From Alkaliphilus sp. B6464 (GTDB lineage: Bacteria; Bacillota; Clostridia; Peptostreptococcales; Natronincolaceae), in contig NZ_CP058557.1 of assembly GCF_018141165.1 (NCBI RefSeq), forward strand, positions 2,108,001 through 2,172,000: a stretch of 64,000 bases of DNA. The letters run 5' to 3'. Positions 1 to 64,000 of this stretch are shown here, in pieces (the first letter of the stretch is position 1; each line of letters begins with the position of its first letter). Under the pieces are notes generated by a model, which was not told the DNA's origin, did no database searches, and saw only the letters and a program-made list of their open reading frames with translations. The translations under genes were made by a program, and so were the position numbers.

Positions 1-23
1 GTAATTTGGAATGCTTAAATCAA

Positions 24-53
24 GGGTGGGGCTTAGGCTGTACCCTATTTTTT
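24..53 (+). terminator. Copy of the repeated GGGTAGAGC-type terminator
   Basis: A GGGTGGGGCTTAGGCTGTACCC hairpin (split stem GGGT-RG-GC/GC-TRTACCC) followed by six T. It matches about a dozen other hairpins in this window that close micro-gene cassettes, so a similar micro-gene probably lies just upstream of the window edge. Confidence 0.7.
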
Positions 54-129
54 ATGTCTGTTTTTACTCTTTACACGGAACTGATGTTCTGGTAATATAT
101 AATTAAGAACACACGTTTGGAGTGATGAC

Positions 130-375
130 ATGGTAAATCAATCATTAAAGTACTCATTAAGTAACCATAAAGTAATAGAAATTATGTATATGAAAGACTT
201 AGAAATAACTCAAAGAAGAATCCAGGTATTGAAGATGGATAATGAAATAATAAAAGCCTTGGACATAAGTAAGGGACAATTAAGGACCTTTAAAATAGAT
301 AACATACTATCAGCAATAGATACAAAATTAATTGATAGTAGCGAAGGTATAAAGGGGAATTATCATGTTAACTGA
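130..375 (+). CDS. Stand-alone WYL-like domain protein, prophage-associated
   Basis: An 81-residue protein. Residues about 5-65 resemble a minimal WYL (SH3-barrel-like ligand-binding) domain: KVIEIMYM, then ITQRRIQVLK, then RTFKIDNILSA. The start is ATG behind TTTGGAGTGATGAC. It overlaps the next ORF by 11 bases, which suggests translational coupling. WYL domains usually sit C-terminal to a winged helix in transcription regulators; here the WYL part is a separate gene placed before the winged helix. Paralogues are at 2934 and 38733. A role in prophage gene control is inference. Confidence 0.65.
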   Translation: MVNQSLKYSLSNHKVIEIMYMKDLEITQRRIQVLKMDNEIIKALDISKGQLRTFKIDNILSAIDTKLIDSSEGIKGNYHVN

Positions 376-604
376 AAGACAAATGGGAATTTTAAAAGCA
401 ATACATCAATATATACAGGCTAATAGTATAAGTCCAACTGTAAGGAATATTGTAGATTTAGTAGGAGTAAAATCAAGTAGTACAGTACATGGACATCTTA
501 GTAGTTTAGAAAAGGAAGGATATATAGCTAAGATAGATGGTAGTCCAAGGTCTATAAGTATAACCGAAAAGGGAATAAGTGCACTAGAAGAATATAAGAA
601 ATAG
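365..604 (+). CDS. LexA-type winged-helix DNA-binding protein without protease domain
   Basis: A 79-residue protein matching only the LexA N-terminal DNA-binding domain: LTERQMGILKAIHQYIQANS, SPTVRNIVDLVGVKSSSTVH, then GYIAKIDGSPRSISI as the wing. Full LexA is about 200 residues and has an S24 autoprotease domain; none follows here. It starts inside the end of the WYL gene, so the pair probably works as one two-chain regulator. A hairpin terminator follows directly. The target is unknown. Confidence 0.75.
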   Translation: MLTERQMGILKAIHQYIQANSISPTVRNIVDLVGVKSSSTVHGHLSSLEKEGYIAKIDGSPRSISITEKGISALEEYKK

Positions 605-612
605 AAAAAAGG

Positions 613-643
613 GCGATAATCTAATTAAAGACTATCGCTTTTT
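613..643 (+). terminator. Terminator of the WYL/wHTH pair
   Basis: GCGATAATC and ACTATCGC arms around a short loop, then TTTTT. The same hairpin follows the paralogue at 39214 and, in altered form, the gene ending at 1760. Confidence 0.8.
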
Positions 644-977
644 ATGTTGCGGTTGGCATTGCCTACTGGTTGCTAACCATGGGGACATTTTCTAAAAAGT
701 CAATAAACGATAATAAGATACTATAAAACAAATAGTTTTGTTTAAAACTGTTGGAATATCTACATTGCAAAAGAGTTTAAAATATAATAAACTATATTAG
801 AATAAAAGATTTATTCATAACCTATATCTAATATTCTGATTTGGGAAAATGTAGAATTAATCTTACAAAAAATTTATATGTTCTTTATCTTGAATTACCA
901 TTGATATTTCATTAATTGCTTGCTAATTAAGGATGTAGTACAATAATCTTATATTTAGATAGAAAAGGGGGATTTTT
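644..977. other. Gene-free AT-rich interval
   Basis: No coding potential or RNA gene recognised. It probably holds the promoter of the gene at 978, but I could not pick a convincing -35/-10 pair. Confidence 0.5.
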
Positions 978-1760
978 ATGGGATTATTCGGAAAAAAAGA
1001 AATGTGCTCAATTTGTAATAATCATGAAGGGAAAAACAAATTAAGTGGGCACGTTGCTTGTAATCACTGTTTTGCAAATGGCAGATACTTTTTAAGTCCA
1101 GTAGAGATTATGAATTCTAAAAATCTGGAGTTATCAGTAATGATAGATGCAGTTAATAAAGCCACAAGAAGTGAAGAACTAAGCAATGTATTCTCTACTA
1201 CACAGCAAATCGCAGATAATTTTTACATTGATGAAAATAACAGACTTTGGGCTGTTATCGTTGATACATTTAATGAAAAAAAGAGAATAGTATTTAAATT
1301 TGAGGATGTGGCTGCATTTGAATTACTACAGGATGGAGAAACAATAACTAAGGGAGGAATAGGATCTGTAGTTACTGGAAGTTTAATAGCTCGTGACATG
1401 GGGGCTATTATTGGAGGATTAATAGGTAGTAAGCAAACAAAAAAAGTAATCCAAAAATTTGAAATAAGAGTTGATTTGAAAGACTCATTTAAACCTTTTT
1501 ATATTAATTTATTAAAAGGAGTGGGCTGGGGAACTAGTATAAAATCAGACTCTCTTCCATATAAAACAGCTTGTAAGGATGCTGAGAATATACTATCAGC
1601 TTTATCAAGACTTACGGATTTAGGAGGAAGTGTTGAAGAATCGAGCGTAACTTCAACTAGTTTATCTGATGAGATTATAAAGTTAAAAGCATTATTTGAT
1701 GAAGGCATACTTACAGAAGAAGAGTTTAATGCTGCAAAGGCAAGATTATTGCAACAGTAA
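978..1760 (+). CDS. Zinc-ribbon / SHOCT domain protein
   Basis: A 260-residue soluble protein with three visible parts. The N-terminus has a Cys4 zinc ribbon (CSICNN...CNHC, residues about 10-32), as in DUF4428-type proteins. The middle resembles a PH-like or ligand-binding fold with a glycine-rich stretch (GGIGSVVTGSLIARDMGAII). The last 30 residues form a SHOCT domain (LKALFDEGILTEEEFNAAKA), a short oligomerisation motif. The RBS is AAAAGGGGG and a hairpin follows the stop. Such proteins are common in phage and mobile DNA of Firmicutes; the function is not known. Confidence 0.75.
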   Translation: MGLFGKKEMCSICNNHEGKNKLSGHVACNHCFANGRYFLSPVEIMNSKNLELSVMIDAVNKATRSEELSNVFSTTQQIADNFYIDENNRLWAVIVDTFNEKKRIVFKFEDVAAFELLQDGETITKGGIGSVVTGSLIARDMGAIIGGLIGSKQTKKVIQKFEIRVDLKDSFKPFYINLLKGVGWGTSIKSDSLPYKTACKDAENILSALSRLTDLGGSVEESSVTSTSLSDEIIKLKALFDEGILTEEEFNAAKARLLQQ

Positions 1761-1781
1761 TATGATGTTTTGAAATAAAAA

Positions 1782-1812
1782 AGTGATAATCTATTAGGAC
1801 TATCGCTTTTTA
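1782..1812 (+). terminator. Terminator after the SHOCT gene
   Basis: GTGATAATC and GACTATCGC arms followed by TTTTTAT, a variant of the hairpin at 613-643. Confidence 0.7.
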
Positions 1813-1867
1813 TATTGTGGTTATAATCAAAAGTATTGATTTTAGCAATAATAATGGGGGAATTTAT

Positions 1868-2851
1868 GTGAAAATATGTGAGTATTGTGAAACAAAGACA
1901 CTAGATGATGTTATGCGATGTAAGAGTTGTGGCTCAAAAGAATTTAAAAATATATGTGAAAACTGTGGAGATATATTTTCTGGAACTACATGCCCTAAAT
2001 GTAGGGTAACAATTAGCGATAAGCCGCGCATTTGCTATGATTGCGGGAAGAAAACATACCTTAAAATATGCGAGTATTGTGAAGCTGATCGTGTTAACAG
2101 GAAACAGAACATACCTACTTATACAAACGCTAACATAAGCAATACTCAGATGCCATACGAAACGAAAAAGAAATCCAAATCAGCATTAGAAATAATTGCT
2201 GTATTTATTATCATTTCAGTTATTGTTATTGGCAGCCCACACATTATGGCAACTATTATAAATGAAAATAATGCAAAACTTCCAGATAATTTATCTGACA
2301 TGGATATACTTACTTTTCCAGGGCATCCGAAATTTTATGGAAAGTATGGCGAAGCAAAACGCTTTTGGATAAAATATAGAAAGAAAGTTAAAGTAGTAAA
2401 TGCAATGGAGACTATTTACAATAATGATGCATTATTGCTTGTAACAACTGGTAATGAAGATAAAGGTGTGATAACAAAGGTTATTATAAATTTTCCGAAG
2501 TCAAATGAACTGACTATAGACGATGTTTTAAAAGTAGTTTGCGAATATATTGATTATGATATTATAGAAAAATATTATTCATTTAATGAATCTTTTCATG
2601 AAACACATGTGGATGGTGACTATGAAGGATTCCACTATGTTATGAAACTGAATGAAGAAGGTAAAGCTGCTAATAAAAGTGGAGAAGTATATTATCAAGA
2701 TAAATTTGCATTTAACATAGGACGACTTAAAAACAATGAGCAATGGACTGCTGAGATTAGTTATATGATGTACAAAGGAGAACATGATAAATTTCATCCC
2801 AAAGCATACAATGTAGAAAACTGGGATATAGACTTAAATAAATTTAAATGA
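1868..2851 (+). CDS. Zinc-ribbon membrane protein of unknown function
   Basis: A 327-residue protein. I chose GTG at 1868 because GGGGGAATTTAT precedes it and the Cys pairs begin at once (KICEYCETK). Four CxxC-type pairs lie within the first 85 residues, one transmembrane helix (ALEIIAVFIIISVIVIGS) follows at about 115-135, and then comes an acidic/aromatic outside domain of about 190 residues. The layout resembles zinc-ribbon-plus-membrane-anchor proteins of Firmicutes. The outer domain was not recognised. Confidence 0.7.
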   Translation: MKICEYCETKTLDDVMRCKSCGSKEFKNICENCGDIFSGTTCPKCRVTISDKPRICYDCGKKTYLKICEYCEADRVNRKQNIPTYTNANISNTQMPYETKKKSKSALEIIAVFIIISVIVIGSPHIMATIINENNAKLPDNLSDMDILTFPGHPKFYGKYGEAKRFWIKYRKKVKVVNAMETIYNNDALLLVTTGNEDKGVITKVIINFPKSNELTIDDVLKVVCEYIDYDIIEKYYSFNESFHETHVDGDYEGFHYVMKLNEEGKAANKSGEVYYQDKFAFNIGRLKNNEQWTAEISYMMYKGEHDKFHPKAYNVENWDIDLNKFK

Positions 2852-2933
2852 TTTTAAAAAAACTACATATTTACGTAATATTATTATAAGATTCGCAATA
2901 GGGAATTGAACTCCATTCTATACTGAGAGATAA

Positions 2934-3221
2934 ATGTATATGAAAGGTTTAGAAATAACTCAAAGAAGAATCCAGGTACTTAAAACGGATAGTGAAACTA
3001 TAAAAGCCTTAGACGTAGACAAAGGGGAGCTTAGGACTTTTAAAGTAGAGAACCCAACTGTAAGGAATATTAGAGATTTAGTAGGAGTAAAATCAAGCAG
3101 CACGGTACATGGATACCTTACTGCTTTAGAGCATGAAGGATATATTACCAAAGTAGAAGGCAGTCCAAGATCTATAGCTATAACCGAAAAAGGACTAAAT
3201 CTAATTAATACTAAAGAGTAA
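2934..3221 (+). CDS. Hybrid WYL/LexA-wHTH protein with internal deletion
   Basis: A 95-residue protein whose first 40 residues copy the WYL ORF (ITQRRIQVLK, then LRTFKVEN) and then jump directly to the middle of the winged helix (PTVRNIRDLVGVKSSSTVHG). The end of the WYL domain and helix 1 of the wHTH are missing, so it looks like a deletion fusion of a pair like 130-604. The frame is open throughout and the spacing to the next gene is short (14 bp), so it may be expressed, but it lacks part of both folds. No good RBS is seen before the ATG. Confidence 0.6.
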   Translation: MYMKGLEITQRRIQVLKTDSETIKALDVDKGELRTFKVENPTVRNIRDLVGVKSSSTVHGYLTALEHEGYITKVEGSPRSIAITEKGLNLINTKE

Positions 3222-3235
3222 AAAGGGGTGCGATA

Positions 3236-3385
3236 ATGAGTAAAATAAAAGTAGAGATTGTAAATCCAGAAGCAATACCAGCTGCAAGAGACAAATTAAC
3301 ATTAATGCTTATAGAGTTAATGGAGGAAAAATTGTATAAAGAAAAAGTAAAGGATCTCGAAATAAAATTGACTGATGTCAAATAG
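3236..3385 (+). CDS. Short phage-type protein (VNPEAI family in this window)
   Basis: A 49-residue protein starting MSKIKVEIVNPEAIPAARDK behind AAAAGGGGTGCG. The second half is charged and helical. A frameshifted homologue lies at 7765-7928 (KLKVAIVNPEAIDGAKKK). Both are neighbours of HTH genes of the excisionase/phage-repressor type, so this is a conserved early prophage gene; the molecular role is unknown. Confidence 0.6.
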   Translation: MSKIKVEIVNPEAIPAARDKLTLMLIELMEEKLYKEKVKDLEIKLTDVK

Positions 3386-3497
3386 AACAACATAAGACAA
3401 GTTTCCATTCGGGTTACATTAATACAGATAAATTTATTCGGTATATGAAAAAAGAAATTGAAAATTAGATGAATCATAGAACAAAGGAGACAATTAA

Positions 3498-3793
3498 ATG
3501 GATAAACTATTAACTCAAAAAGATTTGGCTGAAAAGTGGCAAGTTGATGTTGCTACTATAACTAAGTATAGAAATGAAGGAGTTATAACACCTTGTAAAG
3601 GTATCCCAGCCATAAGGTTTAGTCGCCAACATATTGCTGAACTAGAAGGTGTAAGACTAGAAAGAAGAAAGATTCTCTCCAATCGAAAGAAGAAAATTAG
3701 AATTGGAAATTGAGAAAAGAAAATGAGTTGCTAAAAGAGTATGCTAGAAATATTTTTCAGCAGAGTGCTATGTTTATCGGAATGTTAAAGTAG
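3498..3793 (+). pseudogene. Frameshifted phage helix-turn-helix protein
   Basis: The first 58 residues read as an HTH domain (LLTQKDLAEKWQVDVATITK, then GIPAIRFSRQHIAELEGV). The open frame ends at 3713 with a spurious tail. The expected continuation is in other frames: RFSPIERRKLELEIEK in +1 from about 3672, then ENELLKEYARNIFQQSAMF to a stop at 3791-3793. Two small indels therefore break a roughly 95-residue gene. Either a shortened 71-residue HTH protein is still made, or the gene is dead. Confidence 0.7.
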
Positions 3794-3794
3794 G

Positions 3795-3833
3795 AAAAGG
3801 TGATAGTCTTTTGTAGATTATCACCTTTTTTTA
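3795..3833 (+). terminator. Terminator after the HTH pseudogene
   Basis: AAAGGTGATA and TTATCACCTTT arms around a 13-nt loop, running into seven T. Confidence 0.8.
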
Positions 3834-4035
3834 TTCCCACAAACTTCCCATTTTACATATAAACCTATAAAATATAACTATCTTAAAAAAGGTGTCCTAA
3901 AAGTGTCCTTTTACTCTTTTAAATAGTATTTTATAATTTACAATAGAAAAGCATATAAATAAACAAACGTGTATTTTACTGCGTTTGGTATAAAATATTA
4001 CATAATATTTAGTCATGTTTTAAGGCTTCTAAGAA

Positions 4036-4080
4036 CTGCAAAACCTTTATTCCCCAGTTCAAATCTGGGTGTCGCCTCCA
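4036..4080 (+). repeat. tRNA-Cys 3' fragment, prophage attachment core
   Basis: This matches the 3' part of a tRNA-Cys(GCA) gene: anticodon loop CTGCAAA, 3' anticodon strand ACCTT, a perfect T-arm (CCCAG, TTCAAAT, CTGGG), then acceptor strand and CCA. The 5' side is not tRNA: AAGAA replaces the AAGGT needed to pair with ACCTT, and no D-arm or 5' acceptor is present. A tRNA 3' end next to an integrase gene is the classic tyrosine-recombinase attachment site. It is not a functional tRNA. Confidence 0.8.
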
Positions 4081-4096
4081 AATAAATACAAAAATA

Positions 4097-4501
4097 TTAT
4101 TTTATTTTTTCTACTGCTTGGTTGAATAAATCAGCAGTAGATTTTTTTATATCTTCTTTTACATGAATATAAATATCATCCGTTGTACTTACTCTTGAAT
4201 GTCTTAGTCTTTTAGATATTTCCTGGCTAGATGCACCTAACTCAAATAATATAGTTGCATGGGAATGTCTTAGTGGTCTACCATCTTCCCAGCTACATAC
4301 AAAATCTAACTCTATTCCGGTTTTTAATTTGTGTTTTTTATATTCTTTATCTATTTGCTTTAGTTTATCCAGTAGATCGTTTGTCATAGCTACTGTGTCT
4401 TTTGAAGATTCGGTTTTTGGTCCTTCTAACACTGGACCCTCTTTTGTTTTTTCAACCATATCAGGAGATGTAGCATAGTCAACTGGATTTTTATCGATCA
4501 T
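4097..4501 (-). pseudogene. Tyrosine integrase with two internal deletions
   Basis: A 134-residue ORF retaining three separated pieces of a phage integrase: IDKNPVDYATSPDMVEKTKE (core-binding/linker), VLEGPKTESSKDTVAM through SWEDGRPL, and RHSHATILFELGASSQEISK to STTDDIYIHVKEDIKK with the nucleophile Tyr. The segment carrying catalytic Arg I is missing between the first two, and about 30 residues before the RHSH motif are missing. Upstream sequence still resembles integrase but has a TGA in frame. The gene ends 16 bp from the tRNA-Cys att fragment, so this is the dead integrase of that element. Confidence 0.8.
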
Positions 4502-4630
4502 ATCTCAACCTACAGCCTTATCCATATACTGTAGAATTATTTATTAAAACGATTAGAAAGAAACAAGCTGTACATTATGAGAAATAGCGATGTAACTATT
4601 AAAATTTAAAATAATAATGTTCTTTAAAAA

Positions 4631-4647
4631 CTGAATAATACGGTATT
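4631..4647. repeat. Left 17-bp inverted repeat around the 4740 gene
   Basis: CTGAATAATACGGTATT is the exact reverse complement of 5040-5056. The two arms flank a 426-bp unit containing a single small membrane-protein gene. Confidence 0.7.
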
Positions 4648-4739
4648 GAAAAATCAAGAATTTACTATAATAATATAGAAATACAGTATAATTTTGTTAA
4701 TAGGTAAGTAGATAGTAATTCGCAAAGGGGTATGAGATA

Positions 4740-4973
4740 ATGAAAGCAAATTTATCAAAAATTTTATTTGGTATTGGCACAGTATTATTGATATGCTTTT
4801 TAGGTGGTTTAGTGTATATAACCTATGATTATAATACAAATACGGCTTATACCTATGGTTCTACACCATTGTACGTTTATTACTATATTCATGGTTTCAT
4901 ATTTTTGCTACCAAGTATTCTATGCTTTATAGTATCTCTAGTATTAAAACTAAAGTCAAAGATTAAAGCTTAA
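4740..4973 (+). CDS. Small two-helix membrane protein
   Basis: A 77-residue protein with two hydrophobic helices (ILFGIGTVLLICFLGGLVYI at about 8-27 and GFIFLLPSILCFIVSLVLKL at about 51-71) joined by a Tyr-rich loop. The RBS AAAGGGGT lies 10 bp before the ATG. The gene sits alone between 17-bp inverted repeats inside prophage DNA. I do not recognise the family; small membrane cargo or a lysogenic conversion gene is possible. Confidence 0.55.
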   Translation: MKANLSKILFGIGTVLLICFLGGLVYITYDYNTNTAYTYGSTPLYVYYYIHGFIFLLPSILCFIVSLVLKLKSKIKA

Positions 4974-5039
4974 CTAAAATAGCAAAGTAGGACTTTAAAT
5001 TATATAGATATTCATCATGAAATATAAATATTTTATCTT

Positions 5040-5078
5040 AATACCGTATTATTCAGAAATGAATAAGCGGTATTTTTT
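5040..5078 (+). terminator. Hairpin terminator and right inverted repeat
   Basis: AATACCG...TTATTC / GAATAA..CGGTATT stem followed by TTTTTT. The left arm is also the right member of the 17-bp inverted repeat. An almost identical hairpin lies at 35121-35160 before the second RinA-like gene. Confidence 0.7.
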
Positions 5079-5437
5079 ATGTGATAATCTAAGGTTTCTG
5101 TACAGATAAATTAAAAAGGGGGCATAAGATGCTAGGGATAAAAACATATAAGGATCTACAATTAGAAAAGGAAATAATTGAGGATAGAATAGAACAATTA
5201 AAACAAAATCAAAAGCTTTTAGCCAAGGAGTTAAGAGGTCCAGTAGATATAGCTGCTATAGATTATTCTAAAGATAAAGGAGTAGGGATAACTCCAAGAC
5301 AATTAGAGGGTGTGCTAGTGGAAACTATGCAATTGGACAGTATGATTTACCTAGAGGAAGAAAGATTAAAGAATACTATTAGGACTATACAAAAGATTGA
5401 TGCAAGATTACAACAGCTAGAGGGATTACATTATAGA
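5040..5437. repeat. RinA-like gene block shared with 35121-35518
   Basis: The hairpin, the roughly 70-bp leader and the first 300 bp of the RinA-like gene are near-identical in both copies. After GGATTACATTATA the two diverge completely: this copy joins an IS91-type transposase tail, the other continues into its native HTH end. Confidence 0.85.
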
Positions 5438-5776
5438 AGGTATGGATTATACTCTCGAAGAAGAAATAAAATATCTAAGCAAATAGTTCATTTGTACAAT
5501 TTTATTAAACAAATGTCTATAGAAAAGTTACTTAAAGATAAAAAACAAGAATTAGAAAAGAAAAAGTCTTGGAAAGAAAGGATTATAGAGAATTTTGCTA
5601 GGAATCCTCTTTTATGTACTAGATGCAAAACTGAAAAAATTTTATGGAAGATATGGCATAAAGACTATGGGTTAATATATGATATAAAGGAGACTAAGAA
5701 TGTGGAGGATATATCATATGAGTCCTTTAGTGGAACACCGTTATGTAGAAAAATCATACAAATATCACTGTTTTGA
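5129..5776 (+). pseudogene. Chimera: RinA/ArpU-like phage regulator fused to IS91-type transposase tail
   Basis: Residues 1 to about 103 are a coiled-coil phage late-transcription regulator of the RinA/ArpU type (MLGIKTYKDLQLEKEIIEDR). From about residue 104 the sequence switches to RRYGLYSRRRNKISKQIVHL, NPLLCTRCKTEKILWKIWH and KDYGLIYD. The two last motifs are the zinc-knuckle and WH..YG.IYD ending of IS91/IS801-like transposases. The regulator has lost its sigma-region-4-like HTH, still visible in the copy at 35211. A transposition or deletion event made this open fusion; function is unlikely. Confidence 0.7.
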
Positions 5777-5879
5777 ATGTAAGTATTGGGAATGGGCTCC
5801 AGCTGATGTAGTAGATGAGTTCGCTGATGTGTATGTTTATTGCAGAATAGGAAATTTATACGACACAATTAACACCTAG
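5718..5879 (+). CDS. 53-aa Cys-rich phage-type small protein
   Basis: ATG at 5718 has a strong GTGGAGGAT RBS 8 bp upstream. The product MSPLVEHRYVEKSYKYHCFE continues CKYWEW and has another YCRIG, giving a possible three- or four-ligand metal site. It overlaps the end of the chimeric ORF in another frame, and the RBS makes it the more credible gene here. The family is not recognised. Confidence 0.5.
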   Translation: MSPLVEHRYVEKSYKYHCFECKYWEWAPADVVDEFADVYVYCRIGNLYDTINT

Positions 5880-5933
5880 AAGAGCTTTTTATGCCCTTCT
5901 TACAGTCGTAGGGCAAACACATATAAATTTTTA

Positions 5934-5948
5934 GGGCTTGGCCCTTTT
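5934..5948 (+). terminator. Short hairpin terminator
   Basis: GGGC TTG GCCC followed by TTTTA; a small stem that may end the 5718 transcript. Confidence 0.45.
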
Positions 5949-6015
5949 ATTTTCATGGATTAATAAGTATAATTTATTATGTGAAGCAAAAGAAAAGAGG
6001 GGAAGGAGATTTAAC

Positions 6016-6420
6016 TTGAATATAGATATTTCATATGAAATTCCAAATTCAAAAGAGTATAATAATTTAAGGATAATTGCAGGATTGAGTCCTAAGGATG
6101 AAGCAGCATCAGAAATAGGATTGAAAAATTCTATTTTTATGATTACTTTAAGAGATTCTGATAAATTAATTGGTATGGGAAGAATTATAGGAGATGGAGG
6201 ATGCCTTTATCATATAGTAGATATCGCTGTTGCTCCTTCTTATCAGGGTAATGGATTCGGTAATTTAATTATGTCAGAAATAACTAAATATCTAGATAAT
6301 CACGCACCAAAAGGCTCCTATGTAAGCCTAATTGCTGATGTTCCAGCTGATAGATTATACAAAAAGTTTGGATTTGATTATTCAGCACCAAAGTCTGTTG
6401 GCATGGCAAAAAGGTATTAA
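6016..6420 (+). CDS. GNAT-family N-acetyltransferase
   Basis: A 134-residue protein from TTG at 6016, chosen because GGGGAAGGAGATTT lies just upstream; the longer open frame from 5938 would start inside a terminator and has no RBS. The acetyl-CoA loop is YQGNGFGNLIM (about residues 78-88), preceded by the beta-strand LYHIVDIAVAPS and ending in the beta-bulge region YKKFGFDYS. The substrate is unknown. It lies within prophage remnants and is followed by its own terminator, so it is cargo or a host morgue gene. Confidence 0.8.
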   Translation: MNIDISYEIPNSKEYNNLRIIAGLSPKDEAASEIGLKNSIFMITLRDSDKLIGMGRIIGDGGCLYHIVDIAVAPSYQGNGFGNLIMSEITKYLDNHAPKGSYVSLIADVPADRLYKKFGFDYSAPKSVGMAKRY

Positions 6421-6490
6421 AATTAAAATTAACATTATCTAATACCTATATTTTATTTAACAAGAAGAGAATAGGTTTAATTTTACAAAA

Positions 6491-6519
6491 AAAGAACTTG
6501 GTTAACCCAGGTTCTTTTT
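6491..6519 (+). terminator. Terminator after the GNAT gene
   Basis: AAGAACTTGG / CCCAGGTTCTT stem around TTAA, followed by a T run. Confidence 0.75.
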
Positions 6520-6542
6520 AATTCTAGAAAGCAGGTGAAGTT

Positions 6543-6650
6543 ATGCAAAAATATATAGTAGTTATAGACCCAGGCCATGGTGGAAGTGATCCAGGAGCAG
6601 TAGGTCCTACAGGATTAAAAGAAAGCCATATATATTGCAAACAAAGATGA
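6543..6650 (+). pseudogene. N-terminal fragment of phage amidase (Amidase_3)
   Basis: MQKYIVVIDPGHGGSDPGAV is the first beta-strand and zinc-histidine motif of an N-acetylmuramoyl-L-alanine amidase endolysin. Homology stops after GLKESH, and the sequence runs into the leader of a micro-gene unit like the one at 37350-37420. Only 35 residues remain of an expected roughly 180-250. The matching C-terminal part of such an amidase is found 29 kb away at 35593. Confidence 0.85.
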
Positions 6651-6699
6651 AGCCAATTATATATCACACCTCACTCAGTTTCGAAAGGTAGTAAAATAT

Positions 6700-6753
6700 A
6701 TGTTTTCTTTTATCTTCTTAATTATTTATATTATGTTGTGCGTATTGACGTAA
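6700..6753 (+). pseudogene. Decayed micro-protein copy
   Basis: A 17-codon ORF (MFSFIFLIIYIMLCVLT) with an AAGGTAGT RBS, clearly homologous at the DNA level to the 21-codon ORF at 37417. A one-base difference destroys the Cys/Arg tail. The standard cassette terminator follows. It is probably inactive. Confidence 0.5.
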
Positions 6754-6788
6754 GTTTTTTAATTGAAAAAGATAAAGGGAACATAATT

Positions 6789-6818
6789 AGGGTAGAGCTT
6801 AGGCTATACCTTTTTTTA
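6789..6818 (+). terminator. Cassette terminator
   Basis: GGGTAGAGCTTAGGCTATACC followed by seven T. Confidence 0.8.
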
Positions 6819-6838
6819 TTTTCAACATGAAATATAGA

Positions 6839-6865
6839 ACAGTTTATATGAAATTGCATAGTATG
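6839..6865 (+). promoter_or_regulatory. Sigma-K-like promoter of micro-gene 6949
   Basis: AC, 16 bp, CATAGTATG. This matches the late mother-cell consensus AC-N16-CATAnnnTA with one mismatch. It sits about 85 bp before the gene, as in the sister cassettes. Confidence 0.6.
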
Positions 6866-6948
6866 TATTACAACTAAGTATAGTCCTAAAAGGTAAATTA
6901 AGTTGTGTATTTAGCAGTACTTAAAATAAAAAAAGGTAGGTGTAATAC

Positions 6949-7143
6949 ATGGGCGGATGTGATAGAGGTTTTGGTGGTTTTTTTGGAAATCGAAGTAGCT
7001 TACTTTTCTTCTTCTTGATCTTAGTGATAATTTTCTGTAACAGTGGTATTTTTAAAGGATCAGGAGATAGCTTATTATTCTTCTTCCTATTACTTGTTGT
7101 ACTATTTTGTGGATGCGGACGTGAAGGATTCTTATTCTTCTAA
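6949..7143 (+). CDS. 64-aa Gly/Phe/Cys-rich hydrophobic micro-protein
   Basis: A short Gly-rich head (MGGCDRGFGGFFGNRSS) is followed by two almost identical hydrophobic stretches, LLFFFLILVIIFCN and LLFFFLLLVVLFCGCG, and a GREGFLFF tail. The two stretches could be two membrane helices or a stacked beta-rich coat element. The RBS is AAGGTAGGTG. Close homologues are at 8686, 9071 and 37683. The sigma-K-like promoter and dedicated terminator point to late sporulation in the mother cell; YjcZ-like sporulation micro-proteins are a loose analogy only. Confidence 0.75.
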   Translation: MGGCDRGFGGFFGNRSSLLFFFLILVIIFCNSGIFKGSGDSLLFFFLLLVVLFCGCGREGFLFF

Positions 7144-7162
7144 AAAGAAGATTAACAGAATT

Positions 7163-7192
7163 GGGGTAGAGCTTGGCTTTACCCTGATTTTG
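7163..7192 (+). terminator. Cassette terminator
   Basis: GGGGTAGAGCTTGGCTTTACCC then a T-rich tail. Confidence 0.75.
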
Positions 7193-7254
7193 TTTTTGAA
7201 GAATTTTAACAACTAAATTTAATGTTTTGGGGAGTGATAATTAGATAAAAATAA

Positions 7255-7270
7255 AAGCCCCTAAGGGCTT
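7255..7270 (-). terminator. Terminator for the minus-strand ORF 7288
   Basis: AAGCCC CTAA GGGCTT. On the minus strand it runs into TTTTATTTTT. Confidence 0.65.
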
Positions 7271-7287
7271 AAATCATTGCTACTATT

Positions 7288-7506
7288 TTAGATATTTTCT
7301 ACATCGTAGTATATACTATTAGATATTGAAGACACTCTAATTGTTCCATTTTTCATTAAATCAGTAGAAGTTTTTTTGGTAATCAAAAGCGAATTTTCAT
7401 TTATCATATGAATACGATATCTTGCAAAAATATATAAAAAAGGATTGATATATATCAAATTATTGTCAATATGAACAAATCCAGCTATTAAAATAAAATT
7501 GTTCAA
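7288..7506 (-). CDS. Hypothetical 72-aa protein
   Basis: A TTG-started minus-strand ORF just upstream of a good minus-strand terminator, which is the main reason to keep it. The sequence begins with a hydrophobic half and ends with RVSSISNSIYYDVENI. No family was recognised and the RBS is weak. Confidence 0.35.
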   Translation of the reverse strand: MNNFILIAGFVHIDNNLIYINPFLYIFARYRIHMINENSLLITKKTSTDLMKNGTIRVSSISNSIYYDVENI

Positions 7507-7570
7507 AATGAATCCTATGAGGTATTAGAAAAATATCAAAATTATTATCAGAAATTTCCCAAATTAATTT

Positions 7571-7747
7571 ATGGAAGATAGGTTGATTATGCAAAAACTA
7601 GCCTATAAATTAAAAGAAGTAGCTGAAATGCTAAGCGTAAGTTACTCAACTATATTTCGTATGGTTGAAAGGGGAGAAATAGCTACAGTAAAAGTTAGTA
7701 CTGTAAGAAGAATACCATTGTGGGAAGTAGAACGATTAGTGGGCTAA
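7571..7747 (+). CDS. Excisionase-family HTH protein
   Basis: A 58-residue protein (or 52 from ATG at 7589, which has AGG at better spacing). The core LKEVAEMLSVSYSTIFRMVE followed by RGEIATVKV and RRIPLWEVERLV is the MerR-like/excisionase (HTH_17) fold: helix-turn-helix, wing, then last helix. It is the first gene of a small cassette with the two broken genes at 7765 and 7939, the typical lysogeny-control region of Firmicute prophages. It could direct excision or bind DNA as a small repressor. Confidence 0.75.
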   Translation: MEDRLIMQKLAYKLKEVAEMLSVSYSTIFRMVERGEIATVKVSTVRRIPLWEVERLVG

Positions 7748-7764
7748 TAAAGGAGGATTAGGTT

Positions 7765-7928
7765 ATGAAAGAAAAAAATTAAAAGTCGCTATCGTTAACC
7801 CAGAAGCTATAGACGGAGCAAAGAAAAAATTTACAGAATGTGTTTTTAAAGCATATGAGAAAAAAATATATGAGGAATTAGAAAAATTAACTAAAGAAGA
7901 ACAGGACAAAAGCAAAATAGATGAGTAG
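7765..7928 (+). pseudogene. Frameshifted copy of the VNPEAI-type short phage protein
   Basis: ATG at 7765 behind AAAGGAGG runs into TAA after five codons. One extra A in the A7 tract (7772-7778) would restore MKEKKLKVAIVNPEAIDGAK through to the stop at 7926-7928. It is homologous to the intact gene at 3236. Either it is a pseudogene, or a poly-A slippage site keeps low expression. Confidence 0.65.
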
Positions 7929-7938
7929 AGGTGAAAAT

Positions 7939-8056
7939 ATGACGCTACAATAGCTTGAAGAACAAAGGCCAGCAAAGACACCTGTTATAGTAGCTGCTAA
8001 AATAATGCAAGTGACTCCGGGGTTTTTGCAGATGGGACTACAACAAGATATCATTA
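7939..8056 (+). pseudogene. Truncated phage DNA-binding protein with early stop
   Basis: ATG at 7939 gives MTLQ, then TAG, then LEEQRPAKTPVIVAAKIMQV and TPGFLQMGLQQ in the same frame. The latter resembles a small phage HTH family with RPA-TPVV-AA-MGV--FLR-GLQQG. The family's C-terminal half is lost where the terminator at 8071 begins. Confidence 0.6.
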
Positions 8057-8070
8057 TATATCATAAAAAA

Positions 8071-8130
8071 GAACCTCCTTGTGTTTGGTTTCTGGACAAA
8101 ACCATTAAACCACAAAGAGGTTCTTTTTTT
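8071..8130 (+). terminator. Long hairpin terminator
   Basis: GAACCTC...TTTGGT and ACCA...GAGGTTC arms with a T8 tail. It closes the early-gene cassette. Confidence 0.8.
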
Positions 8131-8184
8131 ATTGTTAAATTATTTCCAATGTCAATCTGTAATTATTTCTTTGACGCAACACTA

Positions 8185-8210
8185 GAAGCTTAGGCTCTAT
8201 CTTTTTTATT
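8185..8210 (+). terminator. Degenerate cassette terminator
   Basis: AGAAGCTTAGGCTCTATC plus six T. The 5' arm has decayed relative to the consensus. Confidence 0.5.
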
Positions 8211-8226
8211 TTTATCCAGATATATC

Positions 8227-8253
8227 ACAATCTATAGGTCATTTCATAATATA
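8227..8253 (+). promoter_or_regulatory. Sigma-K-like promoter of micro-gene 8336
   Basis: AC, 16 bp, CATAATATA: full match to AC-N16-CATAnnnTA. It is preceded by the conserved ATATC shared by most cassettes. Confidence 0.7.
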
Positions 8254-8335
8254 TATTAAAGCTACTAATAATTTTAAAACAGAAAGAAAGGCTGTATACA
8301 TAGTAGCAATTGAAATTGAAAAGGTGGTGTAACAT

Positions 8336-8491
8336 ATGAGTCAAAACGTTGAAAATAAGGGTTTATTTGGAGGCTGTGGTTGTGGTGGTTTTTTCGGAGG
8401 CGGTTTCATTTCCTTCATCTTTATAATTATTATAATATGTTTTGTATTTGGACTATTTGGACGTGAACGTAGATGCGGGTGTGGATGCTAG
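8336..8491 (+). CDS. 51-aa Gly/Cys-rich hydrophobic micro-protein (type 2)
   Basis: MSQNVENKGLFGGCGCGGFF is followed by a single Ile/Phe-rich hydrophobic segment (ISFIFIIIIICFVFGLFG) and a basic-Cys tail RERRCGCGC. The RBS is AAAGGTGGTG. The copy at 36957 differs at one residue only. Terminal Cys clusters suggest disulfide or metal cross-linking, as in spore-coat proteins (inference). Confidence 0.75.
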   Translation: MSQNVENKGLFGGCGCGGFFGGGFISFIFIIIIICFVFGLFGRERRCGCGC

Positions 8492-8524
8492 TTCTGTAAT
8501 TGTAAAAGACAAAAGAAATGTGAT

Positions 8525-8555
8525 TAGGGTAGAGCTTAGGCTTTACTCTTTTTTA
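8525..8555 (+). terminator. Cassette terminator
   Basis: GGGTAGAGCTTAGGCTTTACT followed by a T run. Confidence 0.75.
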
Positions 8556-8575
8556 TTTTCAACATAAAATATAGA

Positions 8576-8602
8576 ACAATTTATACGAAATTTCATAATA
8601 TA
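8576..8602 (+). promoter_or_regulatory. Sigma-K-like promoter of micro-gene 8686
   Basis: AC, 16 bp, CATAATATA; full consensus match. Confidence 0.7.
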
Positions 8603-8685
8603 TATTACAGCTAAGTATACTCCTAAAAGATAAATTAAGTTGTGTATTTAGTAGCATTTAAAATAAAAGAAGGTAGGTGTGATAT

Positions 8686-8889
8686 ATGTCTGAAATTGCT
8701 AAAAAAGGTGGAGGTTTTGGTGGTTTTTTTGGAAATCGAAGTAGCTTACTTTTCTTCTTCTTGATCTTGGTTATAATTTTCTGTAACTGTGGCCTTTTTA
8801 GAGAATCAGGAGATAGTTTGCTTTTCTTCTTCCTATTACTTGTTGTACTATTTTGCGGATGCGGACGTGAAGGATTCTTATTCTTCTAA
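8686..8889 (+). CDS. 67-aa Gly/Phe/Cys-rich hydrophobic micro-protein
   Basis: MSEIAKKGGGFGGFFGNRSS head, then the duplicated LLFFFLILVIIFCN and LLFFFLLLVVLFCGCG segments, ending GREGFLFF. Same family and cassette layout as 6949 and 9071; the segment from NRSS onward is nearly invariant. The RBS AAGGTAGGTG lies 8 bp before the ATG. Confidence 0.75.
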   Translation: MSEIAKKGGGFGGFFGNRSSLLFFFLILVIIFCNCGLFRESGDSLLFFFLLLVVLFCGCGREGFLFF

Positions 8890-8908
8890 AAAGAAGCTTA
8901 ACAGAATT

Positions 8909-8939
8909 AGGGTAGGGCTTAGGCTCTACTCTCTTTTTT
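8909..8939 (+). terminator. Cassette terminator
   Basis: GGGTAGGGCTTAGGCTCTACT followed by a T run. Confidence 0.75.
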
Positions 8940-8962
8940 ATTTATTTTGTATTAAAGATATC

Positions 8963-8989
8963 ACAGTTTATATGAAATTTCATAATATA
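8963..8989 (+). promoter_or_regulatory. Sigma-K-like promoter of micro-gene 9071
   Basis: AC, 16 bp, CATAATATA; full consensus match with ATATC upstream. Confidence 0.7.
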
Positions 8990-9070
8990 TTATAGCTACT
9001 AAAATTTTAGAGCAGAAAGAAAAAAGTTCTATACTTAGTGGTAATTAAAGTAAAAAGGCAGGTGTGATAT

Positions 9071-9262
9071 ATGTCTGAAATTGCTAAAAAAGGTGGTTTC
9101 TTTGGAAATCAAAGTAGTATGCTTTTCTTCTTCTTGATCTTGGTTATAATTTTCTGTAACTGTGGTATTTTTGTAGAATCAGGAGATAGTTTACTTTTCT
9201 TCTTCCTATTACTTGTTGTGCTATTTTGTGGATGTGGACGTGAAGGATTCTTCTTCTTCTAA
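9071..9262 (+). CDS. 63-aa Gly/Phe/Cys-rich hydrophobic micro-protein
   Basis: Third tandem member of the family: MSEIAKKGGFFGNQSSM, then two FFFL-rich segments and the GREGFFFF end. It has lost part of the Gly run seen at 8686. Its RBS is AAAGGCAGGTG, and it has its own promoter and terminator, so each cassette is a complete monocistronic unit. Confidence 0.75.
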   Translation: MSEIAKKGGFFGNQSSMLFFFLILVIIFCNCGIFVESGDSLLFFFLLLVVLFCGCGREGFFFF

Positions 9263-9282
9263 AAAGATGGGTTAACAGAATT

Positions 9283-9310
9283 AGGGTAGAGCTTAAGCTC
9301 TACCCTGGTT
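9283..9310 (+). terminator. Cassette terminator
   Basis: GGGTAGAGCTTAAGCTCTACCC, a perfect hairpin, with a weak T tail. Confidence 0.7.
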
Positions 9311-9405
9311 TATACTTTACAGTTAATTTAAATCGAATAGTTGGATCCCATTTGCTACTAAGCCCTAAGCTAGAAATTATTTCATAAGTTAAAGGTAAGT
9401 AGTTT

Positions 9406-9449
9406 ACATTTTTATATCTTCTTTTACGTGGATATAAATACCATCTGTA
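9406..9449 (-). pseudogene. 44-bp scrap of a second tyrosine integrase
   Basis: On the minus strand it reads TDGIYIHVKEDIKM, matching the nucleophile-Tyr segment TTDDIYIHVKEDIKK of the integrase at 4097. Only this piece survives, joined directly to the SASP remnant, so it marks an old right-hand recombination junction. Confidence 0.65.
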
Positions 9450-9595
9450 AGAAGGCATTAAATGAAATGAGACTTGAAATAGCTGAAGAATTGGGTTTTA
9501 CGAATAATATTACTGAAGATAAGAACAATTCACTTGTACATGAACAAATTAAAATTGGCGGTAACATGACAACAAGATCAGTAGGAATAGGATAA
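9449..9595 (+). pseudogene. 5' truncated alpha/beta-type small acid-soluble spore protein
   Basis: The frame KKALNEMRLEIAEELGF runs through NITEDKN to HEQIKIGGNMTTRSVGIG. It shows both DNA-binding signatures of alpha/beta SASPs: KALDQMK.EIA.ELG and the GGNM.R segment. The first 15-20 residues and the start codon are replaced by the integrase scrap. A 43-residue product from ATG at 9467 is possible but lacks an RBS. Confidence 0.6.
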
Positions 9596-9684
9596 AACCC
9601 ACAGTTGTATGTTATACTAGATCAAAAAACAACCTTCTGTGTGTTAATGAGTTGTACAGAATGAATAAATTTTATATTTTGTCT

Positions 9685-9718
9685 GTTGTAAGTATTATAT
9701 GTACTTGCAACTTTTTTA
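9685..9718 (+). terminator. Terminator after the SASP remnant
   Basis: GTTG-AAGTA / TACTT-CAAC stem, then seven T. Confidence 0.75.
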
Positions 9719-9725
9719 TTTTTAA

Positions 9726-9754
9726 TTGACTTTTGTATTTAGTGAAAATATAAT
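9726..9754 (+). promoter_or_regulatory. Sigma-A promoter of the AbrB-glycosyltransferase pair
   Basis: TTGACT, 17 bp, TATAAT: near-perfect housekeeping promoter about 48 bp before the ATG. Confidence 0.8.
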
Positions 9755-9801
9755 ATAGTTATATAATTCATACTTTTCATACTGAAAGGAGAGCATTGAA
9801 A

Positions 9802-10032
9802 ATGAAACAACACAATGATAAATATGCATGGGCTGTCAAGATAGGGGAAAAAGGACAATTTGTTATACCAAAGAAAGCTCGTGACATTTTTGATATCAAG
9901 CCAGGTGATACAATTATTGTACTTGCCGATAAAAAGAAAGGAATTGCTATTCCGCCAAAGTCAATGTTCGCAAAACTGGCGGAAACAGTTTTTGAGGGGG
10001 ATCTATCCGAAATGGAGGATGACTATGAGTAA
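9802..10032 (+). CDS. SpoVT/AbrB-domain transcriptional regulator
   Basis: A 76-residue protein. ATG at 9802 is preferred over TTG at 9796 because GAAAGGAGAG sits at proper distance. The swapped-hairpin AbrB fold is clear: IGEKGQFVIPKKARDIFDIK, PGDTIIVLADKKKGIAI. The short acidic tail (EGDLSEMEDDYE) overlaps the next gene by 8 bp, so it probably controls its own promoter and the glycosyltransferase. AbrB-type proteins bind DNA as dimers or tetramers, often in transition-state or sporulation control. Confidence 0.85.
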   Translation: MKQHNDKYAWAVKIGEKGQFVIPKKARDIFDIKPGDTIIVLADKKKGIAIPPKSMFAKLAETVFEGDLSEMEDDYE

Positions 10033-11206
10033 GATCGTGTTTTTTTGTATTCCTGCACACGGACATACTAATCCTACAATAGAAGTGGTTCGAGAATTGA
10101 CATTAAGGGGACATGAGGTGTGGTACTACTCATTTGAAGAATTTAGAGAAAAAATAGAATCAGCAGGAGCTAAATATATTTCGTGTGACCCTTTTCTTCC
10201 TCCAACACCCATAGATATTGATAAAAAGGTTGGGAAAGATTTTGCAGCACTGATCGAAATGGTCGCTGATACTACAATTAGTCTTGATAAAGCAGTTTGT
10301 TCAGCACTAAAAGAATTCAGTCCGGACTGCGTTGTTTCAGATTCGATATGTTTTTGGGGCAAACTTTTCTCTATAAAGCTTAAGATTCCATTTGTTTGTT
10401 CAACAACTACCTTTGCTTTTAATCAATATACAGCAAAGATGATGAAACCGGGATTGAAAGAGACGTTTCGTATGCTTACAGGAATGCCGAGAATCAATGC
10501 AAAAATGCGAATGTTAAAAGAACATGGTTATGATGTGGATGATTTTTTTAAGATTATACAAAATGATAATGATACGAATACTATTGTTTATACATCGAAA
10601 GAATTCCAACCTATGTCAGAAACATTTTCGGACAAATATACATTTGTTGGGCCATCAATTGCAGATGTTGATGTAGATGTTGCACCAAAACAAAATCCGA
10701 TTATATATATTTCTCTGGGAACCGTTCTGAATAAAAATGGATTGTTTTATAAAAATTGCATTGAAGCTCTGAACGATTGTAATTTCGATGTTATTATGTC
10801 AGTAGGTGATAAAACAGATATATCATCGTTGGGAATAATACCAAATAATTTTGATATAAAGACAAGAGTATCTCAAATCCAAGTCCTTAAGAATGCAGAT
10901 GCTTTTATTACGCACTGCGGAATGAATAGTGTTAATGAAAGCATATACTGCGGCGTGCCAATGGTGCTTTTTCCTCAACATTCCGAACAAAGGCTCGTTG
11001 CTGCCCGTGCAGAGGAGCTTGGTGCAGGTATTAAACTTAATGGAAATAAATCAAAGCTTATAAAAGAAGCAGTTTATGAGGTGTTCAATAATAAGTTATA
11101 TAAGCAAAATGCAGAAAAGTTAGCCAGCACCTTTAAAAAGGCCGGTGGTGCTTCGAAAGCTGCTGATGCAATTGAAAGTGTTATAATATCTTCCAGTAAT
11201 TTTTAA
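10025..11206 (+). CDS. MGT-family UDP-glycosyltransferase
   Basis: A 393-residue GT1-type enzyme; the ATG at 10025 has GGAGG 9 bp upstream. The N-terminal acceptor half opens with IVFFCIPAHGHTNPTIEVVR. The C-terminal donor half contains the UDP-sugar signature FITHCGMNSVNESIYCGVPM followed by PQHSEQRLVAARAEELGAG. Relatives glycosylate macrolides, lipids or small phenolics (COG1819), often for detoxification. Base use seems richer in G and C than the phage DNA around it, so acquisition by transfer is possible. The acceptor cannot be told from sequence. Confidence 0.85.
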   Translation: MSKIVFFCIPAHGHTNPTIEVVRELTLRGHEVWYYSFEEFREKIESAGAKYISCDPFLPPTPIDIDKKVGKDFAALIEMVADTTISLDKAVCSALKEFSPDCVVSDSICFWGKLFSIKLKIPFVCSTTTFAFNQYTAKMMKPGLKETFRMLTGMPRINAKMRMLKEHGYDVDDFFKIIQNDNDTNTIVYTSKEFQPMSETFSDKYTFVGPSIADVDVDVAPKQNPIIYISLGTVLNKNGLFYKNCIEALNDCNFDVIMSVGDKTDISSLGIIPNNFDIKTRVSQIQVLKNADAFITHCGMNSVNESIYCGVPMVLFPQHSEQRLVAARAEELGAGIKLNGNKSKLIKEAVYEVFNNKLYKQNAEKLASTFKKAGGASKAADAIESVIISSSNF

Positions 11207-11321
11207 TACGATATGGGAATTCGAATGCTATTGAGAGTGTAATATAACTTTTAATCCATTACTCATGTAGGATTATGTCCAATTTACTGATAGTTGCCAA
11301 ATGACTCGTGATTGCGATATC

Positions 11322-11348
11322 ACAATTTGTAGATCATTTCATAATATA
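11322..11348 (+). promoter_or_regulatory. Orphan sigma-K-like promoter
   Basis: ATATC, AC, 16 bp, CATAATATA, the same motif as the micro-gene cassettes, but followed within 10 bp by a terminator hairpin and no micro-gene. A leftover of a deleted cassette. Confidence 0.55.
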
Positions 11349-11353
11349 TAGTG

Positions 11354-11390
11354 CAACTAAGCTAACCTTTAGTTAGCCTAGTTGTTTTTT
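11354..11390 (+). terminator. Hairpin terminator
   Basis: CAACTA-GCTAAC / GTTAGC-TAGTTG stem with one mismatch, followed by TTTTTT. Confidence 0.75.
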
Positions 11391-11494
11391 AGTTTTTAAA
11401 ACATTCCAACGTATAAATTATATGCTATATAACAAAATATTAAAGTATCAGTAATATTATCCATAATATATGAGAGGAGAATGTATATGGGAGC

Positions 11495-11641
11495 ATGGAA
11501 AAAACACTCAGGTTTCTTACTATTTTACTAGTAGTTATTATTGGGTTAGTCGACTGTCATACTTCGAAGATACCAATAAATGAAAGAATTAGAACTCCTG
11601 TTGGAAAAACAACTGAAGAAACAACTCTAGTAAAACCTTAG
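11495..11641 (+). CDS. Possible 48-aa exported peptide
   Basis: MEKTLRFLTILLVVIIGLVD then CHTSKIP looks like a signal peptide ending at a Cys, though LVDC is not a canonical lipobox. The good RBS (GAGAGGAGA) is spaced for an upstream ATG at 11487 in another frame, which gives only 14 codons. This could be a frameshifted lipoprotein remnant. Confidence 0.3.
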   Translation: MEKTLRFLTILLVVIIGLVDCHTSKIPINERIRTPVGKTTEETTLVKP

Positions 11642-11714
11642 ACACAATCTCCTAAGACAGGATATCTACAAAAAGGCAATTTGCCTAGTAACGACAAATT
11701 GTCTCAATAATCTC

Positions 11715-12122
11715 TTACGCTAAAGGTGATAAAGGATCTTCAATTAATGTGGTAAAGGTAGTTTCATGGAAATGACCATCATCCATTGTAGTTCTTGCTG
11801 TAACAAGATGCACGTGTTTACCACCACCTACATTAATAGCAGGGCCAGTTTCAGCCGCAAGTTCGTGGTGGTGATTCATGAAGAAATCAGTGTTTGTAAA
11901 TAACCCATGTTTATGATTACCGCCTGGCAATGGAATTACTTCACTTGTAACACCAGCAAGGCGATGGTTATGACGATCGTCACCTTCTTCTGCTAATTTA
12001 ACACTACCTAAAAATTCATGGTCATGTGTTTGAGAGTTCTCTTCAGGGGGACGAGGGCAATGACATCGGTCATCCTGGTAATATTGTTCATCGTCGTAGT
12101 TTTTATATGAAGATTTCATCAT
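11715..12122 (-). CDS. ymaF: YmaF-family protein
   Basis: A 135-residue His-rich protein with repeated HxH or HNH motifs at regular spacing (THDHEFLGSV, DRHNHRLAGV, GNHKHGLF, HHHELAAET, GKHVHLVTA, GHFHETTFTT). This is the YmaF family, known from Bacillus and Clostridia and linked to spores. The His repeats suggest metal binding. The RBS AGGAGG precedes the ATG. It stands alone on this strand. Confidence 0.85.
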   Translation of the reverse strand: MMKSSYKNYDDEQYYQDDRCHCPRPPEENSQTHDHEFLGSVKLAEEGDDRHNHRLAGVTSEVIPLPGGNHKHGLFTNTDFFMNHHHELAAETGPAINVGGGKHVHLVTARTTMDDGHFHETTFTTLIEDPLSPLA

Positions 12123-12436
12123 TATTATACCTCCTATTAAAGTTTTATAAAACTTACATATAGATCTAATACTTTTTGGTCTCCTATGCGGTTTTACACT
12201 ACATTATATCGAGATGTATCCAATGTGTGCTATAGAGTAAAATATATTTATAACTTGAGTCTCGTAAAAATAAAGGAGAATCCTTAAGTATCTTAAAACT
12301 TGGTTTTGAGGAAGTGTTATTAAAAAGCGTATAGAAAGTATTGAAAATAAATCTATGGAAAAATAGTAGATACATAAGTAAAATGCAAAGAGATATAGTT
12401 CTTTTTCTAGAAAATCTAATAATTATTACAATAATA
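12123..12436. other. Gene-free interval between ymaF and feoB
   Basis: No gene recognised. It should hold the ymaF promoter (minus strand), which I could not assign with confidence. Confidence 0.4.
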
Positions 12437-12469
12437 AAAAATGATGAGATTTAGAAATCTCATCATTTT
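12437..12469 (-). terminator. Terminator of the feo operon
   Basis: AAAATGATGAGATTT / AATCTCATCATTTT, a perfect 14-bp stem, with a T run on the minus strand. Confidence 0.85.
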
Positions 12470-12479
12470 ATGTATTATA

Positions 12480-13883
12480 CTAAACTAATCCTAATAATCT
12501 AGTAGATTGGGTTATTACGAATAAAAGGATTATTGCAATAGCAGTTGGCATTACTGTACCAAATAAGGCCCATTTCATGCTACCACTTTCTTTTTTTATG
12601 GTCCAAACTGTGGTACCGCAGGGAAAGTGAAGTAATGAAAATAGCATAAAGTTTAATGCTGTTAACCAGGTCCATCCATTGGCGAAGAAAAGTTCCTTCA
12701 TGGCTTGAATGCTATCTAGCTCGAGCATTGCTCCTTCTGTCATATAGCTCATTATTAAAATAGGGAGGACTATTTCATTTGCTGGAAATCCTAAAATAAA
12801 TGCCATTATTATAAAGCCATCTAAGCCAATTAAATTTGCAAAGGGTTCAAGAAAAGTGGCACTATGGTTTAATATGCTTTGTCCTCCAATACTTATATTA
12901 GCTAGTAACCAAATCACTAATCCTGCTGGAGCCGCAACCGCTACTGCTCTACCTAGTACAAATATTGTTCTATCGATAAGAGATTGATATACTATTCTAC
13001 CCAATTGCGGTTTTCTATAGGGTGGAAGTTCTAAAGTAAATGAAGATGGTACACCCTTTAAAAGAGTTTTAGAAAGTAACCAAGATACTAATAATGTTAT
13101 TGCGATACCAAATAAAACTAGAACTGATACAAAAAAAGATGCGGCTAAAGTGCTAAATTGACTGGTAACGAAACCGCCAACAATAATAGTTGATAGAGCT
13201 ATTAATGTTGGAAAACGGCCATTACATGGAACAAAATTATTTGTAAGCATTGCAATGAGTCTTTCCCTAGGAGACTCAATAATTCTACAGGCAATTACGC
13301 CTGCAGCGTTACATCCAAACCCCATGCTCATAGTGAGAGATTGCTTTCCGTGGGCACCAGCTTTTTTAAATAATCTGTCTAAGTTAAATGCTATACGGGG
13401 CAGATAGCCTAGATCTTCTAGCAGTGTAAAACAAGGGAAAAAGATTGCCATTGGGGGTAGCATTACGGATATAACCCAAGCCAGAGTCCTATATACACCC
13501 AATATTAATATTCCGTGAAGCCATTCTGGGGCATTTGCCGCCATAAACCAGTTGGTTAGATGTGCTTCTATTCCAAAGAACATATCTGAAAGCATTTTAG
13601 AAGGATAATTAGATCCAACTATTGTTAACCAAAATACAAGCCCCAATAGTAAAAACATTATTGGGAAACCTGTATACTTTGAAGTAAGGATATCATCTAG
13701 TTTTTTATCCCAATCAACCTTTTTATGGTTTTCCTTGGATACTACATTTTTAGCTATACTTTCCGCTTGTATATATATGCTGCTAACGATAGTATCTTTT
13801 AATTCATGTTGTTTTTCATTATACATTTCATTTTGCAAAGTTTTTAATGCATTATATCGATTAAGGTCTCGATTAGTACTCAT
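12480..13883 (-). CDS. feoB: FeoB ferrous iron transporter, membrane subunit
   Basis: A 467-residue polytopic protein equal to the C-terminal half of FeoB: a short soluble N-terminus, then about eight helices. It has the core Gate motifs, including TMSMGFGCNAAGVIACRIIE and NNFVPCNGRFPTLIAL, each with a conserved Cys. In most bacteria FeoB is one roughly 650-700 residue chain; here the G domain is a separate upstream gene. ATG at 13883 has GAGGAGG 9 bp upstream and overlaps the G-domain gene by 11 bp, so both are made together for Fe(II) import. Confidence 0.9.
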   Translation of the reverse strand: MSTNRDLNRYNALKTLQNEMYNEKQHELKDTIVSSIYIQAESIAKNVVSKENHKKVDWDKKLDDILTSKYTGFPIMFLLLGLVFWLTIVGSNYPSKMLSDMFFGIEAHLTNWFMAANAPEWLHGILILGVYRTLAWVISVMLPPMAIFFPCFTLLEDLGYLPRIAFNLDRLFKKAGAHGKQSLTMSMGFGCNAAGVIACRIIESPRERLIAMLTNNFVPCNGRFPTLIALSTIIVGGFVTSQFSTLAASFFVSVLVLFGIAITLLVSWLLSKTLLKGVPSSFTLELPPYRKPQLGRIVYQSLIDRTIFVLGRAVAVAAPAGLVIWLLANISIGGQSILNHSATFLEPFANLIGLDGFIIMAFILGFPANEIVLPILIMSYMTEGAMLELDSIQAMKELFFANGWTWLTALNFMLFSLLHFPCGTTVWTIKKESGSMKWALFGTVMPTAIAIILLFVITQSTRLLGLV

Positions 13884-14667
13884 ATATACAAGCCTCCTCT
13901 TTTTCTATAGATTGTGTATTATAGTCGAATAAAAATTTGCCAATTGAATCTAGTATTGTTGTATCTCCTTCAATTAATCTTAGCGCTACCCATCTGCTAT
14001 TTAATTTATCTTTTAAAATATTTTGCAATCTTTCAGAAAGTTTATCAATTTCTTCTTCTACTTCCCGGGGATATTCAATTGTTTTAGGAAATGTGTTTTC
14101 AATTCCTAAGGCAATATTGTAAGTTCTATCCATTAGTTCATTTAGACCCGATCCATTTCTTGCTGTAGTAGCTACTACAGGAATCCCGAGTTTTTCTTCT
14201 AATCCTTGTATATTTACTGTAATGCCCTTCCTTTTAGCCTCATCCATAAGATTTACACATAAAACAACCTTATCTGTTAGTTCCATTACTTGCATAACTA
14301 GATTTAAGTTTCTTTCAAGGCAAGTGGCATCAGTAACAACTATGGTAGCATTGGGTTGACCAAAGCATATAAAATCCCTTGCAACTTGCTCCTCCACTGA
14401 ATTAGCTAATAGTGAATAGGTGCCAGGCAGATCGACAAGAACAAATTTTTTATCCTTATGAGTATAATTCCCCCTAGCATTTGCTACTGTTTTTCCAGGC
14501 CAGTTGCCTGTATGTTGGTTAAGTCCAGTTAAGGCATTAAATACTGTACTTTTTCCCACATTTGGGTTGCCTGCTAATGCAATTACTAATTCGTCATCAC
14601 TACCTAATTTAATATTAAATTTTTCGCTTAGCACTGCTTTTCCACAGGACTGATGAGTTAATCCCAT
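13873..14667 (-). CDS. feoB: FeoB GTPase subunit (G domain plus GDI helices)
   Basis: A 264-residue soluble GTPase. G1 is GNPNVGKS at 33-40, G3 DLPG at 79-82 and G4 NLMDEA at 139-144; a helical GDI-like domain fills about 175-255. It ends normally just past the start of the membrane subunit, with no sign of a recent frameshift, because the downstream gene has its own strong RBS. It is thought to gate the membrane part after GTP binding. Together the two ORFs form a split FeoB. Confidence 0.9.
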   Translation of the reverse strand: MGLTHQSCGKAVLSEKFNIKLGSDDELVIALAGNPNVGKSTVFNALTGLNQHTGNWPGKTVANARGNYTHKDKKFVLVDLPGTYSLLANSVEEQVARDFICFGQPNATIVVTDATCLERNLNLVMQVMELTDKVVLCVNLMDEAKRKGITVNIQGLEEKLGIPVVATTARNGSGLNELMDRTYNIALGIENTFPKTIEYPREVEEEIDKLSERLQNILKDKLNSRWVALRLIEGDTTILDSIGKFLFDYNTQSIEKEEACIYEY

Positions 14668-14701
14668 AATGTTTCCTCCTCTACTCTTTACTATAAATAA
14701 A

Positions 14702-14959
14702 TTAACTAATTAATTTGACTAAAATTTGATCTGACTCTTCTTTTCTTAAGGCAATCATTGCACCTCGGATATTATAAGCAATTGGATCACCTAAAGGACT
14801 TTTTCGTATAATCTCTATAATTGTTCCTGGAATAAGACCTAAGTCTAACATTCTTCTTCTTGGTAGCCCAGTAGATAAAAGATTCGAAATCTGAACTTTA
14901 GATCCTACGGGCATTTTAGAAAGAGAAATAGATTGTATGTACACATGTTGTTCTTTCAT
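14702..14959 (-). CDS. feoA: FeoA iron-transport accessory protein
   Basis: An 85-residue SH3-like FeoA: LSKMPVGSKVQISNL, then LPRRRMLDLGLIPGTIIEII and DPIAYNIRGAMIALRKEES. It helps FeoB work. It is the first gene of feoA-feoB(G)-feoB(TM), with a palindromic operator upstream and a metal-dependent regulator transcribed away from it. Confidence 0.9.
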   Translation of the reverse strand: MKEQHVYIQSISLSKMPVGSKVQISNLLSTGLPRRRMLDLGLIPGTIIEIIRKSPLGDPIAYNIRGAMIALRKEESDQILVKLIS

Positions 14960-15016
14960 AGTTAGCCTCCTTTAAATAAATAGTGAATATTCTATAAAAT
15001 TTTGAATTATAATCAA

Positions 15017-15056
15017 AAGTTAGTTTAAGCTACAAAAAGTTACCTTAAGCTAACTT
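15017..15056. promoter_or_regulatory. Palindromic operator for a DtxR/MntR-type repressor
   Basis: AAGTTAG-TTAAG-T and its inverted partner TTAAGCTAACTT form a long imperfect dyad in the shared feoA/regulator intergenic region. The TTAG-TTAA...TTAA-CTAA pattern resembles known DtxR/MntR boxes. A feoA-side -10 (TATAAT on the minus strand) lies next to it, so repression by metal-loaded regulator is likely. Confidence 0.7.
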
Positions 15057-15170
15057 AATGTTCTCCATATAAAATATGAATTTGAGTAGATATATGCAAC
15101 TTGTCTAGCATAAAATATTTATTTAAACATATATTTTACAAGAATATTTTTACTTTAAAGAGGTGAAATA

Positions 15171-15641
15171 ATGAGAGAAGATTTCTTTACTTTTAGTGAA
15201 TATATAAAAAAAGATCAAGGTTTACTAACTCCATCTATGGAAGATTATGTTGAAATGATATATAGATTATCAATGCATAATGGATACACCAGGATAAATG
15301 AGTTATCTGAGTCATTAAATGTACAACCTCCTTCAGTTACTCGAATGGTGCAGAAATTAGCTGATATAAATATGGTTAATTATGAAAGATATGGGAAAAT
15401 CACTTTAACAGAGAGTGGAATACTAAAAGGTAATATGTTACTTATGCGTCACAATATAATAGAACGTTTTCTTAGATCAATAGGTGTATTTAGAGGAATA
15501 TTGGAAGAAACAGAAAAAATAGAGCATACGATAAGTAAAGAGACATTGGAGTGCATAGTGAACTATTTGAGTTTTTTAAAAGAAAATCCAGATATTGAAA
15601 AAAAATTTGAGACTTACAGAGAATCTAGAGTAAATGAATAA
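15171..15641 (+). CDS. DtxR/MntR-family metal-dependent repressor
   Basis: A 156-residue two-domain regulator. Residues about 20-80 form the winged helix (SMEDYVEMIYRLSMHNGYTR, then LNVQPPSVTRMVQKLADINM); about 85-140 form the metal-binding dimer domain (LLMRHNIIERFLRSIGV, ETEKIEHTISKETLECI). It lacks the third SH3 domain, as MntR-like members do. It is divergent from feoA across a dyad operator, so it most likely senses Fe(II) (or Mn(II)) and shuts off feo. Confidence 0.85.
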   Translation: MREDFFTFSEYIKKDQGLLTPSMEDYVEMIYRLSMHNGYTRINELSESLNVQPPSVTRMVQKLADINMVNYERYGKITLTESGILKGNMLLMRHNIIERFLRSIGVFRGILEETEKIEHTISKETLECIVNYLSFLKENPDIEKKFETYRESRVNE

Positions 15642-15867
15642 ATTTACTCTGTTTTTTTAGGTGAGGAAATTGCATAATTCAAAGTCTGAAATTAAAACAA
15701 CTATATATTGTATGTTGATCGCTTTAAATATACAGTATATATAAAATTTTTTATAAAAAGTTAAATATGCAATTTTCTCAGGTATATAAGAGCATAAAAA
15801 TTGTTAGCTATCGGATTAATTTCAATATTATGTAATACGTATCACTAGAATAGTATTAAAGATTAGG

Positions 15868-15876
15868 CATATACTA
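15868..15876 (+). promoter_or_regulatory. Sporulation-type -10 element before ytxC
   Basis: CATATACTA fits the CATAnnnT -10 of mother-cell sigma factors; AGAATAG 14 bp upstream is a fair sigma-E -35. The fit is moderate, but the gene is a predicted sporulation gene. Confidence 0.4.
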
Positions 15877-15904
15877 CTATTACAGCAGAAGGGAGTGATG
15901 ACAA

Positions 15905-16816
15905 TTGAATTTACTGGCTATTTTGGCAGAAAGAAGTGCAAATAAAGTGCAAGAAAAAATACAACCGATACTTGAATCCTTTTATAATGAAGGTATCGAT
16001 GTAGAAGAAAGAATATATTATATAGAACCTCTTTATTATTTAAACTATAGTGTAGATACTGAAAATATAAGAAACTATCCAATTGATGATTTTATAAATA
16101 TATTTAAATTTTGTATAGCTAATGCTCTTTGTGAGTATATAAAAGATATTGAAGAACCAAGTTTGATTCGTCATATAATAAGTACAGATTATTATTATTT
16201 CGATGTGAAGGAAAGATTAGAAATATATAAAAATTCCTTAGATATATTAAATGAAGAAAATATAGATATATTTTTTCAAAAACATGGAGTTGCTAATGCT
16301 AAATCTAAAATTCTACAACATTTAATTGATTACTTAAATACTAATACTCAAATTAATTTAAGTGGGTTTATCTTATTTAGATTAAAAGATTATTTACTAG
16401 AGTTAAATGAAACTGTTGAAAAAGCAGTAGAAGATTTTTTAGTAGACAAGGAATATAATGAGTTTATTAAGTTATTGAAATACTTTGTAGACATTCAAGA
16501 GGCTAAATCTGATATAGTTAATGTGGTTTTTGATGAGGAGGCTAAGTTTAGACTTTATGATAAACATAGTTGCCTTTTAAATAATGACCATATAAGCAGT
16601 ATTGCAGTAGAACTTGCAGAAAGCAATATTAACCAAGATGATTTACTTATAAGTGCTTTGATAACTCTCGCACCTAAGGAAATATTTATCCATAATATAT
16701 CCATGCTTAAAACTAGTGAAATTATTAAAACTCTAGAAAAAATATTTCCAGATAGGATACATTGTTGTAATAGCTGCGAATGGTGTACTGTGCAAATTAA
16801 TGCTAATAAGGAATAA
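15905..16816 (+). CDS. ytxC: Putative sporulation protein YtxC
   Basis: A 303-residue mostly helical protein starting at TTG 15905 behind GAAGGGAG. It matches the YtxC family layout, including the Cys-containing end (RIHCCNSCEWCTV). In Bacillus the family gene also lies near thrS, as here. It is required only in spore formers; its biochemical role is unknown. Its own terminator follows. Confidence 0.8.
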   Translation: MNLLAILAERSANKVQEKIQPILESFYNEGIDVEERIYYIEPLYYLNYSVDTENIRNYPIDDFINIFKFCIANALCEYIKDIEEPSLIRHIISTDYYYFDVKERLEIYKNSLDILNEENIDIFFQKHGVANAKSKILQHLIDYLNTNTQINLSGFILFRLKDYLLELNETVEKAVEDFLVDKEYNEFIKLLKYFVDIQEAKSDIVNVVFDEEAKFRLYDKHSCLLNNDHISSIAVELAESNINQDDLLISALITLAPKEIFIHNISMLKTSEIIKTLEKIFPDRIHCCNSCEWCTVQINANKE

Positions 16817-16824
16817 ACATCTAT

Positions 16825-16847
16825 CCCCCAAAAACAGGGGGTTTTTT
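16825..16847 (+). terminator. Terminator of ytxC
   Basis: CCCCC AAAAACA GGGGG followed by six T. Confidence 0.85.
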
Positions 16848-16997
16848 ACGTCTATTATGGACATCATATTTATATCGTGATATAATTCTTTCTATAGTAT
16901 AGGAATGTGTCCTTTTTTATCCTATTTTGTTGGATAAGAGAGAATACTTTCATATACTTATATTTATATTTAAGGTATATATAGGAGAGATAAAATT

Positions 16998-17597
16998 ATG
17001 GTCGTACAATTACTAATATTAGCTATAGTAGGTGGCGTTATAGGTTGGATTACAAATCTATTAGCAATTAAAATGTTATTTAGACCCTTTCAGCCCGTTA
17101 GTATTCCTTTAATTAATTTTAAGATACAAGGACTTATACCAAAACGTAAAGCAGAAATAGCAAGAAGTATAGGGCAAACTGTGGAAACTGAGTTATTATC
17201 AATAGAAGAAATTATCGATAAATTAGTTAAAAGCAATAATAAAGATGAAATTTTAATATTACTTAAAAACAAGATAACAGTAATTGTTGCAAATCACCTT
17301 CCTTCTATTATTCCATCTACTTTTAAAGGAATGATTTCAAAATATATTAATGATGTAATAGATGAAGAAGGCGATAAAATAATTACAGAGGCTATAGAAA
17401 AAATGATTGAGAAGGCTACTACTAGTATAGAACTTAGTAAAATGATAGAAGATAAAGTAAATGAGTTTGAGATGGAAGAACTAGAGAGAATAGTTGTTAA
17501 TATAGCGAAAACTGAACTAAAACATATTGAAGTATTGGGTGGTATACTTGGTTTTATAATTGGTATTTTTCAAGGTATAATTATTTTATTATTGTAA
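16998..17597 (+). CDS. DUF445-family membrane protein
   Basis: A 199-residue protein with one N-terminal helix (LLILAIVGGVIGWITNLLAI) carrying the DUF445 signature GWITN-LAIKMLFRP and a C-terminal helix (GGILGFIIGIFQGIIILLL). The helical middle is cytoplasmic or external. It is related to the YheB/YtxB-type family; the shorter length matches the compact members found in Clostridia. Function unknown. Confidence 0.8.
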   Translation: MVVQLLILAIVGGVIGWITNLLAIKMLFRPFQPVSIPLINFKIQGLIPKRKAEIARSIGQTVETELLSIEEIIDKLVKSNNKDEILILLKNKITVIVANHLPSIIPSTFKGMISKYINDVIDEEGDKIITEAIEKMIEKATTSIELSKMIEDKVNEFEMEELERIVVNIAKTELKHIEVLGGILGFIIGIFQGIIILLL

Positions 17598-17689
17598 ATT
17601 ATGCTGTTTCTACTGCTGTTGCAATAGTCGGCTTATCTTATGGTGCTGTGATTTCTGCAGGAATGCAAGTATTCATCAAATGTTTTTAA
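17597..17689 (+). pseudogene. Orphan membrane-protein C-terminal fragment
   Basis: Directly after the DUF445 stop, another frame reads NYAVSTAVAIVGLSYGAVIS followed by AGMQVFIKCF and a stop. It looks like the last membrane helix of some transporter but has no start or RBS. It may be a remnant or chance. Confidence 0.2.
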
Positions 17690-17705
17690 AAAATTGATAA
17701 TTAAC

Positions 17706-17734
17706 TTGACAAAATTGGTATTAACTATTATAAT
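17706..17734 (+). promoter_or_regulatory. Promoter of the thrS T-box transcript
   Basis: TTGACA, 17 bp, TATAAT: perfect sigma-A consensus. Confidence 0.85.
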
Positions 17735-17769
17735 TATGGAAATATTATAAAATAACTCAATATTTTATT

Positions 17770-18006
17770 GCATTGAAGGGGAAGAGTAAATTAGTCCCAA
17801 TATTAAGAGAGGAAGCATCGTGGCTGAAAGTGCTTCTATATATGGATAGTTGAAAACTACCTCTGAGCTGTTACCTATTAGCTAAATGGTGAAAGGATAA
17901 CCGGTGACTCCGTTACAGTCCCAAAAGTGGAAATATCAATTTAGGTGGAACCGCGGGAATATATCTCTCGTCCTATTAGTTTTAATAGGATGAGGGATTT
18001 TTTTAT
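17770..18006 (+). promoter_or_regulatory. T-box riboswitch (Thr) of thrS
   Basis: The T-box sequence AGGTGGAACCGCGGG is at 17943-17957, followed by a terminator (CTCTCGTCCTATTA / TAATAGGATGAGGG, then T7). The likely specifier is ACT at 17856-17858 in GAAAACTA, by position comparison with the pheS T-box. Uncharged tRNA-Thr should stabilise the antiterminator and switch on thrS. Confidence 0.9.
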
Positions 18007-18147
18007 TGTACATTATAAAATAATAATCTTCTAATTATTGAGGGTTTATAGAAAAGTGAAAAGTTGGGGATATTTCAAGTGTAATAGTATCAGATAACTT
18101 TTATATAAAGTTTAAAACAATAAAAATAAAGAATAGGAGGAATAACT

Positions 18148-20058
18148 ATGTCAAAAGTAAATGTTAAACTAAAAGATGGTTCAGTTCGTGAGGTAGAGAA
18201 GGGAACATCTATATTAGATTTTGCAAAACAGATTAGTGAAGGGCTTGCACGTGTAGCTATAGGTGCAGAATTGAATGGAGAAAGTGCTGACTTAATGACT
18301 ACTATAGAAGAAGATTGTAATTTAAATATTTTAAGGTTTGAGGACGAAAATGGAAAAGACTTTTTACGTCATACAAGTTCTCATATTCTAGCTCAAGCTG
18401 TTAAACGACTTTATCCAGGTACAAAGCTAGCTATTGGACCATCTGTAGATAATGGATTTTATTATGACTTTGACTCTGATCATACTTTTACACCAGAGGA
18501 TTTAGAAAAGATTGAAAAAGAAATGCAAAATATAGTTAAGGAAGATCTAGCTTTAGAAAAATTTGTTCTTCCTAGAGATGAAGCAATAGATTTTGTTAAA
18601 AAACAAGGTGAAGATTACAAAGTGGAATTAATTCAAGATCTGCCAGAGGATGAAACAATATCCTTCTATCGTCAAGGTGACTTTGTAGATCTTTGTGCAG
18701 GACCTCACGTGCCTTCTACAGGAAAAGTAAAAGCGATTAAACTTTTAAATATTGCAGGCGCATACTGGAGAGGTAGCGAAAAGAATAAAATGCTTCAAAG
18801 AATTTATGGAACATCCTTTACTAAAAAAGCCGATTTAGAAGAATATCTTAATAGATTAGAGGAAGCTAAAAAGAGAGATCATAGAAAAATAGGTAAAGAG
18901 CTAGATTTATTCAGCTTAAATGAAGAAGGACCAGGTTTTCCATTCTTCCATCCAAAGGGAATGGTTATCAGAAACATACTAGAGGATTTCTGGAGATCAG
19001 AACATGTAAAACGTGGTTATGATGAAATAAAAACACCTGTTATTTTAAATGAGCAGCTTTGGAAACAATCAGGACACTGGGATCACTATAAAGAAAATAT
19101 GTATTTTACAAATATTGATGATATGAATTATGCTGTAAAACCAATGAACTGCCCAGGATCTATTTTAATGTTTGATAGAAAAAAACATAGTTATAGAGAT
19201 CTTCCTATTAGAATGGGTGAGTTAGGATTAGTTCATAGACATGAATTATCTGGAGCTCTACATGGACTTATGAGAGTTCGATGCTTTACACAAGATGATG
19301 CTCATTTATTTATGCTACCAGAACAAATTAAGGACGAAATAATTGGAGTAATAGATTTTGTTGACTATGTATATAATACTTTTGGTTTTAAATACCATAT
19401 AGAGTTATCTACAAGACCAGAGGATTCTATGGGATCAGACGAAGATTGGGAAATAGCTACAAGCTCACTAAGAGCTGCTCTTGAAGAAAAGGGTTTACCA
19501 TATAAGATTAATGAAGGTGACGGGGCATTCTATGGTCCGAAGATCGATTTCCATTTAGAAGATTGTATTGGACGTACATGGCAATGTGGAACAATTCAAT
19601 TAGACTTCCAAATGCCTCAAAGGTTTGACCTATCCTATGTTGGAGCTGATGGTGAAAAACATAGACCAATTATGATTCATAGGGTAATTTTTGGAAGTAT
19701 CGAAAGATTTATTGGTATTTTAATCGAACACTACGCAGGCAAGTTCCCAACATGGCTTGCTCCAGTTCAAGTTAAAATACTACCAATTACAGATAAGCAC
19801 CTTGAGTATTCATTAAAACTTGAAAAAGAAATGAAGCAAAAAGGAATCCGTGTGGAAGTAGATACAAGAAATGAAAAGATAGGATATAAAATAAGAGAAG
19901 CACAACTTTCAAGAGTTCCGTATATGTTAGTAATTGGAGACAAGGAAGTAGAATCAGGAGAAGTAGCAGTTAGATCTAGAGATAAAGGTGATTTAGGTGC
20001 TGTAACAGTAGACAACTTTATTAATGATACTATTAAAGAAATTGAAGAGAAAAGATAA
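18148..20058 (+). CDS. thrS: Threonyl-tRNA synthetase
   Basis: A 636-residue class II enzyme of full length. The order is TGS domain (1-60), editing domain (HTSSHILAQAVKRLYPG; zinc site near DLCAGPHVPSTG), the catalytic core with motif 2 (LVHRHELSGALHGLMRVRCF) and motif 3, and a C-terminal anticodon-binding domain. The RBS AGGAGGAA is strong. Expression is set by the T-box upstream. Confidence 0.97.
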   Translation: MSKVNVKLKDGSVREVEKGTSILDFAKQISEGLARVAIGAELNGESADLMTTIEEDCNLNILRFEDENGKDFLRHTSSHILAQAVKRLYPGTKLAIGPSVDNGFYYDFDSDHTFTPEDLEKIEKEMQNIVKEDLALEKFVLPRDEAIDFVKKQGEDYKVELIQDLPEDETISFYRQGDFVDLCAGPHVPSTGKVKAIKLLNIAGAYWRGSEKNKMLQRIYGTSFTKKADLEEYLNRLEEAKKRDHRKIGKELDLFSLNEEGPGFPFFHPKGMVIRNILEDFWRSEHVKRGYDEIKTPVILNEQLWKQSGHWDHYKENMYFTNIDDMNYAVKPMNCPGSILMFDRKKHSYRDLPIRMGELGLVHRHELSGALHGLMRVRCFTQDDAHLFMLPEQIKDEIIGVIDFVDYVYNTFGFKYHIELSTRPEDSMGSDEDWEIATSSLRAALEEKGLPYKINEGDGAFYGPKIDFHLEDCIGRTWQCGTIQLDFQMPQRFDLSYVGADGEKHRPIMIHRVIFGSIERFIGILIEHYAGKFPTWLAPVQVKILPITDKHLEYSLKLEKEMKQKGIRVEVDTRNEKIGYKIREAQLSRVPYMLVIGDKEVESGEVAVRSRDKGDLGAVTVDNFINDTIKEIEEKR

Positions 20059-20108
20059 TATGATATAAGAAGAGTAAATAAATTTAGAAGTTAAATATAT
20101 TAAAATTT

Positions 20109-20155
20109 ACCCTATAGAATAGATAAACTTAAAAATCTACTATAGGGTTTTTTTT
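20109..20155 (+). terminator. Terminator of thrS
   Basis: ACCCTATAG / CTATAGGGT arms, then eight T. Confidence 0.85.
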
Positions 20156-20200
20156 GTGATTCTTATTATAAAATGTATTTTAAAAATTTGGACAAATACA

Positions 20201-20251
20201 TTGACACTTATCTATGTCTAGGTATATTATTGATATAGATAAATGTCTATA
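20201..20251 (+). promoter_or_regulatory. Promoter and palindrome upstream of arsR
   Basis: TTGACA at 20201-20206, 18 bp, TATTAT. A TATAGATAAATGTCTATA palindrome at 20234-20251 covers the probable start point, as expected for an ArsR/SmtB self-repressor. Confidence 0.65.
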
Positions 20252-20269
20252 TATTTAAATAGATTTAAT

Positions 20270-20572
20270 ATGGAGGTGACTAGATTAGATAAAGATTATG
20301 CACAATACGCATTGTTTATGAAAGCACTAGCAGATGAGACGAGAGTAAAGATATTTGATATGCTTTCCAAAGGAGAACTTTGTGCTTGTAATATACTTGA
20401 GGATTTTGATATAACGCAACCTACACTTTCATATCATATGAAAATATTGAGCAAAAGCGGTTTAGTAGACAGCCGGCGTGATGGCGTATGGATGAAATAT
20501 TCGATTAATAAAGATGGATTAGATTTGTTAAAAAATCTCTTTGATTATATTAGTGAAAGCATTAGAAAGTAA
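20270..20572 (+). CDS. ArsR-family metal(loid)-responsive repressor, start codon uncertain
   Basis: About 100 residues: FMKALADETRVKIFDMLSKG, ELCACNILEDFDITQPTLSY, HMKILSKSGLVDSRRDGVWM. ELCAC is the Cys pair used for As(III)/Sb(III) sensing in ArsR. The start is doubtful. GGAGGTG at 20272-20278 is placed for a start at about 20285, where the codon is TTA (L of LDKDYAQ), not TTG or ATG. The ATGs at 20270 and 20243 lack an RBS. The start may have been lost by one mutation; the next gene is truncated too. Confidence 0.7.
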   Translation: MEVTRLDKDYAQYALFMKALADETRVKIFDMLSKGELCACNILEDFDITQPTLSYHMKILSKSGLVDSRRDGVWMKYSINKDGLDLLKNLFDYISESIRK

Positions 20573-20610
20573 AATAAGGCTATGTAAAAAATATTAAGGG
20601 GACGGCTTCT

Positions 20611-20706
20611 ATGATTATTTTTGAATGGTTAAATAATCAACTACTTAAAATGGAGTGGCTCTATAATTGGGTAACACTATTAATGCAAAATATATTTGGA
20701 AATTAA
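20611..20706 (+). pseudogene. Truncated ArsP/YraQ-type permease
   Basis: MIIFEWLNNQLLKMEWLYNW with VTLLMQNIFGN ends at TAA after 31 codons. It resembles the first helix of UPF0718 (DUF318) permeases that often follow arsR in Clostridia and have about 300 residues. Nothing after the stop resembles the remainder. Confidence 0.5.
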
Positions 20707-20902
20707 TCTTTTAGATAACAATAGCTTAGTAGGCATCAAAATTTATTATACAATAATGTGTAGGCATACTGGAATTTATGGACATAATGTAGATAGTCTA
20801 CATAGAAATAAGATTTAAGTAGAGTTAACACTTAATCTGAATCAAGTTTTATTTATTATCCTTGATATAATAAATTATAAATAGGCAAAGGAGGTGGATA
20901 TT

Positions 20903-21559
20903 ATGTCCCTACTTGAATTTCAAAATGTATTTTTTATGGATGATAATCGATCAATACTTGATGATATAACAATATCAATTAACTCTGGAGATTACATTTC
21001 TATTGTCGGACCATCCGGTAGTGGTAAAAGTACCTTTCTTAAACTGTGCGGCCATCTTATAAGCCCTACTATGGGAAAAATAATATATAGAGATAAATCT
21101 ATAGAGGAATATAATCCTACTGATTTAAGAAAGAATATATCTTATTGTTTTCAAATTCCTTATCTTTTTGGAGATACAGTTATGGACAACATATCTTTTC
21201 CATATTCAATAAGAAATAGTAAGGTAGATTTTAGTAGGGTAGAAGAACTTTTTTCTGTTTTTAAGATTGATATAAACTATTTAAATAAAGATATAAAGAA
21301 TCTTTCAGGTGGAGAAAAACAGAGAATAGCCCTTATTAGGACATTGTTATTTATGCCAGAGATACTTCTTTTAGATGAAGTGACTTCTGCTCTTGATGTA
21401 GATAATAGCTTGATTGTGGAGAGCGTGATGAAATCCTTGAATAAGGATGGTACTACTATATTATGGATAACACATAACCTAGATCAAAGTAAAAGAAATG
21501 CGAATAAATTATTAACTATCGAAGCTGGAAAAGTAAAATCTTTGGAGGTGTTAAAATGA
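20903..21559 (+). CDS. fetA: ABC transporter ATPase, FetA-like
   Basis: A 218-residue ATPase; ATG at 20903 has AAAGGAGGTG upstream. Walker A is GPSGSGKST (about 35-43), signature LSGGEKQRIALIR, Walker B ILLLDEVTSALD, then the switch His in WITHN. With the UPF0014 permease coded next door (ATGA overlap of 4 bp) it forms a FetAB-type exporter, linked in E. coli to iron efflux and oxidative-stress relief. The substrate here is inferred. Confidence 0.85.
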   Translation: MSLLEFQNVFFMDDNRSILDDITISINSGDYISIVGPSGSGKSTFLKLCGHLISPTMGKIIYRDKSIEEYNPTDLRKNISYCFQIPYLFGDTVMDNISFPYSIRNSKVDFSRVEELFSVFKIDINYLNKDIKNLSGGEKQRIALIRTLLFMPEILLLDEVTSALDVDNSLIVESVMKSLNKDGTTILWITHNLDQSKRNANKLLTIEAGKVKSLEVLK

Positions 21560-22326
21560 ATGAGACTAATATTATAACTAATTCTTCACTTTTAATATCC
21601 TCATCTCTTGTATTAATATCTATACTATTTTCCTATTCACAAAACTTAAAGCTCGAGAAAGAAACTATTATTGGTGTAGTTAGAGCAATAATACAATTAA
21701 CTATTGTTGGTTATCTTCTCAATTACATATTTGGACTTGAGAATCCAATATTTACAACATTGTTACTTTTATTTATGGCATTCAATGCTTCGTATAATGC
21801 TTCTAAAAGAGGTAAGGTAATTAGAAATGGAACGTTAATATCGTTTATTTCAATATCGGTAGGAACAATAAGTACTTTAATCATTCTCCTATTATCTGGT
21901 GCAATTAAATATGAACCATATCAGATTATACCCGTAAGCGGAATGATTATAAGTAATTCAATGGTAGCTTTAGGATTATGCTATAGACAATTGGGTGCAG
22001 ATTTTAAAAATAAAAGAGAAGAAATTGAAACTAAGCTTTCTCTTGGGGCAGATATTTTACCATCATCTATTGAAATAATTAGAAATTCAATTAAAACAGG
22101 GATGCTACCAACAATTGATTCCACTAAAACATTGGGTATAGTTTCTTTACCTGGTATGATGACAGGTCTTATACTTGCTGGTACTTCGCCTGTTCAGGCG
22201 ATTAAATATCAAATTATGGTAACGTTTATGCTTCTTTCAACAACGTCTATATCATCTTTCATAGCCTGCTATCTATCATATAAAAACTTTTTTAATGAAA
22301 GAAAACAATTGTTGCAAAAGATATAA
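21556..22326 (+). CDS. fetB: UPF0014 permease, FetB-like
   Basis: A 256-residue protein with about seven helices and family motifs VRAIIQLTIVGYLLNYIF, FMAFNASYNASKRGK and VSLPGMMTGLILAGTSPVQA with I.YQI after it. The start overlaps the fetA stop (ATGA). Partner of FetA. Confidence 0.87.
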   Translation: MNETNIITNSSLLISSSLVLISILFSYSQNLKLEKETIIGVVRAIIQLTIVGYLLNYIFGLENPIFTTLLLLFMAFNASYNASKRGKVIRNGTLISFISISVGTISTLIILLLSGAIKYEPYQIIPVSGMIISNSMVALGLCYRQLGADFKNKREEIETKLSLGADILPSSIEIIRNSIKTGMLPTIDSTKTLGIVSLPGMMTGLILAGTSPVQAIKYQIMVTFMLLSTTSISSFIACYLSYKNFFNERKQLLQKI

Positions 22327-22330
22327 TTTT

Positions 22331-22450
22331 TTTAGCCACTCTAAACGGAAAGAAGCTAGGCAGGCAGCTATGTATAAAAAAAGGTACGAGTTTATAAACG
22401 CAATACTTGGATTTGCTGAAAGCTATAGAGACGAAGTAAAGATCATGTAA
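22331..22450 (+). other. Unassigned open fragment
   Basis: After the fetB stop one frame reads SKRKEARQAAMYKKRYEF, INAILGFAESYRDEVKIM, stop. It looks like a natural protein C-terminus (basic, helical), but no start or RBS beyond a possible ATG at 22370 (26 residues). Remnant or micro-gene. Confidence 0.25.
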
Positions 22451-22475
22451 AGAAAGTTTTTATCATAAATATAAT

Positions 22476-22518
22476 AAAATGAGCTTAGAAATGCACATAC
22501 TTTCTAAGCTCATTTTAT
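22476..22518. terminator. Bidirectional terminator
   Basis: AAAATGAGCTTAGAAA / TTTCTAAGCTCATTTT stem with A/T tails on both sides, between convergent transcripts. Confidence 0.85.
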
Positions 22519-22564
22519 TATAAATTTAGGTATAAATTTAGTTATAAAAAACGCAACAAATATT

Positions 22565-24169
22565 TTATACAGCTTCTAGCTTCTCTTTTTCATCTTTAGT
22601 TTCAGGTGTTGGAGGGAAATCTCCTAATAATTCATCTAACTCGCTACTATTTAAAGTTTCTCTTGTTAAAAGAGCAGTAGAAATTTTTTCTAGCTCGTTC
22701 CTATATTTTTTTAAATAATTATAAGTTGTATTGTAACACTCATATATTATTTTGTTAATTTCCTGGTTTATAGAATCACTTAAAGAGCGTATCATACTAG
22801 GCTCGTTATAAATAAAGCCTAGATCACTCATACCATATTCACACACCATCTGCATAGCAACCTCAGTTACCTTTTTTAGGTCATCCTTTGCTCCAGTAGA
22901 TAAATGATTAAAAATCAATTCTTCAGCAGCTCTGCCCCCTAGCATTACCATCATTTTATCGCATAGTTCTTCTTTAGTTAAAACATATCTATCTTCTTGT
23001 GGCATATGTATAACATAGCCTAATGCTTGTCCTCTAGGAATTATAGAAACTTTGTGGACCATATCTGTACGTAGTATTTTTCCTACAAGGGCGTGGCCAG
23101 CCTCATGGTAGGAAACAACTTCTTTTTCCTTAGGTAAAATGGTAGGATTTTTAACTTGTAGCCCTGCAATTACCCTTTCAATGGCTTGTTCAAAATGAGC
23201 TATTGTAATTATATGTTTATTCTCTCTAACCGCAATTATTGCAGCTTCATTTGCAACATTCGATAAGTGTGCTCCACTCATACCGTGTGTTTTACGAGCT
23301 AAATCAGAAATGCTTATACTTGGATCTAGAGGTTTATTTCTTGTATGTACCTTCAAGATCTCTTCTCTTGCTTTTACATTCGGATTGCTAATATACATGT
23401 GTCTATCAAATCTACCAGGACGAAGTAGTGCTTCGTCTAAAAGATCTATTCTATTGGTAGCTGCAATAACTACTACAGTCTGATCTGTATTAAATCCATC
23501 AAGTTCAACTAATAATTGATTTAGAGTTTGGTCTTTCTCATTATTACTATCTAGATGACGTTTAGCTCCAATAGCATCAATTTCATCAATGAAAATAACA
23601 CTAGGTGCTTCTTTTCTAGCTTTTTCAAAAAGTGTACGTATTCTTTTTGCCCCAACACCTACATATTTTTCAACAAATTCTGAACCACTGGCAGAAAAGA
23701 AGGCAGATTTTGTCTCTCCAGCTACAGCAGAGGCAAGTAATGTTTTACCTGTTCCAGGAGGCCCATGAAACAGTATGCCTTTAGGGATTTTGGCTCCCAT
23801 TTTTTTGTATTTCTCCGATTGATTAATAAAGTCAATGACCTCTATTAATTCTTCCTTTACCTCTTCCAATCCCGCAACATCTTGAAATGTAACCTTTGGT
23901 TTAGTAAAAAACTCATTGGAGTTTTGATCTTTTTCTTTCTTTTCTGTATTTATAGTAGCATGTGCATATTGAGGATTTTTATCTAATTTCATATAATAGA
24001 TAAAAAGCAGTATGGTAATTCCTAAAATTAACAAGCGGTCTCCGGATGTTAATCTATTAATTAATGAGCTATTTGTCCATCTGACAAAGTTAGAAACAAT
24101 GTTTAATGCTACGAATATACAAAGGACAATCAATATTATTTTCTTTTTTAATTTTATTTTTACTTTCAC
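22565..24169 (-). CDS. FtsH-like AAA+ metalloprotease, short form
   Basis: A 534-residue protein. Two close N-terminal helices (IILIVLCIFVALNIVSNFV; LLILGITILLFIYYM) are separated by only about 20 residues, so the usual roughly 75-residue extracytoplasmic domain of FtsH is missing. Next come Walker A GPPGTGKT, Walker B VIFIDEIDAIG, the SRH region (ATNRIDLLDEALLRPGRFDR), and the M41 protease with HEAGH zinc site. It degrades membrane or regulatory proteins. It is a paralogue-type FtsH, not necessarily the main copy. Confidence 0.88.
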   Translation of the reverse strand: MKVKIKLKKKIILIVLCIFVALNIVSNFVRWTNSSLINRLTSGDRLLILGITILLFIYYMKLDKNPQYAHATINTEKKEKDQNSNEFFTKPKVTFQDVAGLEEVKEELIEVIDFINQSEKYKKMGAKIPKGILFHGPPGTGKTLLASAVAGETKSAFFSASGSEFVEKYVGVGAKRIRTLFEKARKEAPSVIFIDEIDAIGAKRHLDSNNEKDQTLNQLLVELDGFNTDQTVVVIAATNRIDLLDEALLRPGRFDRHMYISNPNVKAREEILKVHTRNKPLDPSISISDLARKTHGMSGAHLSNVANEAAIIAVRENKHIITIAHFEQAIERVIAGLQVKNPTILPKEKEVVSYHEAGHALVGKILRTDMVHKVSIIPRGQALGYVIHMPQEDRYVLTKEELCDKMMVMLGGRAAEELIFNHLSTGAKDDLKKVTEVAMQMVCEYGMSDLGFIYNEPSMIRSLSDSINQEINKIIYECYNTTYNYLKKYRNELEKISTALLTRETLNSSELDELLGDFPPTPETKDEKEKLEAV

Positions 24170-24315
24170 TTACTCACCCACCTTTTATAGTCTTTAATGT
24201 TATAGTGCCCAAAAAAAATTTAAACATAAATATTATAGATATAAAAAATGCAGGAAAAAAATTCATATTATATTGTATAGTAAGGATATAATAAATCTAA
24301 TAATATAAAAAAGTA

Positions 24316-24344
24316 TTGACAAAACAATTTATGGCTGTTAAACT
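24316..24344 (+). promoter_or_regulatory. Promoter of the infC operon
   Basis: TTGACA, 17 bp, TAAACT. Confidence 0.75.
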
Positions 24345-24354
24345 ATACAAGTAA

Positions 24355-24490
24355 AGAAAGTAGAAGACGTCCGCTTCTCACCTTACAACTATAGTTAGTA
24401 AGGTTAATATTTTGATTGTATTCATTGTGTTTTATCAATGACAGTCATATTGAATCTATGCGGATAGTCTAACTATCCGCTTTGTTTTTG
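24355..24490 (+). promoter_or_regulatory. infC-rpmI-rplT leader with attenuator
   Basis: A structured leader (CGCTTCTCACCTTAC start) ending in GCGGATAGT / ACTATCCGC hairpin plus T-rich tract, 165 bp before infC. Position and terminator match the L20-controlled leader of Firmicutes; binding by L20 is inference. Confidence 0.65.
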
Positions 24491-24663
24491 TATAATAGAC
24501 TATACTTTTATAATTATAGGTATTTCTAAAGAAGTAGAAGATTGACAATACTTTGAGCATTTGAAATTTTAAAACACAAGCTTTAAAATTAAATGCGATA
24601 GGAGTCAATGCGATAGCATAAGACAACTTTAAAGTTTTCAAAAAATATAGGAGGTGTCAAGTT

Positions 24664-25182
24664 ATTAAAGAAATTAATGAACAGCAAATTAATGAAGAGA
24701 TTAGAGAGAAAGAAATAAGAGTAATTGACACAAATGGTGATCAATTAGGCATTATGTCAGCTAAAGATGCTCAGAAAATTGCAAACAGCAAAAGCTTAGA
24801 CTTGGTAAAAATCGCACCTCAAGCTAAACCACCTGTTTGCAAAATTATGGACTACGGAAAATATAAGTATGAGCTGGCAAAGAAAGAAAAAGAAGCAAGA
24901 AAGAATCAAAAAATCGTGGATGTTAAAGAAATAAGACTTAGTCCAAGTATTGAAGCACACGATTTAAGTGTTAAGGCTAACAATGCTATTAAGTTCTTGA
25001 AAAGTGGAGATAAGGTAAAAGTTAGCATGAGATTTAGAGGAAGAGAACTTAATAATATAAGTAAGGGTCAAGGTGTAATTAAACAGTTTGCTTCCATGCT
25101 TGAAGAAGTAAGCGTTGTTGAAAAGGAAGCAAAACTTGAAGGAAAACAAATGATTATGATTTTGGCTCCGAAAAACGCATAA
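24664..25182 (+). CDS. infC: Translation initiation factor IF-3 (ATT start)
   Basis: A 172-residue protein. The conserved N-terminus (KEINEQQINEEIREKEIRVI) requires a start at ATT 24664, where AGGAGGTG is 6-7 bp upstream. The first ATG (24754) would cut 30 residues of the N-domain. An AUU start is known for infC in E. coli and lets IF-3 limit its own translation. N-domain, basic linker (KKEKEARKNQK) and C-domain (SVKANNAIKFLKSGDKVKVS) are complete. Confidence 0.93.
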   Translation: MKEINEQQINEEIREKEIRVIDTNGDQLGIMSAKDAQKIANSKSLDLVKIAPQAKPPVCKIMDYGKYKYELAKKEKEARKNQKIVDVKEIRLSPSIEAHDLSVKANNAIKFLKSGDKVKVSMRFRGRELNNISKGQGVIKQFASMLEEVSVVEKEAKLEGKQMIMILAPKNA

Positions 25183-25202
25183 TTTGAAGGGAGGAAACAC
25201 TA

Positions 25203-25397
25203 ATGCCAAAAATGAAAACTCATAGAGGTGCAGCAAAAAGATTTAAAAAGACTGGTACAGGTAAAATTAAAAGAAGTAAAGCTTATACAAGCCATATTTT
25301 AACTAAGAAGTCACCTAAGAGAAAAAGAAAGCTTAGAAAAGCTGGCATAGTATTCAAGGGCGATCAAAGAAGAATAGCACAATTATTACCATATTAG
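25203..25397 (+). CDS. rpmI: 50S ribosomal protein L35
   Basis: A 64-residue highly basic protein: [20 protein letters not shown], then [26 protein letters not shown]. Middle gene of the infC-rpmI-rplT operon. Confidence 0.97.
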
Positions 25398-25428
25398 ATA
25401 ACGTAGGAAGAAAAGGAGGTTGTAAATA

Positions 25429-25788
25429 ATGGCTAGAGTTAAAAAGGGTACTGCTGCCCATAAAAAACATAAAAAAGTTTTAAAGTTAGCAAAAGGTTTC
25501 AGAGGAGCTAGAAGCAAACTGTTTAGACCAGCTAACCAATTCGTAATGAAAGCGTTAAAACATGCTTATGTTGGTAGAAAATTAAGAAAAAGAGATTTCA
25601 GAAGACTTTGGATCACAAGAATAAATGCTGCAGCTAGAGCAAATGGCATTTCTTATTCAAGACTTATGAATGGCTTAAAGCTATCTGGTATTGAAATGAA
25701 TAGAAAAATGTTATCTGAAATGGCTATTTATGACAAAGAAGGTTTTGCACAATTAGTTGAAACAGCAAAACAAAAATTAAACGCATAA
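25429..25788 (+). CDS. rplT: 50S ribosomal protein L20
   Basis: A 119-residue protein: [57 protein letters not shown]. Early 23S rRNA assembly protein and likely repressor of its own operon through the leader. Strong AAAGGAGG RBS. Confidence 0.97.
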
Positions 25789-25791
25789 TTT

Positions 25792-25816
25792 AGAGTCCTT
25801 ATTAATAAGGACTCTT
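25792..25816 (+). terminator. Terminator of rplT
   Basis: AGAGTCCTTATT / AATAAGGACTCT, perfect stem, then TTTATA. Confidence 0.85.
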
Positions 25817-26001
25817 TATAATTTTATATAATATCTAAAATTATTATAATATATGTTTCTTGATTGTATGTTAATAACGTATTAGGATAAATATAGTATA
25901 GATTGTTAGAGAGATTGGTAATACTCTATAAGTATATATATATTAAATAAAATAGTTAAATAAAATTAAGTGTATAAGATATATATGGACGGTGTTAAAA
26001 C

Positions 26002-27357
26002 ATGAGTATTAAAATAGATATGCATAATATAAAATTGAAGCCTACACAAGTTCTTGTAATCGGATTTGCAACGATAATTTTAATTGGAGGATTATTGTTA
26101 AATCTACCAATTGCATCTCAAAATGGGGAAAGTGTAGGTTTTATTAATGCTATTTTTACTGCTACATCAGCAGTATGTGTAACTGGCTTATCTGTTGTGG
26201 ATACCGGTACCTATTGGACCGCATTTGGAAAGACTGTTATTCTATTCCTAATACAAATAGGTGGTTTAGGATTTATGACATTGGCTACCATGTTTTTTAT
26301 TATATTAGGAAAGAAAATATCTTTAAAGGAAAGATTAATTATCCAAGAGGCTTTTAATCAGAGTACTCTAGCGGGGCTTGTGCGGTTTTCTAAGTATGTT
26401 TTAATAGTGACTTTCGCAGTAGAGGGATTAGGTGCTTTGTTTCTTTCCTTGAGGTTTATACCACAATATGGATGGATAACTGGCATGGCCTATTCGATAT
26501 TTCACTCAGTTTCAGCTTTTTGTAATGCAGGTTTTGACTTAATCGGTAATGGAAAAAATTTAATGCCCTATGTCTCAGATCCTATTGTATCTCTTACGGT
26601 TTCCTTTTTAATCATTATTGGAGGGATTGGTTTTTCTGTTATAACTGATGTGTTTACTAATAAAAAACTTAGGAAACTATCTCTTCATACTAAAATGGCA
26701 TTATTAATTACTGCACTGTTATTGACAATAGGCACTATTGGTTTTATAGTTTTAGAATGGAGAAACCCTGATACCCTAGGAAACCTAAATTTAGGTGGTA
26801 AGTTTCTATCTGGTTTTTTCCAATCAGTAACCGTTAGAACAGCAGGTTTTAATACCGTTGACTTTGCTCAAATGAGAACTGCTTCAAAATTATTAGCCAT
26901 TATTCTGATGTATATTGGAGGATCTCCAGCATCTACAGCAGGTGGGATTAAAACCACAACCCTTGGTGTAATTCTCTTTACAATTATTTCTGTTATTAAG
27001 GGTAAGAGTGAAACCGAATTGTTTAGAAGGAGAATATCTAGAGATATAGTTAATAGAGCTATAACAATTGCTATTATAGGTATATTTTTAATTATTTTTG
27101 TTACAATGATACTATCTATTACTGATAGTCAATTTAATTTTATGGAAATTTTATTTGAAGTTGTGTCTGCCTTTGGTACTGTTGGTTTAACCCTAGGAAT
27201 AACACCTCTATTAAGTGCACTTGGTAAGACTCTACTTATTTTTATGATGTTTGCTGGTAGAGTAGGTATACTTACAATTGCATTTGCACTGGCGAGACAG
27301 CAACATAAATATAAAGGAAATATTAAATACCCAGAAGGAAAAATTTTAGTAGGATAG
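26002..27357 (+). CDS. ktrB: Potassium uptake membrane subunit KtrB/TrkH
   Basis: A 451-residue SKT-family transporter with four M1-P-M2 repeats. Selectivity loops include TATSAVCVTGLSVVD, HSVSAFCNAGFDLIG, SVTVRTAGFNTVDF and AFGTVGLTLG, each with the key Gly. Length fits KtrB better than TrkH. The next gene encodes its gating ring. Confidence 0.88.
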   Translation: MSIKIDMHNIKLKPTQVLVIGFATIILIGGLLLNLPIASQNGESVGFINAIFTATSAVCVTGLSVVDTGTYWTAFGKTVILFLIQIGGLGFMTLATMFFIILGKKISLKERLIIQEAFNQSTLAGLVRFSKYVLIVTFAVEGLGALFLSLRFIPQYGWITGMAYSIFHSVSAFCNAGFDLIGNGKNLMPYVSDPIVSLTVSFLIIIGGIGFSVITDVFTNKKLRKLSLHTKMALLITALLLTIGTIGFIVLEWRNPDTLGNLNLGGKFLSGFFQSVTVRTAGFNTVDFAQMRTASKLLAIILMYIGGSPASTAGGIKTTTLGVILFTIISVIKGKSETELFRRRISRDIVNRAITIAIIGIFLIIFVTMILSITDSQFNFMEILFEVVSAFGTVGLTLGITPLLSALGKTLLIFMMFAGRVGILTIAFALARQQHKYKGNIKYPEGKILVG

Positions 27358-27368
27358 GAAGGATTAAC

Positions 27369-28025
27369 ATGAAACAATATGTTGTTATAGGTTGTGGCCG
27401 TTTTGGAAGTAGTGTTGCAAGAACTCTGTACAAAATGGGACATGATGTATTAGCCATAGATAGTAGCGAAGAAATTATTCAGCATGTTTCTGATGAAGTT
27501 ACCCATGCGGTTCAAGCTGATGCTACTGATGAAAACTCTTTGAAATCTTTAGGAATACGTAACTTTGATGTTGCAATTATTACAATTGGTTCGGACATAC
27601 AGGCTTCTATTATGGCTACTTTAATAGTAAAGGAACTAGGTATTAAATATGTTGTGGCTAAGGCCAATAATGAAATCCATGCAAAACTACTATTTAAAAT
27701 AGGAGCGGATCGCGTAGTTTTCCCTGAAAGGGATATGGGAATGCGTGTAGCTCACAATTTAGTATCTAGCAATATATTAGACTATATAGAATTAGCTCCA
27801 GATTATAGTATCATGGAAATAGCACCCTTAGATGATTGGGTAGGTAAAACATTGTTAGAAATAGATGTCAGATCTAAATATGGTGTAAATATTATGGCAA
27901 TAAAGCATGGCTATGAAATTAATGTATCCCCAATAGCTATGGATCGAATTGGTAAGGATGATATTCTTGTTGTTATTGGTCATAACAAAGATTTAGAAAA
28001 AATTGAAAAACAGGTTTGGTCATAG
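27369..28025 (+). CDS. ktrA: Potassium uptake regulatory subunit KtrA
   Basis: A 218-residue RCK protein. The Rossmann fold opens VVIGCGRFGSSVARTLYKMG (GxGxxG) and has acidic D at the end of beta-2 for NAD/ATP binding; a TrkA-C domain fills about 135-218. It forms a cytoplasmic octameric ring on KtrB. It is coded 11 bp after ktrB. Confidence 0.88.
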   Translation: MKQYVVIGCGRFGSSVARTLYKMGHDVLAIDSSEEIIQHVSDEVTHAVQADATDENSLKSLGIRNFDVAIITIGSDIQASIMATLIVKELGIKYVVAKANNEIHAKLLFKIGADRVVFPERDMGMRVAHNLVSSNILDYIELAPDYSIMEIAPLDDWVGKTLLEIDVRSKYGVNIMAIKHGYEINVSPIAMDRIGKDDILVVIGHNKDLEKIEKQVWS

Positions 28026-28026
28026 A

Positions 28027-28848
28027 ATGGATATTAAGTTAATTAGTAGTGAGAGCAATTCTATTATTAAGCATATAAAGTCGCTTCAGCTTAAGAAACA
28101 AAGGGTAAAACACCTTCAGTTTACAGTAGAGGGTGTAAGAATTGTTGAAGAATGCTTAAAACATAATGGGGATATTGAATATGTTGTTTTTAGTGAAGAA
28201 TTGCACCAAGTTCAAGGGGGCTCAGATTTATTAAACAAGGTTTCCTCAAAAGGACATACTATTTATCAGTTACCTAGTCAATTATTTAGCAAGCTAGCAA
28301 CCACAGAGAGTCCACAAGGCGTTATGGCTGTAGTTAACATGAAGAATAGTAGTTTGGAAGATCTGAAGTTTGAAGATGATGATAATTTATTCTTTGTTAT
28401 TTTAGATCGCATACAGGATCCCGGTAATATGGGAACTATTATTCGCACCGCAGAAAGTGCTAGAGTTGATGCAGTAATAATAGCAAAGGGAAGTGTTGAT
28501 CCGTACAATAGTAAAACTCTTAGAGCTACAATGGGAGCAATATTTCACTTACCAATTGTACTGTGTGATAGTGATGAAGAATGGATTGAATATTTAAAAG
28601 AAAAAAATGTAAAACTAATAGCTGCAGATTTAGATACAGATAAAACCTATATTCATATTGATTACCGTAAAAATATTGGTATAATAATAGGGAATGAGGC
28701 AAATGGAATTGATAGCCACATATTATCTAAGGTAGACGAAAGGGTTATAATTCCAATCTTGGGAAAAATCGAGTCTTTGAATGCATCTATAGCAGCTGGC
28801 ATTTTGATTTATAAAGCTGCAGAAGAAAAACATCTAAGAAAAGTTTGA
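28027..28848 (+). CDS. SPOUT-family 23S rRNA/tRNA 2'-O-methyltransferase
   Basis: A 273-residue protein starting 1 bp after the ktrA stop. The N-terminal L30e-like substrate domain (KHIKSLQLKKQRVKHLQFTV, EGVRIVEECL) is followed by the trefoil-knot domain with motif 1 LDRIQDPGNMGTIIRTAESA, motif 2 IIIGNEANGI and motif 3 ESLNASIAAGILIYKA. It uses SAM to methylate a ribose. It is TrmH/RlmB-like; the exact target is not decidable. Confidence 0.88.
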   Translation: MDIKLISSESNSIIKHIKSLQLKKQRVKHLQFTVEGVRIVEECLKHNGDIEYVVFSEELHQVQGGSDLLNKVSSKGHTIYQLPSQLFSKLATTESPQGVMAVVNMKNSSLEDLKFEDDDNLFFVILDRIQDPGNMGTIIRTAESARVDAVIIAKGSVDPYNSKTLRATMGAIFHLPIVLCDSDEEWIEYLKEKNVKLIAADLDTDKTYIHIDYRKNIGIIIGNEANGIDSHILSKVDERVIIPILGKIESLNASIAAGILIYKAAEEKHLRKV

Positions 28849-28884
28849 AAATTTTAAAAATTATACTTATTTAATCAAACTACC

Positions 28885-28913
28885 TTGTTTCAGCCATTAA
28901 GCTATGTTATAAT
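28885..28913 (+). promoter_or_regulatory. Promoter before yqzL
   Basis: TTGTTT, 17 bp, TATAAT. Confidence 0.65.
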
Positions 28914-28949
28914 AAACATACGATGGCTTGAAGGAAGGAGAGTGGAACA

Positions 28950-29039
28950 ATGAAGACTCCTGATGTGTTTTGGAAACTATTTGAGTTGACAGGTTCCGTT
29001 ACAGCCTATATTATGTATAAGAAACTATCCATTAATTAA
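28950..29039 (+). CDS. YqzL-like micro-protein
   Basis: A 29-residue protein, MKTPDVFWKLFELTGSVTAY then IMYKKLSIN, with a strong GAAGGAGAG RBS. The pattern (FW..F..TG....Y..YK) is that of YqzL-like proteins of Firmicutes, whose function is not established. It sits between the methyltransferase gene and the pheS T-box. Confidence 0.7.
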   Translation: MKTPDVFWKLFELTGSVTAYIMYKKLSIN

Positions 29040-29063
29040 TAGATGAATAAGTTAAATAAACAA

Positions 29064-29318
29064 AAGCATTGAAGGAGAAAAGTAAGCTATAGACTGTTTT
29101 AAAAGAGAAAAGGTACCTTAGGCTGAAAGTACCTTATAACAAGTATAGCAGAAGTTCGCTCTGGAGCTATAAAGCTGAAGTCTATATCTTAGATTATAGG
29201 TTTTATCGGTTGACGCCGTTAATGTCTCTGAGTGGTTCATTGTTAATTGCAATGGACTATTAGGGTGGTACCACGGAGTGAAACCTTCGTCCCTTCTGGG
29301 ATGAGGGTTTATTTTTAT
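29064..29318 (+). promoter_or_regulatory. T-box riboswitch (Phe) of pheST
   Basis: T-box AGGGTGGTACCACGG at 29262-29276; terminator (AAACCTTCGTCCC / GGGATGAGGGTTT) ends at 29318. Specifier TTC at 29155-29157 in GAAGTTCG. It controls pheS-pheT by uncharged tRNA-Phe. Confidence 0.92.
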
Positions 29319-29344
29319 TTGTAAAATTAGAAAGGAGATTTGTT

Positions 29345-30364
29345 ATGGAAGGAAAATTAAAAGCATTGAAGGAAAAAGCTATATTAGAAATTAACGAAGC
29401 TGATTCTACAGCTATTTTAGAAAAGGCTAGAATTCACTATTTAGGTAAAAAAGGAGAATTAACTGAAATATTAAGGGGAATGGGAGCATTAAGTGCCGAG
29501 GAACGTCCTTTAATAGGTAAAATAGCTAATATTGTTAGGGAAAATATTGAGATTGCATTAGAAGAAGCTAAAAAAAGTATTAAAATCAAAGAGTTAGACA
29601 AGAAGTTACAATCTGAAACAATTGATGTAACCATGCCTGGTAAAGAGATTAAGGTAGGAAAAAGACATCCTTTAACACAAGCTATGGATGATTTAAAAAA
29701 TATTTTTATAAGCATGGGCTTTAAAGTTGCTGAAGGTCCAGAAGTAGAAACCGTATATTATAACTTTGACGCTTTAAATGCTCCAAAAAATCATCCATCT
29801 AGAGATGTTAGTGATACTTTCTACATAAACGAAAGTACAATTTTAAGAACACAAACATCTCCAGTGCAGGTTAGAGTTATGGAAAAAAATGAGCCACCAA
29901 TTAGAATTGTTTCATTAGGTCGTTGCTTTAGAAATGATACTCCAGATGCTACCCATTCTCCTATGTTCCATCAAATAGAGGGGCTTGTAGTAGATAAAGG
30001 CATTACAATGGGAGATCTGAAAGGAACATTAGAGGTATTTGCAAAGAACTTTTTCGGTCCCAATACTCAAATAAAGTTTAGACCACATAACTTTCCATTT
30101 ACAGAACCTAGTGCAGAGGTTGATGCTACTTGCTTTAAATGTGGTGGAGAGGGTTGTAGTGTATGTAAGGGAAATGGTTGGATAGAAGTTTTAGGCGCAG
30201 GAATGGTTCATCCAAATGTACTTAGAAATTGTGGTATAGACCCTGAAGTGTATAGCGGATTTGCCTTTGGTATGGGAATAGACCGTCTAACTATGCAAAA
30301 ATATGGAATTGATGATATTCGTTTATTATTTGAAAATGATATGCGTTTTATCAATCAATTTTAA
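29345..30364 (+). CDS. pheS: Phenylalanyl-tRNA synthetase alpha chain
   Basis: A 339-residue class II catalytic subunit: N-terminal coiled coil (1-85), motif 2 ([20 protein letters not shown]) and motif 3 ([20 protein letters not shown]). A Cys4 zinc-like motif ([16 protein letters not shown]) is inserted, as in many Firmicutes. GAAAGGAGA RBS. Confidence 0.97.
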
Positions 30365-30386
30365 TAGAAAGTAGGAGGAATGTATT

Positions 30387-32780
30387 ATGTATGTATCAAT
30401 GAACTGGATTAAAGATTATGTAAATATTAATATAGATACTAATGAATTTGCAGATAAAATGACAATGTCTGGATCTATGGTAGAAAAAATAGATATACTA
30501 TGTGATGATATTAAAAATGTTGTTGTTGGGCATATAGAAAGTATCACACAGCACCCTAATGCTGATAAATTAGTTGTTTGTCAAGTAAATGTTGGAGATG
30601 AAAAACTTCAAATTGTAACTGGCGCAACTAATGTTTCTGAAGGAGATTATATTCCTGTTGCGGTCCATGGCGCAATACTACCTGGAGGGTTGAAAATTAA
30701 AAAAGGAAAGCTTAGAGGAGAGATTTCTGAGGGAATGCTTTGTTCTGCTGACGAATTAGGTATCCCCAAAGCTATGATACCTGAAGAAATTAAGGATGGA
30801 ATTTGGATATTAGATAAAGCCTATCCTTTAGGTCAAGATATTACCGAAACACTTAATTTAAAAGATCAAGTAATTGAATTTGAAATTACATCAAACAGAC
30901 CGGACTGTTTAAGTGTTATCGGAATGGCTAGGGAAGTAGGGGCTACCTTAAATGAAAATGTGCAATATCCAAATGTAGAGGTTATAGAAATAAAAGATAA
31001 GGCATCGGATCATATTTCTGTGGAAATACAAGACAATGAAGGATGTACAAGATACGTTGCAAGAGTTATTAAAAATATAAAGATTGGTTCTTCTCCGCAG
31101 TGGATACAGCAAAGATTAATTAATGCAGGGGTTCGTCCAATTAATAATATAGTAGATATTACCAACTATGTAATGCTAGAGTACGGCCAACCATTACATG
31201 CTTTCGACCTATCCTATATTGAAGGGAACAAAATTGTAGTTAAGAGAGCTAAAGACGATGAATTATTCAAAACCTTAGATGGAGTGGAAAGAAAATTAAA
31301 GTCGTCTATGACAGTAATTGCTGATGAGAAGAAATCTCTAGCTATTGCAGGTGTAATGGGTGGAGAACAATCTGAAGTAACAGAAAATACAAAAACTATA
31401 TTATTAGAGTCTGCACATTTTAGCTCAAATAATATAAGGCTTACTTCTAAGCAATTGGCCCTTAGAACAGAGGCTTCTTCAAGATATGAAAAAGGTGTTG
31501 ATCCTAATATAGCACGCTTAGCTGCAGATAGAGCATGTCAATTAATTGTAGAACTAGGGGCAGGAGAAGTACTTGAAGGAGTAGTTGATATTTATCCTGA
31601 AGAAAGAATGCCTCGACAAGTAATAATTAGACCTAAAAAAATTAATGATCTTCTAGGTATTTCTTTAAGTAATGAAGAAATGATTGATATTTTCAACAGG
31701 CTAGAGATCACTACGAAGGATTTAGGTGATACTCTTGAGGTCACAGTTCCAACCTATAGAATGGATCTTGTAATGGAAGCAGATTTTGCTGAAGAAGTAG
31801 GGAGAATTTTTGGATATGACAAAATACCACCTACAATGGCTAAGGGAAATATAGAAGTTGGAGGTAAACCTAGCAGACAAATTATAGCAGATGTGGCGAA
31901 GGATCTTTTAAATGCAATGGGCTTTAATGAAATTTTAACATATTCATTCGTTAGCCCTAAAACTATAGATATGATTAATCTTGATGAAAACAGCATAAAA
32001 AGAAATATGGTAAAGCTAATCAATCCTCTTGGAGATGAGACTAGTGTCATGCGAACTAGTTTACTTCCAAATATACTAGAAGTTGCAGCTAGAAATACAA
32101 ATCGAAAGGTTGAGGATTTTAGGGCATTTGAAATTGGTCAAATATTTATTACTAAGACTGATAAGATGCAAGAGTTACCGCTTGAAATTCCAAGTTTAGT
32201 AATGGCTATGTATGGTAAAGAAGACTTCTTTACATTGAAAGGAATAGTAGAAACATTATTAGATGGTCTAGGAATTAAAGAATATGAGTTTATAGTGGAG
32301 AAAAATAATTCAAGTTATCATCCTGGCAGATGCGCAAATGTTATAGTACAAGATAGAGTTCTAGGAACTATTGGTGAATTACATCCTATAGTAATAGAAA
32401 ACTATGATTTAAATCAAAGATGTTACTGCGGGGAATTAGATTTTAGTATTTTAGCAGATATTACAAATATGGAAAGGCTTTATGAATCGCTACCAAAATA
32501 TCCGGCTATAACTAGAGACTTTGCTGTTGTGGTAAAGGATGATGTATTGGTAAAGGAAATTGAAGATATTATTAAGGCTCAAGGTGGAGATATACTAGAG
32601 AGCTTTAAATTATTTGATGTTTACCAAGGAAGCCAAATTAAAGATGGCTTTAAAAGCATTGCATATACTATTACCTATAGAAATAAGGAACGTACTTTAA
32701 CAGATGATGAGGTAAATGTTGCTCATAATCGTATTTTAGCTGATATTAGTAAAAAACTGGATGGAGCATTAAGAGAATAA
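30387..32780 (+). CDS. pheT: Phenylalanyl-tRNA synthetase beta chain
   Basis: A 797-residue full-length beta chain: tRNA-binding OB domain (40-150), B3/4 editing domain, B5, catalytic-like core, and the C-terminal ferredoxin-fold anticodon-binding domain (YPAITRDFAVVVKDDVLVKE). It is coded 22 bp after pheS. Confidence 0.97.
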   Translation: MYVSMNWIKDYVNINIDTNEFADKMTMSGSMVEKIDILCDDIKNVVVGHIESITQHPNADKLVVCQVNVGDEKLQIVTGATNVSEGDYIPVAVHGAILPGGLKIKKGKLRGEISEGMLCSADELGIPKAMIPEEIKDGIWILDKAYPLGQDITETLNLKDQVIEFEITSNRPDCLSVIGMAREVGATLNENVQYPNVEVIEIKDKASDHISVEIQDNEGCTRYVARVIKNIKIGSSPQWIQQRLINAGVRPINNIVDITNYVMLEYGQPLHAFDLSYIEGNKIVVKRAKDDELFKTLDGVERKLKSSMTVIADEKKSLAIAGVMGGEQSEVTENTKTILLESAHFSSNNIRLTSKQLALRTEASSRYEKGVDPNIARLAADRACQLIVELGAGEVLEGVVDIYPEERMPRQVIIRPKKINDLLGISLSNEEMIDIFNRLEITTKDLGDTLEVTVPTYRMDLVMEADFAEEVGRIFGYDKIPPTMAKGNIEVGGKPSRQIIADVAKDLLNAMGFNEILTYSFVSPKTIDMINLDENSIKRNMVKLINPLGDETSVMRTSLLPNILEVAARNTNRKVEDFRAFEIGQIFITKTDKMQELPLEIPSLVMAMYGKEDFFTLKGIVETLLDGLGIKEYEFIVEKNNSSYHPGRCANVIVQDRVLGTIGELHPIVIENYDLNQRCYCGELDFSILADITNMERLYESLPKYPAITRDFAVVVKDDVLVKEIEDIIKAQGGDILESFKLFDVYQGSQIKDGFKSIAYTITYRNKERTLTDDEVNVAHNRILADISKKLDGALRE

Positions 32781-32953
32781 GGGGCTAAATAGCTCCTTTT
32801 TCATATAGTATAAGAAGGCACTCTTCTATATCCATAATATGACTTTTTTATAAATAAAATAATTATAGAAAAATCACTATTTCTAGCAGGATATTTGAAA
32901 GATATAAAGAAAATATATAACAACAACTTCTTCAAAAAGGAGCTGATAGAAGA

Positions 32954-33520
32954 ATGAGTCAAAAAAACAAAGTTTTAGTTAAAATAAATGGACAAGAATA
33001 TCCTATTGTCGGTGCTGAACCTAAAGAGTATTTATTAAAGGTAGGCAGTTTTGTGGATGATAATATGGAAGCTGTAGCTAAGGCTAATAAAAAACTTAGC
33101 ACTTCAATGATTGCTGTATTAACATGTATTAACATTACAGACCAATTTTTAAAGATGAAAAATAACTTTGAAGAGTTACAGAAAGAAATGCAATTACCTC
33201 AGGTAGAAATTGAAGAATTAGAAAAGTATATAGAAACTCTCCGTGACCAGTTAAAGGAAAAGGATGAAGCATACTTTAATCTTGAGAAAAAAATTGAAGA
33301 AATAGAATTACAGCAACAAGAGGATGAGCGCATAAAGGCACTAAACGATCAATTATTAGAGAAGGATGATGATTTGCAAAAAGCGCAAATCCTAATTAAT
33401 GACTTGCAGAATAAATTGTTTGATAATCAAATTAAACTAGTACAGGCAACAAAGGAATTAGAAGAATATATGGTGAAAAATGATTTAAAGAAAAATAATA
33501 GGGATTTTCGAGGAAAATAA
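32954..33520 (+). CDS. zapA: Cell-division protein ZapA, extended
   Basis: A 188-residue protein. Residues 1-85 are ZapA (KVLVKINGQEYPIVGAEPKE, YLLKVGSFVDDNM, STSMIAVLTCINITDQFLK); the rest is a long charged coiled coil (EIEELEKYIETLRDQLKEKD). ZapA bundles FtsZ filaments. The pheT-zapA-U32 order is common in Clostridia; here the U32 gene is pushed 5.9 kb away by the inserted element. Confidence 0.9.
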   Translation: MSQKNKVLVKINGQEYPIVGAEPKEYLLKVGSFVDDNMEAVAKANKKLSTSMIAVLTCINITDQFLKMKNNFEELQKEMQLPQVEIEELEKYIETLRDQLKEKDEAYFNLEKKIEEIELQQQEDERIKALNDQLLEKDDDLQKAQILINDLQNKLFDNQIKLVQATKELEEYMVKNDLKKNNRDFRGK

Positions 33521-33613
33521 CAAGGTTTGCTATGGAAAATAGAAAGTAGTGATATAATAATAATATCTCTAAAATTGCTTACAAACATTGAAATTGCTTA
33601 GTACACTATTGAA

Positions 33614-33640
33614 ACGTCAAAAGTTCGTCAAAAATAAATT
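33614..33640 (+). repeat. Left attachment repeat
   Basis: ACGTCAAAAGTTCGTCAAAA plus ATAAATT. It matches 39252-39278 with one G/A difference and overlaps the integrase stop by two bases. Confidence 0.85.
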
Positions 33641-34140
33641 AAAAAATAAAATTAACTGTATTCGTAGCTTTTTTTATCATATCTTCCGTTACATGAGAAT
33701 AGGTTTTTATGGTCATTTCCACATCATGACCCATGAGCTGGGCAACAGTTTTGAAATCTACTCCACTTGCGACTAGCATGGTCGCATAAGTATGTCTTAG
33801 ATCGTGCATAGTAACATCTAAGCCTTTATTATTTAATTTTTTATAAATTCTATAAGATACATTTTGAGGACTATTATCTAAAAAGATTCTATTTTTAATA
33901 TCTGTAGGATTGTTCTTTTTATATTTCAAAAGTGCATTTAATGTATTTTGAGATATAGGAACAGTCCTATTTGAATTTTTGCGTTTTACAGTACCAAATC
34001 CAAATGAGCCATCTTTTAATCTTTTCCATTGTTTGTTAACAGTTAACTTACTGTTTACTTCATCTACATCTCCCCAAGTCAAACCGATAATTTCACCAAT
34101 TCTTAATCTTAATCCACAAGTAGCAGCTATATTAAAAACA
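33639..34140 (-). pseudogene. Tyrosine integrase, C-terminal catalytic part
   Basis: The open frame is readable upstream beyond the TTG at 34082 to about 34140 (NIAATCGLRLRIGEIIGL), so catalytic Arg I, the LTWGDVD strand, HDLRHTYATMLVASGVDF, GHDVEMTIKTYSHV (nucleophile Tyr) are all present. The N-terminal arm- and core-binding domains are missing. Two extra residues (LR) interrupt the usual CGLRIGE motif. It was probably the enzyme that used the 27-bp repeats; now inactive. Confidence 0.85.
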
Positions 34141-34238
34141 GAAATTCGCTATAACAATATAGAAAATATGGTATAATTTTCTTGTTAGAATAGCGGGATT
34201 AGATGTAAGACGAGGCAATAAAGGAAGGGAAATTTATT

Positions 34239-34301
34239 ATGAAAATTTTAGGGATTATAAATAAGCTAATTCCAGAGAAAATGCAGATTAGTAAAGGGTA
34301 A
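34239..34301 (+). other. Very short ORF with good RBS
   Basis: MKILGIINKLIPEKMQISKG, 20 residues, behind AAAGGAAGGGAAA. It could be a start of a deleted gene or a peptide; no family seen. Confidence 0.25.
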
Positions 34302-34377
34302 GATTAAAAATGCGAGATAAAATGTATATTAGCCATAAAACAATAATAAAGCTATATAAGTAGGAGGACGATACCTA

Positions 34378-34764
34378 ATGAACTACAAAGAAAAAGTAAT
34401 AGCTCTATGGAATGACATGGATAAACAGAATTGGAGTGCTCTACATATATATTTTGAAGATGATGCCATAATTAACTGGAATAACACAAATGAAAGGTTT
34501 AATGTAGAAGAATTTGTAAGAATAAACGCTGAGTATCCAGAAGACTGGAATATTAAAATTGAACGCTTAGAATGTATTGAAAGTTTGGTTATTTCTGTTG
34601 TGAAAGTACAACTTAAAAATGGTGATATATCTGTTCACGCAACATCATTTTTCGAGTTTAATAACGGTAAAATAAAAGTATTGAATGAATACTGGGGGGA
34701 TGATGGAAAAGCACCAAAGTGGAGAATTGATAAACAAATAGGTAAACCGATTATATCTATGTAA
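34378..34764 (+). CDS. SnoaL/NTF2-like protein
   Basis: A 128-residue single-domain protein: KEKVIALWNDMDKQNWSALH, IYFEDDAIINWNNTNERFN, FVRINAEYPEDWNIKIERL. The helix-then-curved-sheet pattern is that of SnoaL-like polyketide-cyclase/NTF2 family members. RBS AGGAGGACG. It is cargo within the prophage remnant; ligand unknown. Confidence 0.7.
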   Translation: MNYKEKVIALWNDMDKQNWSALHIYFEDDAIINWNNTNERFNVEEFVRINAEYPEDWNIKIERLECIESLVISVVKVQLKNGDISVHATSFFEFNNGKIKVLNEYWGDDGKAPKWRIDKQIGKPIISM

Positions 34765-34861
34765 ATTATTTCGCAATTTCTTTTTTAGATGTAACGGTAG
34801 ATTTATGTGTCACTTTCATCTAGGCGTATTCTAATAAATTATATAGTAGGAGAGTTTGATA

Positions 34862-35047
34862 ATGGAAAAGGTAATATGGGTTAGAAGTAATGGAAAAATG
34901 CTAGGTGCAAAAGAAGATGACGGTTTAGATATCGTAAACAGGTATTTAGAAGAAGGCTGGAAAGTTAAGCATATATCTGCATGTGCTTTAGGCGAAAGCA
35001 TAAACGCAGGACAGGCATATATTGTTATTGAAAAAGATATTGATTAG
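34862..35047 (+). CDS. DUF4177-like small protein
   Basis: A 61-residue protein from ATG 34862 (RBS TAGGAGAG): KVIWVRSNGKMLGAKEDDGL, DIVNRYLEEGWKVKHISACA, then YIVIEKD. The pattern N.Y.EEGW.V..I resembles DUF4177-type proteins. Function unknown. Confidence 0.55.
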   Translation: MEKVIWVRSNGKMLGAKEDDGLDIVNRYLEEGWKVKHISACALGESINAGQAYIVIEKDID

Positions 35048-35120
35048 TATAATTTTTAAATATTTAATGTCGCATCATTTATATTAGATGTAATAACGAT
35101 AAAAATTAATAATTATTTAA

Positions 35121-35160
35121 AATACCGTATTATTCAGAAATGAATTGTGCGGTATTTTTT
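35121..35160 (+). terminator. Hairpin terminator before the RinA-like gene
   Basis: AATACCG..TTATTC / GAAT....CGGTATT stem with T6, near copy of 5040-5078. Confidence 0.7.
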
Positions 35161-35210
35161 ATGTGATAATCTAAGGTTTCTGTACAGATAAATTAAAAAG
35201 GGGGCATAAG

Positions 35211-35627
35211 ATGCTAGGGATAAAAACATATAAGGATCTACAATTAGAAAAGGAAATAATTGAGGATAGAATAGAACAATTAAAACAAAATCAAAAGCTT
35301 TTAGCCAAGGAACTAAGGGGTCCAGCACACATAACAGCTATAGATTACTCTAAGGATAAAGGTGTAGGGATAACTCCAAGACCATTAGAAGATGTACTAG
35401 CAGAAACAATGCAAATAGACAGTATGATTTTGTTAGAAGAAGAAAGATTAAAAAATACTGTTAGGACTATACAAAAGATTGATGAAAGATTACAACAGCT
35501 AGAGGGATTACATTATAAGGTGGCATACATGAGAGAGGTACAAAGAAAAACTCTTCAAGAAATAGCAGACGAACTGGGGTACTCACATCAGTATGCCAGC
35601 TGCACTTACCGAAGTGGGTTTTATTAA
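35211..35627 (+). pseudogene. RinA/ArpU-like phage regulator, truncated and fused
   Basis: Residues 1-127 are the phage late regulator, here with its sigma-region-4-like HTH start (KVAYMREVQRKTLQEIADEL, GYSHQY). At about 35590 the DNA jumps into the amidase gene in another frame, giving a spurious tail ASCTYRSGFY. The HTH recognition helix is cut, so DNA binding is doubtful. The 5' 300 bp match the copy at 5129. Confidence 0.75.
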
Positions 35628-35913
35628 TAATCCTATAGAGGAACAACTATTTAAAAATGATGAGTTTTTAGAGAAGGTAGCTGTAGGAATTGCAAAAGGA
35701 ATATTAGAGCATATTGGCATTAATTACATGCCGAAGGAGGATAAACCTATGGATACACCACAATAGAAAAAGGAAGGAATAGAGTACCTAGCAGAAAATA
35801 AATTAATGTCTGATCCAGAAGGATGGATTAAAAAAATAGACGGACCTATGCCAGTATGGGCAGGAACAATTTTACTTATGAATATACATAAGGATTTGAA
35901 AGGAGATAAGTAA
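35593..35913 (+). pseudogene. Phage amidase (endolysin), C-terminal part with nonsense codon
   Basis: MPAALTEVGFINNPIEEQLF is the C-terminal motif of Amidase_3 (the E is the catalytic Glu). At 35764 a TAG stands where TGG is expected (TPQ-stop-KKEGIEYLAEN), and the same frame then continues DPEGWIKKIDGPMPVWAGTI to a TAA that overlaps the holin ATG. The N-terminal half is absent; a matching N-terminal fragment lies at 6543. Confidence 0.8.
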
Positions 35914-36326
35914 TGAACTATAAAACATTTTATAATAGCTTAGTTGCTTTTTTAGGAACATGGACAACATATCTTCTTGGAGGGTGGGATGGCACATTGA
36001 AAATATTAGCTATTTTAATGGCAGTAGATTATATAACAGGATTAATGAAAGGATTTAAGAATAAGAACCTAGCAAGTGATATAGGTTTTAACGGACTAAT
36101 GAAAAAAGGTGCTATATTCCTAGTAGTAATATTAGCACACCAAATAGATATGATTATTGCTGTAGAGAATCCCATCTTTAGAACTATGGCAGTTTTATTC
36201 TATACAGCTAATGAAGGTATAAGTGTAACGGAAAACATAGCATTGCTTGGTGTACCTTTACCTCCTGGTATATTAGATGCGCTTAAAAAGCTAAAAGATA
36301 ATACAGAGAATAAAATGTTAGGATAG
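35913..36326 (+). CDS. Phage holin (toxin-secretion/lysis holin family)
   Basis: A 137-residue protein with three to four helices: GWDGTLKILAILMAVDYITG, LMKKGAIFLVVILAHQIDMI, then a C-terminal PLPPGILDALKKLKD. The pattern fits the phi-LC3/Cph1-type holins of Clostridium phages. The start overlaps the amidase stop (TAATG) and AAAGGAGA is the RBS. Intact, although its endolysin partner is broken. Confidence 0.85.
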   Translation: MNYKTFYNSLVAFLGTWTTYLLGGWDGTLKILAILMAVDYITGLMKGFKNKNLASDIGFNGLMKKGAIFLVVILAHQIDMIIAVENPIFRTMAVLFYTANEGISVTENIALLGVPLPPGILDALKKLKDNTENKMLG

Positions 36327-36357
36327 CTTGGGCTAGCTTTTTCTTTATTTTACAGTA

Positions 36358-36384
36358 ACACTTTTGTAAGCCTGTCATATACTT
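36358..36384 (+). promoter_or_regulatory. Sigma-K-like promoter of the 36449 gene
   Basis: AC, 16 bp, CATATACTT: CATAnnnT match with correct spacing, weaker at the last base. Confidence 0.5.
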
Positions 36385-36448
36385 GTATTGGGAAAGAAGC
36401 AAAGCAGTAAGCGACTTTTCTAATATAAAAAAGGGGAAGGCGAAAATA

Positions 36449-36808
36449 ATGGATTCTAGTCAAGAAATTAATACACAAAGATGCAACAATCCATGCAATG
36501 ATCCAATTAGGATAGGTGCGACATGTGTAGCTCAGATAGATGGAAGATTTTTCTTGATTATAGAAATTGAAATAGAAATTATGGGTTTTGTGAGGGAAGA
36601 AGTGATTATAATGGAGATATCGGCAGCTCAAGCAGTGGCGTTAATAGCATCAGGAGTTATGCGTTGTCAAATAGTTACCACAATTCCTCCAAGAGGAAAT
36701 CTTATTTGTGCATTTGTAGTAGGTCAAAATGCATTCTTAATATTTAATGTTGAAAATTCAACTGATCGTCTAGTTCTAGTTAGAGTACCTTTATGTACAA
36801 TTATTTAA
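36449..36808 (+). CDS. 119-aa hydrophobic protein, possible spore-envelope protein
   Basis: ATG at 36449 is preferred (AAGGGGAAGG RBS) over the upstream frame opening. The head is Cys/Asn-rich (NTQRCNNPCNDPIRIGATC), then beta-type repeats GRFFLIIEIEIEIMGFV and AAQAVALIASGVMRCQIV. There are four Cys and many Ile/Val strands, no clear signal peptide. The sigma-K-like promoter and neighbouring micro-genes suggest a late sporulation product. Family not recognised. Confidence 0.55.
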   Translation: MDSSQEINTQRCNNPCNDPIRIGATCVAQIDGRFFLIIEIEIEIMGFVREEVIIMEISAAQAVALIASGVMRCQIVTTIPPRGNLICAFVVGQNAFLIFNVENSTDRLVLVRVPLCTII

Positions 36809-36836
36809 TGAAAAAAATTAAAAGTTGAAAAATTTT

Positions 36837-36868
36837 AGGGTAGAGCTTAGGCTCTACCATTTTTTATT
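36837..36868 (+). terminator. Cassette terminator
   Basis: GGGTAGAGCTTAGGCTCTACC, perfect hairpin, then T6. Confidence 0.85.
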
Positions 36869-36884
36869 TTCACCCAGATATATC

Positions 36885-36911
36885 ACAATCTATAGGTAGT
36901 TTCATAACATA
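36885..36911 (+). promoter_or_regulatory. Sigma-K-like promoter of micro-gene 36957
   Basis: AC, 16 bp, CATAACATA; full CATAnnnTA match. Confidence 0.7.
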
Positions 36912-36956
36912 TATTACAGCTACTAACAATTTAAATTGAGAAAGGTGGTGTAATAT

Positions 36957-37112
36957 ATGAGTGAAAACGTTGAAAATAAAGGTTTATTTGGAGGCTGTGG
37001 TTGTGGTGGTTTTTTTGGAGGCGGTTTCATTTCCTTCATCTTTATAATTATTATAATATGTTTTGTATTTGGACTATTTGGACGTGAACGTAGATGCGGG
37101 TGTGGATGCTAG
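36957..37112 (+). CDS. 51-aa Gly/Cys-rich hydrophobic micro-protein (type 2)
   Basis: Near-identical twin of 8336 (Glu for Gln at residue 3): GGCGCGGFFGGG head, one Ile/Phe-rich segment, RERRCGCGC tail. RBS AAAGGTGGTG. Such identity between loci 28 kb apart implies recent duplication, gene conversion or strong constraint. Confidence 0.75.
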   Translation: MSENVENKGLFGGCGCGGFFGGGFISFIFIIIIICFVFGLFGRERRCGCGC

Positions 37113-37146
37113 TTCTGTAATTGTAAAAAGCAAAAGAAAGGTGATT

Positions 37147-37176
37147 AGGGTAGAGGAAAAACTCTACTCTTTTTTA
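37147..37176 (+). terminator. Cassette terminator
   Basis: GGGTAGAG GAAAAA CTCTACTC, same stem with changed loop, then T6. Confidence 0.8.
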
Positions 37177-37193
37177 TTTTGCATAGACATATC

Positions 37194-37220
37194 ACAATAT
37201 ATAATTTATTGCATAATATA
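37194..37220 (+). promoter_or_regulatory. Sigma-K-like promoter without a micro-gene
   Basis: AC, 16 bp, CATAATATA. The following terminator (37275) begins 55 bp later and no ORF is present, so it would yield only a short RNA of about 75 nt. Confidence 0.55.
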
Positions 37221-37274
37221 TATTACGGCTAAAGATTAAGCCTAGTGAACATCTGGCCTCACCTAACTTTAGGA

Positions 37275-37303
37275 AGGGTAGAGCATAAACTCTACTCTTT
37301 TTC
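37275..37303 (+). terminator. Cassette terminator
   Basis: GGGTAGAG CATAAA CTCTACTC, then a T-rich tail. Confidence 0.75.
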
Positions 37304-37322
37304 TATTTTGTATATAGATATC

Positions 37323-37349
37323 ACAATATATAATTTGTTTCATAATATA
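37323..37349 (+). promoter_or_regulatory. Sigma-K-like promoter of micro-gene 37417
   Basis: AC, 16 bp, CATAATATA; full match. Confidence 0.7.
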
Positions 37350-37416
37350 TATTACAACCAAAGATGAAGCCACTTATATATTGCACCTACTTAGTTTCAA
37401 AAAGGTAGTGAAATAT

Positions 37417-37482
37417 ATGTTTTCTTTAATCTTCTTAATTATTATATTATGTTGTGCATGTCGGCGCGAACGTAGATATTGA
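37417..37482 (+). CDS. 21-aa Cys/Arg micro-protein
   Basis: MFSLIFLIIILCCACRRERR ending in Y. One hydrophobic stretch, then a Cys cluster and a basic tail resembling the end of the type-2 micro-proteins (RERRCGCGC). RBS AAAGGTAGTG. It may be a natural minimal member or the remnant of a type-2 gene that lost its Gly/Cys head. Confidence 0.45.
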   Translation: MFSLIFLIIILCCACRRERRY

Positions 37483-37522
37483 CGCAGGCTTTGCGATTGA
37501 AAAAGATAAGGGGAACATAATT

Positions 37523-37552
37523 AGGGTAGAGCTTAGGCTTTACCTTTTTTTA
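37523..37552 (+). terminator. Cassette terminator
   Basis: GGGTAGAGCTTAGGCTTTACC, then T7. Confidence 0.8.
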
Positions 37553-37572
37553 TTTCCAACATAAAATATAGA

Positions 37573-37599
37573 ACAGTTTATACGAAATTTCATAGTATA
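37573..37599 (+). promoter_or_regulatory. Sigma-K-like promoter of micro-gene 37683
   Basis: AC, 16 bp, CATAGTATA; full match. Confidence 0.7.
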
Positions 37600-37682
37600 T
37601 ATTACAGCTAAGTATACTCCTAAAAGATAAACTAAGTTGTGTATTTAGCAGTACTTAAAATAAAAAAAGGTAGGTGTCATAA

Positions 37683-37886
37683 ATGAACGAAATTCTTGGA
37701 AAGGGTGGAGGTTGCGGCGGTGGCTTTTTTGGAAATCGAAGTAGCTTACTTTTCTTCTTTTTGATCTTAGTAATAATTTTCTGTAACTGTGGTCTTTTTG
37801 CAGAATCAGGAGATAGTTTACTTTTCTTCTTCCTATTACTTGTTGTACTATTTTGTTCATGCGGACGTGGTTTTTTCTTTAACTAA
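37683..37886 (+). CDS. 67-aa Gly/Phe/Cys-rich hydrophobic micro-protein
   Basis: Head MNEILGKGGGCGGGFFGNRS, then the two LLFFF-type segments; the end is changed to CSCGRGFFFN. Orthologue of the 6949/8686/9071 family in the second prophage locus. The leader before it is almost identical to those of 6949 and 8686. RBS AAGGTAGGTG. Confidence 0.75.
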   Translation: MNEILGKGGGCGGGFFGNRSSLLFFFLILVIIFCNCGLFAESGDSLLFFFLLLVVLFCSCGRGFFFN

Positions 37887-37906
37887 ATAGACAGACTAAC
37901 AGAATT

Positions 37907-37937
37907 GGGGTAGGGCTTAGGCTCTGCCCTGTTTTTT
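37907..37937 (+). terminator. Cassette terminator
   Basis: GGGGTAGGGCTTAGGCTCTGCCC, then T6. Confidence 0.8.
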
Positions 37938-38056
37938 ATGCATTTTTAAAATAAAACACCCCACAGAATTAGTTACAATCAAATTTTCTATATTTTTCAT
38001 GTCTAATTATTTATCATTCCTAAAAACTATATTATATATAGAAAGGAATGATTTGT

Positions 38057-38509
38057 TTGAAAAAAATAATATTTGTAGTCAGTTTATTAATTATATCATT
38101 TGTAAGTGGCTATTTTATTCATAAATATAGCTTTGAAATCAAGACACAATTAAGTCAAGATACCATTATACAAGAACCTAAACAAGAACTATATCAAGAC
38201 ATTTTTGTTACTTTACTTCTACCATTTATAGATAAAGCAGTAGAAGATTATTATGGATTATCATATAATGCTGCACCATATGATGTTGAAGTGCTAAGTA
38301 TCGAAAGACCTAATGGTTATCGTACATTTGTCTTTCAAATAAAACTTAAAGTAATGCCATATATAGGTCCGCATCTATATGTAGGAGAGGACCATATTAC
38401 AATTTCGCTGGAGTTAAATGAGGTTAAAGTTATAGAATTTAAACATGTTAAAAGCTATGAGTTACCTCCACGCTATAAACAGGTACACCCAATCCCGCAC
38501 GCAGAATGA
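38057..38509 (+). CDS. DUF3888-family exported protein
   Basis: A 150-residue protein. TTG at 38057 fits the AAAGGA RBS better than ATG at 38048. A signal or anchor helix (IIFVVSLLIISFVSGYF) is followed by the DUF3888 domain: LYQDIFVTLLLPFIDKAVED, YYGLSYNAAPYDVEVLSIER, PHLYVGEDHITISLEL. Known from spore-forming Firmicutes, function unknown. Confidence 0.75.
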   Translation: MKKIIFVVSLLIISFVSGYFIHKYSFEIKTQLSQDTIIQEPKQELYQDIFVTLLLPFIDKAVEDYYGLSYNAAPYDVEVLSIERPNGYRTFVFQIKLKVMPYIGPHLYVGEDHITISLELNEVKVIEFKHVKSYELPPRYKQVHPIPHAE

Positions 38510-38601
38510 CTATAATAAACTCTTTTGAACTCGTCGAAGTATTATATATCCAAATGATAATGAAATTGCTTAAATTAAATTTTAAAGGATCATATAATGC
38601 T

Positions 38602-38633
38602 AGGGTGGAGCTTAGGCTTTACCCTTATTTTAT
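38602..38633 (+). terminator. Cassette terminator
   Basis: GGGTGGAGCTTAGGCTTTACCC plus T-rich tail, start of the block duplicated at 24-643. Confidence 0.75.
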
Positions 38634-38732
38634 TCAAACCTATAGAATATAACTGACAGTTATATTTTGCTCTTTACACCGAACTAATGTTCTGGTAATA
38701 TATAATCAAGAACACACGTTTGGAGTGATGAC

Positions 38733-39212
38733 ATGGTAGATCAATCATTAAAGTACTCATTAAGTAACCATAAAGTAATAGAAATTATGTATATGAAAGA
38801 CTTAAAAATAACTCAAAGAAGAATTCAGGTATTAAAGATGGATAATGAAATAATAAAAGCCTTGGACATAGGTAAGGGACAATTAAGGACCTTTAAAATA
38901 GATAACATACTATCAGCAATAGATACAAAATTAATTGATAGTAGTGAAGGGACAAGGGGGGGGGGAATTATCATGCTAACTGAAAGGCAGATGGAAATTT
39001 TAAAAGCAATACATCAATATATGCAAGCTAATAGTATAAGTCCAACTGTAAGAAATATTAGAGATTTAGTAGGAGTAAAATCAAGTAGTACAGTACATGG
39101 ACATCTTACTGCTTTAGAGCATGAAGGATATATTACCAAAGTAGAAGGCAGTCCAAGGTCTATAGCTGTAACCAAAAAGGGAATAAGTGCACTAGAAGAA
39201 TATAAGAAATAG
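38733..39212 (+). CDS. WYL-domain / LexA-wHTH fusion regulator with poly-G joint
   Basis: A 159-residue protein. Residues 1-70 are the WYL-like domain (as at 130); 81-159 the LexA-type wHTH (LTERQMEILKAIHQYMQANS). A run of ten G at 38956-38965 links them in one frame as TRGGGIIM. In the sister copy at 130-604 the joint has only four G and the two parts are separate overlapping ORFs. An internal ATG at 38972 with a G-rich RBS could still give the wHTH alone. Either a real fusion, a slippage switch or a sequencing length error. Confidence 0.65.
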   Translation: MVDQSLKYSLSNHKVIEIMYMKDLKITQRRIQVLKMDNEIIKALDIGKGQLRTFKIDNILSAIDTKLIDSSEGTRGGGIIMLTERQMEILKAIHQYMQANSISPTVRNIRDLVGVKSSSTVHGHLTALEHEGYITKVEGSPRSIAVTKKGISALEEYKK

Positions 39213-39213
39213 A

Positions 39214-39246
39214 GCGATAATCTAATCAAAGACTATCGCTTTTTTT
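39214..39246 (+). terminator. Terminator of the WYL-wHTH gene
   Basis: GCGATAATC / GACTATCGC arms, then T7. Confidence 0.85.
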
Positions 39247-39251
39247 ATTTG

Positions 39252-39278
39252 ACGTCAAAAATTCGTCAAAAATAAATT
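39252..39278 (+). repeat. Right attachment repeat
   Basis: ACGTCAAAAATTCGTCAAAA plus ATAAATT; partner of 33614-33640. Confidence 0.85.
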
Positions 39279-39460
39279 TACTTTTATTTATATTCAGTTA
39301 TATTTGTAAAAATGATAAAATGTTAAAAATGTGTATTTTTAAATACTTTTTATAGTAATTGCTATATTTTTATATGTTATTTAGATATAATAATAATATC
39401 ACTACTTTTTATCTTTGCATAAAAGGTAGTATAAGAAAAGGATAGAAAGGTTGTTGAAAT

Positions 39461-41941
39461 ATGCAACATATTGAATTATTAGCACCAGCAGGTAGTTTTG
39501 AGGCTCTAAAGGCTGCTGTGCAAAATGGTGCTGGTGCAGTTTATTTAGGTGGTGTAGACTTTGGAGCTAGAGCTTATGCTTCTAATTTTGATAGAGATAC
39601 TATGAAGGAAGCTGTAGAATATGCACATATACGTGGTGTGAAAGTATATGTAACTGTAAATACATTAATGAAGGATAGTGAAGTTCAAAGTTTAATGAAG
39701 TACATAAAGTTCTTATATGAGATAGATGTAGATGCAGTTATAGTTCAAGATATAGGAGTTTTTAACTTAGTTAAAGAGATATTCCCAGACTTTGAGATCC
39801 ATGCAAGTACACAAATGACACTACACAACAAACATGGTGTAGAATTATTAAAAAGTATGGGAGTTGATCGAGCAGTTTTAGCAAGAGAGTTAACGGTCGA
39901 AGAAATAAAAAGTATTTACAATGAAATTGGTATAGAGTTAGAGGTTTTTATACATGGTGCTCTGTGTGTTTCTTATTCTGGACAATGTTTAATGAGTAGC
40001 TTTATTGGAGGTAGAAGTGGTAACAGGGGCCGTTGTGCACAACCATGTAGAAGAGAATATAGCTTGCTAAAATTAAATACAGATCAGCTTCTAAAGAGCG
40101 ATAAAGCATTTCATCTTAGTATGAGAGATTTAAATACTGTAGGAGAAATAGGTAGGTTAATAGATGCTGGTGTAACTTCCTTTAAAATAGAAGGTCGTAT
40201 GAAAAAACCACAGTATGTAGCTTCTATTGTTAGGGGTTATAGGAAAGCTATAGATATTTATTTGGACAATAGAAAAGTTTTACGAGATAAAGCCTTGGAA
40301 GAAGAAATGGAACAAATGTTTAATCGTAAGTTTACAAAAGGATATTTGTTTAGTAGTCCAAAAGCAGATGTAATTAATATTGAAAAGCCAAATAATCGGG
40401 GGCTGTATTTAGGGAGGATAGAGCATTTTGATGTAAGGGAAAATAAATTGAAGATTAGGCTAAATGTAGATATAGCTCAGGGAGATGGTATAGAAATATG
40501 GAACAAGTCTTCTGTAGATATAGGTGGTACTATTAGAAATATTTATATTAATAATAAATTAGTTAAATGGGCTAAAAAGGGCCAAGTAGTTGAAATAGAA
40601 ATGAAGGGTAATATACAAAAAGGTGATGAAGTATATAAAACCTTAAACATATCTTTAATGGATGAACTTGAAAGAACATATGCACATGATAAAGAACATA
40701 AAAAGATATTCATATATGGTGAAGTACAAATAGAAATTGATGAGAAAATTAAACTTCATCTATGGGATGAAGAAGGACATACTGTATATGTTCAAAGTGA
40801 TGATGTTGTTCAAAGAGCGATGAAGGTTCCTCTTACTGAGGATAAACTTTTAGAACAACTATCTAAATTAGGAAATACCCCTTTTGAGCTGTATAATTTA
40901 GATATTAGTTTAGAGGAAAATAGCTCTGTACCTATTTCTATATTAAACAGTTTAAGAAGGGACGCAGTAGAAAAGCTAGTGGATTTAAGAAAAACTAGAC
41001 ATAGTAGAGAAAAAACAGAAGATTTAAGGTTTACAAAAAAACTAGAAAGTCTTAAGATATCAAGTGAAAATCGAGATGAGAAAATAACTAAACAACAAAA
41101 AATATCTGTAAAATTAGATACATTAGAGCAACTAAAGGTGGCTTTAAATTATTCAATTAATCGTATTTATTATGGAGATATATCTACTCTTAAAGAAGCT
41201 ATATCATTATGTAAAGATAAAAATATAGAAATTTACTTAAGAACACCGTCTATACTAAAAGATAGTGAATATGAAATTTTAGAAAAGTTAGTAAAAGGAT
41301 TAAAGTTTGATGGAATTTTAGCTGGTGATTTGGGAATAATTAGGTTTAACGATACTTATTTAAAGCTCCCATTGATAGGGGACTTCTCATTAAACGTAAT
41401 GAATAGTTACACTATTAATTCCTTTGAAAAGCTTGGCTTAAGTGGAATTACACTGTCACCAGAGTTAGATTTCAAGACTATTTATAAGTTAAATCTAGAT
41501 AATGCATTAGAAAAAGAGGCGATTATATACGGAAAGACGACTGTTATGGTTACTGAGTATTGTCCTTTAGTTCAGGAAAACCAATGTGATCATAAATGCA
41601 GAGAATGTCGTTACCCTAAATATAAGTACCATTTTGGATTAAAGGATGCTAAAAACGTGACATTCCCAGTTGGAAAAGATTATTGGGGAAGAAGTACGAT
41701 TCTTAATTCAAAGCCTTTATTTATGTTAGATAAGCTAAATGATTTTAAAGACATTAATATAGGGTGGTTAAGATTAGAATTTACTGATGAAACTAATAGT
41801 GAGATAGAAGATATAATAGTAATGGCTTTAAGTAATATGAATAATATATTAACGGGCAAAAAATCAAGATATAGTGAAGACTATACTAATAAACTAAAAG
41901 ATGGATTTACTAGGGGACATTATTATAGGGGAGTAGAGTAA
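39461..41941 (+). CDS. Peptidase U32 family protein (RlhA-like) with DUF3656
   Basis: An 826-residue protein. The TIM-barrel U32 part begins HIELLAPAGSFEALKAAVQN and carries the signature EVFIHGALCVSYSGQCLMSS with RGRCAQPCR (Fe-S-type Cys) near residue 165-200. A DUF3656 insert and a second half with CPLV...C..KC..CRYPKYK follow. The E. coli long relative RlhA hydroxylates C2501 of 23S rRNA; a true protease role is doubtful. In the usual clostridial order it follows zapA. Confidence 0.88.
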   Translation: MQHIELLAPAGSFEALKAAVQNGAGAVYLGGVDFGARAYASNFDRDTMKEAVEYAHIRGVKVYVTVNTLMKDSEVQSLMKYIKFLYEIDVDAVIVQDIGVFNLVKEIFPDFEIHASTQMTLHNKHGVELLKSMGVDRAVLARELTVEEIKSIYNEIGIELEVFIHGALCVSYSGQCLMSSFIGGRSGNRGRCAQPCRREYSLLKLNTDQLLKSDKAFHLSMRDLNTVGEIGRLIDAGVTSFKIEGRMKKPQYVASIVRGYRKAIDIYLDNRKVLRDKALEEEMEQMFNRKFTKGYLFSSPKADVINIEKPNNRGLYLGRIEHFDVRENKLKIRLNVDIAQGDGIEIWNKSSVDIGGTIRNIYINNKLVKWAKKGQVVEIEMKGNIQKGDEVYKTLNISLMDELERTYAHDKEHKKIFIYGEVQIEIDEKIKLHLWDEEGHTVYVQSDDVVQRAMKVPLTEDKLLEQLSKLGNTPFELYNLDISLEENSSVPISILNSLRRDAVEKLVDLRKTRHSREKTEDLRFTKKLESLKISSENRDEKITKQQKISVKLDTLEQLKVALNYSINRIYYGDISTLKEAISLCKDKNIEIYLRTPSILKDSEYEILEKLVKGLKFDGILAGDLGIIRFNDTYLKLPLIGDFSLNVMNSYTINSFEKLGLSGITLSPELDFKTIYKLNLDNALEKEAIIYGKTTVMVTEYCPLVQENQCDHKCRECRYPKYKYHFGLKDAKNVTFPVGKDYWGRSTILNSKPLFMLDKLNDFKDINIGWLRLEFTDETNSEIEDIIVMALSNMNNILTGKKSRYSEDYTNKLKDGFTRGHYYRGVE

Positions 41942-42156
41942 TAAATTAAATATAAATCAAAATAGAGTCTATTATATTATATATAAATAGCTCTTTTTTA
42001 TGAGATTAAGCAAAATTAATAATAAACTTAAGAAAAAATTTATAAATAGTTAAAAACAATTTAAAGTATATACTATATAATTAGTAGCATATACTACAAA
42101 ATTTAAAAATGATTAGAAATAATTGTTTTAAGTATTACTTTAACAGGGGGTATTAT

Positions 42157-42834
42157 ATGATTTTACTTAAAAAACGATGGAATGAATATAAACATTTTTT
42201 ATTACTTTCGTTATATGGACTGCTATATATATGGTTTTACTACTTAGAAAAAACTGTTGTTCCGAAGTATGATATGTTTTCACCTATGGATATGAAAATT
42301 CCTTTTATAAAAGAATTTGTTATACCATATTTATTCTGGTACATATATATGGCATTTGGGTTTATTTATTTAGGTATTGTATCAAAAAAGGATTATTATA
42401 GACTGTTTTTATTTATGTTCTTTGGTATGGTCATATGTTATGCTATTTATGGGATTTTTCCAAATGGACAAAGTCTACGTCCTGTAATTACTGAAAATGA
42501 TATTTTCTCAAGGATTATGAAAGGTATTTATGCTGCTGATACACCTACTAATGTGGCACCTAGCATACACGTATTGAATTCTATTGCAATACATGTAGGT
42601 TTAATTGGCTACGAACCATTTAAAAAAAATATGGCATTAAGGATAACCTCTTTTATACTTATGATTATAATTAGTGCATCTACAGTATTGGTTAAGCAAC
42701 ATTCTATACTAGATGGAATATGGGCTATAGCACTATCTATGGTGCTTTATGTAGCTATTTATTTAGTTCCAGATTTAGTAGCAGGAAGACAAAAGGCGGC
42801 AAGAAGAGAGAAAAATACATCTATATCTATGTAA
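42157..42834 (+). CDS. PAP2-like membrane phosphatase
   Basis: A 225-residue protein from ATG 42157 (AGGGGG RBS), with six helices. Phosphatase motif 2 is APSIHVLNS (about 133-141) and motif 3 VKQHSILDGIWA (about 181-192), the pattern of inositol-phosphoryl-transferase/PAP2 proteins. It likely acts on lipid phosphates at the outer membrane face; substrate unknown. Confidence 0.8.
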   Translation: MILLKKRWNEYKHFLLLSLYGLLYIWFYYLEKTVVPKYDMFSPMDMKIPFIKEFVIPYLFWYIYMAFGFIYLGIVSKKDYYRLFLFMFFGMVICYAIYGIFPNGQSLRPVITENDIFSRIMKGIYAADTPTNVAPSIHVLNSIAIHVGLIGYEPFKKNMALRITSFILMIIISASTVLVKQHSILDGIWAIALSMVLYVAIYLVPDLVAGRQKAARREKNTSISM

Positions 42835-42868
42835 AATAAGTTAAATATCAACTTTAGTTTAGAATTTT

Positions 42869-42910
42869 AAAACCTCATCGACTTTTTTCAAAGTTGATGA
42901 GGTTTCTTTT
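42869..42910. terminator. Bidirectional terminator
   Basis: AAAACCTCATCGACTTT / AAAGTTGATGAGGTTT between convergent genes. Confidence 0.85.
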
Positions 42911-42925
42911 AGTATGTATAGGAGA

Positions 42926-43417
42926 CTATCTATAGTTTGTAAATTGTAGGTTCATTGGTAGATCAGCTTCCCTTATTAGTTGTATAGCAGCTTGAAGATC
43001 ATCGCGATTTTTTCCAGATACTCTAACTGCCTCTCCCTGAATAGAAGCTTGTACCTTTATTTTCGAATCCTTTATCAATGTAGTAATTTTCTTAGCCTGA
43101 TCCTTATCTATCCCTTGTTGAAGCTTAATAACTTGCTTTGCCCTGCCACCTAATGCATGCTCTACTTTTCTATACTCTAAAGCTTTTAAAGAAATATTTC
43201 TTTGTGTCAGTTTGGTTTGTAGAATATCTATTACATTTTTAAGCTTTAATTCATCAGGAGCATTAATTGTTACTTCTGAATCACTTCTGTCTACAGTTGT
43301 ATTTGTTCCTTTTAAGTCAAAGCGCTGAGAAATCTCCTTCATAGATTGATTAACAGCATTATCTACCTCTTGTAAATCAATTTGTGAAACAATATCAAAA
43401 GAGTTATCTTTTGCCAT
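42926..43417 (-). CDS. YajQ family (UPF0234) nucleotide-binding protein
   Basis: A 163-residue protein: FDIVSQIDLQEVDNAVNQSM, SQRFDLKGTNTTVDRS, GEAVRVSGKNRDDLQAAIQL, ending DLPMNLQFTNYR, all hallmarks of YajQ. Homologues bind GTP/ATP or cyclic-di-GMP in some bacteria. Lone gene with an AGGGA RBS. Confidence 0.92.
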   Translation of the reverse strand: MAKDNSFDIVSQIDLQEVDNAVNQSMKEISQRFDLKGTNTTVDRSDSEVTINAPDELKLKNVIDILQTKLTQRNISLKALEYRKVEHALGGRAKQVIKLQQGIDKDQAKKITTLIKDSKIKVQASIQGEAVRVSGKNRDDLQAAIQLIREADLPMNLQFTNYR

Positions 43418-43611
43418 TCTTATCCCTCCATATTACGTAGTTAATTAATATTATATATGCTTTTCTATTAGAAAGTCTAGCCATATTACATGAGAAACAT
43501 AATATATGATAACTTTATGTAAAAAAAGGTATACATATATAAATATAAATAATTTCTGTAAATATTTTATTGGATAATAATTAACAATAAGGAGGAATAG
43601 GAGGCCAAAAA

Positions 43612-44340
43612 ATGAAAGAAGTTATAGAATACGGAACATTAATAAAAAGGAATGGTAGATATAAAGATACAGTAGCATATAAAATGATATTTTTAGATGA
43701 AACATATTTAGAAGAGATTTTAGATCTTCAAGAGAAAGTATTTAAAACCTTAGATAATCCAGAGACATTTGTACCAGACACAAAAGAATTCATGGAAAAA
43801 TCAATTTTCCCTCCAGATCAAGGAAGGGTTATAGGAGTTTTTACTAATGAAGGCTTGATTGCCTATAGAACTATAAATTTTCCAGGTAAGGATGCGAAAA
43901 ACTTAGGTCGAGAGATTAATTTGATTGGAAATGATTTGGACAAGGTAGCTCATTTAGAGTCTACAGTAGTTCATCCATTTTATAGAGGAAATAGACTTCA
44001 GGCTAAAATGCTACTACATTCCATAAAGTTGATTAGAGAACTAGGGTATGAATTTATTTTAACTACAATATCTCCTTATAACTATCCAAGTCTTAAAAAT
44101 GTAATGGATCAAGGGCTAACAATTAAGAATTTAAAGATTAGAAATAATGAGTATAAAGGTAAACTTAGATATTTGCTATCAATTGACTTTATAAATACTA
44201 ATAAGGAGATAGCAGATATTATAATAGTAAAAAATACAGATATACTAAAGCAACAACAATTATTAGACGAAGGATATGATGGATATAAAATAGAGAAACG
44301 AGAGGGATACTTTGATGTGATGTATTGCAAATATAAATAA
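43612..44340 (+). CDS. GNAT-like acetyltransferase
   Basis: A 242-residue protein with a GNAT core: VIGVFTNEGLIAYRTINFPG strand pair, HLESTVVHPFYRGNRLQAKM as the acetyl-CoA motif (R..N.LQ replaces the usual Q..G.G), and LTTISPYNYPSLKNVMDQGL. RBS AGGAGG. The substrate is unknown; the C-terminal 60 residues are extra. Confidence 0.7.
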   Translation: MKEVIEYGTLIKRNGRYKDTVAYKMIFLDETYLEEILDLQEKVFKTLDNPETFVPDTKEFMEKSIFPPDQGRVIGVFTNEGLIAYRTINFPGKDAKNLGREINLIGNDLDKVAHLESTVVHPFYRGNRLQAKMLLHSIKLIRELGYEFILTTISPYNYPSLKNVMDQGLTIKNLKIRNNEYKGKLRYLLSIDFINTNKEIADIIIVKNTDILKQQQLLDEGYDGYKIEKREGYFDVMYCKYK

Positions 44341-44432
44341 TATAAATGCAATTTATTTATTAGCATAATTATAGAATTATATTAAACTGAGAATACTAAA
44401 TAGTACTACTAATACAAAATTTAGACAGGCAG

Positions 44433-44466
44433 TTGACAAATACTATAAAAGTAGTTAGAATTCTAA
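44433..44466 (+). promoter_or_regulatory. Promoter with overlapping palindromic operator (marR-MATE)
   Basis: TTGACA, 17 bp, TAGAAT. The perfect 12-bp palindrome TTAGAATTCTAA at 44455-44466 covers the -10, so MarR binding would block it. A wider AAAGTAGTTAGA / TCTAACTACTTT inverted repeat surrounds it. Confidence 0.75.
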
Positions 44467-44521
44467 TAGTAAGAAATCTAACTACTTTTGTCTATGTTAA
44501 ATATAAGGAGCGGAATTATGT

Positions 44522-44968
44522 ATGAAGGAAGAAAATCTTAAACAAATCCATAATGGCTTGCTTGAATTTTCGGACCTTTTTCACCAAAAAATAAGTTCAA
44601 TATTAAATAGCAATATTTCTATTGATTATTGTTGTAATAAAAACCAAAATAAGGCATTAATGATCTTGGGAAGAAGAGGTAAAATAACTCCTACTATGTT
44701 AGGGAAATCTTTAGATATGAGAAAAGGAAGTTTAACTACTTTATTAGATTCATTAGAGAATATGAATCTTGTTTTTCGTGAGGCTGATGAAAAGGATAGA
44801 AGAAAAACGTGGATTTATTTAACAGAAGAAGGAAAAGGGTATGTAGATTCTCAAATGCTTCAATATGAAAAAATTATTACTCAAGCCTTTGATTCTTTAG
44901 GGGATAAAGATGTAGATAATTTTTCAAACAGTATTAAAACAGTAATAAGTATAATGAAAAAATTGTAA
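44522..44968 (+). CDS. MarR-family repressor
   Basis: A 148-residue winged-helix protein: KALMILGRRGKITPTMLGKS, LDMRKGSLTTLLDSLENMNL, VFREADEKDRRKTWIYLTEE (wing). First gene of a two-gene operon with the MATE pump (11 bp gap); probably represses it through the palindrome in the promoter and lets go on ligand binding. Confidence 0.87.
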   Translation: MKEENLKQIHNGLLEFSDLFHQKISSILNSNISIDYCCNKNQNKALMILGRRGKITPTMLGKSLDMRKGSLTTLLDSLENMNLVFREADEKDRRKTWIYLTEEGKGYVDSQMLQYEKIITQAFDSLGDKDVDNFSNSIKTVISIMKKL

Positions 44969-44979
44969 GGAGAGATAGT

Positions 44980-46362
44980 ATGGATCGTTCGAAACAACTA
45001 GCAGAAGAAAAAATTGGAAAGTTATTATTAACCTTTTCCGTTCCAGCCATAGTTGGAATGTTGGTTAATGCCCTATATAATATAGTGGATAGGATTTTCG
45101 TTGGGAGAGGAGTTGGCTCATTAGCTATAGCAGGAATTACAATTGGTTTTCCAATAATGATTATACTAATGGCATTTTCGATGCTTGTTGGGCTAGGCGC
45201 AACTTCTTTAATTTCTATTAGATTAGGACAAAATAGGAAGGAAGACGCCGAGAAGATTGTAGGAAATGCTATGACATTATTAGTTGTTATTATGTTGGGG
45301 TTAACAGTAGTTGGACTGGTTTTTCTTGAGCCCCTTTTAAGGATCTTTGGTGCCAGTGCAGATGTAATGCCTTATGCTAAGGATTACTTAAGAATTATTT
45401 TATTCGGTGCAGTTTTCCAAGGTATTGGTTTTGGTATGAATAACATTATTAGGGCGGAAGGAAACCCTAAAGTAGCTATGTTAACTATGTTAATAGGTGC
45501 GATACTTAACACAATACTAGACCCAATTTTTATATTTGTATTTAATTGGGGAATACAAGGAGCTGCATTAGCTACTATAGTTTCTCAAGCTGCATCTTCT
45601 ATTTGGGTGCTTAGTCACTTTCTAAGTGGAAGAAGTAATCTAAAGGTATACAAAGAAAATCTACGTCTAAAGATTGATGTAGTATTAAGTATTTTCTCTA
45701 TAGGCTTTGCGCCTTTTATGATGCAGTTAGCTGCCAGTGCAGTAACAGCAGTATTAAATAACCAACTTGCTGTATATGGAGGAGATATTGCAATATCTGC
45801 AATGGGAATCGTTAACAGTATAAGCACAATAATATTGATGCCTATATTCGGTATTAATCAAGGTTCTCAGCCTATTATAGGATTTAACTACGGTGCTGGC
45901 CAGTTTAATAGGGTAAAGCAAACCTTAAGATATGCTATTACAGCAGCTACAGCTTTGGTTGTATTAGGATTTTTCCTAATAAGACTTTTACCTGTACAGT
46001 TAATTACGCTATTTGCTCAAGGTGATCAGGCTTTAATAGATATTGGTACCAATGGACTTAAAATATTCTTTTCTGTATTGCCAATTATCGGTTTTCAAAT
46101 TGTGAGTGCTAACTACTTTCAGGCTATAGGAAAGCCAAAACAAGCAGCAATTTTAAGTTTATCTAGGCAGGTGTTATTCCTTATACCGGCACTTCTAATT
46201 TTACCAAGATATTTTGAGTTAAATGGTGTATGGATGGCAAGTCCAGTTTCAGATATATTATCATCTGTAGTAACGGGGATATGGATATTACTTGAAATTA
46301 AAAATTTAGGAACAAATAGGGCTACAGAAAAGAACCCTACAAAACCTTTATATCAAGAATAG
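44980..46362 (+). CDS. MATE-family multidrug/Na+ antiporter
   Basis: A 460-residue protein with 12 helices in two matching halves (IGKLLLTFSVPAIVGMLVNA, LYNIVDRIFVGRGVGSLAIA; second half INQGSQPIIGFNYGAGQFN). It has the DinF/NorM-type MATE hallmarks. It exports drugs or metabolites using an ion gradient; regulated by MarR. Confidence 0.9.
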   Translation: MDRSKQLAEEKIGKLLLTFSVPAIVGMLVNALYNIVDRIFVGRGVGSLAIAGITIGFPIMIILMAFSMLVGLGATSLISIRLGQNRKEDAEKIVGNAMTLLVVIMLGLTVVGLVFLEPLLRIFGASADVMPYAKDYLRIILFGAVFQGIGFGMNNIIRAEGNPKVAMLTMLIGAILNTILDPIFIFVFNWGIQGAALATIVSQAASSIWVLSHFLSGRSNLKVYKENLRLKIDVVLSIFSIGFAPFMMQLAASAVTAVLNNQLAVYGGDIAISAMGIVNSISTIILMPIFGINQGSQPIIGFNYGAGQFNRVKQTLRYAITAATALVVLGFFLIRLLPVQLITLFAQGDQALIDIGTNGLKIFFSVLPIIGFQIVSANYFQAIGKPKQAAILSLSRQVLFLIPALLILPRYFELNGVWMASPVSDILSSVVTGIWILLEIKNLGTNRATEKNPTKPLYQE

Positions 46363-46368
46363 ATTAAT

Positions 46369-46409
46369 CAAAAAGAAACTTATTTTAAAATAAAAATGGG
46401 TTTCTTTTT
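46369..46409 (+). terminator. Terminator of the MATE gene
   Basis: AAAGAAAC ... GGTTTCTTT arms, then T run. Confidence 0.7.
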
Positions 46410-46620
46410 TCAAATCTTAAATTTACAGAATATTAACACGATATATTTTGGTTTTTTTACAGTGTTTTTAATTTATAAATTTTGTAAATTTTAATTAAGA
46501 CTATAAAAAAATAAATAAATTAATATTTTTAAAATATTAATAAACAAATGAAACTTTTTTATTTTTTTTACGTCTATAATGTTGAATAGGAAAAAATATG
46601 AAATGGAGGGGGTTTTTATA

Positions 46621-48909
46621 ATGTTAAGAAAAATAATGGTAGTTATTATTACATTTACATTGTTTCTAGGTGTAATAACACCTGTTGGCTATGGTGCAGT
46701 GAAATCTTCGATTCTAACTAAAGCGGAAGCAGAAAAGTTAGCTAGGGAAAAATTAGACTTAGGTAAGGATTACAAGCTTCAATATGGCAATTTAAATACT
46801 CGAGATATACAACAAAGACAGTTTTGGAATTTAGCATTTGAAGGAGATAAAAAGAACGCTTCCGTTGTTATGGCTGCTGACTCTGGAGAAATAATTTCTT
46901 TTAACCAATGGAATGGTAATAATGAAGAAAAAGCCGTAAACTTACTTCAAGATGAAGCTAAGAAAATTGCTGTAGATTTTATTAAATCCTTGGAAGCAGA
47001 AAGGTTTAATGAAACTGAAGAAGTTACTGTTAAGGCTCCTACGGTTATCCCATATGATATAAAGATAAATTATACTGACAATGATAGCTATCACTTCATG
47101 TTTGTAAGAAAAATAAATGGAGAGTTTTTTCCAAGTAATTATTTTAGAATTACCGTATCAGGACTAAATAAAAGTATAAGTTCATATGAAATGAAATGGG
47201 ATATTGGAAGTTATGAAAGCAATAAACAACTTTTAAATGAAGAAGAAGCTAGAGGTTTCTTTGAAAAAGAAGATCGTCTTCAGCTTAAATATGTAAGATT
47301 AAATAAATATAATAAAGAAGATAGTAAAAATGTGGTTTTAACTCCGGTATATATTTATACACCAAAAGAAACTGATAAAATAGATGCTATTACCGGAAAG
47401 TTATTAACATCGGATCAATTATATAATTGGAATTATTATGGATATCCAATTTACAGAGAAGACTCATCTAATGCAAATGAGATGATGGCTAAAGAGGCAT
47501 CAAATGGTGGAGTTGAAATGATACCGGATGATGGTGTAATTTCAAAGGAAAAGGTAGAGCAAATAATAATAAATATACTTAAAGAACATGTAGATATAGA
47601 AGGAATTAAACTAAATAGCGGTAGTTACACAAATTATTATGCTGGAATTAAAGGCAAGTTCTGGTATGTATATTGGAATTCTGATGAGGGAGATAAATAT
47701 TTAAATTCAGTGCTAAATGCTGAAAATGGTCAGGTATTAGAACTTTCATATAATAAAAGTGAAGGATATCAGCCTGTACAAGAAGTAAGAGACTTAAAAA
47801 CAACTGAAAATATTAAAGAAAATGTTAGGAAGAGTGATGATACTCTAAGTATAGTAAATGAAAAAATTCAAACAATGTTTCCAAAAACTAAAGGAGCATT
47901 GAAATTAGAAATAAAATCAGATAATGTTATAGACAAAGATAAAGCATATGTATCAAGCTCTAGATATATAAATAACATTCTATTCGATGATAATTATGTG
48001 CATATGACATATAACGATGAAACCGAGGAAATAAGCAGTTTGAGATATAGATGGTACGATGTAGATGTACAAAAATCTAGTTCAATGTTAACTAAGGAAA
48101 AGGCGCATAAAATATTCTATGACAATGTAGGACTTGAGAAGTATTTAGTACAATTAAAAGACTTAGAGAAACTGGAGAAGGAAGGTTTAGAAATACCTAC
48201 AAAAGAGTTGTTATCTGTATATGCAATAAAAAGCTTTGGCTTTAATTACATTGATGGGGTAACCGGCAAGTTTCTAAATTATTCAGGAGAAGAATTTAAA
48301 AAAGAGCAAAGCAATCAAACTCAGTTTACAGATATAAAAGGATCTCCTTATGAGAAAGACATTTTACTTATAGATAAAATGGGGATATTAAAGGTAACAG
48401 AGCAAACTTTTAAGCCAGAGGAAGCTTTACTTCGAAAAGATGCACTTAAATGGATAGTGGAGATAGGTTGGAGTAATAAAGCTTATTATGTAGATAGATA
48501 TTACAATGGATCCAATGAAAATAAAGGAAAAGATTATTTTAAAGATATTTCAAAGGATAGTCCTTACTATAAGTATATTGAAACTGGAGTAGAGTTTGGT
48601 ATTATCGATGAGGGCGATTATTTTAAACCAGATGAAAAAATTAGTAAAATTGAATTAGCAAAGTGGATTATAAATGCCATGAAACAAAAAGAATTAGCTA
48701 ATTACTCTAATATTTTCCAAGTGCCATATAAAGATAAAGAAGTAATAAAAACAGAGGATATCGGTTATGCTGCATTAGCCAAATATTATAATATATTTGG
48801 AGATAAAAATATTGAAGCAGAATTTTCGCCTAACAAAAATCTTAATAGAGGTGAATTTATTCACTTTATGTATCAACTAATAAGAGATTATGAAGATATG
48901 AAAAACTAG
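46621..48909 (+). CDS. Secreted YcdB/PepSY-type protein with S-layer homology domains
   Basis: A 762-residue protein from ATG 46621 (GGAGGGGG RBS). The signal peptide IMVVIITFTLFLGVITPVGY is followed by repeated YcdB/PepSY-like units (LTKAEAEKLAREKL; KEKVEQIIINILKEHVDIEG; LTKEKAHKIFYDNV) with DAITGKLL and DGVTGKFL motifs. From about residue 570, three degenerate SLH repeats (FTDIKGSPYEKDILLIDKMG; YFKDISKDSPYYKYIETGVE) should bind the cell wall. An S-layer-associated surface protein; function unknown. Confidence 0.8.
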   Translation: MLRKIMVVIITFTLFLGVITPVGYGAVKSSILTKAEAEKLAREKLDLGKDYKLQYGNLNTRDIQQRQFWNLAFEGDKKNASVVMAADSGEIISFNQWNGNNEEKAVNLLQDEAKKIAVDFIKSLEAERFNETEEVTVKAPTVIPYDIKINYTDNDSYHFMFVRKINGEFFPSNYFRITVSGLNKSISSYEMKWDIGSYESNKQLLNEEEARGFFEKEDRLQLKYVRLNKYNKEDSKNVVLTPVYIYTPKETDKIDAITGKLLTSDQLYNWNYYGYPIYREDSSNANEMMAKEASNGGVEMIPDDGVISKEKVEQIIINILKEHVDIEGIKLNSGSYTNYYAGIKGKFWYVYWNSDEGDKYLNSVLNAENGQVLELSYNKSEGYQPVQEVRDLKTTENIKENVRKSDDTLSIVNEKIQTMFPKTKGALKLEIKSDNVIDKDKAYVSSSRYINNILFDDNYVHMTYNDETEEISSLRYRWYDVDVQKSSSMLTKEKAHKIFYDNVGLEKYLVQLKDLEKLEKEGLEIPTKELLSVYAIKSFGFNYIDGVTGKFLNYSGEEFKKEQSNQTQFTDIKGSPYEKDILLIDKMGILKVTEQTFKPEEALLRKDALKWIVEIGWSNKAYYVDRYYNGSNENKGKDYFKDISKDSPYYKYIETGVEFGIIDEGDYFKPDEKISKIELAKWIINAMKQKELANYSNIFQVPYKDKEVIKTEDIGYAALAKYYNIFGDKNIEAEFSPNKNLNRGEFIHFMYQLIRDYEDMKN

Positions 48910-48952
48910 AATAACACTTAAATATTAATAATATAAATATTAATTTTAATAG

Positions 48953-48996
48953 ATCAATCCCTTTTGAATATTACTTTCAAGAGGGATTGTTTTATT
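48953..48996 (+). terminator. Terminator of the surface-protein gene
   Basis: CAATCCC....GAA / TTC....GGGATTG, then TTTTATTG. Confidence 0.8.
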
Positions 48997-49109
48997 GTTA
49001 TAAATAAATTCAATAGGACAATGGAAATAAATAGAAAAATTCAATTGTTAACATTGTTAATTATTTAATAATATATAGGTGAAGTAATAATAGAATAGGA
49101 GGGTTAAAA

Positions 49110-50222
49110 TTGAAACAAGGAGAAGCAAAGATTATAGCAGCAGGAGGTATACTAGGTTTATTAGCAGCACTGTTGGTTAAGTTTGGTAATCCTGTTAACA
49201 TGGGTATTTGTGTAGCTTGCTTTTATAGGGACATTGCAGGTGCCCTAGGACTTCATGGAGCAGGAAATGTTCAGTACATACGACCGGAAATATCAGGATT
49301 TATTTTAGGTTCATTTATTATTGCTAAAACTAAGGGCGAGTTTAGGGCAAGAGGTGGATCATCTCCACTTTTGAGATTTGTATTAGGATTTTTTCTAATG
49401 ATTGGAGCACTGGTGTTTTTAGGTTGTCCTCTTAGAATGATTTTAAGATTAGCTAATGGAGATTTAAATGCTATTACTGGTTTAGTTGGCTATGTTGTTG
49501 GAATTTTTATAGGTATTCAATTTATTAAACGAGGATTTAGTCTAGGAAGAAGTGTAAGCCAGCCAGAGTCAAGTGGATATATTATGCCTATATTTGCAAT
49601 AGGTCTATTAGTGCTATTAGCTATACAACCAGCCTTTGTTTTATTTAGTGAGAGTGGACCTGGAGCAGCCAGAGCACCTATTGCTATAGCCTTAGCTGCT
49701 GGTTTAATAGTGGGAGTACTTCTACAAAGAACAAGACTTTGTACTGCAGGGGGATTCAGAGATGCTATCCTTATTAAAGATTTTTACTTTTTATGGGGAT
49801 TAATTGGTATTTTTGTATTTGCCCTTATTGGAAATCTAGTTTTAAATCCAGCAAGCTTTAAAATTAGTTTTGTTGAACAGCCAATAGCCCATAATGATTT
49901 TCTATGGAACTTCCTAGGTATGGTATTGGCAGGAGTTGCATCTTCATTATTAGGTGGCTGTCCTCTAAGACAAACTATTTTGGCTGGCGAAGGGGATACA
50001 GATGCTGCTATTACCATTTTAGGATTAATAGCAGGAGCAGCTTTTGCTCACAATTTTGGATTAGCTGCTAGTCCACAAGGAGTAGGGTTAAATGGTAAAA
50101 TTGCAGTATTAATTGGTTTCGTAGTTATTATATCTATTGGATACAATGTAGTAAAATATAATGAGAAAGCTAGAAATGATAAAAAAGGTAGAGCAGTAGA
50201 AGGAGGGGTAAGTCATGTATAA
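49110..50222 (+). CDS. YeeE/YedE-family sulfur/selenium transporter
   Basis: A 370-residue polytopic protein from TTG 49110 (TAGGAGGG RBS) with two related halves. Each half has Cys motifs typical of thiosulfate/sulfur permeases: GNPVNMGICVACFYRDIAG, FLGCPLRMILRLANGD, RTRLCTAGGFRD, LLGGCPLRQTILAGEGD. Linkage with TusA and DUF3343 is the arrangement called a putative selenium transporter locus. Confidence 0.88.
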   Translation: MKQGEAKIIAAGGILGLLAALLVKFGNPVNMGICVACFYRDIAGALGLHGAGNVQYIRPEISGFILGSFIIAKTKGEFRARGGSSPLLRFVLGFFLMIGALVFLGCPLRMILRLANGDLNAITGLVGYVVGIFIGIQFIKRGFSLGRSVSQPESSGYIMPIFAIGLLVLLAIQPAFVLFSESGPGAARAPIAIALAAGLIVGVLLQRTRLCTAGGFRDAILIKDFYFLWGLIGIFVFALIGNLVLNPASFKISFVEQPIAHNDFLWNFLGMVLAGVASSLLGGCPLRQTILAGEGDTDAAITILGLIAGAAFAHNFGLAASPQGVGLNGKIAVLIGFVVIISIGYNVVKYNEKARNDKKGRAVEGGVSHV

Positions 50223-50427
50223 AGTTGTAGATGCTAGAGGACGATCCTGTCCAGAACCAGTATTGATGACTAAAGAAGCCGTTTCTGAATATGATGGTAC
50301 ACCTATAGAAGTTTTAGTAGATATGATGGTAGCTGTTGAAAACATTAAGCGTTTTAGTAAAAATCAGGGATTCGATGTTGAGTGCTCAGAAGGTGCCGAT
50401 GGATATTCACTGGTTATTAAAAAATAG
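50215..50427 (+). CDS. TusA/SirA-like sulfur-carrier protein
   Basis: A 70-residue protein: VVDARGRSCPEPVLMTKEAV with the CPxP persulfide/selenide cysteine, then the two-layer alpha/beta fold. It overlaps the YedE stop by 8 bp. It probably accepts S or Se from the transported compound; resembles the N-domain of YedF. Confidence 0.88.
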   Translation: MYKVVDARGRSCPEPVLMTKEAVSEYDGTPIEVLVDMMVAVENIKRFSKNQGFDVECSEGADGYSLVIKK

Positions 50428-50436
50428 GTGGTTAAT

Positions 50437-50715
50437 TTGAAGGAAAGATATTGTGTTATTACATTTCATTCTACTTATCAGGCGCTACGATTCGAAAAAA
50501 TTTTAAAAGAAAATAATTGCGAAGTACGGTTGATTCCAGTACCTAGGCAAGTAAGTACTAGCTGTGGTACAGCAGGTGAAATTCCCTGTAATGATAAGGA
50601 GATAATTTTAAGGATATGTCGTGAAAATTATATAGACTATGGTGAATTTCACTGTATAGAAAAAGAAGCTAAACCTAGCTGGTATACAAAATTAATTAAA
50701 AGAGAAAAATGTTAA
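50437..50715 (+). CDS. DUF3343 putative Se/S carrier
   Basis: A 92-residue protein from TTG 50437 (AGGTGG RBS; GTG at 50428 lies inside it). CVITFHSTYQALRFEKILKE, LIPVPRQVSTSCGTAGEIPC show the family's Cys residues (SCG). Third gene of the YedE-TusA cluster. Confidence 0.8.
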   Translation: MKERYCVITFHSTYQALRFEKILKENNCEVRLIPVPRQVSTSCGTAGEIPCNDKEIILRICRENYIDYGEFHCIEKEAKPSWYTKLIKREKC

Positions 50716-50857
50716 CCTATTATGAAAGGGTGGTTTTATTGCTCTAGCTTTTATAGTTATTATATAATCCTAAAATTTTTGTTATATCTAAAGCAATTAT
50801 GGTATAATCCAAGTATATACTTAGATTTTGGCAAAAAGATGTGAGGGAGGAAAAAGT

Positions 50858-51772
50858 ATGAAGGAAGAGCAGAAAATATTGTTAGAAAGTGGAACAAATG
50901 AATTAGAAATTGTAGAATTTAAAATAGGTGAAAATTTTTTTGGAATTAATGTTGCGAAGGTAAAGGAAATAATTCCGTTTTCCAAAGTAACTCATATACC
51001 AAAAGCTCATCCGTGTGTTAAAGGAATTTTTAAGCCGAGAGAAACAATAGTGACTGTTGTAGACCTCCCTAAGTACTTAAGTATTCAGTCTGAAGAAGAT
51101 GAGTCAAATAACTTATTTATAATATCTCATTTTAATAAGATTTCAGTAGCTTTTCAGGTTCATAAGGTAGTAGGTATTCATAGATTTTCTTGGGAGCAGA
51201 TGGAGAAACCAGATAATACAATTTATGGTGGTGTAGAGGGAGTAGCTACTGGAATTGTTAAAAAGGATGAAAGGTTAATTATTATACTTGACTTTGAAAA
51301 AATCTTGACAGATATTAGTCCTAATACAGGGATTCAACTTTCAGAAATAAAGGAGATGGGCCCTAGACAAAGAAGTAATAAGCCGATAATTGTAGCAGAA
51401 GACTCTGAAATGCTTTCAAAAATATTAGTTCAAGCTTTAAATGAAGCAGGTTATAGCAATCTTATGGTCACTAATAATGGTAGAGAAGCATGGGACTTAC
51501 TCGAGAGATTTAGAGTAGATAAGTCGAAATTATTAAAAGAGCATGTATCCTGTATTATTACAGATATAGAAATGCCTAAAATGGATGGACATCATTTAAC
51601 AAAGCTTGTTAAGAGTGATGAAGACTTGGCTGAAATACCAGTAATAATATTTTCTTCCCTAATTTCTGATGAAATGATGAGAAAAGGTGAGGGCTTAGGA
51701 GCAGATGCTCAAGTTACTAAACCAGAGATTAGGAATTTGGTGGGAGTTATAGATAAATTGATAATGAAATAG
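50858..51772 (+). CDS. cheV: Chemotaxis coupling protein CheV
   Basis: A 304-residue protein with an N-terminal CheW domain (FKIGENFFGINVAKVKEIIP, VKGIFKPRETIVTVVDLPKY) and a C-terminal receiver domain (IIVAEDSEMLSK; phospho-Asp in CIITDIEMPKMDG; Lys in VTKPEIR). It couples receptors to CheA with adaptation by phosphorylation. ATG 50858 fits GAGGGAGG. Alone here, no other che genes in view. Confidence 0.92.
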   Translation: MKEEQKILLESGTNELEIVEFKIGENFFGINVAKVKEIIPFSKVTHIPKAHPCVKGIFKPRETIVTVVDLPKYLSIQSEEDESNNLFIISHFNKISVAFQVHKVVGIHRFSWEQMEKPDNTIYGGVEGVATGIVKKDERLIIILDFEKILTDISPNTGIQLSEIKEMGPRQRSNKPIIVAEDSEMLSKILVQALNEAGYSNLMVTNNGREAWDLLERFRVDKSKLLKEHVSCIITDIEMPKMDGHHLTKLVKSDEDLAEIPVIIFSSLISDEMMRKGEGLGADAQVTKPEIRNLVGVIDKLIMK

Positions 51773-51778
51773 AAGAAT

Positions 51779-51822
51779 CAAAGCAGCTCACTAATCTATT
51801 GTAACTAATGAGCTGCTTTAAA
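51779..51822. terminator. Bidirectional terminator
   Basis: AAAGCAGCTCA / TGAGCTGCTTT arms between convergent cheV and the pyrophosphatase gene. Confidence 0.85.
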
Positions 51823-51826
51823 TTTA

Positions 51827-53440
51827 TTATTTGATTAACTGTATAGCATTTAGTAACTTAGGTATTACTTGTTTTTTTCTTGATACAACTTCCTTAGCAA
51901 ATACACCTTGTTCATCTATAACTTCAAATGCAGATGGTATCACGCTATTATGTTTACATTGATACAAAATATACGAACCTTCTTTTAAAATGTCTGTAAC
52001 TAATAATAATGTAATGTCATAATTCATCCTCTTGTGTACCTTTTTAATATAATTAATAAAAAGATCTTTTCTATTGAAGACATCATCAATATCTAGTGTA
52101 AACACTTGACTAATTCCAGTTTTAAATGTTTCTAATTGAAACTCTTTAAAGTCCTTATAGAAGACTTCTTCTATACTTTGACCTTCTAGAGATGTACCGA
52201 ATTTAAACATATCCATTGCGAAGTCATCAATATTCAGCTTTACAATCCTATTTAGTTCTTCTACAGCTTTTTTATCGATATCTGTTGTTGTAGGAGATTT
52301 AAACAGTAAAGTATCTGATAGAATCCCCGATAACAATGCTCCCGCAATCTCAAACGGAATTTCAATATTATGCTCTCTGTACATCCAAAATACTATTGTA
52401 CATGTGCTTCCTACAGGATTATTTCTAAAGTTAATTGGCATCGATGTGGAAATATCTCCAATTTTATGGTGATCAATTATTTCCAATATGTCTGCTTCAT
52501 CAAGACCTTCAGCACTTTGGCTATATTCGTTATGATCCACTAATATTACTTTTTTTCTTGTAGGATTCATAATATGGTTTCTATTAATAAATCCTAAAAA
52601 CTTACTCTCATTATCAATAACAGGATAATTTCTAAAATGACTATGGCTAAGTTCGTCCTTTACTTCATCTATATATTCCATTTCATTAAACTTAATTACA
52701 TTTTGTGTTCTCATAATTCGGCTAGTATAATTACACATATTTATAACTTTAGAAATATAATAGGTATCTTTTGGTACTAAAATCATTGTAATATTGTTGA
52801 TTTCAGCTAAATCTATGTATTTCTGCGGTATATCATTACCACCAGTAATAATGATTAACTGAACTTTCGACATAATAGCACATTCTATAATATCATATCT
52901 ATCACCAACAATAACAATATCGTTTTCACCTAAGAGGCCCTCTATGGTTTTATAATAATATGCTACTATCGATACATGACCATTAAAAAACTCTTTATTA
53001 CCAGATAAAACTTTACCTTTTAGATCGTGAACGAGATTTTCTAAAGAAGTTTCTAAATGATAAAAATCTCCATGGATAAGTCCCATAGCAATATTTTTCA
53101 TGCTTATAATTCCAAGAAGTTTATTATCCTCGTCTACTACCCCTACAGTTTCTAATGAATTATCTTCCATTAGATTATATGTAGAAAGTATAGACTTTTT
53201 AGGCGATATCCCTTTAGCAAAATCATATTGTAAATCCTTTACTTGTATTTTAACATCGGAGATATACCTAGGTGTCGGCAGTTGAAAATAGTCTAAAACA
53301 TATTGACTTTCCTTACTTATATTTCCGAGAACACAAGGTATTGTATTAGAGCCAAGTTGATTTTTTAAATAAGAAAGGGCAATAGCCGAAGCCACAGAGT
53401 CAGTATCAGGACTTTTGTGCCCAAAAACTAAAATAGACAT
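51827..53440 (-). CDS. Family II (Mn-dependent) inorganic pyrophosphatase with CBS/DRTGG insert
   Basis: A 537-residue protein. DHH-type motifs: GHKSPDTDSVASAIA at the start and EIIDHHKIGD near 335-345; the DHHA2 domain with the R-K-Q substrate motif (SRKKQVIP) is at the end. Two CBS domains (NLMEDNSLETVGVVDEDNK; ELSHSHFRNYPVIDNESKFL) flank a DRTGG-like domain, so activity is controlled by adenine nucleotides or diadenosine polyphosphates, as in clostridial relatives. It removes pyrophosphate. Confidence 0.92.
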   Translation of the reverse strand: MSILVFGHKSPDTDSVASAIALSYLKNQLGSNTIPCVLGNISKESQYVLDYFQLPTPRYISDVKIQVKDLQYDFAKGISPKKSILSTYNLMEDNSLETVGVVDEDNKLLGIISMKNIAMGLIHGDFYHLETSLENLVHDLKGKVLSGNKEFFNGHVSIVAYYYKTIEGLLGENDIVIVGDRYDIIECAIMSKVQLIIITGGNDIPQKYIDLAEINNITMILVPKDTYYISKVINMCNYTSRIMRTQNVIKFNEMEYIDEVKDELSHSHFRNYPVIDNESKFLGFINRNHIMNPTRKKVILVDHNEYSQSAEGLDEADILEIIDHHKIGDISTSMPINFRNNPVGSTCTIVFWMYREHNIEIPFEIAGALLSGILSDTLLFKSPTTTDIDKKAVEELNRIVKLNIDDFAMDMFKFGTSLEGQSIEEVFYKDFKEFQLETFKTGISQVFTLDIDDVFNRKDLFINYIKKVHKRMNYDITLLLVTDILKEGSYILYQCKHNSVIPSAFEVIDEQGVFAKEVVSRKKQVIPKLLNAIQLIK

Positions 53441-53630
53441 TATGAACCTCCTTAAAAACTCTTATTTCATCATTCAAGTATTATATCAAAAAATAATCAA
53501 AATAGAATCCTATTTAAAAAAGATTATTTTTTTTGAAAACAAAGGCAATATAGATTAATTAGTAAACAAAGTTTCAGTCTAGACAGAGCCGTAGAATTTT
53601 TAGCTATCGTATTAGATGAGAATTATGTTC

Positions 53631-54146
53631 TCAATCTTTTTTAGGTTTAGCTTTGTTAAAGTAGTTTCTTGATAAATTGAAAAATTTTGCAGCCCTAGTT
53701 ACACTAGGTTTCATAATAAAAGCGATGGACTTTAATATAAATTTCTGAGATAATAATATATTAATAAATCCTTTTAGTCTTGGATGTTTTTCAATATAAA
53801 GAGTTCGACCACCTCGAGAAATGTTAATTCCTGTAGATTTTTTTAATAATCCAGGAACTTTTAAAATAACTGTAAATGGCGTAATTATAATTATTTCTAT
53901 AATACTTACTTTAATAAAATGTTTTTTGTTTTTTGTAAGTTTTAAATTAACGAGTAGGTCGATAATGAATATTGCCATAATAAATAAATCAAATTTATTA
54001 ATAAAACGAATAGTTTTTTCGTTAAATTCAAAAATAATATCCCAAATAGATAAAAGCATAATTATTAAAGACAGTAAAACCATCAGAATTTTATATATTC
54101 GTGCTAATGTTTGTAATGATTGGTTACGTGGATCTGTTTCTAACAA
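53631..54146 (-). CDS. Membrane protein resembling a voltage-sensor module without pore
   Basis: A 171-residue protein. TTG at 54146 is preferred since AGGAGG lies inside the longer frame. Helices are KILMVLLSLIIMLLSIWDII, FDLFIMAIFIIDLLVNLKLT and SIIEIIIITPFTVILK, then a basic C-terminal part. The FD.F...IFIIDLL..L.....K.FIK..IIEII...PF pattern resembles S2-S3 of ion-channel family proteins, but S4-S6 and pore are absent. Tentative. Confidence 0.5.
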   Translation of the reverse strand: MLETDPRNQSLQTLARIYKILMVLLSLIIMLLSIWDIIFEFNEKTIRFINKFDLFIMAIFIIDLLVNLKLTKNKKHFIKVSIIEIIIITPFTVILKVPGLLKKSTGINISRGGRTLYIEKHPRLKGFINILLSQKFILKSIAFIMKPSVTRAAKFFNLSRNYFNKAKPKKD

Positions 54147-54298
54147 AAGATACCCTCCTAGCATTATTTAATTAATATGTTAGTAAAAATCTATTAATAT
54201 ATTGTACCACAGATGTCGATTTAATAGCATCAGACGATTTTTATTATTTGTATTGAACATTTTTAAAATACTAATATAAAGAGGAAGAGGTGTTTTAA

Positions 54299-54970
54299 AT
54301 GGAAAAATTTGTTCCAGAAATAAAGTTGAAGCTTAGAGATAGAATAGTAGATGTGCCTCGAGTAATTTCGAAGGCAGGTGGAATAAGGATATTAGGAAAG
54401 CGGATAAAATCTATTTTATTTTCTACAGATGTTGCTATTATAAAAAATACTAATGCCGATGCAATTATTGCAGTCTATCCTTTTACTCCTCAACTATCTA
54501 TTACACAGGCTATATTAGAAGTTGCTACTGTCCCAGTGTTTTGTGGTGTTGGTGGCGGATTAACAACAGGCCAAAGATCAATAGGCATAGCACTACAAGC
54601 TGAACTTATGGGGGCCTATGGGGTGGTTGTGAATGGACCTATGGAAAAAGAAGTAATTGCAGAAATGAATGAAAAAATTGATATTCCAATTATATCTACA
54701 ATTGTCTCAGAATATGATGATTATCTAGGGAAATTAGAGGCTGGTGCAAGAATTTTTAATGTTTCTGGAGGCGCTAATACGGCAAATATTGTAGAACAAA
54801 TCAGAAAAAAGTTTCCTGACGTACCTATTATAGCTACTGGAGGACCAACAGAAGAAAGTATAGAAAAGACAATAGCAGCAGGAGCTAATGCAATAACATA
54901 TACTCCGCCATCTACTGCGGATCTCTTTACTGAAGTAATGCAAAGATATAGAGATAATGTAAAAAAATAA
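54299..54970 (+). CDS. Predicted TIM-barrel protein of unknown function
   Basis: A 223-residue protein with beta/alpha-barrel traits: ADAIIAVYPFTPQLSITQAI, VPVFCGVGGGLTTGQRS, then the phosphate-type ending PIIATGGPTEESIEKTIAAG and ANAITYTP. It resembles conserved clostridial proteins annotated only as hydrolase or aldolase-like. RBS GAGGAAGAGG. Transcribed toward nifJ but separated by a terminator. Confidence 0.6.
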   Translation: MEKFVPEIKLKLRDRIVDVPRVISKAGGIRILGKRIKSILFSTDVAIIKNTNADAIIAVYPFTPQLSITQAILEVATVPVFCGVGGGLTTGQRSIGIALQAELMGAYGVVVNGPMEKEVIAEMNEKIDIPIISTIVSEYDDYLGKLEAGARIFNVSGGANTANIVEQIRKKFPDVPIIATGGPTEESIEKTIAAGANAITYTPPSTADLFTEVMQRYRDNVKK

Positions 54971-54972
54971 AT

Positions 54973-55020
54973 AGAAGGTGTAAAAACAATTAGTTTTTAC
55001 ACCTTCTATTTATTTATTTT
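54973..55020 (+). terminator. Terminator
   Basis: AGAAGGTGTAAAAAC / GTTTTTACACCTTCT perfect stem. Confidence 0.85.
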
Positions 55021-55110
55021 CTTAATTTAGCGTATGATAAATTCAAAAAAGTAAAATAATAGAAATGTATTGATCCTTTTATATAAAACAAAGAAAAAAG
55101 GAGAGTAGAC

Positions 55111-58100
55111 ATGGCTAAAAAAAGAAAAACAATGGATGGTAATGAGGCAGCTGCTTATGTATCTTATGCTTTTACTGATGTGGCAGCCATATACCCTATC
55201 ACTCCATCTTCTTCTATGGCAGAAGGTGTAGATGAATGGGCAGCTCATGGTAAAAAGAACATATTCGGACAACCAGTAAGGGTAGCAGAGCTTCAATCTG
55301 AGGCAGGGGCCGCTGGTGCAGTACATGGCTCATTGCAGGCTGGTGCGTTAACAACAACATATACGGCTTCTCAAGGACTACTACTTATGATTCCAAATAT
55401 GTATAAGATGGCAGGTGAACTCCTTCCAGCGGTATTTCACGTAAGCGCTAGAGCTATTGCGACTCATGCTTTATCTATATTTGGAGATCATCAAGACGTA
55501 ATGGCAACTAGACAAACAGGATTTGCATTACTATCTTCTGCTAGTGTACAAGAAGCAATGGATTTAGCAGGAGTAGCACATTTATCAGCTATTAAAGGTA
55601 GAGTGCCGTTTTTACATTTCTTCGATGGATTTAGAACATCTCATGAATATCAAAACATAGAAGTTATGGAATATGAGGATTTAGAAAAGTTATTGGATTA
55701 TGAAGCATTAAGACAGTTTAAAAATAGGGCATTAAATCCTGAACATCCTGTACTTAGAGGAACAGCACAAAATCCAGATATTTATTTTCAAGGTAGGGAA
55801 GCTGCAAATCGCTTTTATAATGAAGTTCCAGATGTCGTTGCGAACTATATGGATGAAATCAGTAAAATTACTGGAAGAGAATATAAGCCTTTTACATATT
55901 ATGGTGCTGAGGACGCTGAAAATATTGTTATTGCAATGGGATCTGTATGCGAAACAACTGAAGAAGTTGTGGATTACTTAAACAAAAAAGGAGAAAAGGT
56001 TGGAGTTGTAAAGGTACATCTATATAGACCTTTCAGTGAAAAATATTTCTTTAATGTATTCCCAAAATCAGTAAAGAAAATTGCAGTATTAGATAGAACA
56101 AAAGAACCAGGATCATTAGGTGAGCCTCTATATGAAGATATTAGAAACCTATTCTATGGAAAAGATAATCAACCTATTATTGTTGGTGGAAGATACGGAT
56201 TAGGATCAAAAGATACTACACCTTCACAAATTGTAGCAGTATTTAAAAATTTGAAAAATAGCAACCCTAAAGATGGCTTTACTATTGGAATAGTAGATGA
56301 TCTAACTAATACATCCCTTTTAGAAGAGGATATTATAGAAACTTCTCCAGAGGGCACCATTAAATGTAAGTTTTGGGGGTTAGGTTCTGATGGTACAGTA
56401 GGGGCTAATAAAACGGCTGTTAAGATTATAGGAGATAAAACAGATTTATATGCACAAGCCTATTTCTCCTACGATAGTAAGAAATCTGGAGGGACTACGA
56501 TTTCACACTTGAGATTTGGTAAGAAACCTATAAAATCACCTTATTTAATTTATAATTCAGATTTTATTGCATGTCATAATAGCTCCTATGTATATCACTA
56601 CGATCTATTAAAGGGGCTAAAGGAAAATGGCACATTTGTATTGAATTGTCCTTGGTCAGTTGAAGAATTAGATGAAAAAATTCCAGCAGCTATTAAAAGG
56701 GCTATTGCTCAGAAAAATATTAATTTCTACATTATTGATGCAGTAGGAATCGCTAGGGAAATAGGCCTAGGTGGAAGAATAAATATGATTATGCAATCTG
56801 CTTTTTTTAAACTAGCTGAGGTTATTCCAATGGAAGATGCAGTTAAATATCTAAAAGAAGCTATAGCAGATACCTATGGTAAAAAGGGCGAAAAAATCGT
56901 AGAAATGAATTACACTGCAGTAGATAAAGGAGCACAGCGCCTTGTAAAAGTAGATGTTCCTACTAGTTGGGCAGATGCAAAGATTAAAGACCTGCCAATA
57001 AAAGACGAACCAGACTTTGTTAAAAGAATACAAAGACCTATTACTAGACATGAGGGAGACGAATTGCCTGTAAGTGCTTTTAAAGGAATGGAAGATGGTA
57101 CCTATCCTTTAGGCACAACATCCTACGAAAAACGTGGTATTGCTGTAATGATACCTCAATGGCAAACAGAAAAATGTATTCAATGTAATCAATGTTCCTA
57201 TGTTTGCCCTCATGCGGTTATTAGACCATTCCTTCTTGATGAAGAAGAAATGAAGAAAAAACCTAATACTTTTGAAACTAAAGAGGCAGTTGGTAAGGGC
57301 TTAGAAGGTTTAGGCTATCGTATTCAAATCAGTCCATTAGATTGTACTGGATGCTCTAACTGTGCTGATATTTGCCCAGCACCAGGAAAAGCATTGGTTA
57401 TGGTGGATGCAGAGAAGGAAATAATTAGGCAGGCTGAAAACTGGGAGTATGCTATTGCTAATATTAAATATAAACCGGACCTAATGGACAGAAAATCTGT
57501 AAAAGGAAGCCAGTTTGCAATGCCTTTGTTAGAGTTCTCTGGAGCTTGTGCTGGATGTGGAGAAACTGCCTATATAAAATTACTTACTCAGCTTTATGGC
57601 GATAGAATGATGATTGCAAATGCTACTGGTTGTTCTTCAATTTGGGGTGCGAGTTCGCCATCTATTGCTTATTCAACCCTGCCTTGTGGTAGAGGGCCTT
57701 CATGGGCTAATTCTTTATTCGAAGATAATGCAGAGTTTGGATATGGTATGGCATTAGCATCTAGACAGGCTAGAGATAAAATAGCCAGTTTGATGGAAGA
57801 AGGAATAAATTCTGATCTAGATGAAGATTGTAAAAATTTGTTTAGGCAATGGCTAATACACAAAGATGATGGAACAAAAACTAAAGAGATTACTAAGGAA
57901 CTATTAGAGGTAATAAATGCACATAATCATAAAGAACATCCAATAGTAAAACAAATTTTAGATCATAAGGATCATTTAGTTAAAAAATCCATTTGGATTA
58001 TTGGTGGAGATGGATGGGCATATGATATTGGTTATGGTGGATTAGATCATGTAATAGCATCAGGTGAAGATGTAAATATATTAGTAATGGATACAGAAGT

Positions 58101-58641
58101 ATATTCAAATACTGGTGGTCAAGCTTCTAAGGCAACACCCAAAGCTGCAGTAGCAAAATTTGCTGCTTCTGGTAAAAAGGTACGTAAAAAAGATCTTGGC
58201 TTAATGGCTACTACTTATGGTTATGTTTATGTGGCAAAGGTAGCATTAGGTGCTAATATGAATCATCTTTTAAAAGCTATTAGTGAGGCAGAGGCTTATA
58301 AGGGACCATCTCTTATTATTTGTTATGCTCCATGTATTAGCCATGGTATTAAGACTGGAATGGGAACTAGTGTTAGACAAGAAAAAAGAGCAGTAGAATC
58401 TGGATATTGGCACCTATATAGATTTAATCCAGACCTTAAAAAACAGGGTAAAAATCCATTTGTGTTAGATTCTAAAGAACCGACAGAATCATTTAGAGAT
58501 TTTATTCATGGAGAAATCAGATATTCTCAAATTATGAATATATTCCCGCATCTCGCAGATGAACTGTTTAGTGCAGCAGAGGAAGATGCGAAAGAAAGAT
58601 ATGCTATCTATAAACGGTTAGCAGAAATGAAATATGAATAA
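55111..58641 (+). CDS. nifJ: Pyruvate:ferredoxin (flavodoxin) oxidoreductase
   Basis: A 1176-residue single-chain PFOR of normal length. Domain order: pyruvate-binding I (YPITPSSSMAEGVDEWAAHG), gamma-like domain, two [4Fe-4S] motifs (CIQCNQCSYVCPHA near 690, CTGCSNCADICPAPGK near 745), then the TPP domain with ACAGCGETAYIKLL (third cluster Cys) and GDGWAYDIGYGGLDH near 965. It converts pyruvate to acetyl-CoA, CO2 and reduced ferredoxin, central to fermentation. Strictly anaerobic hallmark. Confidence 0.97.
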   Translation: MAKKRKTMDGNEAAAYVSYAFTDVAAIYPITPSSSMAEGVDEWAAHGKKNIFGQPVRVAELQSEAGAAGAVHGSLQAGALTTTYTASQGLLLMIPNMYKMAGELLPAVFHVSARAIATHALSIFGDHQDVMATRQTGFALLSSASVQEAMDLAGVAHLSAIKGRVPFLHFFDGFRTSHEYQNIEVMEYEDLEKLLDYEALRQFKNRALNPEHPVLRGTAQNPDIYFQGREAANRFYNEVPDVVANYMDEISKITGREYKPFTYYGAEDAENIVIAMGSVCETTEEVVDYLNKKGEKVGVVKVHLYRPFSEKYFFNVFPKSVKKIAVLDRTKEPGSLGEPLYEDIRNLFYGKDNQPIIVGGRYGLGSKDTTPSQIVAVFKNLKNSNPKDGFTIGIVDDLTNTSLLEEDIIETSPEGTIKCKFWGLGSDGTVGANKTAVKIIGDKTDLYAQAYFSYDSKKSGGTTISHLRFGKKPIKSPYLIYNSDFIACHNSSYVYHYDLLKGLKENGTFVLNCPWSVEELDEKIPAAIKRAIAQKNINFYIIDAVGIAREIGLGGRINMIMQSAFFKLAEVIPMEDAVKYLKEAIADTYGKKGEKIVEMNYTAVDKGAQRLVKVDVPTSWADAKIKDLPIKDEPDFVKRIQRPITRHEGDELPVSAFKGMEDGTYPLGTTSYEKRGIAVMIPQWQTEKCIQCNQCSYVCPHAVIRPFLLDEEEMKKKPNTFETKEAVGKGLEGLGYRIQISPLDCTGCSNCADICPAPGKALVMVDAEKEIIRQAENWEYAIANIKYKPDLMDRKSVKGSQFAMPLLEFSGACAGCGETAYIKLLTQLYGDRMMIANATGCSSIWGASSPSIAYSTLPCGRGPSWANSLFEDNAEFGYGMALASRQARDKIASLMEEGINSDLDEDCKNLFRQWLIHKDDGTKTKEITKELLEVINAHNHKEHPIVKQILDHKDHLVKKSIWIIGGDGWAYDIGYGGLDHVIASGEDVNILVMDTEVYSNTGGQASKATPKAAVAKFAASGKKVRKKDLGLMATTYGYVYVAKVALGANMNHLLKAISEAEAYKGPSLIICYAPCISHGIKTGMGTSVRQEKRAVESGYWHLYRFNPDLKKQGKNPFVLDSKEPTESFRDFIHGEIRYSQIMNIFPHLADELFSAAEEDAKERYAIYKRLAEMKYE

Positions 58642-58645
58642 ATAG

Positions 58646-58685
58646 ATACATGCCAACTATTATTAATAGTTGGCATGTATCATTT
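58646..58685. terminator. Terminator of nifJ
   Basis: ATACATGCCAACTAT / ATAGTTGGCATGTAT perfect stem. Confidence 0.85.
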
Positions 58686-58721
58686 TAACTAGTATATCTT
58701 CAATTATAGCTAAAAATTTAT

Positions 58722-58889
58722 TTATTTTTGATTAGTATCTACCCATTCCTTAGCATTTCTTACTTCTGTTTCATTGGGAATAGGCACCCTCGATACACCC
58801 TTGAGGTGATCTATATTTGCCCAGGCTGCAGTTATATGATTTTCAATAGGCATAGCCATGTGTTTTTCTTTGAATTTATTTTTTGCCAT
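58722..58889 (-). CDS. DUF3787-family small protein
   Basis: A 55-residue protein: MAKNKFKEKHMAMPIENHIT, AAWANIDHLKGVSRVPIP, then EVRNAKEWVDTNQK. The pattern (M.MPIE.H.TAAWA......SRVPIP.E..V.NAKEWVD) is that of DUF3787 of Clostridia. RBS AAAGGAGTG. It stands alone between nifJ and the kinase gene. Confidence 0.75.
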   Translation of the reverse strand: MAKNKFKEKHMAMPIENHITAAWANIDHLKGVSRVPIPNETEVRNAKEWVDTNQK

Positions 58890-59077
58890 ATAATCACTCC
58901 TTTATAGTTAGTATTTTCATATAGAACAAAATCTATTAGAAACAATATTAGGAAGTATTTAGGATAATTACATAGTCTAGTTTGACAGAGCTAAACATTG
59001 ACAATATTATAAAAAATTTATAACATTATGTAATAGCTATATGAAAAAATGACTTTTAAAAGGGAGAATATGTTTAA

Positions 59078-59740
59078 ATGGAGAGAAACATAGTAGGGAT
59101 TATAATTTCTTTTGCTTTTATATTTATACTTATTGGTATTGCTACTGTTTTGGAAAAAAGAAATAAATTGTCTAAAGAAGGAACTAGAAAACTAGTTCAT
59201 ATTGGAGTATCTAATTGGTGGATTATTGCTATGATTTACTTTGATAATATATGGTATGCGATAATTTTGCCATCGGTTTTTATTATTATCAACTATTTAT
59301 CATATCGTTTTCAACTAATTAATGCTATGGAACGTAAAAGTGGAAGTAACGATTTGGGAACGGTATATTTTCCTATCTCACTTTTAATTTTAGTAATTTT
59401 TACATTTGGTATTATAAAAATACCATATATAGGAGCAGTAGGTACATTGATAATGGGTTATGGTGATGGTTTAGCAGCAATAATAGGTAAAAAATTTGGA
59501 AAACGCAAATATTATGTTTTTAATAATGAAAAATCTTTTGAGGGAACACTAACTATGTTTATTGCTTCTCTGTTAGTTTGTTTTTCAATCTTTACTATTT
59601 ACTCACCTAATATTATTCTTTTTAAGAGTTTAGTAATAGCTGTGTTTGCTACAATATTGGAAGGTTTTTCTCCTTGGGGTTTTGATAATTTAACAGTTCC
59701 TATTTTTTCTAGTTTATTGTACTATATATTATTTTTTTAG
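59078..59740 (+). CDS. Polyprenol/phytol-kinase-like membrane CTP-dependent kinase
   Basis: A 220-residue protein with about seven helices. Family motifs are RKLVHIGVSNWW, GTLIMGYGDGLAAIIGKKFG, and KSFEGTLTMFIASLL followed by ATILEGFSPWGFDNLTVP. They match the dolichol/phytol/phosphatidate cytidylyl-kinase fold (DGK1, VTE5). It probably phosphorylates an isoprenoid or lipid alcohol. Coupled with the DUF92 gene 12 bp on. Confidence 0.8.
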   Translation: MERNIVGIIISFAFIFILIGIATVLEKRNKLSKEGTRKLVHIGVSNWWIIAMIYFDNIWYAIILPSVFIIINYLSYRFQLINAMERKSGSNDLGTVYFPISLLILVIFTFGIIKIPYIGAVGTLIMGYGDGLAAIIGKKFGKRKYYVFNNEKSFEGTLTMFIASLLVCFSIFTIYSPNIILFKSLVIAVFATILEGFSPWGFDNLTVPIFSSLLYYILFF

Positions 59741-59752
59741 GAGTGGGTATTA

Positions 59753-60562
59753 ATGCAACTTATTGTTGGATCAATAATAACTTTTTTAGTAGTAATTATG
59801 GCATATATGAAAAAGTCTTTAAATAAGAGCGGATTTGTAGCAGCTTTTATATTAGGTACATCTATTTATTATTTTGGTGGATTTTATTTTTGGGGTATTA
59901 TGATAAGTTTCTTCGCATCCTCTTCATTATTTACAAAATATAGGAAAAAAGAAAAGAAAAGTATTGATAAAATAGTAGACGAAAATAAAGAAGGTAGAGG
60001 GTATATTCAGGTAATCGCTAATGGACTTTTGGGTCTTGTGTTTTCATTTCTATATTATAAAACTAAAGACTATAATTATTTAATGGCGTATGTTGCAGTA
60101 TTTGCGGCATCTAATGCAGATACTTGGGCATCTGAGATAGGCGTATTAAGTAATAAAAAGCCTGTATCAATAATTACTTTTAAACCAATGGAAAAGGGAA
60201 TGTCAGGAGGTGTTACACTTCTTGGTACTATTTTTTCATTTTTAGGTTCTAGTTTAATTGCAACTATATTTTTTGGTGGGTATATAATATTGTTTAAATT
60301 CGATAGGACTTTGCCTATAAAAACCATGATTATAGTTATTGCTGGATTTATGGGAGCTTTAATTGATAGTATTTTAGGCGCGACTATACAAGTAAAATAT
60401 ATAGATGAGAGGGAGAATATTATTACTGAAAGAAAGTTTTATAAAGGTAAGCAAACGAAATATTTAAAGGGAATAAAGTTTATTAACAATGATATCGTCA
60501 ATTTTTTGAGTGGTTTATTTGCTTCTTTAATAGTATTATTGTTTATAACTATAGTAAAATAA
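59753..60562 (+). CDS. DUF92-family membrane protein
   Basis: A 269-residue protein with six or seven helices: SGFVAAFILGTSIYYFGGFY, GRGYIQVIANGLLGLVF, ASNADTWASEIGVLSNKKPV and GMSGGVTLLGTIFSFLGSS are DUF92 signatures. Plant members (VTE6) are phytyl-phosphate kinases, and the gene pair with a VTE5-like kinase suggests the two act in sequence on an isoprenyl alcohol (inference). Confidence 0.8.
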   Translation: MQLIVGSIITFLVVIMAYMKKSLNKSGFVAAFILGTSIYYFGGFYFWGIMISFFASSSLFTKYRKKEKKSIDKIVDENKEGRGYIQVIANGLLGLVFSFLYYKTKDYNYLMAYVAVFAASNADTWASEIGVLSNKKPVSIITFKPMEKGMSGGVTLLGTIFSFLGSSLIATIFFGGYIILFKFDRTLPIKTMIIVIAGFMGALIDSILGATIQVKYIDERENIITERKFYKGKQTKYLKGIKFINNDIVNFLSGLFASLIVLLFITIVK

Positions 60563-60597
60563 AACCTATAGGAATTGCTTTATATATGAAAAAATTC

Positions 60598-60626
60598 TTG
60601 ATTATAAACTATAAAGGTGATACAAT
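60598..60626 (+). promoter_or_regulatory. Promoter of uraA
   Basis: TTGATT, 17 bp, TACAAT. Confidence 0.65.
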
Positions 60627-60641
60627 TACTAGGAGAGAAAA

Positions 60642-60752
60642 TAAATCTTTAATGCAGTCCCGTGAGGCTGGCAAGGTTATAATAATAGACTTAGTTACTA
60701 ATCATAGTATAAGTATAACTTCTTGCGCCTCATGTAAGAAGTTTTTTTATTG
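60642..60752 (+). promoter_or_regulatory. PyrR-binding attenuator 1
   Basis: CTTTAATGCAGTCCCGTGAG then GCTGGCAAGG carries the PyrR anti-antiterminator loop (AGTCC.G.GAGGCT). The terminator AACTTCTT / AAGAAGTT with T7 ends at about 60750. High UMP lets PyrR bind and stop transcription. Confidence 0.85.
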
Positions 60753-60783
60753 TAATAAGTAAGTAAACTTTTCAAATTGGTGA

Positions 60784-60862
60784 GGGTTTTAACACCTTTA
60801 AATCGGTTCTGTGAGACCGGAAAGGGAGAAAAATAATATGTTTTCTCCTTTAGTTATGCAAT
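60784..60862 (+). promoter_or_regulatory. Second PyrR-type hairpin
   Basis: CCTTTAAATCGGTTCTGTGA then GACCGGAAAGG folds as CGGT / ACCG with a CTGTGAG loop, the PyrR pattern again. An AAAGGGAGAAAA / TTTTCTCCTTT hairpin follows, without a strong T run, just before the uraA RBS, so it may act on translation or as a second weak terminator. Confidence 0.6.
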
Positions 60863-60889
60863 TTTGCAAAAATAAAGGGAGGTTTTTTT

Positions 60890-62149
60890 ATGTCAGTTAA
60901 TACATTATCTAAAACAACAGAGTCTGTAAAAAAAGAGGTCTATTTAATGGAGAGCTTTAAAAAAGCTATATTAGCTATTCAACATTTAATTGCTATGTTT
61001 GGTGCAACTGTATTAGTACCTATACTAACAGGACTGGACCCTTCCGTTGCTCTTGTTGCTGCAGGTACGGGGACCTTAATATTCCACTTTGTAACTAAAA
61101 GAAAAGTACCAGTATTTTTAGGATCATCATTTGCGTTTATAGGTGTTATTATACAAGTAAAAGATAAATTTAATGGAGATTTAAGCTATGCTCAGGGTGG
61201 CATTATAGTTGCCGGATTAATTTATATATTACTATCTTTTATGATTAAGAAAATAGGCGTAGACAATATTCAAAGATTTTTACCTTCACAAGTAGTTGGA
61301 CCTATGATAATAGTAATAGGATTAACTCTAGTACCAGTAGCTATTGATATGGCTTCTAATCACTATGTTATAGCTGGAGTTACATTAGCTATAGCATTAG
61401 GAATCACTTTTTTAGCAAAAGGATTTATTAAGCAATTATCTATTTTAATAGCGGTAGTAGCTGGCTATATCATTTCTGCACAATTAGGAATAATAGATAA
61501 TAGTCCGATAACACAAGCTGCTTTAATAGCTATACCAAACTTCACATTACCTAAATTTGATATAGGTGCAATATCAATAATAGCACCTATAGTATTGGCA
61601 GTTTTTATGGAACATGTGGGAGACATTACAACAAACGGAGAAGTAGTTGGACATAACTTTATAGAGGATCCAGGATTAAATAGAACATTACTCGGAGACG
61701 GATTAGCTACATTATTTGCAGGCTTGATTGGTGGCCCTGCTAACACAACTTATGGTGAGAATACTGGAGTATTGGCAATTACAAAAAACTATGATCCAGC
61801 AATATTAAGACTAGCAGCTGTGTTTGCAATTATACTTGGATTTGTTGCAAAAGTAGGTGGATTTTTAAGGTCAATACCAGTTCCGGTTATGGGTGGTATT
61901 AGTTTAATGCTCTTTAGTATGATAGCTCTAGTAGGTGTAAATACAATTAGAAATAGTAAGGTTAAATTTAACGTAAAGAACATCATAGTAATGGCGACTA
62001 TTTTAATACTAGGACTAGGAGCAGGATTTATTGAAAAACATACAGGACTAGCTATAGGAATTCCAATAACTGAAACTATAAAAATAGAGGGATTAAGTCT
62101 TGCGGCAATAATGGGTGTAACATTAAATACATTATTAAATAGAAAATAG
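60890..62149 (+). CDS. uraA: Uracil permease (NCS2 family)
   Basis: A 419-residue transporter with 14 helices. NCS2 motifs: HLIAMFGATVLVPILTGLDP, VFLGSSFAFIGVIIQVKD, the EHVGDITTNGEVVGHNF helix with substrate-binding Glu, and GLIGGPANTTYGENTGVLAI. Proton-coupled uracil uptake. RBS GGGAGG. Two PyrR hairpins upstream link it to pyrimidine state. Confidence 0.95.
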   Translation: MSVNTLSKTTESVKKEVYLMESFKKAILAIQHLIAMFGATVLVPILTGLDPSVALVAAGTGTLIFHFVTKRKVPVFLGSSFAFIGVIIQVKDKFNGDLSYAQGGIIVAGLIYILLSFMIKKIGVDNIQRFLPSQVVGPMIIVIGLTLVPVAIDMASNHYVIAGVTLAIALGITFLAKGFIKQLSILIAVVAGYIISAQLGIIDNSPITQAALIAIPNFTLPKFDIGAISIIAPIVLAVFMEHVGDITTNGEVVGHNFIEDPGLNRTLLGDGLATLFAGLIGGPANTTYGENTGVLAITKNYDPAILRLAAVFAIILGFVAKVGGFLRSIPVPVMGGISLMLFSMIALVGVNTIRNSKVKFNVKNIIVMATILILGLGAGFIEKHTGLAIGIPITETIKIEGLSLAAIMGVTLNTLLNRK

Positions 62150-62173
62150 TAGGACTAAATATAATCAAATCCT

Positions 62174-62215
62174 CTCCTCTTTGAAAGCTAATTATTAGCT
62201 TTTAAAGAGGATTTT
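62174..62215 (+). terminator. Terminator of uraA
   Basis: CCTCTTT-AAAGCTAAT / ATTAGCTTT-AAAGAGG, then T5. Confidence 0.85.
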
Positions 62216-62326
62216 TAATCAGTATATTATTATTAAATGTAATGAAATTTTGTTACTTAAATGTTATATTGGATATAATTAATATGTCTGTAGAGATATA
62301 TTATGTAAGGATAAGGAGATGATTTA

Positions 62327-63514
62327 ATGTCAGCTGTGGAAATTAAAAAGGGGATTTATTGGGTAGGTGCAGTAGACTGGGATATTAGAGAGTTTCACGG
62401 CCCATCATACCACACTACTAGGGGAACTACATATAATGCATATCTAATTATAGACGATAAAATAACATTAGTAGACCTTGTAGATGCAGACTTTGTAGAT
62501 GTAATGCTTGATAACATTAGAGAAATAGTTGATCCTAGTAAAATAGATTATGTTGTAGTTAATCATGTGGAACCAGACCACTCTGGTGCCTTCCCAACTC
62601 TTATGAAGTATGCTAAAAATGCTAAGGTATTTTGCAGCAAAAATGGTAAGGATGCAATGCTACATCATTATTTTGGTGACTATAGCTATGAAGTTGTAAA
62701 AACAGGAGATGTAATTGAGTTAGGAAAAAGAACAATTAAATTTGTTGAGGCACCAATGTTACACTGGCCAGATAGCATGTTTTCTTATGTGGAGGAAGAA
62801 TCTTTACTTTTTCCTAACGATGCATTTGGTCAGCATCTAGCTTCTACTGGTAGATTCGATGATGAAAATGATATGTGTACAATAATGGAAGAGGCAAAAC
62901 GCTATTATGCTAATATTTTAATGCCATTTAGTGCATTGGTAGTTAGGAAAATAGAAGAAATTGTAAAGATGGGACTTAAAATAGATATGATTGCTCCCAG
63001 TCACGGTATTATTTGGAGAAGTTCTCCAGAGAAAATTATAGAAAAATATATGCAGTGGGGCAAAGGTGAAACTACAAGGAAAGCTGTAATTGCTTATGAC
63101 ACAATGTGGTTCAGCACAGAAAAAATGGCAAGATCTATTATTGAGGGTTTATCCAGTGAAGGTGTAGAAACAAAGCTATACAAAATATCTAGAAGCGATG
63201 TTAATGATATTATGACAGATATTTTGGATGCAAAGGCAGTACTTGTTGCTTCTTCCACAATAAATAATACTATGATTCCAGATGTAGCCTATTTCATAGA
63301 AGAATTAGTAGGATTAAGACCAGTAAAGAAAATAGGAGCTTCATTTGGTTCATATGGATGGGGCAAGGGAGCAGTTGCTAATATAGAGAAAAGAATAAAA
63401 GATGCAGGTATTAGTATTATTAAAGAAGGTTTACAAATAAAATATGTTCCTACAGAAGAAGATCTTAAAGCATGTTACGAATTTGGAAAAGAGATTGGTA
63501 AGATGATAGAGTAA
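62327..63514 (+). CDS. fprA: FprA-type flavodiiron protein
   Basis: A 395-residue protein. The N-terminal beta-lactamase-like domain binds the di-iron site: HVEPDHSGAFP near 81-91 (H-x-E-x-D-H), H in MLHWPD near 147, SHG near 226. The flavodoxin domain from about 252 binds FMN (AYDTMWFSTEKMARS, SFGSYGWGKGAV). It reduces O2 (and NO in some) to harmless products, protecting anaerobes such as this PFOR-dependent host. Confidence 0.95.
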   Translation: MSAVEIKKGIYWVGAVDWDIREFHGPSYHTTRGTTYNAYLIIDDKITLVDLVDADFVDVMLDNIREIVDPSKIDYVVVNHVEPDHSGAFPTLMKYAKNAKVFCSKNGKDAMLHHYFGDYSYEVVKTGDVIELGKRTIKFVEAPMLHWPDSMFSYVEEESLLFPNDAFGQHLASTGRFDDENDMCTIMEEAKRYYANILMPFSALVVRKIEEIVKMGLKIDMIAPSHGIIWRSSPEKIIEKYMQWGKGETTRKAVIAYDTMWFSTEKMARSIIEGLSSEGVETKLYKISRSDVNDIMTDILDAKAVLVASSTINNTMIPDVAYFIEELVGLRPVKKIGASFGSYGWGKGAVANIEKRIKDAGISIIKEGLQIKYVPTEEDLKACYEFGKEIGKMIE

Positions 63515-63535
63515 TATAAATATTATTTATCTAGC

Positions 63536-63567
63536 AAAAAAGCTACCTTAATTTAGGTAGCTTTTTT
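63536..63567. terminator. Bidirectional terminator
   Basis: AAAAAAGCTACCT / AGGTAGCTTTTTT between convergent genes. Confidence 0.9.
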
Positions 63568-63580
63568 GATTTAAAAGAAA

Positions 63581-64000
63581 TTATGCTGATATTCTCCATT
63601 TTCGTCGATCTATATAAAAACCAAAAATACCACCACATAGACCACCAACTATATGAGTGAGCTGAGAAATATTATCATTTGCAAAAAATACATCTATTAT
63701 TTCCTTTCCAACAAAAAGAATAATAATTAGAATAAGGGTTAATGGAATTTTACCTTCTTGAGTATTAACAAAGGAGCTAAGCAGAATAAGCATAAATACA
63801 ATACCACTTGCACCTAGTAATGCAGTGTCAAACAATAAAATATTTAATATCCCCGTAATAATAGCGGTAAGTAACATCATGCGGATTATAGTCCGGGAAC
63901 CATATTTCTCTTCTAAAATAGGGCCTATTAGCAATATAATAAGAAAATTACCTAAAAAGTGCTGTAAATCTGCATGACCTAACACATGACCTATAAGTCT
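63581..64000 (-). CDS. Rhomboid-family intramembrane serine protease (partial)
   Basis: The readable part (about 140 residues, start beyond the window edge) begins RLIGHVLGHADLQHFLGNFL, then GPILEEKYGS. The catalytic Ser is in LLGASGIVFM and the catalytic His in LTHIVGGLCGG. Helices match rhomboid TM2-TM6. The gene is cut only by the window end; the ATG or GTG codons within it are internal. Confidence 0.85.
   Translation of the reverse strand, partial: RLIGHVLGHADLQHFLGNFLIILLIGPILEEKYGSRTIIRMMLLTAIITGILNILLFDTALLGASGIVFMLILLSSFVNTQEGKIPLTLILIIILFVGKEIIDVFFANDNISQLTHIVGGLCGGIFGFYIDRRKWRISA

Follow-up and report, generated by a model that had tools for sequence, protein, structure and literature searches.

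Arrays of micro-genes with sigma-K-type promoters in prophages and prophage remnants of Tissierella-like bacteria

The interval 36358-37937 of the window (the whole stretch of 64,000 nucleotides that was analysed, C1:2108001-2172000 of genome G000, which comprises 3.86 Mb in two contigs) carries four units of one build together with a gene for a 119-aa protein, and it lies between zapA and U32 in a decayed prophage remnant. The genus of G000 would appear to be Tissierella or close kin. The explanation that we favour, and consider probable, is that the array consists of host micro-genes of a sigma-K-type, late-sporulation kind that were captured by temperate phages of Tissierella. It is because similar arrays sit in two prophages of G037, a sister species of the same genus whose long flanks are mostly 94-99% identical to those of G000, that phages seem to have taken host spore genes. 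We infer a host-to-phage direction of transfer, transport in virions and a role in the spore coat; the peptides of the array would probably add components to the spore envelope of lysogens.

The units share one anatomy, in which a sigma-K-type promoter and a ribosome-binding site precede a tiny hydrophobic gene rich in Gly and Cys, and a terminator hairpin closes the unit right against the promoter of the following one. In the mechanism proposed here, mother-cell sigma-K would turn on all units together during sporulation, as separate short transcripts, and the peptides would most likely go to the spore coat or outer envelope. Within the wider family the genes occupy a recurrent chromosomal locus; in Tissierella they are also found behind prophage lysis genes, and the zapA/U32 array would be what remains of the right end of one such prophage, now old and decayed. 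Sites would seemingly acquire units, lose them and pass copies to one another at shared hairpins. Such a mechanism suggests that temperate phages contribute genes to the host's late mother-cell programme by means of promoters that await the last sporulation sigma factor. A further-reaching version, possible but doubtful, is that temperate Tissierella phages carry and reshuffle a pool of hairpin-bounded sigma-K micro-genes that are expressed only in the doomed mother cell and alter the spore formed around the prophage-bearing forespore, a "spore conversion"; if true, "spore conversion" would reward the carrying of a phage through dormancy.

Structure of the array

The features of the two prophage remnants in the window are as follows (window coordinates).

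4036-4222, + strand: att-like repeat, tRNA-Cys 3' end plus integrase gene end (187-bp exact repeat)
6789-9311, + strand: first array of the window, with type-1 genes (t1) at 6949, 8686 and 9071 and a type-2 gene (t2) at 8336; same promoters and hairpins
35211-35627, + strand: ArpU-type phage regulator (phrog_10157, E 1.1e-20) running into a truncated amidase tail (tail by eye)
35913-36326, + strand: phage holin, intact (PF05105, E 3.1e-37; phrog_199)
36357-36384, + strand: promoter-like site, degenerate, upstream of the 119-aa gene; its -10 is not conserved among paralogues
36449-36808, + strand: 119-aa protein without assigned family; AlphaFold2 (pLDDT 80) predicts a beta-rich fold that has no usable PDB match
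36837-36865, + strand: terminator hairpin after the 119-aa gene
36884-36911, + strand: sigma-K-type promoter of the type-2 unit
36957-37112, + strand: type-2 micro-gene, 51 aa, Gly/Cys-rich plus a hydrophobic stretch
37147-37175, + strand: terminator hairpin
37193-37220, + strand: sigma-K-type promoter of the empty unit
37275-37303, + strand: terminator hairpin of the empty unit
37322-37349, + strand: sigma-K-type promoter
37417-37482, + strand: minimal micro-gene, 21 aa, like a shortened type 2 (by eye)
37523-37551, + strand: terminator hairpin
37572-37599, + strand: sigma-K-type promoter
37683-37886, + strand: type-1 micro-gene, 67 aa, with two SLLFFFL-type hydrophobic stretches and Gly/Cys-rich ends
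37907-37935, + strand: terminator hairpin
38048-38509, + strand: DUF3888 protein (PF13027, E 1.1e-23), with an 86% identical copy in the sister locus L070
38602-38630, + strand: hairpin of the array type, after DUF3888
38733-39212, + strand: LexA-like phage-type regulator (PF01726; phrog_3502), last gene before U32

The unit at 37193-37303 has a promoter and a hairpin without a gene between them, and throughout this array the start of a hairpin and the start of the next promoter are 46-49 nt apart. The earlier note had listed three micro-genes (36957, 37417 and 37683), the 119-aa gene at 36449, five hairpins and six promoters. All of the genes are present, and so are the hairpins (at about 36837, 37147, 37275, 37523 and 37907), which have folding energies of -11 to -18 kcal/mol and are every one more stable than shuffled sequences (z -3.7 to -4.8); the promoter count was too high, four strict sites and the degenerate one at 36357 being all that were found. 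Genome-wide, the hairpin occurs at 22 sites in G000 (23 rows, one site being recorded on both strands) against none for the control. A search of positions 33500-39500 against Rfam yielded no match.

Promoters and the link to sporulation

The strict sigma-K-type pattern, [AC]AC[AG]-N15-CATAnnnT[AG], occurs four times in the 1580 bases of the interval, where 0.013 occurrences were expected, and none of 3000 resampled sequences reached four. With an extended pattern 17 sites were found in the whole of G000, compared with one for the reversed control; 16 of the 17 are on contig C1, and 15 of these are in cassette arrays. The sole C1 site outside the cassette arrays is at window position 11321. As far as the cited excerpts go, the B. 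subtilis sigma-K consensus has a five-base -35 element with C where sigma-E has T, a gap of 14-16 and a -10 element common to both factors (PMC517825), and in C. difficile the -35 element has AC for sigma-K as opposed to ATA for sigma-E (PMC3789822). The cassette promoters have a -35 with AC, a 14-16 nt gap and a -10 of the CATAnnnTA type, in agreement with the sigma-K consensus, and their sequences suggest that the array would be sigma-K-dependent. At the 36357 site before the 119-aa gene the window has CATA and all five aligned paralogues have AATA. Upstream regions of the 119-aa family contain any such site in 3 of 14 cases against 0.5 expected, and no conserved -10 of the sigma-K type was found for this gene. 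A gene for a YhcN/YlaJ sporulation lipoprotein adjoins the 119-aa gene at another site.

The association extends beyond the window. The type-1 family was found in 44 of the 148 genomes of the order, and SpoIVA exceeded the cut-off in 67. Promoters were scanned at one locus per genome in 30 of the 44 positive genomes, G000 included, and 29 loci could be anchored (L047 was dropped for want of an anchor); a sigma-K-type site was present within 180 bases upstream of the type-1 gene in 25 of these 29 homologues, shuffled sequences giving an expectation of 0.34. SpoIVA is present in 41 of the 44 type-1-positive genomes (Fisher p 4e-15), the three without a match being 86, 81 and 76% complete, so that the family occurs in spore formers, as a member of the sigma-K regulon should. 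Its absence from 26 of the 67 SpoIVA-positive genomes counts against our favoured reading. No positive control for sigma-K was obtained in this genus, which counts against it too: YabG had no match in any of five genomes, and the motif was found in 0 of 17 regions of 700 bases before CotJB, against 0.87 expected. The C. difficile counterpart of the CotJ operon is sigma-K-dependent according to the cited excerpt (PMC3789822).

Prophage remnants in the window and prophages of the sister species

That the zapA/U32 region is a prophage remnant, as had been claimed, is borne out: it is decayed, with the ArpU-type gene fused to an amidase tail, and retains an intact holin. Over 103 residues the ArpU-type gene at 35211 is 89% identical to 5129-5437 of the window. 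The stop codon of the holin is at the edge of a degenerate hairpin downstream, which folds no better than shuffles, and the DUF3888 protein at 38048 had no PHROG match. The zapA/U32 site of G037 has the same order (frameshifted holin, units, t1, LexA-like gene, U32) with a shorter array. Since the sister species shares this order, the remnant predates the split of G000 and G037, and since the remnant is shared but the arrays differ, cassettes have been gained or lost after the split.

The first array of the window sits in a remnant associated with tRNA-Cys. An intact tRNA-Cys with an integrase is found upstream of the window (L021), and the 3' end of the former together with the end of the latter is repeated exactly over 187 bp at 4036. 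G037 has the same tRNA-Cys but is without this 15.2-kb stretch; about 100 bases of an integrase end are retained at its tRNA-Cys, so that the stretch may equally have been lost in G037 or gained in G000.

Two prophages of G037, largely complete as judged by gene content, have an array made up of t2, an empty unit and t1, which is situated between the lysis genes and the right end. Prophage 1 occupies about C6:220.7-258.2k, its ends having been set by gene content with a 13-bp repeat as the only att candidate, and encodes a serine recombinase, terminase, portal, minor and major head proteins, an 827-aa tape measure, an amidase (by sequence) and a holin that shares 95% identity with that of the window. 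Directly behind this holin come t2, the empty unit, t1 and DUF3888, followed by RarA and other chromosomal genes. Prophage 2 (C6:92667-134282, 41.6 kb) is bounded by exact 63-bp repeats that correspond to the 3' part of tRNA-SeC, and has by its left repeat an integrase ORF of 276 aa, perhaps shortened, together with genes for a terminase (TerL), portal, 1045-aa tape measure and amidase; an Amidase_3 gene and a BhlA-type holin were assigned by similarity to scanned proteins of locus L026. A gap of about 1.4 kb that contains two short ORFs of opposite orientation separates its array from the last lysis-side gene; behind the array come two ORFs, a LexA-like gene and the right repeat. Directly beyond the right repeat of prophage 2 there is a second integrase.

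Strict sigma-K-type sites within the two prophages are at the arrays in three of three and three of four cases. The feature that marks a moron, a transcription unit of its own in a complete prophage, is therefore found in both, completeness again being a matter of gene content. The right-hand neighbours of the window array also recur, DUF3888 in prophage 1 and the LexA-like gene in prophage 2. Thus the holin-cassette neighbourhood that the earlier note had proposed to look for in prophages of relatives does exist in two largely complete ones, and these, together with the tRNA-Cys remnant, support its link between the array and the phage module beside the lysis genes; the phage or generic lysogenic-conversion origin that went with that view found no support, for reasons given below. 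A contrary view, that the cassettes are unrelated to phages, would agree with the lack of a PF05105 holin nearby in other genomes of the family, and was rejected because the sister loci L070 and L071 proved to be prophages.

Hairpins, exchange of units and the search for free phages

Where copies of the units at different places are compared, their identity runs as far as the hairpins or extends into them. G037 carries t2 and t1 at the gatB site, where G000 keeps only the right part of the last hairpin; the junction, whether made by gain or by loss, is therefore within the hairpin. A search of G037 for K-sites yielded no empty site. A hairpin of the array type also serves as terminator of the sister holins, and its opening bases double as the last codons of the holin. 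In this pattern of dispersal the exchanged units seem to be delimited by terminator hairpins, and homologous recombination at the shared hairpin is our preferred, unproven, route of exchange. Micro-genes outside Tissierella have terminators of diverse sequence, or none that could be found.

These hairpins bear on the strongest rival to capture by phages, namely that host sporulation cassettes entered resident prophages after integration, at the hairpin of the lysis module, so that phages were landing sites and not vehicles. The same hairpin does stand without micro-genes behind a Hol44-type holin in another prophage region of G000 (3343790) and, in a probable prophage (2981839), at about 300 bases downstream of a GH25 endolysin-type gene, and it was seen, by eye, before lysis-type genes in two of the eight IMG/VR contigs that hold it; the gatB junction inside a hairpin fits as well. 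The absence of the array from public phages points the same way, and because of it the units may have entered prophages after integration: no phage with the array was found in IMG/VR or INPHARED, where the searches with t1 protein were weak, since tblastn may be blind as a result of low-complexity masking. Scans of IMG/VR with queries A1 and A2 confirmed no relatives, a hydrophobic DNA pattern gave the t1 motif in 0 of 80 loci among the matches listed, and the motif was in none of the examined flanks of 24 viral contigs with a related holin. Two apparent leads were discarded, a match to the promoter pattern in one viral contig that fell by chance inside a gene, and seven records obtained with the array of prophage 1, all of them matches of 32-39 bases (E 8e-3) taken as chance. 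Against insertion into resident prophages stands the fact that the array has the same relative place in four phage contexts (the two prophages, the tRNA-Cys remnant and the zapA/U32 remnant) and that DUF3888 and LexA-like genes recur to its right, and we regard this rival as unlikely, if by no means negligible.

Occurrence in other genomes and origin of the genes

Our favoured reading, in which the captured genes were the host's own, draws on their distribution elsewhere. The earlier note spoke of two separate sites, which is an undercount for G000, where the type-1 family has 12 matches at about ten places. In other genomes 19 loci, hand-chosen from the type-1 matches and not random, were examined; the type-1 motif is present in 17, of which 10 have an adjoining aspartokinase and/or PHP-like gene. 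Several further stretches, L089, L256 and L269 among them, bear on no statement made here. Pfam identified, in single cases, the aspartokinase (AA_kinase plus ACT domains) and a neighbour of the Trp-repressor type; the PHP-like protein, which has no Pfam match at 1e-8, is so called from its motif, and the remaining neighbours were judged at most by eye. The recurrent locus comes close to the case, cassettes mainly at fixed chromosomal loci free of phage genes, that the note had said would refute it.

The micro-peptides might instead be holin-like factors for lysis of the mother cell, which would explain their proximity to amidase and holin genes; their hydrophobic stretches and their place beside the lysis genes in Tissierella are what such factors would have. 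The hydrophobic runs are, however, only about 14 residues long, and at several sites the adjacent holin or amidase is truncated or has a frameshift. Moreover, in 15 further genomes of the family, including G080 of the same genus, the 76 type-1 matches listed (of 77) include none that is shown near a PF05105 holin, a comparison that covers this one holin family: seven of the genomes have no such holin, two have both genes on one contig more than 340 kb apart, and in the other six, which are drafts, the two are on different contigs. A lysis function is accordingly improbable.

That the arrays are ordinary phage genes, lytic or lysogenic, with no part in sporulation is suggested by their presence in prophages, but is very improbable given the sigma-K-type promoters of 25 of 29 homologues, the association with SpoIVA, the recurrent chromosomal locus in other genomes and the PHROG scan, in which t1, t2 and the 119-aa protein had no match and the holin, ArpU-type and LexA-like neighbours did. 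The promoters, the SpoIVA link and the lack of PHROG matches likewise tell against the phage or lysogenic-conversion origin that the note had assumed, and the cassette genes do not look phage-born. In a tree of type-1 sequences, which are short, the two prophage copies nest among Tissierella copies labelled chromosomal or remnant; they sit beside the 620 kb copy, which carries no context label, and single nodes were given no weight.

Comparison with known systems

Phages that carry sporulation genes are already known from SP-beta and from other phages of spore formers, so that the kind of system is not new. In the cited excerpts SP-beta has sspC, a sigma-G-dependent gene for a spore protein that is discussed as a case of host conversion, as well as sprB, the gene for an excision factor with a mother-cell promoter of the sigma-E/K type (PMC8270828, PMC4191935). 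As there described, both resemble the present array in being prophage genes turned on by sporulation sigma factors of the host, but sspC encodes a DNA-binding spore protein of the forespore, whereas the Tissierella array is composed of unrelated micro-genes with sigma-K-type promoters, and its units, unlike sspC and sprB as given in those excerpts, are each closed by a hairpin and are also found at chromosomal loci. Phages of spore formers are described as enriched in homologues of host sporulation genes, including cwlC for lysis of the mother cell (PMC10294663, PMC9429907, cited in part). The genes in the table seen there are regulatory, cell-wall, DNA and metabolic ones, with no small late structural genes or sigma-K arrays among them. 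Within the literature searched, no description of sigma-K-driven micro-gene arrays in prophages was found.

YjcZ is a very small, hydrophobic protein that contains glycine. The YjcZ family (tiny_TM_bacill, TIGR01732) is akin to the present peptides in that its members are very small hydrophobic proteins of the late mother cell, and yjcZ appears in the B. subtilis sigma-K regulon as listed in the cited excerpt (PMC517825). Membership of TIGR01732 was considered and rejected, as none of three genomes gave a match over the cut-off and G000 gave none at E up to 1.

Gene families and their products

Neither Pfam nor NCBIfam had a family to match the products of the window, and eight entries of homologues (one protein having been entered twice) gave no relevant NCBIfam match. 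Foldseek and VIA-align searches with the model of the 119-aa protein returned nothing usable (best E 0.19 and best Z 4.6, respectively). The 119-aa gene has relatives in 3 of the 148 genomes of the order; named genomes that carry relatives of it are those of Tissierella sp. P1, T. simiarum and Clostridium sp. Cult3. When type-1 was searched for across 299 genomes of the phylum, strong matches were obtained in G000 only; eight other genomes had single weak matches (best E 2e-7), which we take as probable chance similarity between hydrophobic sequences. The type-1 micro-genes form an unnamed family that has no counterpart in Pfam or NCBIfam and turns up repeatedly, in many cases as several copies, in SpoIVA-positive genomes of the order.

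A coat or outer-envelope role is proposed because the products would be late mother-cell peptides, Gly/Cys-rich with hydrophobic runs; that t1 and t2 encode components of the spore coat or outer envelope is the simplest assignment, and a tentative one, with a chance of being right that we put a little short of even. The five copies of type 2, summed over pairs, differ by 38 changes at third, 10 at first and none at second codon positions, and the type-1 genes are under purifying selection, with 1624 synonymous against 464 non-synonymous codon differences over a 31-codon core in 120 pairs drawn from 16 homologues.

Further copies of the units and of their hairpin

Three units with 94-98% identity to the array between zapA and U32 were found, without a holin, at L024:9091-10045 (C1, 2821.1-2822.0k, of the Alkaliphilus sp. 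B6464 genome, G000), about 4 kb from spoIVA, and this three-unit array is probably the latest copy event. The array at a further locus, L019, comes with a holin in truncated form, together with a short gene similar to the start of the YhcN/YlaJ-type (sporulation-lipoprotein-type) gene of L017, and is adjoined by a transposase:

L019:5544-5984, IS200-like Y1 transposase (PF01797)

At L016:8350-8700 (G000, C1, 620.4k) an apparently truncated gene of the 21-aa type is followed immediately by a type-1 gene lacking its own promoter; two units may perhaps have been fused here through deletion.

Exact copies of the terminator hairpin stand immediately upstream of genes judged by eye to be of lysis type in two IMG/VR contigs (L099 and L100, 41.7 and 37.7 kb), whose phages are otherwise unrelated to the array. 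The same hairpin, without micro-genes, also stands behind an endolysin-type gene in a probable prophage region (L025:7840; G000, C1, 2981.8k) and behind a holin gene in a clear one (L026:7790; G000, C1, 3343.8k). Three genes resemble each other:

L017:11456-12382
L022:6710-7540
L240, about 415

One has weak similarity to DUF7852 (E 4e-4), and one copy is followed by an array-type hairpin and then by another gene, which resembles spmA.

An orphan sigma-K-type promoter without a gene lies at window 11321-11348, and at the orthologous position in the sister species G037 (L076) both promoter and type-1 gene are present; the position is that behind the following gene:

window 9860-11206, glycosyltransferase-like gene
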